From Marinobacterium litorale DSM 23545 (GTDB taxonomy: Bacteria; Pseudomonadota; Gammaproteobacteria; Pseudomonadales; Balneatricaceae), in NCBI RefSeq assembly GCF_000428985.1, contig NZ_AUAZ01000039.1, positions 1 through 32,711 of the forward strand: 32,711 bases of DNA. Direction: 5' to 3'. The translations under genes were made by a program, and so were the position numbers. The notes below the pieces were generated by a model, which saw nothing but the letters and a program-made list of their open reading frames with translations, had not been told where the DNA came from and searched no databases. Positions 1 through 32,711 of this stretch are shown one piece after another. Within the stretch, counting starts at the first letter, position 1, and each line of letters opens with the position of its first letter.

Positions 1-118
1 CATCCTGCTCAAGGTATAAACAACGCTAAATGAATTCACATATAGGTTGCTTGTCTTGAGATATAAGCTTTGTGTGCTTAGATCCCGACAAGCGCCCACA
101 CGAATTACCTGATCGACT

Positions 119-129
119 TGTTAAAGAGC
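119..129 (-). promoter_or_regulatory. boxA rRNA antitermination element
   Basis: GCTCTTTAACA on the minus strand matches the Nus-factor boxA consensus TGCTCTTTAACA. It lies about 60 nt downstream of promoter P2, as expected for an rRNA leader. Confidence 0.8.
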
Positions 130-191
130 GTGCTGAGCGACTTATGCTTGCCACCGCAGTGGCTGTATCCGTCGTCTCAAGCGAGGCGCAT

Positions 192-219
192 ATCTTACCG
201 CCTCAAACTTCAGTGTCAA
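192..219 (-). promoter_or_regulatory. rRNA promoter P2 (sigma-70)
   Basis: Minus strand: -35 TTGACA (219-214, perfect), 16-nt spacer, -10 TAAGAT (197-192), followed by a GC-rich discriminator (GCGCCTCGC). It lies about 112 bp downstream of P1, the usual tandem arrangement for rrn operons, and upstream of boxA. Confidence 0.75.
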
Positions 220-303
220 CCAATTTTTTGCTTCGTTTTCGGTAACTTGGAGTTGAACTCTGGTTGCCGAACCCGTGGCTCGTTGCCGCTGAAGTGGGGG
301 CGT

Positions 304-331
304 ATTCTACTGAGATTCGACACCCCGTCAA
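304..331 (-). promoter_or_regulatory. rRNA promoter P1 (sigma-70)
   Basis: Minus strand: -35 TTGACG (331-326), 16-nt spacer, -10 TAGAAT (309-304). An AT-rich stretch immediately upstream (about 335-366) could serve as an UP element. The GC-rich sequence after the -10 fits a stringently controlled rRNA promoter. Confidence 0.72.
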
Positions 332-466
332 CAACTTTTTCAGGCCTTTTTAAAAGATCTTCCTTTTAGTCGCTCATACGTCCGCGATCCATACCGCCAC
401 GGTGGATTAACCCGGGGGTATAGTGCTAAACAGAGAGTTGGATTCGGCGCCCCTATCAAGGATTTC

Positions 467-1474
467 ATGATGTATACCTTGCCTTCGCTTGAAATAACTC
501 GCACTTACAAAGCCATCGCCGTTTTGACCAGCGGCGGCGACGCACCCGGTATGAACCCGGCAATAAGGGGGGTAGTCCGCGCTGCGCTTGGCCAGGGCAT
601 TCGTGTTTTTGGGATCAACCGTGGCTATAGCGGTTTGATTGCTGGTGATATGGAAGAGATGAACTCAGCGTCGGTGAGCAATATCGTTCAGCGCGGTGGC
701 ACAATCTTGAAAAGTGATCGCTGCGAGGGCTTTAAAAGGCCAGAGGTTCGCGCCCAAGCCGCCGAGATCCTTCGAAACCATTCGATCGATGCGCTGGTGG
801 TTATTGGGGGTGATGGCTCCCTGACCGGAGCCCATCTGCTTTTCGAGGAAACGGGTATTGATGTTATTGGTCTGCCGGGCACCATCGATAACGATATCTT
901 TGGTACCGATGACACCATCGGGTTTGATACTGCCGTTAACACTGCACTGGACGCCATCGATAAGATCCGTGATACGGCGACCTCTCACGAACGCCATTTT
1001 CTGGTCGAGGTCATGGGCCGTAATTCCGGTTTTATCGCCATAAACGTGGGCATGGCCGCCGGCGCCGAACTGATTGTGGTACCCGAACGTGCCGTAGAGG
1101 TCAGCCAGATTAGTCAGGAGCTTGCTGAAAGCCGACAGGCGGGTACCGGCTCAAGCGGGATTATTGTGGTCGCCGAAGGCCCGGAACCCGGTCTGACCTA
1201 TCGCCTGGCAGAAAGACTGCGGGAACATAACCAGGACCCGCGGGTCTGTATTCTCGGCCATATCCAGCGTGGAGGGAGCCCCACCGGTCATGACCGGGTG
1301 CTGGCCACCTGCATGGGCGCCATGGCAGTGCGTTATCTGTGCGCCGGATATAGTGACATTATGGTGGGCGTGCGTGACGGGCGTATTCTGGATGTGCCGC
1401 TTCATGATGTAATCAGTTTCCGCAAAGGACTGGACCCCACCCTGCTGGATCTTGCTCTGCAGGTTCATCGCTGA
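467..1474 (+). CDS. pfkA: ATP-dependent 6-phosphofructokinase
   Basis: Phosphorylates fructose 6-phosphate to fructose 1,6-bisphosphate in cytosolic glycolysis. The 335-residue protein has the PfkA signatures in order: nucleotide loop TSGGDAPGMN (21-30), GGDGS (114-118) and catalytic PGTIDND (137-143), then the substrate-binding EVMGRNSGFIA stretch and HIQRGGSP. Glycine rather than aspartate in GGDGS, and Gly rather than Lys in PGTIDND, are the residues that mark ATP- rather than pyrophosphate-using enzymes. It is slightly longer than the roughly 320-residue E. coli protein because of about 12 extra N-terminal residues. Two ATGs are adjacent (467 and 470); the AAGGA at 459-463 is better spaced for the second. 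It is transcribed away from the rRNA promoters; a possible -10 (TATAGT, 419-424) has no convincing -35. The DUF502 gene follows 13 nt later and is probably co-transcribed. Confidence 0.95.
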   Translation: MMYTLPSLEITRTYKAIAVLTSGGDAPGMNPAIRGVVRAALGQGIRVFGINRGYSGLIAGDMEEMNSASVSNIVQRGGTILKSDRCEGFKRPEVRAQAAEILRNHSIDALVVIGGDGSLTGAHLLFEETGIDVIGLPGTIDNDIFGTDDTIGFDTAVNTALDAIDKIRDTATSHERHFLVEVMGRNSGFIAINVGMAAGAELIVVPERAVEVSQISQELAESRQAGTGSSGIIVVAEGPEPGLTYRLAERLREHNQDPRVCILGHIQRGGSPTGHDRVLATCMGAMAVRYLCAGYSDIMVGVRDGRILDVPLHDVISFRKGLDPTLLDLALQVHR

Positions 1475-1487
1475 TGAGGAGAACGGC

Positions 1488-2105
1488 ATGAAGCCGATAC
1501 TGCGCTTTTTCTTCCAGGGCCTGTTGGTCCTGCTGCCGGTCGTGCTCACCGGTTATCTGGTATGGACGATTGCCCATGCCCTGAACGACCTGTTGTTCAT
1601 AATGATCGGTCAGCATATTGAACGTATTGCCGGCGTCGAGCTCCCACAATGGCTCAGCTCCATTCTTGGGTTGGTATTAGTGCTCGTCTTGATCACGTTT
1701 ACCGGCATGCTGGCATCGATCTACCTGGGACGCTTTATACTTCAACGCATCGACCAGCTGTTACAACGGATACCACTGGTTCGACTGCTGTACAGTTCAC
1801 TGAGTGACTTGTTCAAGGCGTTACTGGGAGATCACCGTGGTTTTGACCAGCCGGTACTGGTTCAACTCACAGCCGACCCCGGGATTAGAGTTGCGGGTTT
1901 CATCACCCGGGATGATCTGAGCCTGCTTGGGCTGGAGGATGAGGTGTCAGTCTATCTACCCCAATCGTATAACTTTGCGGGGAACCTGATTATCGTTCCC
2001 CGGGAGCGGATTACGCCGATTGATGCTAAAGCCAGTCAGGTAACCACGTTTATTGTCAGCGGCGGAGTCTCGACCAGTAGCCGGGAGCAGAAGCCGAAAC
2101 TCTAA
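1488..2105 (+). CDS. DUF502 family membrane protein
   Basis: A 205-residue protein of the DUF502 family, function unknown. Two hydrophobic segments are visible: about residues 8-30 (GLLVLLPVVLTGYLVW) and 53-78 (ILGLVLVLVLITFTGM). A soluble C-terminal half contains the family-typical GDHRGFDQPVLVQ and VYLPQSYNFAGNLIIVP stretches. A longer in-frame opening begins inside pfkA at 1452, but the ATG at 1488 is preceded by a good ribosome-binding site (GAGGAG, 1475-1481), so that start is chosen. It follows pfkA closely on the same strand and converges on the MBL hydrolase gene, with only 16 nt between stop codons. The family assignment is from recalled sequence character; no function is claimed. 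Confidence 0.82.
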   Translation: MKPILRFFFQGLLVLLPVVLTGYLVWTIAHALNDLLFIMIGQHIERIAGVELPQWLSSILGLVLVLVLITFTGMLASIYLGRFILQRIDQLLQRIPLVRLLYSSLSDLFKALLGDHRGFDQPVLVQLTADPGIRVAGFITRDDLSLLGLEDEVSVYLPQSYNFAGNLIIVPRERITPIDAKASQVTTFIVSGGVSTSSREQKPKL

Positions 2106-2121
2106 TACCCTGGTGTATCCG

Positions 2122-2751
2122 CTACCTGAGAAACGGGTTAGTCCTGCGCTCGTCACCCAATGTGGACATGGGACCATGGCCAGGTATGAAATCGACATCA
2201 TCACCCAGTGGTAACAACCGCTCCTTGATCGAACGAATCAGAGTGGCATGATCACCTTGGGGAAAGTCGGTTCGGCCAATAGAACCGGCAAAGAGGACAT
2301 CGCCCACCTGTGCAACGGCGCTTTCCTGATCATAAAAAACCACATGCCCCGGCGTGTGGCCAGGACAATGAATAACGCTCAGTTTTACATCCCCGACACT
2401 CACCTCATCGCCATCAACCAGCCAGCGATCTGGCTCGAAGCCTGCGACTGGATCGAAGCCGAACATGGCACACTGCTGGGCCAAACCCTCTATCCAGAAC
2501 CGGTCTTGCTCGGCAGGCCCCTCTACCGGCAGTTTAAGGCGGGCGACCAGGTCTGCCGTTCCACCAACATGGTCCAGGTGGCCATGGGTCAGCAGTACTT
2601 TGGTCAGGCGAACCCCCTCCTCTTCAACGGCGTTCAGGATGCGCTCCACATCGCCACCGGGGTCAACAACGGCGGCTTCACCGGTTTGTTCACACCAGAA
2701 TAGGGTGCAGTTCTGCTGAAAAGGGGTTACAGGAATAATTCGATATTTCAT
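2122..2751 (-). CDS. MBL-fold metallo-hydrolase, YcbL/glyoxalase II-like
   Basis: A 209-residue single-domain metallo-beta-lactamase-fold hydrolase. The metal-binding THGHLDH motif (H56, H58, D60, H61) is intact, and HCPGHTPGH, the GDVLFAGSIGRTDF segment and a final PGHGP supply the remaining metal ligands. Length and motif wording match the YcbL type II glyoxalase-like group, which lacks the C-terminal substrate domain of GloB; the physiological thioester or other substrate cannot be told from sequence. A longer frame begins at 2799, but GGAGCTGCC directly before the ATG at 2751 fixes the start. It lies downstream of the chemoreceptor gene on the same strand, with a strong hairpin between them. 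Confidence 0.9.
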   Translation of the reverse strand: MKYRIIPVTPFQQNCTLFWCEQTGEAAVVDPGGDVERILNAVEEEGVRLTKVLLTHGHLDHVGGTADLVARLKLPVEGPAEQDRFWIEGLAQQCAMFGFDPVAGFEPDRWLVDGDEVSVGDVKLSVIHCPGHTPGHVVFYDQESAVAQVGDVLFAGSIGRTDFPQGDHATLIRSIKERLLPLGDDVDFIPGHGPMSTLGDERRTNPFLR

Positions 2752-2774
2752 GGCAGCTCCAGAACCGTTTAAAC

Positions 2775-2801
2775 CGGTGCCCCAGTATACGCGGGGCACC
2801 G
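2775..2801 (-). terminator. Hairpin after the chemoreceptor gene
   Basis: A perfect 9-bp stem CGGTGCCCC/GGGGCACCG with a 9-nt loop sits 12 nt after the chemoreceptor stop. The minus-strand tail is GTTTAAAC, only weakly U-rich, so it may be a modest terminator or an mRNA 3' stabiliser rather than a strong terminator. Confidence 0.5.
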
Positions 2802-2812
2802 TTACAACCCAA

Positions 2813-4441
2813 TCAGGTCTGGAATCGGCTGATCCGCTGCTGAAGCTCTTCTGCCAGCCCTCTCAGTTGCTCACCTTGAGCTGAGACCGTACTTGCTGCA
2901 CTCACGGTGGCTTCGGATGCACGGGTAATCGACAGCAGGTTATTGTTCATCTCTTCGGAAACCTGACTCTGCTGCTCGGCCGCCGCGGCCACCTGCACAC
3001 CCATATCCCGTACGGCGTTCATATCCGCAACGATACGCTGGAGTTCCTCACCGGCCTGTAGCGCTTTGGTGACGCTCTCATCGGCCCGGCTGCGTGATCG
3101 TTCCATCACCTCCACGGCACGTTTGGCGGCGCGACTGAGCTTTTCGTTCATATCACGAATCTCTTCGGTGGAGCCACGGGTGCGTTGCGCCAACTGACGA
3201 ACCTCATCGGCTACCACAGCGAAGCCCCGACCAGACTCGCCAGCGCGGGCAGCCTCGATTGCCGCATTCAGCGCCAACAGGTTGGTCTGCTCAGAAATCG
3301 CTTCGATCTGACTCAACACTTCGCTGATCTGCTCGGTGTCACCCTCAAGCTCCTGAATCACGCTGGCAGCCTCTTCAACTTCCTTCGCAAGCGCCTTGAT
3401 ACGTTGCACGGTATCATCAACGTCATGGCTGCCTTCGTCCGCCTCATGGTCGGCACTATCAATTGCATCGGCTGTATCACCGGCACTGCGTGCAATCTCA
3501 TGAATACTCGCCGCCATCTCATTCATAGCGGTCGATAGAAGTTCCGCCTCCTGGGCCTGCTGATCCAGTGCATGACTGGTTTCATCGGCGCTTGAGGCCA
3601 ATTCGGAAGCACTGCCGCTAAGCTGGGTACTACTGGCAGCGATACTCTGAATCAGGTCCTGGAAAACGGTCAGTGTTTTATCGATCTGACGCCCGACGCG
3701 TCCCAGCTCATCACGGCTGTTCAACTCGGTACGCACTCTCAGGTCGCCCGCCGCCACTTTCACCATGGTATCAGCCACCCGATCCAGCGGCTGACAGATG
3801 GAGCGGGCAATCATCCACGCCACAAGCCCCATGATCACCAGGGCGATAACAAGCTGAATGCCAACGTGAATCACGCCGTCCTGAAAAGTAGCATTGAGAT
3901 CCTGAATATAGATCCCGCTTACGACGACCCAGCCCCAGGGTTCGAAAACTGTGCCGTACGACAGCTTGGCCTGGGGCTTATCCTCCCCGGCCTTAGGCCA
4001 GTCGTATTCAAAATATCCCTGACCACTACCCTTACCGACCAACGCAGCCATCTGACGGAAGATCGGCTGACCATCACTGCTTGTGCTATTGGCCATGGCC
4101 TTGCCTGAGAGACTGGTATCAGCCCCGTGCAAAACCATCTCTGCCTTACGATTCAATACAAAGAAGTAACCGTCTTCCCCATAACGCATCGACTCAATCA
4201 GTCCACGGGCGCTTTGCCGGGCCTGTTCCTCACTCAGCTCTCCACTGTCAACCCGCGCCTGCTGTCCCTCAAGCATGGTTGTGACACTCTCGACCAGGGC
4301 ATGCAGCTTTTCCTGACGCTCTGTGTACAGCTGCTCTCTCATATCGAGGAGCGCCAGCGAAGAGACCAGGGCCAGCAATACGCCGGCCACTAAAATAAGC
4401 GCCCAGAGTTTGGACCGCACGGAAAGATTCGATAGAAACAC
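2813..4441 (-). CDS. Methyl-accepting chemotaxis protein with single Cache sensor
   Basis: A 542-residue transmembrane chemoreceptor. Segments in order: short cytoplasmic start, TM1 about 11-31, periplasmic single-Cache (sCache_2-like) ligand domain about 35-190 with [11 protein letters not shown] and [15 protein letters not shown]2 about 193-214, HAMP linker about 215-268, and a long coiled-coil signalling domain. The signalling domain has the highly conserved hairpin tip [20 protein letters not shown] (about 380-400) that contacts CheA/CheW. The C terminus (RISRFQT) lacks a CheR/CheB-tethering pentapeptide. The ligand is unknown; Cache domains of this wording often bind small carboxylates, but that is only family inference. 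No chemotaxis genes are nearby, so this is an orphan receptor. Confidence 0.94.
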
Positions 4442-4549
4442 AGGTCAGCTCCATTCCTTTACGAAAGACCCAGTTCGGGACATACCAACGGCATGGTTGA
4501 GTCGCCAAAAAGGCACATTTATCAGCCTGTTAGACTAACACCGAAGCCT

Positions 4550-5410
4550 TCACGCTACCACTTTCTCAACCCGCTTCTTAAGCGTGGTGTTGGCATATAC
4601 TTTTTTGCCTTCCTTAAGGGCTGCAGCGAGCAATGCCGCCCGGCGCTTATTGAGCCTGGGCATCAACCACTCCAGATCGCTTTGCCAGTAGTAGCGCCGG
4701 CGTGCCAAAAGCCGCTCCTGCAACATATCCAGGTCATGCAGATCACCCAGATAATCGCTGAGCAACTTCAGGCGGCGCGTGTGTTTGTCTTTGGAGCTCT
4801 GCAGCAGCTGGTTCTGGTAATAGGCGTGTTTAACCGATTTGCGCCAGTCGTGAAGGAGTTCGGAGCCGGCACAATCACGAGCTTTACGCCAAGCCTTCAG
4901 CCCCTTGTCGTAGCTTTTACGCAAGCCTTTGCGCAGATCTTTGGGCCGCAGACCGGCCAGATCCATCCTGACCAGTTCATGTGCGATTTGATCCAACGCC
5001 TGCTCTACCCGAATCCAGTCCGTGGGCTGCCGGGAGGTCGCCGAGTCTGAATCCGTCTCCAGTGCAGCCAACAGACTCTGGCCCGACGGATGACCGGAGG
5101 CCCCCAGGTCAATTAATGTATCTATGGCCACATCGGAGTCACGCGAGCCTGACAGATCATTGGCTAGCTGGCGGCAACGGTCATTGATCCGCTGATATTC
5201 CGGTTCCGATAAGCGTCCACGGACCAGTCGAAGAAACGCACGCAGCCGCTTCATCGCCACACGTACTTGGTGAATCGTTTCCTTTTCACCCATTTTCTCC
5301 AACGCCGCCAGATCCTGTCGCGCAGTGTCAACCAAACTTAAAGCGGCGTCCCGGGTCGCGGCTTCGATTTTTTCCTGTCGCTTTTTTTTGCCTAATGCTT
5401 TCTGCTTCAT
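4550..5410 (-). CDS. CHAD domain-containing protein
   Basis: A 286-residue, strongly basic, helix-rich protein with CHAD-domain signatures: IHQVRVAMKRLRAFLRL early, LLHDWRKSVKHAYYQNQLL in the second half, and LSDYLGDLHDLDML near the C terminus. These carry the conserved His/Arg/Lys that in characterised CHAD domains bind polyphosphate. The N terminus is very lysine-rich (MKQKALGKKKRQEK). It is a stand-alone CHAD protein without the CYTH phosphatase domain often fused to it. The small CPXCG gene lies 17 nt upstream on the same strand, so the two are probably one operon. The role in polyphosphate granule association is family inference. Confidence 0.9.
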   Translation of the reverse strand: MKQKALGKKKRQEKIEAATRDAALSLVDTARQDLAALEKMGEKETIHQVRVAMKRLRAFLRLVRGRLSEPEYQRINDRCRQLANDLSGSRDSDVAIDTLIDLGASGHPSGQSLLAALETDSDSATSRQPTDWIRVEQALDQIAHELVRMDLAGLRPKDLRKGLRKSYDKGLKAWRKARDCAGSELLHDWRKSVKHAYYQNQLLQSSKDKHTRRLKLLSDYLGDLHDLDMLQERLLARRRYYWQSDLEWLMPRLNKRRAALLAAALKEGKKVYANTTLKKRVEKVVA

Positions 5411-5427
5411 TATCCCTTGGCAGGACG

Positions 5428-5619
5428 TTATCCGCCCTCGCGCTCCACATCCACCTGCACAAAACCCTCTGGCGGTACCTCAACCCGCACCAGCATTGGT
5501 GCGCAGCAAACCGGACAGTCTTCAATATACTCCTGTTCCGGCTCAATACACTCAACACGCAGCGAGATCAGTTCGCTGCACCAGGGGCATCCTACTTCTA
5601 CATTTTCCTCGGGGTTCAT
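5428..5619 (-). CDS. CPXCG motif-containing cysteine-rich small protein
   Basis: A 63-residue acidic protein with two CPxC knuckles, CPWC (11-14) and CPVCC (35-39), plus C24; this is the Cys_rich_CPXG family, presumed to bind zinc. Function is unknown. The ATG at 5619 is preceded by GAGGG about 8 nt upstream; a GTG immediately before it (5622) is an alternative start. It is co-directional with, and only 17 nt ahead of, the CHAD gene. The protein would be missed by gene finders with a long length cut-off, but the paired cysteine motifs make it convincing. Confidence 0.85.
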   Translation of the reverse strand: MNPEENVEVGCPWCSELISLRVECIEPEQEYIEDCPVCCAPMLVRVEVPPEGFVQVDVEREGG

Positions 5620-5677
5620 CACAACGCCCTCTTTTTATTGATGGGTCCCTCTCAATCAACACCGGGCTCTGGATACA

Positions 5678-5694
5678 GTTATAGCGGATATAAC
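5678..5694. promoter_or_regulatory. Perfect inverted repeat between the CPXCG gene and the thi operon
   Basis: GTTATA-GCGGA-TATAAC is a perfect 6-bp dyad with a 5-nt spacer. It lies 59 bp upstream of the CPXCG start and about 15 bp upstream of the proposed thi promoter, so it could be an operator for either divergent unit. No known regulator is assigned. Confidence 0.35.
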
Positions 5695-5708
5695 AGAGTT
5701 TGCTGCGC

Positions 5709-5737
5709 TGGACAGGGTTAACCGACACACCTAGACT
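5709..5737 (+). promoter_or_regulatory. Candidate sigma-70 promoter of the thi operon
   Basis: TGGACA (5709-5714), 17-nt spacer, TAGACT (5732-5737). The -35 matches 5/6 and the -10 4/6. A start about 7 nt later would place the transcript start just ahead of the TPP riboswitch. Confidence 0.5.
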
Positions 5738-5751
5738 AGGCCCCTGACTTT

Positions 5752-5849
5752 ATCTTGGTCGGGGTGCCCCACCGTTATTGAAACGGCAGAGGGCTGAGAT
5801 TACACCCGCAGAACCTGATCCGGCTTGAACCGGCGTAGGAAATCGAGAT
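5752..5849 (+). promoter_or_regulatory. TPP riboswitch (THI element)
   Basis: All conserved blocks of the thiamin pyrophosphate aptamer are visible in order: GGGGTGCCC (5761), GGCTGAGA (5792-5799), ACCCGCAGAACCTGATC (5804-5820), then ACCGGCGTAGGAA (5829-5841). The outer P1 stem can be formed by ATCTTGGT (5752-5759) and ATCGAGAT (5842-5849) with two G-U pairs. CTGAGA and the GAACCTGATC region form the pyrimidine- and pyrophosphate-binding helices in known structures. It precedes a thiamin-pyrimidine operon, so TPP binding should reduce expression. No clear intrinsic terminator follows; a downstream hairpin covering the thiD ribosome-binding site suggests translational control. Confidence 0.95.
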
Positions 5850-5855
5850 ACACCT

Positions 5856-5924
5856 ATGCAACACATCCAAACCTGCAAAACAGGCTGGCTGTGCGGTTCG
5901 CCGTCACAGAGGAGCCTGACATGA
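5856..5924 (+). CDS. Candidate 22-codon upstream ORF overlapping the thiD start
   Basis: ATG at 5856, 6 nt after the TPP aptamer, opens a 22-codon frame whose TGA (5922-5924) overlaps the thiD ATG as ATGA. The peptide begins MQHIQTCKTGW and resembles nothing I recognise. It has no strong ribosome-binding site: AGGA at 5837-5840 is about 15 nt away and lies within the aptamer 3' end. Its value may lie in coupling, since a ribosome on it would melt the hairpin at 5882-5917 that holds the thiD ribosome-binding site. It could also be a chance frame. Confidence 0.35.
   Translation: MQHIQTCKTGWLCGSPSQRSLT
5882..5917 (+). promoter_or_regulatory. Hairpin sequestering the thiD ribosome-binding site
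   Basis: AGGCT (5882-5886) pairs with AGCCT (5913-5917). Inside this, CTGTGCGG (5889-5896) pairs with CCG-T-CACAG (5901-5909, one bulged T) around a TTCG tetraloop (5897-5900). The thiD Shine-Dalgarno GAGGAG (5909-5914) lies in the 3' side of this hairpin, partly paired and partly in an internal loop. This could be part of the riboswitch expression platform. Confidence 0.5.
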
Positions 5925-6733
5925 GCACCACCCCTATCGCATTGACCATCGCCGGCTCCGACAGCGGCGGCGGCGCGGGTATTCAGGCAGACCTGAAAAC
6001 CTTTTCGGCTCTGAGTGTCTTCGGAGCCTCGGTTATCACGGCGCTGACTGCCCAGAACACGCGCGAGGTCCGCGCAATTCACGATGTTCCGCCGGCGTTT
6101 ATCGCCGATCAGCTCAATGCCGTGCTGGATGATCTGACCGTCAATGCCGTGAAGATCGGCATGCTGAGCCGTCCTGAAACGATCCAGACCATCGCCACCA
6201 TTGTGCGTGAACGCTCACTGGACAATGTCGTCCTGGATCCCGTAATGGTGGCGAAAAGCGGCGACAAGCTTCTCGCCGATGAGGCGATCGACGCACTGCG
6301 CAGTGAACTGCTGCCACTGGCCACTCTTATTACTCCCAACCTGCCTGAGGCCTCTGTTTTACTGGGTGTCGATGAAGCCAATGACTCCGATGCCATGCGC
6401 GAACATGCAGCTGCATTACTGAGTTTTGGCCCCAGAGCCGTATTGATAAAAGGCGGTCACCTTTCCGACTCGGGCAGCGAGGAGAGCTCCGATCTACTGC
6501 TCAACGCCCATCGCGAGCGCTGGCTACCGGCGAAAAGGATCCAAACTCGCAACACCCACGGCACCGGCTGTACGCTCTCCTCCGCGATCGCGGCCGGTCT
6601 GGCGAAAGGCCTGGATATCGACATAGCAGTGGAGCAGGCAAAAGCCTATATCGGTGAAGCAATCGCCGCTGCTGATCGCCTATCGGTGGGCAATGGACAC
6701 GGACCCACTCACCACTTCCACCGCTGGTGGTGA
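5921..6733 (+). CDS. thiD: Hydroxymethylpyrimidine/phosphomethylpyrimidine kinase
   Basis: Phosphorylates HMP to HMP-P and then HMP-PP, the pyrimidine half of thiamin. The 270-residue protein has the ribokinase-like ThiD signatures: GSDSGGGAGIQADLKTF near the N terminus, TAQNT, LDPVMVAKSG in the middle, TPNLPEA, and the anion-hole/catalytic NTHGTGCTLSSAIAAGLAKG at the C-terminal end. A longer open frame reaches back into the riboswitch (5825), but the ATG at 5921 with GAGGAG 6 nt upstream is the evident start. It is the first full gene of the TPP-controlled operon. Its 3' end overlaps the GTG start of the ABC ATPase gene, indicating translational coupling. Confidence 0.95.
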   Translation: MSTTPIALTIAGSDSGGGAGIQADLKTFSALSVFGASVITALTAQNTREVRAIHDVPPAFIADQLNAVLDDLTVNAVKIGMLSRPETIQTIATIVRERSLDNVVLDPVMVAKSGDKLLADEAIDALRSELLPLATLITPNLPEASVLLGVDEANDSDAMREHAAALLSFGPRAVLIKGGHLSDSGSEESSDLLLNAHRERWLPAKRIQTRNTHGTGCTLSSAIAAGLAKGLDIDIAVEQAKAYIGEAIAAADRLSVGNGHGPTHHFHRWW

Positions 6734-7470
6734 AAGTGGATATACGGCTTGAGAGAGCCAGCCTCAGCTGGCGGCATCACTGTGTCTTCAGCAACCTTGA
6801 CCTGGAGCTGCCCGGCGGCCAGTGGACCTGTATTCTCGGCCAGTCAGGCGTGGGTAAAAGCTCACTGCTCCAGTTGATCTGCGGTATCGCTGACGAAGCG
6901 GATATCAGCGGCAGCATCCACTGCAGTGATGGCAAGCCGCTGGATGGCCGGGTCGCCTGGATGGCCCAGGATGACCTGCTGCTGCCCTGGCTTCGGGTTA
7001 TCGATAACGTGGTGCTGGAGGCACGTTTGCGCCCAGGCCGGCGCGAACCCGGGCAATATGAGCTCGCCCGCTACCTGCTGAGCCAGGTAGGCCTGACCGA
7101 TAAAGCCGATACACTGCCGGGGCAACTGTCCGGCGGCCAGCGCCAGCGTGTCGCCCTGGCCCGCACCCTGTTTCAGAACCGCCCACTGATCTGCATGGAT
7201 GAGCCGTTTTCGGCGCTGGATGCGATCAATCGGCTGCGTTTGCAGGACCTGGCAGCCGACCTGCTTGCAGACCGCACGGTGCTGATGATTACTCACGACC
7301 CACTGGAAGCACTGCGCCTGTCGGACCGGGTACTGGTGTTAAATGGCTCACCGGCCCGGCTATCCGCCCCCATTCAGCCGTCGGGGAAAGCGCCGCGCCA
7401 GGTCAGCGATACCGCCATCCTGTCGTTGCAGGGGCAATTGCTGGAACTACTGGCAGGAGAGGCTCCATGA
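6727..7470 (+). CDS. thiZ: ABC transporter ATP-binding protein, HMP/thiamin-precursor importer
   Basis: A 247-residue ABC ATPase on the inner face of the membrane. Walker A is GQSGVGKSS, the Q-loop lies in MAQDDLLLPW, the signature is LSGGQRQR, Walker B is LICMDEPFSALD, and the switch His is in MITHDP. The MAQDDLLLPWLRV wording is typical of the nitrate/taurine/ThiZ family of importer ATPases, and its place between thiD and thiX with tenA and thiC downstream identifies it as ThiZ by context. It starts with GTG at 6727 or 6730 inside the thiD stop; no ATG is available nearby and the ribosome-binding site is poor, so coupling to thiD is likely. Its own stop overlaps the thiX start (ATGA). Confidence 0.88.
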   Translation: MVKVDIRLERASLSWRHHCVFSNLDLELPGGQWTCILGQSGVGKSSLLQLICGIADEADISGSIHCSDGKPLDGRVAWMAQDDLLLPWLRVIDNVVLEARLRPGRREPGQYELARYLLSQVGLTDKADTLPGQLSGGQRQRVALARTLFQNRPLICMDEPFSALDAINRLRLQDLAADLLADRTVLMITHDPLEALRLSDRVLVLNGSPARLSAPIQPSGKAPRQVSDTAILSLQGQLLELLAGEAP

Positions 7471-8240
7471 GCGAACGCTTGCTGCGGCCTCTGATCATTG
7501 CCCTGGGGCTTACATTGCTTTGGCAATGTATCGTTTGGGTGACCGTTGCTCCGAAGTTTATCCTGCCGGGGCCGCTCCAGGTTCTGACAACCCTGATCGA
7601 TCAGCTACCGCTGCTGTTACGCCATGCCGGTGTCACACTGACCGAAATTCTGCTGGGCCTGCTCCTGGGCGTTTTCCTGGGCCTGGTCAGCGCCCTGTCC
7701 CTGATCACCTGGGGAGGGCTGCGTCGCTGGCTGATGCCGGTACTGGTGATCAGTCAGGCTATACCGGTATTTGCCCTGGCACCGGTGCTGATGCTCTGGC
7801 TGGGCTACGGCATGGCCTCAAAAGTGGCCATGGCAACACTGATTATCTATTTCCCGGTAACCGCCGCCTGCTTCGATGGCCTGCGCCAGACGCATACCGG
7901 TTATCTGAAGCTGGCCCGGACCCTGGGCGCCAGCCGCCGCGCCCTGCTCTTGCAGATCCGCCTGCCCGCCGCATTGCCGGCGTTTGGTTCCGGCCTGCGC
8001 GTAGCCGCATCAGTGGCACCCATTGGCGCCGTAGTCGGTGAATGGGTGGGCTCATCCACCGGCCTTGGCTACCTGATGCTGAACGCCAACGCCCGCATGC
8101 AGGTAGACCTGATGTTCGCCGCCTTGCTGGTTCTGGCATTAATCGCTGTCAGCCTCTATTTCCTGATCGACTTTCTCGCCCGCTGGCTCACGCCCTGGCA
8201 GGCAGACACGATGCACTCTCAAAACCGGCGCGACCGGTAA
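7467..8240 (+). CDS. thiX: ABC transporter permease, HMP/thiamin-precursor importer
   Basis: A 257-residue inner-membrane permease of the BPD_transp_1 (SsuC/TauC/ThiX) type with about six hydrophobic segments. The EAA-like coupling loop, LARTLGASRRALLLQIRLPAALPAFGSGL (here abbreviated to its ends), docks on the ATPase. The start ATG overlaps the thiZ stop as ATGA and has AGGAGAGG upstream. A conserved WVGSSTGLGYL segment follows the loop, as in the family. The specificity for formylaminopyrimidine or HMP-like compounds is inferred from the operon, not from the permease sequence itself. Confidence 0.88.
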   Translation: MSERLLRPLIIALGLTLLWQCIVWVTVAPKFILPGPLQVLTTLIDQLPLLLRHAGVTLTEILLGLLLGVFLGLVSALSLITWGGLRRWLMPVLVISQAIPVFALAPVLMLWLGYGMASKVAMATLIIYFPVTAACFDGLRQTHTGYLKLARTLGASRRALLLQIRLPAALPAFGSGLRVAASVAPIGAVVGEWVGSSTGLGYLMLNANARMQVDLMFAALLVLALIAVSLYFLIDFLARWLTPWQADTMHSQNRRDR

Positions 8241-8260
8241 GCAATAGAACGAGGATCACC

Positions 8261-9193
8261 ATGAAACGTTTGAGCACCCTGATAATCGCCAGCCTGTTTA
8301 CCGCCCAAAGCTTTGCCGCGGACAAGGTGGAGCTGCTGCTGGACTGGTTCATCAACCCGGATCACGGGTCACTGATTGTGGCTCAACAGGAGGGCTACTT
8401 CGCCGAGCAAAACCTTGACGTCTCGCTGGTCGAACCCTCCGACCCGTCCCTGCCGCCGAAACTGGTGGCGGCTGGCGAGGCGGATATGGCGATCAGCTAC
8501 CAGCCTCAGTTGCACCTGCAGATCGACCAGGGCCTGCCACTGATGCGTATCGGGACGCTGGTGGCGACGCCACTGAACTCACTGGTGGTGCTGAAGGATG
8601 GGCCGATCCAGTCGATCGCCGATCTCAAGGGCAAAAAGGTCGGTTTTTCCGTGAGCGGATTTGAGGATGCCCTGCTGCGCGCCATGCTCGGCCAGCATGA
8701 CCTGACGCTTGAGGATATCGAACTGATCAATGTGAACTGGTCACTCTCCCCATCACTGATTGCCGGCCAGGTAGATGCGGTTGTTGGTGCCTTCCGTAAT
8801 TTCGAGCTGAACCAGATGGATATTGAAGGCCATCCGGGCCGGGCATTCTATCCCGAAGAGCAGGGTGTACCGGCCTACGACGAGCTGATTCTGGTCGTAA
8901 ACAGCGCAGACAAGGGCGATGACCGTCACACCCGTTTCCTGAAAGCGATTGAAAAAGCCACCCAGTACATCGTCAACCACCCGGACAAGGCATGGCAGAG
9001 CTTTGTCAGCTATAAGCCGGACGAGCTGGATACCGAGCTTAACAAACGTGCCTGGGCTGACACCCTGACCCGTTTTGCCCTGCGCCCGGCAGCTCTGGAC
9101 GAGACCCGCTACCGGGAGTTTGGTGCCTTTATGGTTGAGCAGGGCCTGACCGAGTCCAATCCGTCCATCGATACCTACGCCACCGCACCCTGA
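8261..9193 (+). CDS. thiY: Periplasmic pyrimidine-precursor-binding protein (NMT1/ThiY-like)
   Basis: A 310-residue solute-binding protein with a Sec signal peptide (MKRLSTLIIASLFTAQSFAA, cleavage after about residue 20; no lipobox cysteine). The mature start DKVELLLDWFINPDHGSL is the classic ThiY/NMT1/THI5-like opening, which in characterised relatives forms part of the aminopyrimidine pocket. A longer frame starts at 8042 inside thiX, but ATG 8261 preceded by GAGGATCACC is right. It supplies ThiX/ThiZ; the immediate neighbour tenA suggests the cargo is an aminopyrimidine breakdown product of thiamin that TenA then converts to HMP. Confidence 0.9.
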   Translation: MKRLSTLIIASLFTAQSFAADKVELLLDWFINPDHGSLIVAQQEGYFAEQNLDVSLVEPSDPSLPPKLVAAGEADMAISYQPQLHLQIDQGLPLMRIGTLVATPLNSLVVLKDGPIQSIADLKGKKVGFSVSGFEDALLRAMLGQHDLTLEDIELINVNWSLSPSLIAGQVDAVVGAFRNFELNQMDIEGHPGRAFYPEEQGVPAYDELILVVNSADKGDDRHTRFLKAIEKATQYIVNHPDKAWQSFVSYKPDELDTELNKRAWADTLTRFALRPAALDETRYREFGAFMVEQGLTESNPSIDTYATAP

Positions 9194-9208
9194 ACCCAAG
9201 GAGGAGCC

Positions 9209-11783
<2,575 letters not shown>

Positions 11784-11804
11784 GTTATAACCGGCTCAAC
11801 GAAG

Positions 11805-11839
11805 AAGCCCCGGTGTGGTGAGTAACCATGCCGGGGCTT
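11805..11839 (+). terminator. Intrinsic terminator of the thi operon
   Basis: AAGCCCCGG (11805-11813) pairs with CCGGGGCTT (11831-11839). An inner TGGT/ACCA pairing extends the stem, and the tail is TTTCTGTTT. It lies 22 nt after the thiC stop. Confidence 0.85.
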
Positions 11840-11869
11840 TCTGTTTGCTACGCTAACACCTGCTGACTA

Positions 11870-12784
11870 TCAGCGACTCTTGTCCGCCAATAGCGTTGCA
11901 CTGCGCCCGGCACGATTCTTTTCCCGCTCGTAACGGGCCGCCGAGCGCGGCACCTCGCCTCCGACACCCGTCTCCAGCCAACGGCGGACACGACCGGCAT
12001 CGCCGATATGGGAGCGTTTGCCGAAGGAGTCGAGAAAGACCATTGCCACATCGCGGTTGCCGATCCGGCTCAACATCACCAGACAACGTCCGGCCTCATC
12101 GATATAACCGGTCTTGCTCAGCAGGATGTTCCAGTTATCCCGGTTTACCAGGCGATTGGTGTTATAGAACGCCAGGATGTATCGCGGCCGCTGGAAACGC
12201 GCATCCATCTTGGAGGAGGTGGTCATCTGGCGCACCGCCGGATACTCGCGGGCAGCCCGGATCAGGCGCACCAGATCCCGCGCCGTGGAAACATTGAAGT
12301 GCGACAGCCCGGTTGGCTCCACAAACCGCGTGCTGGTCATACCCAGCGCCTGCGCCTTTTCATTCATGGCCCGCACGAAGGCGAAATACCCGCCAGGGTA
12401 GGCATGCGCCAGTGCTGTCGCGGCACGGTTTTCCGAAGCCATCAGCGCCAGATGCAGCACATCCTCGCGGGGCAGTTCACTACCGATACGAATCCGGGAG
12501 ATCACATTTTGCATATGAACCGAATCCCGAACTTCGATCGGGATGCGCTCATTCATCGGCAAGTGCGCATCCAGCGTTACCAGTGCCGTCATCAGTTTGC
12601 TCACCGATGCGATCGGCACCACGGCATCCGGATTTTTCTGATAGAGCAACTCATCCGTTTTCAGATCGACAATCATCGCATTGACGGAAGCCAGCTGCAG
12701 GCGGGCAGGGTCAGGGCTGGCAAACAGGGAGCTTGAGAGCACCAGCATCAACAGGGTCAGTACCAGGCGACTTATATACTGCAT
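11870..12784 (-). CDS. pbpG: D-alanyl-D-alanine endopeptidase (PBP7 type)
   Basis: A periplasmic serine peptidase of the low-molecular-mass penicillin-binding protein class, cutting D-Ala-mDAP cross-links in peptidoglycan. It has 304 residues with a Sec signal (about 1-22, ending LFAS). All three active-site motifs are present: SVSK (S60-K63, in IASVSKLMTAL), SEN (117-119) and KTG (224-226, LLSKTGYIDEAG). The absence of the extra C-terminal membrane-attachment domain of PBP5/6 and the short length fit PbpG. It stands alone, convergent with the thi operon and divergent from the HexR-like gene. Confidence 0.93.
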   Translation of the reverse strand: MQYISRLVLTLLMLVLSSSLFASPDPARLQLASVNAMIVDLKTDELLYQKNPDAVVPIASVSKLMTALVTLDAHLPMNERIPIEVRDSVHMQNVISRIRIGSELPREDVLHLALMASENRAATALAHAYPGGYFAFVRAMNEKAQALGMTSTRFVEPTGLSHFNVSTARDLVRLIRAAREYPAVRQMTTSSKMDARFQRPRYILAFYNTNRLVNRDNWNILLSKTGYIDEAGRCLVMLSRIGNRDVAMVFLDSFGKRSHIGDAGRVRRWLETGVGGEVPRSAARYEREKNRAGRSATLLADKSR

Positions 12785-12910
12785 TTCTTCATATCGTCTA
12801 CTGAGTCATCGGATTCGAGGCTTCAACAAGCAGTATAATGCAAGGCCGGGCTATCCGACACACCTCCCCAATCCTTTCATTTCCCAGCCAGGTCAAACAC
12901 TTGGATATTT

Positions 12911-12958
12911 TTCGGGAAAGTTATGCCTGTTTGATCTGCCTTGATATACTTTTCCCGA
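12911..12958 (+). promoter_or_regulatory. hexR-like gene promoter framed by an inverted repeat
   Basis: A -10 hexamer TATACT (12945-12950) lies 39 nt before the TTG start. TTCGGGAAAGT (12911-12921) and ACTTTTCCCGA (12948-12958) form an inverted repeat with one extra T, enclosing the whole promoter core. The -35 (TATGCC, 12922-12927) is poor, which suits a regulated promoter. The dyad does not resemble the published HexR operator (TGTAAT/ATTACA type). Confidence 0.45.
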
Positions 12959-12988
12959 TGCCAACCATCGAGCCATCAGGAATTACCA

Positions 12989-13876
12989 TTGCACTCATTC
13001 AACCTGCTTAAGTCGATCGCGGACGCGCGTACCAAGCTCCGAAAATCAGAGCAGAAAGTCGCCGATTATGTTCTGGCCAATCCCAATGAAGTGATTCATA
13101 TGCGGATTGTCGACCTGGCCTCCGAGGCCAATGTCAGCGAACCGACCGTGGTCCGCTTCTGCCGTGCGTTGAATTATGATGGGTTTCAGGACTTCAAACT
13201 GACACTGGCACAGGGCCTTGCCAGCAACACCAGCTTTGAACAGTTTGCACTGAACTCCACCGATACCGTCATCGAATTCAAGCAGAAGATTTTTGACTCG
13301 ATGATCGGTAACCTGATCAACATCCGCGAGCAGCTCGACCCCACCACGCTGGAGGAAGCGATCGATGCCCTGGCCAAAGCCAAGCGCGTGGAGTTTTACG
13401 GTTTTGGTGCTTCCGCCCCGGTCTGTGCGGACGCCCAGCACAAGTTCTACCGCCTGATGGTTTCTGCCGCCGCATACTCGGACCCTCACATGCAGACGAT
13501 CTCGGCCGTCACGCTGGGCGAGGGCGATGTGGTTGTCGCCATATCACAAACCGGTCGCACCAAAGACCTTCTGCATACGGTAAAACTGGTTCGCGATACC
13601 AACGCCACGGTTATTGCCCTTTGCCCCGGTGGCACGCCGCTGGCTGAACTGGCGACCATTCCCATCCATATTGATGTGGAGGAGGACAAAGACCTCAGTA
13701 CGCTGATGTCCTCCCGTATCGTCCATCTGGTCGTAATCGATGTGCTGGCCGTGGGCGTCGCCATGAAACTGGGCCCGGGCTTGTTCGACCATCTGAAAAC
13801 GATCAAGCGCAGCCTGCGAAGTCTGCGCCAGAACGACAAGCGTCTGCCAACCCGCCGCCCCGACGATAACGACTGA
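12989..13876 (+). CDS. hexR: HexR-like transcriptional regulator (MurR/RpiR family)
   Basis: A 295-residue regulator: N-terminal HTH (about 15-75, with SEPTVVRFCRALNYDGFQDF as recognition region) and C-terminal SIS sugar-phosphate-binding domain (about 120-255, with FYGFGASAPVCADAQHKFYR and ISQTGRTKDLL). In Pseudomonas, HexR represses Entner-Doudoroff and related genes and is released by KDPG; the SIS wording here is closest to that subgroup, but no zwf/edd/eda genes are adjacent, so the target set is unproven. An open frame extends upstream to 12941, but no good start is there; the TTG at 12989 with CAGGAAT 6-7 nt upstream gives a family-typical N terminus (LHSFNLLKSI). No ATG competes. Confidence 0.85.
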   Translation: MHSFNLLKSIADARTKLRKSEQKVADYVLANPNEVIHMRIVDLASEANVSEPTVVRFCRALNYDGFQDFKLTLAQGLASNTSFEQFALNSTDTVIEFKQKIFDSMIGNLINIREQLDPTTLEEAIDALAKAKRVEFYGFGASAPVCADAQHKFYRLMVSAAAYSDPHMQTISAVTLGEGDVVVAISQTGRTKDLLHTVKLVRDTNATVIALCPGGTPLAELATIPIHIDVEEDKDLSTLMSSRIVHLVVIDVLAVGVAMKLGPGLFDHLKTIKRSLRSLRQNDKRLPTRRPDDND

Positions 13877-13904
13877 TCCTTTTCACACCCGCCTGTAATC
13901 ACCC

Positions 13905-13946
13905 ACCCGTCAGCCGCTAGCGAAGACTCGACAGCGCCTGACGGGT
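13905..13946. terminator. Long hairpin downstream of hexR
   Basis: ACCCGTCAG-C-CGCT (13905-13918) pairs with AGCG-C-CTGACGGGT (13931-13946), with one central C-C mismatch. It lies 29 nt after the hexR stop. There is no U-tract on either strand, so it is a structured 3' end or REP-like element rather than a clear intrinsic terminator. Confidence 0.4.
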
Positions 13947-14118
13947 TGTCACTTGCCTGCAATAACCAGCTTCTACCATCGACATTGCCTACAACAGCAC
14001 TGTTTGAATTTTGAGCGGCGTTGGGGTAAAAAAGAATTGACGTATGTCTTCGCGGTCACCAGCGGGACACTTGACGCCCTGTTGGTCGCCGCCGGATCGG
14101 TTGATCGGAGCAGGTATT

Positions 14119-14334
14119 ATGCTGGTACAGAAAGATCATGAACTGAGCGAAATTCAGACCGAAGTGTTCGACATCCTCGTCAGCTACGACGTGGAGGAGA
14201 AGAACCGTCGCAAGCAGCACGCATCCAAGCGTCTCCTCGAAGCTCGGCGCGCCATTGAGCGGCGTCGGGAGGAGAAAGAGCTCTCTCCCTATCTGGACCG
14301 TGAGTCCTGGTTCGATGACGACGAAGAAGAGTAG
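14119..14334 (+). CDS. Small highly charged protein, PA3496-like
   Basis: A 71-residue protein without hydrophobic stretches: a short N-terminal part (MLVQKDHELSEIQTEVFDIL), a basic arginine/lysine-rich helix (KNRRKQHASKRLLEARRAIE) and an acidic tail ending FDDDEEE. The basic RRALERRRE-like core followed by an acidic end recalls the short PA3496 family annotated in pseudomonads as putative envelope integrity proteins; this match is from memory of the pattern only. GGAG lies 8 nt before ATG 14119. A longer frame from 14044 has no ribosome-binding site. A bidirectional terminator follows directly. Confidence 0.6.
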   Translation: MLVQKDHELSEIQTEVFDILVSYDVEEKNRRKQHASKRLLEARRAIERRREEKELSPYLDRESWFDDDEEE

Positions 14335-14340
14335 AGATTA

Positions 14341-14370
14341 AAAAGGGCCAGCCATCACGTGCTGGCCCTT
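14341..14370. terminator. Bidirectional intrinsic terminator
   Basis: AAGGGCCAGC (14343-14352) and GCTGGCCCTT (14361-14370) form a perfect 10-bp stem with an 8-nt loop. On the minus strand it is followed by TTTTT, serving the glutamate-synthase-like gene; on the plus strand it is followed by CTCGTTT, serving the small charged-protein gene. Confidence 0.85.
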
Positions 14371-14394
14371 CTCGTTTACCGGGCCGACACCGGC

Positions 14395-15885
14395 TCAGTC
14401 ATCGGGATACAGAATGTTGAGCGGTACGGAGCTGCCGCCATCAACGACGATGGCCGCATGCTCCCGGGTCAGCTGGCGCGGTTCTGATACACCGCAGGCA
14501 TGTGCGATCATCTCCACCTCATGGACCAGATTGTGGTGGAAGTGAGCGACACGGTCGGCCTTTACCTCCGGTACCAACCCCTGCTGCAGGTGGGGGTCGT
14601 GCGTGGTTACACCGGTGGGACAGGTGTTCTTATTGCACTGCAACGCCTGGATGCAGCCCAGCGCGAACATGAACCCCCGCGCCGTCACCACAAAGTCCGC
14701 CCCCATACAGATGGCCGCCGCCACATCGGTGGGGTTGATCAGTTTGCCTGAGGCAATTACCCGCACACGGTTACGCAAGCCATGCTGGGTCAGCTTGTTA
14801 ACCAGAATCGGCAGGCTCTCCTTGAGCGGAAGACCCACGCTGTCGATCAGCGGCAAAGGCGCTGCACCTGTACCGCCGTCAGCACTGTCCAGCGTAATGA
14901 AATCCGGTGCCGATTCTGACCCCCGTTGATTGATCGCCTCGCAGAATCCATCAATCCAGCTGGTGGAGCCGAGCACCAGTTTGACGCCTACCGGCTTACC
15001 CGTAACCACCCGAACATGCTCGATAAAATCCAGCAGATCCGAGGTAGAGCCAATCTCCGGGTGGCGGTTCGGGCTGATCGACGCCTTGCCTTCGGGAATG
15101 CCGCGAATTTCAGCAATCTCCCGATTCACCTTGTCGCCCGGCAAGATACCGCCCTTGCCCGGCTTGGCGCCCTGACTGAGCTTAATCTCGAACATCTTTA
15201 CCTGGGGCAATGCAGACACCTGCACCAGTTTCTCATCGCTCAGCCGCCCATGCTCATCGCGGACTCCATACTTGGCGGTACCGATCTGAAATACGATGTC
15301 GCAGCCGCCTTCCAGGTGGTATGGCGACAAGCCACCCTCGCCCGTATTCATCCAGCAACCGGCCTTTTTCGCACCCTGAGACAGAGCACGGACCGCAGGG
15401 CGCGACAGCGCCCCGAAACTCATCCCGGAAATATTAAGAAGTGAGGGCGCATCGTAGGGCTCACGGCAGTAGGGTCCAATCCGCATAGTCTGGGTCTGGG
15501 CCGCATCTTCACTGAGGGTTGGGAACGGACAGTTAAGAAAGTAATAGGTACCCGGCCGGCGCAGATCACGGGTGGAGCCAAAAGCCACGGTGTTATCAAT
15601 ATTCTTGGCCGCGCGATACACCCAGGATCGTTGGGCGCGGTTAAACGGCATCTCTTCCCGGTCCATGGCAAAGAAATACTGACGAAAAAACTCACCCAGG
15701 CTCTCAAAGATATAGCGAAACCGCCCCAGCAGCGGATAGTTACGCCGGATGGTATGAGCGGTCTGACGCTTGTCCACCTGGTACATGACAAAGGCGGTAA
15801 TCAACCCACCCAAGATCAGCAACAGCAATAGAAGGCCGATGATGGCGATAAAGTCGATCGCCAGCATGAAGATCGTTTCATTCAT
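14395..15885 (-). CDS. Membrane-anchored FMN-binding glutamate synthase-like protein
   Basis: A 496-residue protein. The N terminus has one strong hydrophobic segment (about 8-36, IDFIAIIGLLLLLLILGGLI) that should anchor it in the inner membrane. The rest is the FMN/GltS central-domain barrel with GMSFGALSRPAVRALSQGAK, TGEGGLSPYH, KPGKGGILPG, DSADGGTGAAPLPLIDSVGLP and the iron-sulfur cysteines of CIQALQCNKNTCPTG (CX5CX4C, [3Fe-4S] type). It lacks the glutaminase and C-terminal domains of GltB, so it is not a full glutamate synthase; the true reaction of this widespread family is unclear. GGGAGCT precedes the ATG. It lies just downstream of the nrt operon on the same strand, but probably with its own promoter. 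Confidence 0.9.
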   Translation of the reverse strand: MNETIFMLAIDFIAIIGLLLLLLILGGLITAFVMYQVDKRQTAHTIRRNYPLLGRFRYIFESLGEFFRQYFFAMDREEMPFNRAQRSWVYRAAKNIDNTVAFGSTRDLRRPGTYYFLNCPFPTLSEDAAQTQTMRIGPYCREPYDAPSLLNISGMSFGALSRPAVRALSQGAKKAGCWMNTGEGGLSPYHLEGGCDIVFQIGTAKYGVRDEHGRLSDEKLVQVSALPQVKMFEIKLSQGAKPGKGGILPGDKVNREIAEIRGIPEGKASISPNRHPEIGSTSDLLDFIEHVRVVTGKPVGVKLVLGSTSWIDGFCEAINQRGSESAPDFITLDSADGGTGAAPLPLIDSVGLPLKESLPILVNKLTQHGLRNRVRVIASGKLINPTDVAAAICMGADFVVTARGFMFALGCIQALQCNKNTCPTGVTTHDPHLQQGLVPEVKADRVAHFHHNLVHEVEMIAHACGVSEPRQLTREHAAIVVDGGSSVPLNILYPDD

Positions 15886-15985
15886 AGTAGAGCTCCCTGC
15901 ACCCGAATCGGCCTCTATCCTAACCGATTGGCAGAGTCAGGGGCAGGGGACGCTCTTAAACAAAAGCCCCGTCAGAGAGGCCGTT

Positions 15986-17185
15986 TCAGGCATTGAACAG
16001 CAACTCATCGCGCAGGCTATCGGTGATCACCGTCTGCTCGCAAAGATGTTTGAAATAGTCCTGTCCAAGGCGAACATCACCATATAAAACCGCTCCGGCA
16101 ACCCGCCCATTACGCAGCCAAATCTTGCGATAATCGCCCTGCCCGGGATCATGATAGGCGATGGCATCAGCCGACTCCGGATCGATCTCGCCGCAGGAAA
16201 ACAGTTCGATACCACTCACCTTTAACTGAGTCGCAACGGGCTGCTCCGAATAGTGCGCCGAAGTGCCGGTCAGTTGCTGCGCCAGCACCCTCGCCTGATG
16301 CCAGATCGGTGCAACGAGACCATAGGTGGAACCTTCGAACTGACAGCATTCACCCAGTGCATAAACGTCCTCTTCACCGGTCCGCATCTCACTGTTCACC
16401 TCTATGGCACGATCACAGGCAAGCCCCGCCCGGCGAGCCAGCTCCACCTCCGGTGTCACACCCGCCGCAATGACCAGCAGCCTGGCCGAAAGATATCGGC
16501 CATCCTGCAACCTGACTCCGGTCACATGACCCTGTGCACCCTCGATGGCTTCCAGGCGGGAGTCGGTCATTACCTCCAGGCCACGCGCCTCCAGCGTCTC
16601 TCTCAACAGCGCGGAGGCGGTAACATCCAATTGCCGATTGAGTAAATAGCGGCTGCGCTGAAGAACCTTGACGTTCATTCCTCGCTTGCGGAGCCCTTCA
16701 GCGGCTTCCAGTCCAAGCAGGCCACCGCCGATCACCACCGCATTCCCGCCCTGCTCCGCCACCTCGGTCATTCGTTCCACATCCGCCCAGGTACGAAAAC
16801 CCATCACACCCTGCAGGTCGATACCCGGGAGATCAGGCATGGTCGAGCGAGATCCGGTGGCGAACACCAGCTTGTGATAACCCAGCTCGCGACCGCTATC
16901 TGTCTTGATCCGATGCCGGTCTGTATCCACGCTGACAACGGGGTCTGCGCAGATCAGATCGATCCCGTGCTCGCTGTACCACTCCCTGCCCTGCAGCTCC
17001 ACCTGCTGCGGTGTCATCTCCCCCGCCAATAGCGGTGACAGAAGCACCCGGTTGTAGGCCACCCGCGGCTCTTCGCCGATCACCAGTATCGATTCCGGCC
17101 TCGGCGAAGCCTTCACCAACTCCTGCAACAGCCGGTTGCCCGCCATCCCGTTGCCGATGATGACAAGATCGTAAGTCGTACTCAT
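15986..17185 (-). CDS. FAD/NAD(P)H oxidoreductase of nitrate assimilation (NasC/NirB N-terminal-like)
   Basis: A 399-residue flavoprotein reductase: FAD-binding GNGMAGNRLLQEL (10-22), central NAD(P)H-binding GGGLLGLEAAEGL, and VYALGECCQFEGSTYGLVAPIW as the second FAD motif, worded like the N-terminal half of NirB. The immediate context (last gene of the nrtABD operon, near nasA) suggests it passes NAD(P)H electrons to nitrate reductase NasA, as Klebsiella NasC does. It lacks the C-terminal [2Fe-2S] BFD-type domain that completes NasC-like proteins; NasA carries such a domain instead. An upstream in-frame extension to 17290 overlaps nrtD and is rejected; ATG 17185 starts 5 nt after the nrtD stop. 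Confidence 0.85.
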   Translation of the reverse strand: MSTTYDLVIIGNGMAGNRLLQELVKASPRPESILVIGEEPRVAYNRVLLSPLLAGEMTPQQVELQGREWYSEHGIDLICADPVVSVDTDRHRIKTDSGRELGYHKLVFATGSRSTMPDLPGIDLQGVMGFRTWADVERMTEVAEQGGNAVVIGGGLLGLEAAEGLRKRGMNVKVLQRSRYLLNRQLDVTASALLRETLEARGLEVMTDSRLEAIEGAQGHVTGVRLQDGRYLSARLLVIAAGVTPEVELARRAGLACDRAIEVNSEMRTGEEDVYALGECCQFEGSTYGLVAPIWHQARVLAQQLTGTSAHYSEQPVATQLKVSGIELFSCGEIDPESADAIAYHDPGQGDYRKIWLRNGRVAGAVLYGDVRLGQDYFKHLCEQTVITDSLRDELLFNA

Positions 17186-17189
17186 CGGT

Positions 17190-18053
17190 TTACCCGATGG
17201 CCCGCTGCTTTTTTTCGCTGCTCTCGCCAGCCTCCGAGCGTCGGATACTGCGTCGCTGCTCCATATCTTCCACCTTGCGCTGCTTCTCATAGAGGAAGCT
17301 CAATACCTGATGCCGGTAGTGGTTGTACTGAGAATCATCAGCCAGGGCGATACGATCGCGCGGGCGCGCCAGCTCCACGTTCAACACCTCGCCGACAGTA
17401 GCGGCGGGCCCATTGGTCATCATGACGATACGATCCGACAGCAGAACCGCTTCATCCACATCGTGGGTGATCATGATCACGGTATTGTTCAGGTCTTTCT
17501 GAATCTCCATCAGTGAGTCCTGGAGGTGGGCTCGGGTCAGCGCGTCGAGTGCCCCGAACGGCTCGTCCATCAACAGGACCTTGGGTTCCATTGCCAGCGC
17601 ACGGGCAATACCAACCCGCTGTTTCATGCCGCCGGAAATCTCGTCCGGGCGCTTATGCATGGCATGGGTCATGTGAACAAGCTCCAGATTGTGCTCAATC
17701 CAGGCTTTCATCTCCGCCTTGCTCTTCGTGCCCTTGAACACTTGCTTTACCGCCAGCTCCACATTCTCGTAGGCCGTCAGCCAGGGCAGCAACGAATGGT
17801 TCTGGAACACAACGGCACGCTCCGGACCCGGCTCGTTGACTTCACGTCCATCCAGTACGACGCCGCCGGTCGTGGCCTGATGAAGGCCTGCAACGATGTT
17901 CAGCACCGTGGACTTACCACAACCGGAGTGACCGATCAGGGAGACAAACTCACCCTTTTCGATCTTCAGGTTAACGCCATCCAGCGCCTTGAACGGACCC
18001 TTGGGCGTCGGAAATTCGATGGATACATCACTGATGTCTAGATGCTTGGCCAT
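17190..18053 (-). CDS. nrtD: Nitrate ABC transporter ATP-binding protein
   Basis: A 287-residue ABC ATPase with Walker A GHSGCGKST, signature ISGGMKQRVGIARAL, Walker B VLLMDEPFGALDAL and switch MITHDVDEA. The GHSGCGKSTVLNIVAGL wording and MTNGPAATVGEVL are characteristic of NrtD/NasD/TauB-type nitrate and related importers. A charged C-terminal tail (about 250-287, RKVEDMEQRRSIRRSE) is unlike a solute-binding NrtC domain, so this is the short NrtD form. Start ATG 18053 lies 12 nt after nrtB; TTAAGGAGGGCT provides the ribosome-binding site. Confidence 0.93.
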   Translation of the reverse strand: MAKHLDISDVSIEFPTPKGPFKALDGVNLKIEKGEFVSLIGHSGCGKSTVLNIVAGLHQATTGGVVLDGREVNEPGPERAVVFQNHSLLPWLTAYENVELAVKQVFKGTKSKAEMKAWIEHNLELVHMTHAMHKRPDEISGGMKQRVGIARALAMEPKVLLMDEPFGALDALTRAHLQDSLMEIQKDLNNTVIMITHDVDEAVLLSDRIVMMTNGPAATVGEVLNVELARPRDRIALADDSQYNHYRHQVLSFLYEKQRKVEDMEQRRSIRRSEAGESSEKKQRAIG

Positions 18054-18065
18054 GATAAGCCCTCC

Positions 18066-19070
18066 TTAACGGGTAATTGCGTTCTTGTCCCAGGACACGG
18101 TGCGCTGCAGGAACAGCATGATGCGATCAAGCAGGAAGCCGATCAGACCGATCACGAGCACAGCCACCATAATGCGGCCCAGTGAGTCGGAGCTGCCGTT
18201 CTGGAACTCATCCCAGACGAACTTGCCAAGGCCCGGGTTCTGCGCCAGCATCTCGGCGGCAATCAGCACCATCCAGGCGATACCCAGAGATAGCCGCAAG
18301 CCGGTAAAGATCATCGGCACCGACGAGGGCAGCACGATTTTTACAACATGGGTCAGCCAGTTCAGCCGCAGCACTTTGCTGACGTTCTGTAGATCCGGGC
18401 TGACTGCCGAAACGCCCACCGCCGTATTGATCAGTGTCGGCCAGAGGCAGCACAGGGACACAGTGAACAGCGAAGTCAGGAATGACTTGGCGAACAGCGG
18501 GTCATCAGTTACATAGACCGCACTGACCACCATGGTCACCAACGGTAGCCAGGCCAGAGGCGAGACCGGTTTGAACAGCTGGATCACCGGGTTCAGCGCC
18601 GCGTACAGCGCACTGTTGAGCCCGATGCAGATACCCAGCGGAATAGCGATTGCAGCGGCAATGGCGAAACCGGCCAACACAGTCACCAGGCTTGTGCCGA
18701 TCTGGTCGAAGAAGGTTGGTTTACCGGTGTAGTCGCGGATTTTGGGGACATAATCCGGGTCTTTGGCCACGCGCTCGGCGTTGCGCTTCTCCTGTCGCTC
18801 ATAGAATCCGGCCTCACGCTCGCGTTCGTTAATATGTTCTGTGACAAGCGCGCCGGCCTGCTGATAAACCTGTTCAGGACCCGGGAACTGGCCCAGTGAG
18901 GTATCAATCTGCTTGGCACCCACCTGCCAGATAAACAGGAAAACCAGAATACCCAGCAGCGGTAGCCCCAAAGCACGGGTGGTACGTTTGAGCCAGCTAC
19001 TCAGCGTGTCGTTGGATTTGACACCGGCGATGCTGGATACGCCGGCCAGGGTCATACGAATGCTACTCAT
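18066..19070 (-). CDS. nrtB: Nitrate ABC transporter permease
   Basis: A 334-residue inner-membrane permease of the NrtB type, with an N-terminal TM (LGLPLLGILVFLFIWQVGAK), a soluble insertion (KQIDTSLGQFPGPEQV to IRDYTGKP) typical of proteobacterial NrtB proteins, and about five further TM segments. The coupling loop includes LNWLTHVVKIVLPSSVPMIF. Conserved IAWMVLIAAEML and GLGKFVWDEFQ follow. ATG 19070 is preceded by GGGAGGAAAAAG; the in-frame extension to 19091 (MPGGRKK) simply covers that site. It lies between nrtA and nrtD in one operon. Confidence 0.93.
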   Translation of the reverse strand: MSSIRMTLAGVSSIAGVKSNDTLSSWLKRTTRALGLPLLGILVFLFIWQVGAKQIDTSLGQFPGPEQVYQQAGALVTEHINEREREAGFYERQEKRNAERVAKDPDYVPKIRDYTGKPTFFDQIGTSLVTVLAGFAIAAAIAIPLGICIGLNSALYAALNPVIQLFKPVSPLAWLPLVTMVVSAVYVTDDPLFAKSFLTSLFTVSLCCLWPTLINTAVGVSAVSPDLQNVSKVLRLNWLTHVVKIVLPSSVPMIFTGLRLSLGIAWMVLIAAEMLAQNPGLGKFVWDEFQNGSSDSLGRIMVAVLVIGLIGFLLDRIMLFLQRTVSWDKNAITR

Positions 19071-19153
19071 CTTTTTCCTCCCACCTGGCAAGTGAGGGGC
19101 ATGTCTGCCCCGTATCTCGCAGGTTGACCGTTGGTCGATGAAAGACCGTCCGA

Positions 19154-20524
19154 TCAGATCTGATCGTCAGCTTTAAGACCGATGTCGAACTTCTCAAGAT
19201 ATTCGTTGGGCTTGCGGCCGTCGTAGGTAACGTTGTCGATAAACTGGGTCTGGGGCGCTTTGAAGCCATCTTCGCTGCCGAAATCCGGGAAATCCGACGC
19301 CGCCATATGCCCCTCGGCGATCAGCTCTTTAGCTGCCGTGGCGTAGATGTCCGGACGATACACCTTCTTGGCAATATCCATATACCAGCTGTCCGGCTTG
19401 TGCTCGGCAATCTGGCCCCAGCGGCGCATCTGGGTCAGGTACCAGATCGCATCGGAGTAGTACGGGTAGGTGGCGTTGTGCCGGAAGAACACATTGAAGT
19501 CAGGCACTTCACGCACATCACCTTTTTCATACTCGAAGGTGCCGGTCATGGAGTTGGCAATAACCTCTTCGTCTGCGCCCACATAGGCCGGACGTGACAG
19601 GATCTTGACCGCTTCCGGACGGTTGGCGTTGTTGTTTTCGTCGAGCCATTTGGCGGCACGAATCAGCGCCTTAACTACACGAATATGGGTATTCGGGTAC
19701 TCCTCGGCCCATGACTGAGAAACGCCGAACACCTTCTCCGGGTTGTTCTTCCAGATCTCGTAGTCGGTAATCACCGGGACCCCGATACCCTTGAACACCG
19801 CCTGCTGGTTCCAGGGTTCACCGACGCAGTAACCGTAAATGGTGCCCGCTTCCATGGTGGCCGGCATCTGTGGTGGCGGTGTCACCGACAACAGCGCATC
19901 AGCCTGAAGCTGTCCGCTGGTATCGCCCTTGTGCGGTGCATAAAAACCCGGGTGAATACCACCGGCTGCCAACCAGTAGCGCAGCTCATAGTTATGGGTG
20001 GACACCGGGAACACCATACCCATATTGAAAGGCTTACCCTCGGAGCGGTACTTATCCACAACCGGCTTGAGGTAGTCAGCCTTAATCGGGTGAACAGGCT
20101 TACCATCATCACCGACCGGGATATTGGGCTTCATCTGTTCCCAGATATCGTTGGAAACGGTAATTCCGTTGCCGTTCAGATCCATACTGAACGCGGTGAT
20201 AATGTCCGCTTTGGTGCCAAATCCGATGGTCGCACCCAACGGCTGACCGGCCAGCATATGAGCACCGTCCAGCTGGCCATCGATCACCCGGTCAAGCAGC
20301 ACCTTCCAGTTTGCCTGGGCTTCCAGGGTCACGTAGAGGCCTTCGTCTTCGAAGTAGTGCTTCTCGTATGCCACCGCCAAAGGTGCCATATCGGTAAGCT
20401 TGATAAAGCCGAATTTCAGCTCCTCTTTTTCAGGGTAGCCGACCTCCGCATGTGCCGTTGTCGCCGTCAAGGCAATGGAAGCAGCCAGCAGAAGTCGCTT
20501 CAGGGTTCCCGGTCGTTTACTCAT
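19154..20524 (-). CDS. nrtA: Nitrate-binding periplasmic protein
   Basis: A 456-residue solute-binding protein with a Sec signal ending TAHA (cleavage about residue 27) and no lipobox. The mature part has NrtA features: [56 protein letters not shown] and the C-terminal [20 protein letters not shown]. These contain residues of the nitrate pocket in cyanobacterial NrtA. The longer frame up to 20611 runs through the attenuator hairpin and is rejected; ATG 20524 has GGGAGAG 6 nt upstream. It is the first gene of nrtA-nrtB-nrtD-oxidoreductase and is preceded by a sigma-54 promoter and an antitermination leader. Confidence 0.95.
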
Positions 20525-20546
20525 GGTTCTCTCCCAATCGGAAAAC

Positions 20547-20596
20547 AAAAAAGGCGCCGCTCCGCATTGGAACAGTGTCCAAAGCAGAACGGCGCC
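20547..20596 (-). terminator. Attenuator terminator in the nrtA leader
   Basis: On the minus strand GGCGCCGTTCTGC pairs with GCGGAGCGGCGCC (a few G-U pairs) and an inner TTGGA/TCCAA closes a 6-nt loop. The hairpin spans 20596-20553 and is followed by T6 (20552-20547), GTTTT, then the nrtA ribosome-binding site. A terminator placed 22 nt before the ATG must be bypassed for nrtA to be expressed. Confidence 0.85.
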
Positions 20597-20604
20597 CTTG
20601 CCGT
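20589..20604 (-). promoter_or_regulatory. ANTAR-type antitermination hairpin, nrtA leader
   Basis: Minus strand ACGGC-AAGGGC-GCCGT: perfect 5-bp stem with a hexaloop having A at position 1 and G at position 4, the signature of ANTAR-protein RNA targets. Its 3' arm is shared with the terminator stem, so the two structures are mutually exclusive. A second small hairpin GAT-ACAGAC-ATC (20627-20616), also A1/G4, lies 11 nt upstream, giving the tandem layout known for ANTAR substrates. Confidence 0.75.
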
Positions 20605-20671
20605 AGTTCATTTACGATGTCTGTATCAATCAGGCTTCACTCAGCGTTGGCGAAGCATTTGTACTTAGCAA

Positions 20672-20688
20672 AGCACAGTCCGTACCAC
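20672..20688 (-). promoter_or_regulatory. Sigma-54 promoter of the nrt operon
   Basis: Minus strand TGGTACGGACTGTGCTT: GG (20686-20685), exactly 10 nt, GC (20674-20673); compare the consensus TGGCAC-N5-TTGC. Transcription from about 20660 would place both leader hairpins and the attenuator in the 5' UTR. Confidence 0.7.
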
Positions 20689-20851
20689 TTCAATAATTTA
20701 CCGAAAAAACAGTGAGCTACGGCTATCCCCCACCGATCTTCAGCCACAACCGGTATGAAAGATCGCACCAAAACACAGCACTCTGTTACATTTTTGTGCG
20801 CACTTTATGTCCTCCATGCGTTAAGTCCCCCTGTTAACGCCCCTCTTACAC

Positions 20852-20867
20852 TGGCACCTGTTTTGCT
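20852..20867 (+). promoter_or_regulatory. Sigma-54 promoter of nasA
   Basis: TGGCACCTGTTTTGCT: GG at 20853-20854, 10 nt, GC at 20865-20866. It matches the -24/-12 consensus almost perfectly. The predicted start near 20878 precedes the nasA leader hairpins. It is divergent from the nrt promoter about 165 bp away; half-sites such as GCACCA (20765-20770) and GTGCGCAC (20796-20803) between them could bind NtrC-like activators, but none is a convincing full site. Confidence 0.8.
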
Positions 20868-20914
20868 TGCTCTGTCTTATCCAGTTGTCTCTTTAGACAT
20901 CTCAATCTGATTTT

Positions 20915-20926
20915 GGCAAAGACGCC
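20915..20926 (+). promoter_or_regulatory. ANTAR-type antitermination hairpin, nasA leader
   Basis: GGC-AAAGAC-GCC: short stem with an A1/G4 hexaloop. Its 3' arm is the start of the terminator stem (ACGCCCGC). An upstream hairpin TGTCT-CTTT-AGACA (20886-20899) sits where a first stem would be expected, but its loop does not fit the A1/G4 rule. Confidence 0.65.
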
Positions 20927-20972
20927 CGCTTCGACACCGTGTTAGCACGCTGTCTCGATGCGGGCGTTTTTT
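20922..20972 (+). terminator. Attenuator terminator in the nasA leader
   Basis: ACGCCCGC (20922-20929) pairs with GCGGGCGT (20960-20967), extended inward by TCGA-type pairing. The U-tract T6 (20967-20972) follows. It ends 15 nt before the nasA ATG. Confidence 0.85.
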
Positions 20973-20987
20973 GTTTGTGGAGTGCAC

Positions 20988-23612
20988 ATGAATCAAACAA
21001 CCACCTGTCCATACTGCGGCGTCGGCTGCGGCGTAACGGCTCAAATAGACGCAGAGCGTGTGATTGCGGTCTCCGGTGACCCTGAGCATCCGGCCAATTT
21101 CGGACGGCTCTGTGTAAAAGGCAGCGCACTGGCGGAAACTACTCTGCCCGCTGACCGACTCCTTTATCCTCAGCTTCATGGACAGCGCTGTGACTGGACT
21201 CGTGCACTGGATAGTCTGGCGACAGGTTTTCAAGCGATCATCGACCGTGACGGTCCGCAGGCGATCGCCATGTATCTGTCGGGCCAGCTTCTGACCGAAG
21301 ACTACTATGTGGCCAACAAGCTGATGAAAGGCTTTATCGGCTCGCCCCACGTGGATACCAATTCACGCCTGTGTATGTCATCCACGGTGGCGGGCTACAA
21401 GCGCGCCTTTGGCGGCGACCTTCAGCCCTGCTCCTACGAAGATATTGATCACGCAGAACTGATCGTACTGGTGGGTTCCAACACAGCCTGGAACCATCCG
21501 ATCCTGTTTCAGCGCATGGCCGCCGCGAAAAAGAATAATCCACAACTGAAAGTGGTGCTGCTGGACCCCCGTCGTACCGCAACCGCAGATATCGCCGACC
21601 TGCATCTGCCGCTTAAGCCCGGCACCGATGCACTGATCTTCAATGCGCTGCTGGCCGCCCTGGCCGATAGCGGGCAACTGAACCGGCGGTTTATCGAAGC
21701 CCACACCGAGGGGTTCGACAGCGCTCTGGCAGCGGCACGCGAAACCGCAGGCAATCTCGCTAATGTGGCGCAGCGCGCCGATATTCCCCTGAGCGACCTG
21801 GAGACTCTCGTAGAGTGGTTCTGCCAGCATGAGCAAGCGCTCACTGTCTTCTCCCAGGGCATTAACCAGTCCAGCAGTGGCACAGATAAGGTGAATGCAA
21901 TTATTAATTGCCATCTGGCCAGCGGCCGGATCGGCCAGCCCGGTATGGGCCCCTTCTCACTCACCGGCCAACCCAATGCCATGGGCGGTCGAGAGGTCGG
22001 CGGACTGGCCAATCAACTGGCCGCCCATATGGATTACAGCCAACCCGAATTCATAGAGCGGGTAGGACGGTTCTGGCGAGCACCCAATATGGCGCAGAAG
22101 GAGGGTCACAAGGCGCTGGCGCTGATCGAAGCGATAGAATGCGGTGAGATCAAGGCGCTCTGGATCATGGCCACGAATCCACTGGTCAGCCTGCCTGATG
22201 CCAACCGCGTGCGTCGAGCACTGGAGATGTGTGAGTTTGTCGTTGTCTCCGAGTGTATGACCCACACCGACACGCTTGCGTATGCCGATCTGGTGCTACC
22301 GGCCAGCGGCTGGAGCGAAAAGAACGGCACCGTCACCAACTCCGAGCGGCGCATATCGCGCCAGCGCGGCCTGGTGGCGCCACCGGGAGAAGCGAGACAT
22401 GACTGGTGGATTATCTGCGAGCTGGCCAAGCGGCTGGGCTATGCAGACGCCTTCAGCTACACGGGCCCTGCCGATATTTTCCGAGAACACGCGCAACTCT
22501 CGGGTTATGAAAACAGCGGCAGCCGCGGCTTCGATATCAGCGGTCTGGGCACCCTTACGGCAGCCGAATATGACGATCTTGCGCCCATTCAGTGGCCGGT
22601 GACAGTCGCTGCGCCAGAGGGAACACCGCGGCTGTTTGCTGACAACCGCTTTTTTACGCCCAGCGGTCGCGCCCAGTTTCTGGCGATCACGCCGCGTGCG
22701 CCTGTGCAGACACCAACCGCGGAGTTCCCGCTGCTGGTGAATTCAGGCCGCATCCGGGATCAGTGGCATACCATGACCCGCACCGGCCGCGCCCCGCGTC
22801 TGCTACAGCATTGCGCCGAGCCTTTTATCGAAGTGCATCCTCGGGATGCCGAGCGATACGACTTGCAAGCATCGCAGCTGGCGGAGCTCTCCAACGACCT
22901 GGGACGTTATATCGGGCGTGTCCGCATTACCGACCAGCAGCGACCGGGCGAAGTCTTTATCCCTATGCATTGGACCGCCCAGTTCAGCCAGCAGGCGATC
23001 AGCGGGGCCCTCTATGCATCGGTGGCCGACCCGGTATCGGGTCAGCCCGAGTCAAAGCAGGGTCGCGCCAGCCTGAAACCGGTTAAAACCCGCTGGGAGG
23101 CCCGTTTGATGGTGCGCTCGGAGGCAAAACTCAATGATCACTGGTGGACCCGGGTGCCGCTGAATCATTGCATCAGCTACCGATTGGCGGACAGCCAGCC
23201 TGTGGATAACTGGCGTGAATGGTGCGCCAACCTGACCGGTATCCCGACTCTGTGGATTGAAGACTCACACCGGGGCCGCTTCCGCGCCGTTGGTCTTGAG
23301 GGTGATCGACTGGAGTGGATCCTGTTAGTGGAGCCGCACCATGAATTGCCGGATCTGGACTGGCTGGATGAGCAGTTTGCACATCCCATCGATCTCGATA
23401 CACGCCGCCAACTGCTGGCGGCCAGAGCGGCTGAGGGACAAGCCTGCGGTGCCGTGATCTGCAGCTGTTTCCAGGTCCGCGAACCCGAGATCCGTTCTGC
23501 TATCGCCGATGGCGCTACGAACACCGAAGCACTGGGCGAACAACTGAAGTGCGGGACAAACTGCGGGTCCTGCCTGCCTGAGCTTAAGGCCCTGATTCAG
23601 GACGGGGGGTGA
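20988..23612 (+). CDS. nasA: Assimilatory nitrate reductase catalytic subunit
   Basis: Reduces nitrate to nitrite in the cytoplasm at a molybdenum bis-MGD centre. It has 874 residues. The N-terminal [4Fe-4S] motif is C7, C10, C14, C42 (CPYCGVGC ... LCVKG). A molybdopterin oxidoreductase domain follows, with DTNSRLCMSSTVAGYKRAFG containing the likely Mo-ligand Cys, and a molydopterin dinucleotide-binding domain (about 590-700, SGRIRDQWHTMTRTGR). A C-terminal BFD-type [2Fe-2S] domain has cysteines at 825, 827, 855, 859 and 862. The BFD domain is likely the electron entry from the FAD oxidoreductase. ATG 20988 has TGGAG upstream; the frame extension to 20958 lies in the attenuator. It is a monocistronic unit, divergent from nrtA and convergent with nirBD. 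Confidence 0.96.
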   Translation: MNQTTTCPYCGVGCGVTAQIDAERVIAVSGDPEHPANFGRLCVKGSALAETTLPADRLLYPQLHGQRCDWTRALDSLATGFQAIIDRDGPQAIAMYLSGQLLTEDYYVANKLMKGFIGSPHVDTNSRLCMSSTVAGYKRAFGGDLQPCSYEDIDHAELIVLVGSNTAWNHPILFQRMAAAKKNNPQLKVVLLDPRRTATADIADLHLPLKPGTDALIFNALLAALADSGQLNRRFIEAHTEGFDSALAAARETAGNLANVAQRADIPLSDLETLVEWFCQHEQALTVFSQGINQSSSGTDKVNAIINCHLASGRIGQPGMGPFSLTGQPNAMGGREVGGLANQLAAHMDYSQPEFIERVGRFWRAPNMAQKEGHKALALIEAIECGEIKALWIMATNPLVSLPDANRVRRALEMCEFVVVSECMTHTDTLAYADLVLPASGWSEKNGTVTNSERRISRQRGLVAPPGEARHDWWIICELAKRLGYADAFSYTGPADIFREHAQLSGYENSGSRGFDISGLGTLTAAEYDDLAPIQWPVTVAAPEGTPRLFADNRFFTPSGRAQFLAITPRAPVQTPTAEFPLLVNSGRIRDQWHTMTRTGRAPRLLQHCAEPFIEVHPRDAERYDLQASQLAELSNDLGRYIGRVRITDQQRPGEVFIPMHWTAQFSQQAISGALYASVADPVSGQPESKQGRASLKPVKTRWEARLMVRSEAKLNDHWWTRVPLNHCISYRLADSQPVDNWREWCANLTGIPTLWIEDSHRGRFRAVGLEGDRLEWILLVEPHHELPDLDWLDEQFAHPIDLDTRRQLLAARAAEGQACGAVICSCFQVREPEIRSAIADGATNTEALGEQLKCGTNCGSCLPELKALIQDGG

Positions 23613-23613
23613 A

Positions 23614-23788
23614 CACCCGCGGCATACCGTACATCCTGACATCGCCGCTCCTGTGCATCCATGCACCCGCGGCATACCGTACATCCTGACATCGCCGCTC
23701 CTGTGCATCCATGCACCCGCGGCATACCGTACATCCTGACATCGCCGCTCCTGTGCATCCATGCACCCGCGGCATACCGTACATCCTG
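23614..23788. repeat. 50-bp perfect tandem repeats, 3.5 copies
   Basis: The unit starts CACCCGCGGCATACCGTACA and is exactly 50 bp, at 23614, 23664, 23714 and a 25-bp partial copy at 23764. The three full copies are identical. The unit junction forms the inverted repeat GTGCA-TCCA-TGCAC (for example 23653-23666), and GCGGC/GCCGC within the unit can pair. It begins 2 nt after the nasA stop and fills the convergent gap to nirD. The reading frames through it on the minus strand are artefacts of the repeat. Confidence 0.95.
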
Positions 23789-23796
23789 TACATAAA

Positions 23797-23829
23797 AGGG
23801 GGTGGCCGATTTGTGTTCGGACACCCCCT
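23797..23829 (-). terminator. Terminator of nirBD
   Basis: AGGGGGTG/CACCCCCT outer stem with inner CCGA/TCGG pairing. On the minus strand it is followed by TTTTATG. It lies about 20 nt after the nirD stop; the plus-strand side has no U-tract. Confidence 0.8.
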
Positions 23830-23849
23830 GGATACCGTCCTGAATCTAT

Positions 23850-24188
23850 TTACATGGCAACTTCCACGCGATCCCCCTTCACCCTGACCGGCCAGGTTCG
23901 CAGCGCCAGCTCCGGTTGCTCCAGGCAGACCCCGTCACGCAAACGAAAGTGCTGTTTATACAGCGGGGAGGCCACTGACCACTCCCCCTGCTGTTCGCAT
24001 AACAGCCCCCAGGCCAGCACTTCGGCCCGGGAGAACGGATCACGGTGAGCCAGTGCATAGACCTGCGGCTGGTCCGCTTTTGGCCAAAACAACGCCACCG
24101 CCTCATCACCCAGTTTGGCGGCTACACCGGACCCGGGTACCAGATCGTTCAACGCACACAGATCCTGCCAGTTATCATTCGTGCTCAT
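23850..24188 (-). CDS. nirD: Nitrite reductase (NADH) small subunit
   Basis: A 112-residue partner of NirB with a Rieske-like fold. Family wording is seen in WQDLCALNDLVPGSGVAAKL, VYALAHRDPFS and SPLYKQHFRLRDGVCLE. As in E. coli NirD, the Cys/His ligands of true Rieske clusters are missing. The start overlaps the nirB stop: ATGATG at 24191 and 24188; the second ATG is better spaced (7 nt) from GGAGG, though the first is possible. Translational coupling to nirB is expected. Confidence 0.93.
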   Translation of the reverse strand: MSTNDNWQDLCALNDLVPGSGVAAKLGDEAVALFWPKADQPQVYALAHRDPFSRAEVLAWGLLCEQQGEWSVASPLYKQHFRLRDGVCLEQPELALRTWPVRVKGDRVEVAM

Positions 24189-26704
24189 CATGCACCCTCC
24201 TCGACCAGTTCTCGGGCTGGGATTAGCTGGTCACGCTCGCTGATCTGAACAATCCGTGCGCGACCCGGTTCATCGGTATTCACAAAACTGCGGAAGCGTT
24301 TGCGCTTCTCCGGGTTCTCGACCGCTGTCTTCCACTCGCACTGGTAGCTATCGACCACGTGCTGCATACGGGCTTCGAGCTCGGCGGCCAGGCCCAGTGT
24401 GTCGTCAATGACCACCTGACGCAGGTAGTCGAGCCCACCGTCCAGGTTCTCCAGCCAGACCGATGTCCGCTGCAGGCGGTCGGCCGTGTAGATGTAAAAC
24501 ATCAGGATGCGGTCGATATAGCGAACCAGCGTCTCGTCATCCAGGTCCGTGGCGAACAGGTCCGCATGGCGCGGTTTCATGCCGCCATTACCACAGACAT
24601 AGAGATTCCAGCCGTTTTCAGTGGCGATCACACCGATATCCTTACTCTGTGCCTCGGCACACTCGCGGGTGCATCCCGACACCGCCATTTTGATCTTGTG
24701 GGGTGAGCGCAGCCCCTTATAGCGATTCTCGATGTCGATCGCCATGCCGACACTGTCCTGCACACCGTAGCGACACCAGGTACTCCCCACACAGGACTTC
24801 ACGGTGCGCAGCGACTTACCGTAAGCATGGCCAGTCTCGAATCCTGCTGCGATCAGTTCCTCCCAGATCAGTGGCAGCTCGTCCAGCGTGGCGCCAAACA
24901 GGTCGATCCGCTGGCCGCCGGTAATCTTGGTGTACAGTTTATAGCGCTGCGCCACCTGGCCGATCACCATCAACATTTTGGGTGTGATCTCACCGCCAGG
25001 TATGCGGGGCACGACGGAGTAGGTGCCGTTCTTCTGCATATTGGCCATGAAGGTGTCGTTGGTGTCCTGAAGCGGGACCAGATTGGGCTGGTGAATATGT
25101 TCGTTCCAGCAACTGGCGAGAATGGAAGCGACCGCTGGTTTGCAGATCTCACAGCCGCCGCCTTGACCGTAGCGCTCCAGCAGGTGGTCAAAACTTTTAA
25201 TCTGCTCAACGCGAATCAGATGGAACAGCTCCTCACGGGTATAACTGAAGTGCTCGCAAATCGAACGGTCCACCTGGACCCCACGCTTCTCGAGCTCACT
25301 CTCCAGCACCGTTTTCAGCATTGCCGCGCAGCCGCCGCAGCCGGTGGCCGCCTTGGTGCAGGCTTTCAGATCGCCGACGCTGGTAGCACCATCATTCATC
25401 GCTTCACAGATATCACCCTTGGTCACGTTATGACAGGAGCAGATTGTGGCGGTATCCGGCAGTTCGGAGCTGGACAGAGTCGGTGCATCGCCGCTGCCAG
25501 CGGGCAGTATCAGGGATTCCGGCTGCTCCGGCAGAGGCATATCATTCAGGGCCATCTGCAATAGCGGATCGAAGTAGCTGTTATCGCCGATCAGAATCGC
25601 GCCCAATAGATGTTTGCCATCTTCCGATACCACCAAGCGGCGGTAGATCCCTTTACACTCATCGGTGAACCGGTAGCTGCGCGCTCCCGCAGTGTGGCCG
25701 TGGGCGTCACCTATCGAGCCCACATCCACGCCTAGCAGCTTGAGCTTGGTGGACATATCAGCGCCCTGGAAGCTGAGCTGACCATCACCGGTCAGATGAG
25801 ACACCGCCGCCCTCGCCATGGTGTAGCCCGGCGCCACCAGACCGAAGTGACGACCGTTCCAGACCGCACATTCGCCGATGGCATAGATATCGGGATCGCT
25901 GGTCAGGCAGTGCTGATCCACATTGATACCGCCTCGCTCACCCAGTGTCAGCTCCGCCGCCCGACCCAGCGCATCCTGCGGACGGATACCGGCGGAAAAG
26001 ACAATCAGGTCGGTTTCCAGCGACTCGTTATCGGAGAAGCACATCCGCATCCGGGCGTTCTCACCAGCCTCAATGCGGTCGGTGGCTTTACCGGTATGAA
26101 CCTGAACCCCCAGGGACTCAACCTTGCGCTTGAGCATCGCGCCCGCTTCATCATCCAGCTGCACCGGCATCAGACGTGGTGCAAACTCCACCACATGCAC
26201 CGACAGACCCAGACTTTTCAGGGCATTGGCGGCTTCCAGGCCAAGCAGGCCCCCGCCGATCACCACGCCGGTCTTTACCCCCTCGGCACTGGCGCGGATC
26301 GCATCCAGGTCATCCAGGGTGCGGTAAACCAGGCAGTGATCGGCATCACCGCCCGGAATCGGCGGTACAAACGGGTAGGAGCCCGTTGCTAATACCAGCT
26401 TATCGTAGGGATATTCACCCGCTTCGGTCACAATGACTTTACGGCTGCGATCCAGTCCGGTCACTGCTTCACCCAGGTGAAGATCGATCTGCTCATTTTG
26501 GTAGAACCCCGGCTCCCCCAGCTTTAGATGATCGGCACTGGACTGCTCGAAATAGCTGGAAAGATGGACACGGTCATAGGCCGGATGATGCTCCTCACCA
26601 AATACGGTCAGCTGATAATTCGCCGCTGCATCGGTTTTCAACCACTGCTCTACAAAGTGATGACCGACCATTCCATTGCCGACCACGATCAATCGCTGTT
26701 TCAT
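24188..26704 (-). CDS. nirB: Nitrite reductase (NADH) large subunit
   Basis: Reduces nitrite to ammonium with NADH in the cytoplasm. It has 838 residues. The N-terminal FAD/NAD(P)H reductase (about 1-400) has GNGMVGHHFVEQW and GGGLLGLEAANAL. A BFD-type [2Fe-2S] segment CSCHNVTKGDICEAM ... CGGC lies near 420-475. The nitrite/sulfite reductase ferredoxin-like and haem domains follow. Siroheme/[4Fe-4S] ligands are C638, C644 (CVGSTWC) and C678, C682 (SGCTREC). ATG 26704 is preceded by GGGGAGG; the longer frame to 26818 runs through the attenuator. It is co-transcribed with nirD and preceded by a sigma-54 promoter plus antitermination leader. It needs siroheme, whose committed enzyme cobA lies in the same cluster. 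Confidence 0.97.
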   Translation of the reverse strand: MKQRLIVVGNGMVGHHFVEQWLKTDAAANYQLTVFGEEHHPAYDRVHLSSYFEQSSADHLKLGEPGFYQNEQIDLHLGEAVTGLDRSRKVIVTEAGEYPYDKLVLATGSYPFVPPIPGGDADHCLVYRTLDDLDAIRASAEGVKTGVVIGGGLLGLEAANALKSLGLSVHVVEFAPRLMPVQLDDEAGAMLKRKVESLGVQVHTGKATDRIEAGENARMRMCFSDNESLETDLIVFSAGIRPQDALGRAAELTLGERGGINVDQHCLTSDPDIYAIGECAVWNGRHFGLVAPGYTMARAAVSHLTGDGQLSFQGADMSTKLKLLGVDVGSIGDAHGHTAGARSYRFTDECKGIYRRLVVSEDGKHLLGAILIGDNSYFDPLLQMALNDMPLPEQPESLILPAGSGDAPTLSSSELPDTATICSCHNVTKGDICEAMNDGATSVGDLKACTKAATGCGGCAAMLKTVLESELEKRGVQVDRSICEHFSYTREELFHLIRVEQIKSFDHLLERYGQGGGCEICKPAVASILASCWNEHIHQPNLVPLQDTNDTFMANMQKNGTYSVVPRIPGGEITPKMLMVIGQVAQRYKLYTKITGGQRIDLFGATLDELPLIWEELIAAGFETGHAYGKSLRTVKSCVGSTWCRYGVQDSVGMAIDIENRYKGLRSPHKIKMAVSGCTRECAEAQSKDIGVIATENGWNLYVCGNGGMKPRHADLFATDLDDETLVRYIDRILMFYIYTADRLQRTSVWLENLDGGLDYLRQVVIDDTLGLAAELEARMQHVVDSYQCEWKTAVENPEKRKRFRSFVNTDEPGRARIVQISERDQLIPARELVEEGA

Positions 26705-26737
26705 GGTATTGCCTCCCCAGGGAGCTTTTTTTTTCGC

Positions 26738-26789
26738 AAAAAAAAGGCGCCCACTTGCACTTTCGCTTTCGCGAAAGGAAGTGGACGCC
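26738..26789 (-). terminator. Attenuator terminator in the nirB leader
   Basis: Minus strand GGCGTCCACTT pairs with AAGTGGGCGCC, with an inner CTTTCGC-GAAA-GCGAAAG stem capped by a GNRA-type loop (26789-26746). T8 follows (26745-26738). The run GCG-A9 comes next, before the nirB ribosome-binding site. Confidence 0.88.
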
Positions 26790-26796
26790 ATTGTCC
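26783..26796 (-). promoter_or_regulatory. ANTAR-type antitermination hairpin, nirB leader
   Basis: Minus strand GGAC-AATGGC-GTCC: 4-bp stem with an A1/G4 hexaloop, 3' arm shared with the terminator stem. Four nt upstream is a strong hairpin GGATGTC/GGCATCC (26820-26801, one G-U pair, 6-nt loop CTTTGT), giving the tandem-stem layout of ANTAR targets, although this first loop does not fit A1/G4. Confidence 0.75.
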
Positions 26797-26837
26797 GGAT
26801 GGATGCCACAAAGGACATCCTATGTTGGGAGGCTCAA

Positions 26838-26853
26838 TGCAGGTCTTGTGCCA
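26838..26853 (-). promoter_or_regulatory. Sigma-54 promoter of nirBD
   Basis: Minus strand TGGCACAAGACCTGCA: GG (26852-26851), 10 nt, GC (26840-26839); near-perfect -24/-12 match. Start predicted near 26827, just ahead of the first leader hairpin. An NtrC-like dyad is possible at 26922-26906 (TGCATA-N5-GGTGCG). Confidence 0.8.
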
Positions 26854-26941
26854 CCGCTATCACCTTGAAAAGCCTTAGCCGAAAGCCCACGGAGCGCGGT
26901 ATAAACGCACCTTTAATATGCATCAAATTAAAAACCGCACC

Positions 26942-28210
26942 CTATTGGTGCTGATTGGCACCTGAATCGACGGCTCCAATCACCTTCTTCGCCACATCTG
27001 CCACCCGGCAATTACTCTGCATCGCGGACTCCCGCAATCGCCGATAAGCCTCCTCTTCACTGAGCCCCTGGTACTGCATAAGTACGCCCTTGGCACGCTC
27101 GATCACCTTACGCTCTCGCAGAGCCTCCCGTGCTTCATTCAGTTCATCACTCATCTGTTGCAGGTGAGCTGACTGCTCCTGAAGAAGCTGGTAAAGCGAG
27201 CGGTTCACCTCCGGTGAGGCCGGAGCATCAGCCGATTTAGTGGGTGCATCCAGCAACATCGACAGCGGCGAGACCGGTTCGGCTCCAGACTCCTGCTGCA
27301 ACCTGAACCGATTACTGCGCATCGCCTGCTTTGCCGCTTCCACACGGGCTCGGGAGCTTGTCAGCAGCTGCTCGCGCAGCTCGCTCTCGACCTGGTGCAT
27401 CCGGTCAATGCGGGTTGTGATGACGGCAAACCAGATCTCACTGATACTGTCCGGCACCGCGGCCTCTCCGACAAATGCATCGATCATTGCCCGCAGCCGC
27501 GCAAGCTCGGCGGTGGCCGGATCCTGATCGATCCTCTTCCAGTTATCGCACTGATCGACGCCTGCGAACTGAAGAAAGGTCTCCAGGCAACGCTGTTGCG
27601 ACTCGCGCAGGTGCTGTAAACGCCCCACCAGTTCTTTGTCGATCTTGCGGGCCGCCAGACCCACAGAACCCCAGGCCCGCTCAAGCCCCGTGTATTCCTT
27701 GGCCTGCATGAAGTTGAACAGCGCCACCAACACGCGCGTTATCTCCGGGTCCGTGGCGATATCCGCAGCCTCGAATATCACCGCCAGCAAGCTACCGATC
27801 AGACGGCTGTATGCCTCGGTGGAGTCCGTGGCATCCAATTTTTGCTCAGCGACTGCCCGGCGCAGGGCCTCCAGCTCATCAAGCTGAAGCATCACCTGAG
27901 CCAGGCGGTTATAGAGTCGTGCACTGCTCCATAAAGGCCGACGCTCACCACTCACCCGCTCCAGATAGGCCCGAAAATCGGTTTCCGCCTGCCCGCTGGC
28001 AGCAACCTGCTCCTGACGCTCCTTGCCAAAATGTGCACCGGCAGACGCCAGAAATACATTGCTGATACCACGTTCACGCTGAAGCTCATGTACTAACTGT
28101 GCGGCATAAGCCACCAGCTCACTGCTGTGGGCCAACTGCTCCAGATTGGAGATCTCATGATTTCGGGCCGCCAGCAGAAAATGCTCACTCAGGTTACGGG
28201 GGCTAGTCAT
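26942..28210 (-). CDS. nasR: Nitrate/nitrite-responsive antiterminator, NIT plus ANTAR domains
   Basis: A 422-residue cytosolic regulator. The N-terminal helical NIT domain (about 25-290; VHELQRERGISNVFLASAG near its start and WFAVITTRIDRMHQVE near its end) senses nitrate or nitrite in Klebsiella NasR. The C-terminal ANTAR domain (about 345-410; LREALRERKVIERAKGVLMQ, then GLSEEEAYRRLRESAM) binds leader RNA and prevents terminator formation. ATG 28210 has CGGAGAAG upstream; the extension to 28279 is rejected. As in Klebsiella, it lies just upstream of a nitrate-assimilation operon in the same orientation. Four nearby leaders carry matching RNA targets. Its own promoter is not evident and its leader has no attenuator. 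Confidence 0.94.
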   Translation of the reverse strand: MTSPRNLSEHFLLAARNHEISNLEQLAHSSELVAYAAQLVHELQRERGISNVFLASAGAHFGKERQEQVAASGQAETDFRAYLERVSGERRPLWSSARLYNRLAQVMLQLDELEALRRAVAEQKLDATDSTEAYSRLIGSLLAVIFEAADIATDPEITRVLVALFNFMQAKEYTGLERAWGSVGLAARKIDKELVGRLQHLRESQQRCLETFLQFAGVDQCDNWKRIDQDPATAELARLRAMIDAFVGEAAVPDSISEIWFAVITTRIDRMHQVESELREQLLTSSRARVEAAKQAMRSNRFRLQQESGAEPVSPLSMLLDAPTKSADAPASPEVNRSLYQLLQEQSAHLQQMSDELNEAREALRERKVIERAKGVLMQYQGLSEEEAYRRLRESAMQSNCRVADVAKKVIGAVDSGANQHQ

Positions 28211-28281
28211 CACACTTCTCCGGGAACAAACGCACTTCGATAAGCGATTGCAGCAAAGGTTGTTCCACCACGCAGCCATAA

Positions 28282-28297
28282 AGGCATTAAACTTGCT
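28282..28297 (+). promoter_or_regulatory. Sigma-54 promoter of cobA
   Basis: AGGCATTAAACTTGCT: GG (28283-28284), 10 nt, GC (28295-28296). Matches GGCAT-N5-TTGCT of the -24/-12 class. Start predicted near 28308, ahead of the leader hairpins. It lies divergently in the gap to nasR. Confidence 0.65.
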
Positions 28298-28328
28298 TCA
28301 TTAGAATCAGTTTGAGCTTGAATAGCTC

Positions 28329-28379
28329 GGGAGTATGACGCACTCCCACACACAATCCGTTACACCCGGCAAAGGCGCC
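28329..28379 (+). promoter_or_regulatory. ANTAR-type tandem hairpins, cobA leader
   Basis: The first stem GGGAGT/ACTCCC (28329-28347) has a 7-nt loop ATGACGC. The second stem GGC-AAAGGC-GCC (28368-28379) has an A1/G4 hexaloop. The second hairpin's loop and 3' arm overlap the 5' arm of the terminator, so only one can form. Confidence 0.7.
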
Positions 28380-28424
28380 TGACTCCTTAACGAAAGTATA
28401 GGAGTCAGGCGCCTTTGTTTTTTT
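28371..28424 (+). terminator. Attenuator terminator in the cobA leader
   Basis: AAAGGCGCCTGACTCCT (28371-28387) pairs perfectly with its complement at 28400-28416, followed by GTTTTTTT (28417-28424). The next bases are the cobA ribosome-binding site GGAGGA (28425-28430). Confidence 0.92.
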
Positions 28425-28438
28425 GGAGGACTTGATTC

Positions 28439-29305
28439 ATGGCTGCATTGACCTACTTTCGCTCCGCCCGCCCCCTTTGGAACGGAACCCAACTGATCTC
28501 GCGCCTGTCACGCCGTTTTCATCGGGAACCGCAGCCGGCACAGGGCCACGTCAGCCTGATTGGCGCCGGGCCCGGCGATCCTGAGCTGATCACCCGTAAA
28601 GGCTGGCGGTTACTGCTTGCTGCCGATGTCATCGTGTATGACGCCCTGGTCAGCGACCTGCTGATGGAAGAGATCCCCGCCCATATTCGGCGTATCTACG
28701 TGGGGAAGCGTAAGGGTGCCCACAGCGCCAGCCAGGAGCAGATCTGCCGGTTGCTGGTTTCGTTGGCTCAGCAAGGGTTGAATGTGGCTCGTTTGAAAGG
28801 CGGAGACCCATTGGTTTTTGGCCGCCTCACTGAGGAGCTTGCAGCACTGAAAGTAGCCGGTATCGCGTTCGACCTAGTGCCCGGTATCACCGCCGCCGCC
28901 GGTTGCGCCGCCAGTTGCGGTATTCCGCTGACCGAAAGGGTAACAGCGCCGCGCCTGCGCATGGTTACCGCCCACAGCTGTGATGATCGTCCCATCGACT
29001 GGGCCGACTTGGCCCGCCGCGATGAAACATTGGTGTTCTACATGGGGTTATCGATGGCGCCGACGATCAGCCAGCAACTGCAACTACATGGGCTACCTGC
29101 CGACTGGCCCGTCCTGCTGGTTGAACGGGGAACCCAACCCGAGCAACGCAGTATCCCCACCCGCCTTGACCAAATGGCTCAGGAGGCTAAGCGCCACAAT
29201 CTATCGGGACCAACACTGATTCTGGTTGGCATGGTGACTCAGGGTGTTCACCCTAGCGAAAGACTGGAGAGCCTTGATTTAAAGGCAGAGCGCAAGCATC
29301 CCTGA
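28439..29305 (+). CDS. cobA: Uroporphyrinogen-III C-methyltransferase
   Basis: SAM-dependent methylation of uroporphyrinogen III at C2 and C7 gives precorrin-2, the precursor of siroheme. This 288-residue protein has the SUMT motifs: VSLIGAGPGDPELITRKG, DVIVYDALVS, VARLKGGDPLVFGR, VPGITAAAGCAASCGIPLT and a C-terminal PTLILVGMV. An N-terminal extension of about 35 residues (MAALTYFRSARPLWNG onward) precedes the catalytic core. No CysG-type dehydrogenase/ferrochelatase domain is fused, so sirohaem completion must occur elsewhere. Its leader shares the nitrate antitermination module, so it is probably dedicated to NirB cofactor supply. Confidence 0.95.
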   Translation: MAALTYFRSARPLWNGTQLISRLSRRFHREPQPAQGHVSLIGAGPGDPELITRKGWRLLLAADVIVYDALVSDLLMEEIPAHIRRIYVGKRKGAHSASQEQICRLLVSLAQQGLNVARLKGGDPLVFGRLTEELAALKVAGIAFDLVPGITAAAGCAASCGIPLTERVTAPRLRMVTAHSCDDRPIDWADLARRDETLVFYMGLSMAPTISQQLQLHGLPADWPVLLVERGTQPEQRSIPTRLDQMAQEAKRHNLSGPTLILVGMVTQGVHPSERLESLDLKAERKHP

Positions 29306-29328
29306 CACAATAATAAGAGTGCAGAAGC

Positions 29329-29787
29329 CTATTGATCAGCCTCAGCCCGATGCTTGGCAGCAATGAAATCCATATGCGGCACGTGGATCAGATCGGCGAT
29401 ACGGCGAATCACATGCTCCTCCACGTGATGCAGCTCACCATCGGCATAGGCCACCCGCCAGAGGTTCTCGATCAGCTGCACTTTCTCCGCCTGGCTGCAA
29501 ACCTGGTTGATCTGGGAGGTAAAGCGGAAGTAATCGGTGGCCCCGGCATGGGCCTGCTCGGCACGCACCAGAAGCTCGGTCGCCTCCTGCTCACCCTGAC
29601 CGAAACTGCGTTGAATCCCGGCTATCAGCGCCGCGCGCTCCTCCGGCTTGTTTTCATAGTCCGCCGCAACCACTTCCACCATCAACGCGACACTGGCCAG
29701 CTGGATAACCGACTCATCGCTCTGCGTCGCAGCGCCGCCCTCGGGTTCCAATAAGCTACTGAGTGCCGATTTTACTCTATCCCACAT
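29329..29787 (-). CDS. TerB-like (tellurite resistance B family) protein
   Basis: A 152-residue, helix-rich soluble protein with TerB-like wording: QLASVALMVEVVAADYENKPEERAA near the start (first helix pair with acidic positions) and ENLWRVAYADGELHHVEEHVIRRIADLIHV in the second half (quoted in abbreviated form by its pattern WRVAYADGELHHVEE). Such stand-alone TerB proteins are common and mostly uncharacterised; a tellurite role is not implied. It is convergent with cobA. Confidence 0.85.
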   Translation of the reverse strand: MWDRVKSALSSLLEPEGGAATQSDESVIQLASVALMVEVVAADYENKPEERAALIAGIQRSFGQGEQEATELLVRAEQAHAGATDYFRFTSQINQVCSQAEKVQLIENLWRVAYADGELHHVEEHVIRRIADLIHVPHMDFIAAKHRAEADQ

Positions 29788-30009
29788 GCAAGCCTCCCAT
29801 TGGTCTTACTGCTAGTGAACACAGGCTTGGACGTTCGTTCCGTTATGGAGCAAGGAAATCGGGTAAGGCAAAGACCGTTGGGATTGTGATGCCTGAGCCA
29901 ACGACCGGTGTAAACCTGAACCTAGACGATGTTATTGAGCAGATACTGAGCTAGCCAGCTAAAACTTAACCACTGTCAGATAATATCGGCATGAAGCTAT
30001 GTTCTTCGA

Positions 30010-30444
30010 TTATTCACCAAAAAACATGGAAGGTTTCAGATTGAAGCGCTTAGACAGTTTCTCGATGGCTTGCCGACTCAGAGTGCGTTTCCCGTTCAGA
30101 ACTTTAGAGACCATCGTTTTATCGCCAATCTCCGGCAGATCACTTCCGGTCAGTCGGTGCTGGCTCATCAAGGTACGAAGCAACGCGATATCCGCGGGCA
30201 AAGACTCGGCCTCGTCGATAAACGCTAACAGTTCCTCATCCCGAGACTCATACCGTTCAATCGCATGACTGAGCATGTCGATAAGTGGGTTCATCGGGTC
30301 GTCCAGGGTATCGCCAGCCGAGTCAAGTACCTGCTCCAGTGTTTCCAGCGTCGCTTCGTACTGCTCCTGCGTCTCGATGTTAATAAGCGGCTGTGCGGTT
30401 TCCATAAACGCCTGATACGCATCGATAATCGCTAGCTGTCCCAT
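30010..30444 (-). CDS. higA: HigA-type antitoxin
   Basis: A 144-residue antitoxin with a C-terminal XRE-type helix-turn-helix: SDLPEIGDKTMVSKVLNGKR then LSRQAIEKLSKRFNLKPSMF. The wording is very close to E. coli HigA (LSDLPEIGSKSMVSRVLSGKR). The N-terminal half is helical and acidic and should bind the toxin. ATG 30444 has AGAGG 5 nt upstream; a GTG two codons earlier (30450) is possible. It follows higB by 8 nt, in the toxin-first order typical of higBA. Confidence 0.93.
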   Translation of the reverse strand: MGQLAIIDAYQAFMETAQPLINIETQEQYEATLETLEQVLDSAGDTLDDPMNPLIDMLSHAIERYESRDEELLAFIDEAESLPADIALLRTLMSQHRLTGSDLPEIGDKTMVSKVLNGKRTLSRQAIEKLSKRFNLKPSMFFGE

Positions 30445-30452
30445 GGTCACCT

Positions 30453-30764
30453 CTAGTCTTGATTCTTCATGTATCGCTGTGTCAGCTTGTCGTAATCCGC
30501 ATGATTGACAATGTGTTTGATGTATATGCGTTTATTCACAAACTGAATAAATGCAATCACACGAAGATTGTTGCCACCCACATCCAGCACCCACCACTTG
30601 TCTTTGTACTTGAAGTTGTCCAGCGTTGGAAAAACCGCCCTCAACTCATCCGGGGTAGTGAAATCCAGCTTGTGCAGCAACCTGTACAGATCCAACAGCG
30701 CAGCCTCATCGTTCGGGTATTTCTTGGCAGCGTCGTTAAACGGCTTCTTCGAAATTACATTCAT
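30453..30764 (-). CDS. higB: HigB-type mRNA interferase toxin
   Basis: A 103-residue RelE-superfamily ribosome-dependent RNase. Diagnostic stretches are FPTLDNFKYKDKWWVLDVGG and NLRVIAFIQF with YIKHIVNHADYDKL, corresponding to E. coli HigB FPSLDNFKYLDKHYVFNVGG and the C-terminal catalytic His. It is the first gene of the higBA pair and lies just downstream of an operator-embedded promoter. AGGG lies 7 nt before ATG 30764. Confidence 0.93.
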   Translation of the reverse strand: MNVISKKPFNDAAKKYPNDEAALLDLYRLLHKLDFTTPDELRAVFPTLDNFKYKDKWWVLDVGGNNLRVIAFIQFVNKRIYIKHIVNHADYDKLTQRYMKNQD

Positions 30765-30776
30765 CAGTCATCCCTG

Positions 30777-30820
30777 GTTGACTCATTGTCAACAATAGTC
30801 GCGGATTGACTATACGTCAA
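30777..30820 (-). promoter_or_regulatory. higBA promoter with two embedded operators
   Basis: Minus strand -35 TTGACG (30820-30815), 17-nt spacer, -10 TATTGT (30797-30792). Two related dyads overlap it: TTGAC-TATAC-GTCAA (30806-30820) covers the -35, and GTTGAC-TCATT-GTCAAC (30777-30793) covers the -10 and start site. They are 28 bp apart centre to centre, fitting HigA autorepression. Confidence 0.82.
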
Positions 30821-30873
30821 CCTCCTTCGATCTCATCGTGGCTGGATAAAATGTCGGCGGCAGGTCATCGGAC

Positions 30874-30888
30874 GTAGTTATAAACTAC
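30874..30888. promoter_or_regulatory. Unassigned perfect palindrome
   Basis: GTAGTT-ATA-AACTAC, a perfect 6-bp dyad in the gap between the two toxin-antitoxin pairs. It is 54 bp beyond the higBA promoter and 60 bp from the RelE-type stop. No function assigned. Confidence 0.35.
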
Positions 30889-30947
30889 TTGCGCATATTG
30901 CGTGTTGGTCTATCAACTTTTCTGGAAAATTTCGCAGGGAGGTTGTG

Positions 30948-31229
30948 CTAGATTCGCCCTAACATCTCACGATAGACGTCACCATCTCGCTTCCCTACGC
31001 TGAGTGCCGTTACGATCAGTTCCTTGTCATTGACATGATAGGTTAAACGGAATGGAGGCTGTTTCCGTTTGATCTTGTACAAATTATAACCGCCCGACAG
31101 GCGAGACCTGGGTACATGGGGGTGCTCCAACCGTTCCCTAAGTTTACCTTTAAAGTACTCTTTCACCGCTGACGGTAGACGCTCCCACTCCTCCAGGGCA
31201 TCCGGGTGGAACTTCAGCTTATAGGTCAT
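30948..31229 (-). CDS. RelE-type toxin
   Basis: A 93-residue RelE/StbE family toxin. The alignment-like stretches YKLKFHPDALEEWERLPSAV, SRLSGGYNLYKIKRKQPPFR, LTYHVNDKELIVTALSVGKR and the final VYREMLGRI parallel E. coli RelE, including the basic KIK...R and GKR residues used in mRNA cleavage. ATG 31229 lies inside the antitoxin gene (11-nt overlap), so translation is coupled. The longer frame to 31274 is rejected. All parts appear intact. Confidence 0.92.
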   Translation of the reverse strand: MTYKLKFHPDALEEWERLPSAVKEYFKGKLRERLEHPHVPRSRLSGGYNLYKIKRKQPPFRLTYHVNDKELIVTALSVGKRDGDVYREMLGRI

Positions 31230-31476
31230 CGATGTTGACTTCGACGGGTTCCTTGCCATCGTTGAGACGTTCACGTGCCTGGGTCAGGAGAGCCAAGTCC
31301 TCGACGGCCTCAGCCATCATCTCGAACAGCTCAGGCGGCACCGCATAAAAACAGGGTGCATTACTCTTGAGCACGGCCACAGCTTCCCCTCCCGACTGCT
31401 GAATAATCGCGTTGGGATTGGCTTTAAAGTCGGTGATGCTGGCAGAAACGCCCGCCATCATTCTTTCTACACTCAT
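31219..31476 (-). CDS. Phd/YefM-family (StbD-like) antitoxin
   Basis: An 85-residue antitoxin. The N-terminal DNA-binding half (MSVERMMAGVSASITDFKAN, then GGEAVAVLKSNAPCFYAVPP) is of Phd/YefM/StbD type, and the acidic C-terminal tail (KEPVEVNIDDL) should wrap the toxin. ATG 31476 is preceded by GGTGAGG; an upstream frame start at 31488 has no support. It is first in the operon, overlapping the RelE-type toxin by 11 nt. Confidence 0.88.
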   Translation of the reverse strand: MSVERMMAGVSASITDFKANPNAIIQQSGGEAVAVLKSNAPCFYAVPPELFEMMAEAVEDLALLTQARERLNDGKEPVEVNIDDL

Positions 31477-31492
31477 TGGGTGCCTCACCTTT

Positions 31493-31538
31493 ATAGATCT
31501 GTAAATAGATCTTTATACAGGTCCAAATATAGATCTAT
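31493..31538. promoter_or_regulatory. Triple AGATCT operator of the RelE/Phd pair
   Basis: Three AGATCT palindromes at 31495-31500, 31507-31512 and 31531-31536, two of them in the longer context TATAGATCT. They lie 17-60 bp upstream of the antitoxin ATG, where Phd/YefM-type antitoxins bind. The spacings are 12 and 24 bp, so all three face the same side at roughly one and two turns. No clear -35/-10 pair is resolved. Confidence 0.65.
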
Positions 31539-31562
31539 TCATTCCGTCTGTACAGTACGTGA

Positions 31563-31865
31563 TCAATCATCTTCTGTACTTGTTGCTGCCGGATGAGTAC
31601 GCCTGTAAACAGCCTTTAGATCGCTGATCGTGACATGGGTATAGATCTTCATGCTCTTGATATCCTGGTGTCCCTACAGCTCATCGACATAGCGGATATA
31701 GGCACCGTGATTGAGCATGTAGGTTGCGCTGGCATGCCGCATGGGATGACAGGTTCCCTCCTTGCCGACAAGCGCCGAGCGCTCACTACTGGTACATTCC
31801 TCGATTAACAGCATGACCTGCACGGCAAACCGGCACAGCCGTTCACGCCAAACCAGCAGGCCCTG
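31563..31865 (-). pseudogene. Tyrosine recombinase (phage-type integrase) C-terminal pseudogene
   Basis: The minus strand encodes a recombinase C-terminus: TCHPMRHASATYMLNHGAYI (containing the catalytic HxxR box, here HPMRH), IRYVDEL, an in-frame TAG (31676-31674), then GHQDIKSMKIYTHVTISDLK with the catalytic Tyr, and an end at TGA 31565-31563. The expected sequence at the stop is ELLGH, so one Leu codon has become TAG. Upstream residues read about 40 codons further (LLVWRERLCRFAVQVMLLIE) before homology is lost near an IS21-like end at about 31.87 kb. The N-terminal two thirds are missing, so this is a truncated and stop-interrupted relic. Confidence 0.85.
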
Positions 31866-31895
31866 TGACTTTCACCGGCCCCCACACTTGTAGGC

Positions 31896-31980
31896 GCTGG
31901 TCAAAAATGCACACCCTGCTGGTCAGGTCTGCACACCGAAACCAGAAAAGAGTGCACATGCAGCTGGTAAAAATGACAAC
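31896..31980. mobile_element. Remnant IS21-like terminus with repeated end motifs
   Basis: Two direct copies of GCTGGTCA-N5-GCACACC at 31896-31915 and 31918-31937, 22 bp apart, and a degenerate third (GCTGGTAAAAATGACA, 31963-31978). A GTGCAC lies at 31952-31957. Several short CTGGTCA/TGCAC repeats at an end are characteristic of IS21-family elements. No istA or istB is visible here, so only an end remains. Confidence 0.6.
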
Positions 31981-31990
31981 TATGGAGAAA

Positions 31991-32013
31991 AAAGCCTGCC
32001 TTATGCAGGCTTT
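31991..32013 (-). terminator. Intrinsic terminator after the membrane-protein remnant
   Basis: AAAGCCTGC/GCAGGCTTT 9-bp stem with 5-nt loop. On the minus strand it is followed by TTTTTT-like sequence (AAAAAA on the plus strand, 31988-31993 overlapping the arm). It lies about 32 nt after the TAA at 32045. Confidence 0.75.
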
Positions 32014-32044
32014 GAAGTATTTCAAGACATAAGCTTGACGCTAC

Positions 32045-32182
32045 TTATTCCAACGTAAATATTTTGTATATAACCATGATCACCCAATACAAGTGAAAGC
32101 AAATAAAAAAAACAGGTAGGGCAATATTAAGGTAGCTACGAATAAGCCCGATCCAAGGCTCTGAAATGTCGTTGTCACCGCC
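32045..32182 (-). pseudogene. C-terminal remnant of a small membrane protein
   Basis: The minus-strand frame ending at TAA 32047-32045 reads NDISEPWIGLIRSYLNIALP followed by a strongly hydrophobic VFFICFHLYWVIMVIYKIF and a final TLE. It is open for 45 codons, back to a TGA at 32185-32183, with no start codon near a ribosome-binding site. The hydrophobic segment, the TAA and the following terminator suggest the 3' end of a real gene cut by the neighbouring IS. Not recognised; it could be chance. Confidence 0.4.
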
Positions 32183-32255
32183 TCAGAGGCGAAAATTCAA
32201 CACTTTTAGCCCTTTTTAACCAGCTGCAACCACCTTTTCAGGCAGTGCAGACGGA

Positions 32256-32711
32256 TTAACCCCGTGCTCTCAACATCTGATCCACCCGCACAACGTTGGC
32301 CAGTGCGAACAGCATGGCCAACTTGCAGTCGTTTTTCTTCAGGCCACGGTAGCGGGCTTTTACAAAACCGAACTGGCACTTGATGATCCGAAACGGATGC
32401 TCAACTTTCGCACGGATACTGGCTTTCAGATACTCGGTGCGGATTCTGACCTTATTGATCCGAGGGTGTTTTTTCAGTGTCTTCAGCTTCCCTGGCTGTT
32501 CTGCGATGTACCAGTCCGCACTGACATCTTTCAGCTCATCTCGCTTTTCGGCGCCCCTGTAACCCGCATCAGCAAAAATGAATGCTTCTTCACCGTGTAG
32601 CAGTTGATCAGCCTGATTAAGGTCGTGCTCATTGGCCGCAGTTGTCGTGAAACTGTGCGTGATGCCGGTGCGGGCATCAACCCCGATGTGAGCCTTCATC
32701 CCGAAGTGCCA
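32256..32711 (-). mobile_element. IS5-family transposase, partial (runs off the right edge)
   Basis: The C-terminal about 151 residues of a DDE transposase. Visible parts: [20 protein letters not shown] (first catalytic Asp in GVD), [19 protein letters not shown] (second Asp in ADAGYRG), and [21 protein letters not shown] with the catalytic Glu, then a C-terminal [17 protein letters not shown]. This is the typical IS5-family order. The N-terminal part lies beyond base 32711. Inverted repeats could not be fixed; the left IS boundary is probably between about 32180 and 32250. The open frame visible here is intact. Confidence 0.88.

Follow-up and report, generated by a model that had tools for sequence, protein, structure and literature searches.

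Sigma-54-like promoters and putative NasR-controlled attenuators at four nitrate-assimilation units of Marinobacterium litorale, with a probable fifth target

Genes, promoters and leaders of the locus

The window, that is, the whole stretch of DNA that was analysed, comprises 32,711 nt of Marinobacterium litorale DSM 23545 (GCF_000428985.1, contig NZ_AUAZ01000039.1, positions 1-32,711); the stretch under study within it is 20547-28438. Four units are concerned, headed by nrtA, nasA, nirB and cobA (Table 1). The NCBIfam matches of the nasA product include NasC, under the NasC cut-off, and CobA is presumably the enzyme that supplies siroheme for NirB. The product of nasR combines an N-terminal NIT domain (E 3.7e-57) with a C-terminal ANTAR domain (E 2.4e-21) and matches NasR of Klebsiella oxytoca (4akk; residues 14-411, E 7.1e-43). 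No other ANTAR gene was found in the genome, which is rated 100% complete. ANTAR proteins such as NasR bind hairpins with A1/G4 hexaloops and block the terminator; the arginine-bearing motifs ERG and ERA of NasR do not vary across 14 aligned NasR sequences.

Table 1. Genes and regulatory features of the four units. Promoter scores are on a scale of 0-10 devised ad hoc for this analysis; P1 and P2 are hexaloop hairpins.
Feature	Position	Strand	Details
Genes downstream of nrtA	to 14395	-	nrtB, nrtC, NirB-like FAD reductase, Glu_synthase-domain protein
nrtA	19154-20524	-	nrtA-type nitrate-binding protein
nrtA terminator	20547-20599	-	attenuator; overlaps P2 loop and 3' arm
nrtA P2	20589-20604	-	AAGGGC at 20599-20594; stem 5 bp
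nrtA P1	20634-20656	-	AACGCT (A1, G4); 8 bp, one bulged A
nrtA promoter	20687-20671	-	sigma-54-like; TGGTACGGACTGTGC; score 8
nasA promoter	20852-20868	+	sigma-54-like; TGGCACCTGTTTTGC; score 10
nasA P2	20915-20926	+	AAAGAC at 20918-20923; stem 3 bp
nasA terminator	20918-20972	+	attenuator
nasA	20988-23612	+	assimilatory nitrate reductase (molybdopterin and BFD [2Fe-2S]; Pfam)
nirB and nirD	23850-26704	-	assimilatory nitrite reductase
nirB terminator	26738-26789	-	attenuator
nirB P2	26783-26796	-	AATGGC at 26792-26787; stem 4 bp
nirB promoter	26853-26837	-	sigma-54-like; TGGCACAAGACCTGC; score 10
NtrC-like palindrome upstream of nirB promoter	26936-26952		GCACCctattGGTGC; 10 of 12 positions
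nasR	26942-28210	-	NIT (nitrate/nitrite sensor) and ANTAR (RNA-binding) protein, 422 aa (Pfam)
cobA promoter	28282-28298	+	sigma-54-like; AGGCATTAAACTTGC; score 9
cobA P2	28368-28379	+	AAAGGC at 28371-28376; stem 3 bp
cobA terminator	28371-28424	+	attenuator
cobA	28439-29305	+	uroporphyrinogen-III C-methyltransferase

A preliminary description of this DNA had reported a GG-N10-GC promoter, a hexaloop stem-loop and a terminator before the ribosome-binding site in each unit, with the 3' arm of the hairpin shared with the 5' arm of the terminator. All these elements are indeed present, and our scan finds the shared arm in four of four leaders. The promoter sites were scored in the context TGGCAY...TTGC; comparable sites lie upstream of cobA in loci L086 and L087, and most leaders of the comparative set described below, relatives included, have one upstream. 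Palindromes were scored against what we take to be the NtrC consensus. The one upstream of nirB was equalled in 0.7% of shuffles, whereas for nrtA/nasA, cobA and the fifth leader described below the upstream palindromes did no better than shuffles (30%, 60% and 51% were as good).

P2, with A1, G4 and a stem of 3 bp or more, is present in all four window leaders and in the fifth, and in the four the hexaloop is closed by a C:G pair. Two of the stems, those of nasA and cobA, are counted as short because they have an uninterrupted 3 bp. The isolated terminators have predicted energies of -30.5 to -36.5 kcal/mol, and the minimum-energy fold of each leader includes the terminator, while a leader prefix cut after P2 folds the hexaloop hairpin. 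In these predicted folds P2 and the intrinsic terminator are mutually exclusive, as expected of ANTAR targets.

A scan of the window that demanded A1 and G4, 3 bp or more of stem and a terminator overlapping the hairpin gave five matches, namely the four leaders and a weak one at 2886; 20 first-order-resampled windows averaged 0.3. At the gathering threshold Rfam found only a TPP riboswitch in the window; nine sub-threshold matches in 20400-28600, with no ANTAR family among them, were taken as chance.

Conservation of the leaders and the case for NasR

The window and 68 further loci gave 122 raw matches, reduced to 90 by a filter (loop AA... or ATTGGC, plus a known downstream gene or a terminator of 7 bp or more) and to 81 after nine were removed by eye. 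Of these leaders, 58 precede homologues of nrtA, nirB, nasA, cobA or the reductase gene, 17 a formate/nitrite-transporter-type gene (one label checked with Pfam, the others judged by eye), two an MFS-like gene and one a chemoreceptor gene, with three unassigned; a search for in-frame genes assigned 11 leaders to nrtA homologues. Leaders thus precede nitrate genes in other genera too.

A test in which A1/G4 was not a selection criterion covered 108 gene starts in NasR-bearing loci, window included. A terminator was present at 58 and not found, by the rule used, at the other 50; 57 had an overlapping hexaloop hairpin, with both A1 and G4 in 56 of the 57. Four of the five P2 pairs change on both sides, with a score of 0.465 against 0.07-0.19 for slid partners, the inner pairs having already been selected for pairing by the scan; further pair types in P2 showed no excess (8 against 8.5 in shuffles). 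In the terminator, six of nine pairs change on both sides.

The window sequences were left out of a covariance model (R1), for which 56 of the 64 leaders from elsewhere were used. Within the window it gave 50.0 bits for nirB, 41.4 for nasA, 40.7 for cobA and 22.9 for nrtA; on the opposite strand the cobA palindrome reached 28.9 bits. In the whole-genome search with the model nrtA was weak (E 0.12), and scoring covered 150 of the 1186 first-look candidates and so may have passed over further weak leaders. A match of 24.8 bits on contig C9 was rejected as a plain terminator. A simpler pattern of hexaloop plus terminator, which by design cannot match nirB or cobA, found in the whole genome nrtA, nasA, the fifth leader and one match on contig C2, compared with two matches in a reversed control.

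Among 116 genomes of the family, leader and ANTAR gene occur together in 72, the leader alone in three, the ANTAR gene alone in six and neither in 35, although a Fisher value for these counts overstates independence because the genomes are related. A covariance search and a comparison with relatives had been proposed as checks: the former recovered all four leaders, nrtA only weakly, and the latter bore out both the conservation of the hexaloop stems and their covariation. The proposal that NasR controls all four units is well supported because it is the product of the only ANTAR gene found, the RNAs carry compensatory changes, leaders precede nitrate genes in other genera and they co-occur with ANTAR genes. 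The accompanying two-step scheme gains from the sigma-54-like sites, its NtrC component having a palindrome that stands out at nirB alone. The RNA elements, their conservation, the gene context and the single ANTAR gene were all computed directly.

A fifth leader and its chemoreceptor

The regulon had been thought local, which no longer holds: a fifth leader, with two hexaloops, lies on contig C10 upstream of a pair of genes for a chemoreceptor and a probable membrane protein with a NIT domain. On sequence grounds this pair is very probably a fifth target of NasR. The chemoreceptor has an MCP signalling domain (PF00015, E 2.4e-32) and no recognised ligand-binding domain. Its partner has an N-terminal hydrophobic stretch and a NIT domain (PF08376, E 7.8e-10, 40 bits against a cut-off of 24.9). 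It matches NasR in a profile search (E 9.5e-8), and a single-sequence search of the PDB gave no NasR match. The partner gave no match when sought in plasmids. Of 17 homologues in the family, 14 have a leader of this type upstream, recognised by eye in one case and with a weak model score in five.

Is the pair a split nitrate chemosensor? Possibly so, with a putative function in chemotaxis; the shared RNA switches suggest that the cell may coordinate nitrate use with nitrate-responsive swimming. It is quite possible, if on the less probable side, that the leader is real and the pair senses a cue other than nitrate (redox state or nitrite), or signals non-chemotactically. Consistent with that alternative, the partner has a low identity to the NIT domain of NasR (18% in the profile alignment); moreover, the NIT chemoreceptor PA4520 of Pseudomonas aeruginosa failed to bind nitrate, according to the available part of PMC6381276. 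Against it, the arginine-bearing HRG and GQxRA motifs, which align with ERG and ERA of NasR, are shared without change by all 22 aligned partner-type proteins, and in one genome (G274) the pair adjoins nasR, the chemoreceptor there being shorter and without its N-terminal part.

One hexaloop or two, and comparison with known systems

ANTAR target RNA is reportedly a dual-hexaloop motif (Ramesh 2012). Among the five leaders, an A1/G4 P1 is seen only in those of nrtA and the chemoreceptor; none was found upstream of P2 in the nasA, nirB and cobA leaders, and in that of nasA there is no A-N2-G from the predicted start to P2. With duplicates removed and a sigma-54 score of 8 or more required, 64 of the 81 leaders were surveyed for P1. 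A candidate with A1/G4 was present in 31 of them, whereas shuffles predict 12.75; P1 is therefore enriched, yet missing in about half. Six of the 64, given the predicted starts, have no A-N2-G before P2. In the available portions of the published work, NasR binds P2 alone at about 12 μM and P1P2 at about 1 μM (PMC7496416), and P1 is required for antitermination by EutV in vivo (PMC8934654). Together with the distribution of P1, the EutV requirement favours a reading in which only nrtA and the fifth leader respond to nitrate, the other three leaders being decayed or ruled mainly by nitrogen status. We consider this unlikely: the six leaders lacking A-N2-G all keep P2, and other genera retain A1/G4 with the terminator overlap ahead of their homologues of nasA, nirB and cobA, neither of which is expected of decayed sites. 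That the leaders are plain terminators, or are read otherwise, by some other RNA-binding protein or through attenuation by a leader peptide, is very improbable, for although strong terminators are ubiquitous, the single ANTAR gene, the near-invariant A1/G4 and the co-occurrence with ANTAR genes all tell against it. A NasT-type reader may replace NasR in some relatives.

We return to NasR as the common reader, and with considerable confidence regard the window as carrying a doubly controlled nitrate-assimilation regulon, with initiation at sigma-54 promoters and antitermination by NasR as predicted from the sequence, and with a probable fifth target elsewhere. As judged from the promoters, nitrogen limitation would act via sigma-54, and probably NtrC, to start transcription of nrtABC, nasA, nirBD and cobA. 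By default, to go by the RNA anatomy and covariation, each leader would form a strong terminator ahead of the ribosome-binding site. The NIT domain of NasR would sense nitrate or nitrite and its ANTAR domain would then bind the AANGRC hexaloop of P2; since P2 uses the 5' arm of the terminator, binding would prevent termination and allow the genes to be read. NasR binding, induction by nitrate and input from NtrC are what we infer from these elements. For the nasA, nirB and cobA leaders a single A1/G4 hexaloop seems to suffice in place of the published two. More tentatively, and here our opinion is nearly evenly balanced, nitrate acting through NasR antitermination may turn on a split chemoreceptor, with a logic opposite to that of McpN, and so couple assimilation to chemotaxis, while many leaders of the lineage use a single A1/G4 hexaloop, so that the two-hexaloop rule would fail for NasR/NasT.

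One-component ANTAR control would reach beyond a single operon to a regulon of several, and each promoter would have a two-input design (nitrogen starvation and nitrate) that takes in the siroheme supply for nitrite reductase. The chemoreceptor branch offers a testable link between nitrate use and nitrate taxis, and the natural leaders without an A1/G4 P1 allow the need for two hexaloops in ANTAR antitermination to be tested directly.

The nasF promoter of K. oxytoca is a sigma-54/NtrC promoter, and Chai and Stewart are said to have described NasR and the nasF leader in 1998 and 1999. The papers cited below are compared in so far as their text was available. The present system resembles that of K. 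oxytoca in its NIT-ANTAR reader, A1/G4 hexaloops, overlapping terminator and nitrate-assimilation target, but K. oxytoca has one operon with the dual P1P2 motif, whereas here there are four clustered leaders and one in trans, with P1 missing in three of the four (PMC7496416). A regulon of several ANTAR leaders is not new as such because such regulons have been published before: multi-operon examples were predicted in Desulfotomaculum and Pelobacter (PMC3369931), in which the nitrogen genes of one genome likewise carry several ANTAR RNAs and which differ in the bacteria and genes concerned, and a NasT regulon with several targets has been described (PMC6759348). In NasS-NasT, too, several nitrate or denitrification genes are controlled by ANTAR antitermination, but NasT works with a separate sensor, NasS (PMC6759348). 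The eut attenuators of Enterococcus faecalis also have several terminators per ANTAR protein and a P2 competing with the terminator; EutV/EutW, however, is a two-component system for ethanolamine that needs the dual hexaloop, in contrast to the one-component nitrate sensor and several single-A1/G4-hexaloop leaders found here (PMC3369931, PMC8934654). For the chemoreceptor there is a supplementary case of an ANTAR RNA over the ribosome-binding site of a methyl-accepting chemotaxis gene, with possible translational control and not a terminator (PMC3369931). McpN of P. aeruginosa is likewise a nitrate-linked chemoreceptor under nutrient control, but its PilJ domain is in the receptor itself and its transcript is lowered by nitrate, whereas here the NIT protein is separate and expression is predicted to be nitrate-induced (PMC6381276).

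The four window leaders and NasR

The genome that holds the window (contig C36) amounts to 4.38 Mb and is rated 100% complete; its relevant features are collected in the table below. Sigma-54 control of nas genes is known in general; in the window a sigma-54-like element lies ahead of each of the four units nrtA, nasA, nirB and cobA. In all four, the second hexaloop hairpin of the ANTAR target (P2) has A and G at loop positions 1 and 4 (A1 and G4), is closed by a C:G pair, and has its 3' arm contained in the 5' arm of the attenuator terminator. Scanning both strands for hexaloop hairpins of the form A-N2-G that overlap a terminator yielded 5 matches in 32.7 kb, namely the four leaders and a weak one at 2886, against a mean of 0.3 in 20 resampled windows. 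The shared module of the preliminary description is confirmed. The terminator forms in the fold of each full leader and P2 in the prefix ending after P2, predicted behaviour that is compatible with an RNA switch. NasR, which has both NIT and ANTAR domains and matches the solved K. oxytoca NasR structure (4akk) over residues 14-411, is the sole ANTAR match in the genome; the proposal that it controls the window units is supported and, as described below, extended.

Features of the window and of other contigs in the same genome (G000)
Feature	Location	Strand	Remark
nrtA-nrtB-nrtC + the two genes of the next two rows	window	-	
NirB-like FAD reductase	15986-17290	-	3' of nrtC; homologue in loci L121 and L125 has its own leader of this type
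Glu_synthase-domain protein	14395-15885	-	3' of nrtC
nasA	window	+	
nirBD	window	-	
nasR	window	-	
cobA	window	+	
Two NtrC-like palindromes	26906-26952		10/12 and 9/12 positions; upstream of nirB promoter
TPP riboswitch	5750-5858	+	RF00059, 64.6 bits
Fifth leader	C10:109764-109831	-	
Leader + chemoreceptor lacking a recognised ligand domain + NIT-domain membrane protein	L164:5779-7832 (G000:C10)	-	
Third NIT-domain protein	G000:C3:143915-144625	-	727-aa frame

Leaders in related genomes

The relatives comprised 68 NasR-bearing loci (28 loci and 40 stretches); scanned together with the window they gave 122 raw matches, 81 being kept after filtering. These 81 leaders, including the four of the window, precede 19 nrtA, 18 nirB, 10 nasA, 9 cobA, 2 NirB-like reductases and 23 others: 17 of formate/nitrite-transporter type and 2 MFS-like (labels read by eye, with one transporter, L171, confirmed by Pfam), 1 chemoreceptor and 3 without assignment. 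The transporter-family gene stands behind such a leader in many relatives, for example L171, L166 and L172. In a separate test of 108 gene starts, which required neither A1 nor G4, a terminator was found upstream in 58, an overlapping hexaloop hairpin in 57 of the 58, and both bases in the best loop of 56 of these 57, the sequences being related and the counts not independent events. Alignment, a check proposed at the outset, revealed compensatory changes in 4/5 P2 pairs and 6/9 terminator pairs; the scan demands pairing of the inner P2 pairs and leaves the outer ones free, and by one of the five measures of the P2 test the number of further pair types was no higher than in shuffles.

A covariance model (R1) trained on 56 leaders, with the window left out, likewise recovers all four window leaders, at 22.9-50.0 bits (nirB 50.0, nasA 41.4, cobA 40.7, nrtA 22.9). 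Among 116 family genomes, 75 have an R1 match (E <=0.01) and 78 an ANTAR gene; 72 have both, 3 R1 only, 6 ANTAR only and 35 neither (Fisher p = 5e-20, uncorrected for descent). The genomes with R1 and no detected ANTAR gene are G202, G212 and G215. Both R1 matches listed for G202 are on contig C17, one of them starting at base 218, and the reader gene of this genome may therefore lie off the contig.

A leader before a chemoreceptor pair

The regulon had been described as local. The four window leaders stand, but confinement to the cluster does not, since one more strong R1 site (42.4 bits, E 1.8e-6) occurs on contig C10. The elements of this fifth leader are TGGCATAGGGTTTGC, a first hairpin (P1) with loop ATAGAC, a P2 of 3 bp with loop AACGAC, and a terminator; an ATG lies 13 nt past the end of the R1 match. 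The gene that follows encodes a 374-aa protein in which the MCP signalling domain is the sole Pfam domain above its cut-off; the product of the second gene, 281 aa long, combines a hydrophobic stretch at the N-terminus with a NIT domain. Chemotaxis coupling domains are present in the genome, with 10 matches to CheW. Contig C3, which encodes the third NIT-domain protein, has zero R1 matches.

Homologues of the MCP N-terminus occur in 17/116 family genomes (E <=1e-5), with an R1 leader directly upstream in 13 (15.8 to 44.5 bits); E exceeds 0.01 in 5 of these matches, and hexaloop and terminator are still readable in every one, although P2 in genome G206 has just 2 bp. A leader is visible by eye in G260, and none was seen before the homologue in G295, G293 and G290. 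One case, G396, comes from another family; when it is aligned with the 13, GCAA, G4 and the closing GC are invariant throughout, and RNAalifold returns the hexaloop hairpin. Among 22 loci picked around MCP or NIT matches, a homologue of the NIT protein is found in all and an adjacent MCP homologue in 20, L225 and L227 having the NIT gene with no MCP match beside it. In G274 the leader-MCP-NIT unit sits between nasR and nasA, beside nasR, but its MCP, at 308 aa, is a form that lacks the N-terminal part.

The partner NIT domain aligns with that of NasR by profile (E 9.5e-8, 18% identity). Two arginine-bearing motifs, HRG and GQxRA, are invariant in 22/22 partner proteins and align on ERG and ERA of NasR. 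Contacts between arginine and nitrate have been proposed for NasR (PMC7496416).

Single hexaloops and known systems

In published work the ANTAR target consists of two A1/G4 hexaloops (PMC3369931, PMC8934654), and NasR is reported to bind P2 alone at ~12 µM as against ~1 µM for P1P2 (PMC7496416). P1 is present in the nrtA leader (loop AACGCT). The nasA leader has no A-N2-G between its predicted start and P2; the nirB and cobA leaders have a hairpin upstream of P2, but with loops CUUUGU and AUGACGC and hence no A1/G4 P1. A P1 candidate is found in 31/64 leaders, against 12.75 expected by shuffling, and 6/64 have no A-N2-G in that stretch. The gap from start to P2 is <=23 nt in 7/13 measurable chemoreceptor leaders, four of the seven having a poor sigma-54 score (7/10) and the gap of G204 being taken from the wrong hairpin; all start sites are predictions, not mapped.

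Published work already covers antitermination by ANTAR proteins, NasR, and ANTAR regulons of several operons (PMC3369931, PMC7496416, PMC6759348). Among the titles and abstract openings listed by literature searches, largely outside subscription journals, there was neither a four-leader NasR cluster nor an ANTAR leader of terminator type ahead of a chemoreceptor; a legend in the supplement of PMC3369931 mentions an ANTAR RNA that lies over a chemotaxis gene's ribosome-binding site. The chemotaxis branch and the leaders that lack a first A1/G4 hexaloop merit bench work. From the leader anatomy, nitrate would be predicted to raise expression of the chemoreceptor pair, in contrast to McpN of P. 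aeruginosa, the transcript of which is reported to go down with nitrate (PMC6381276).
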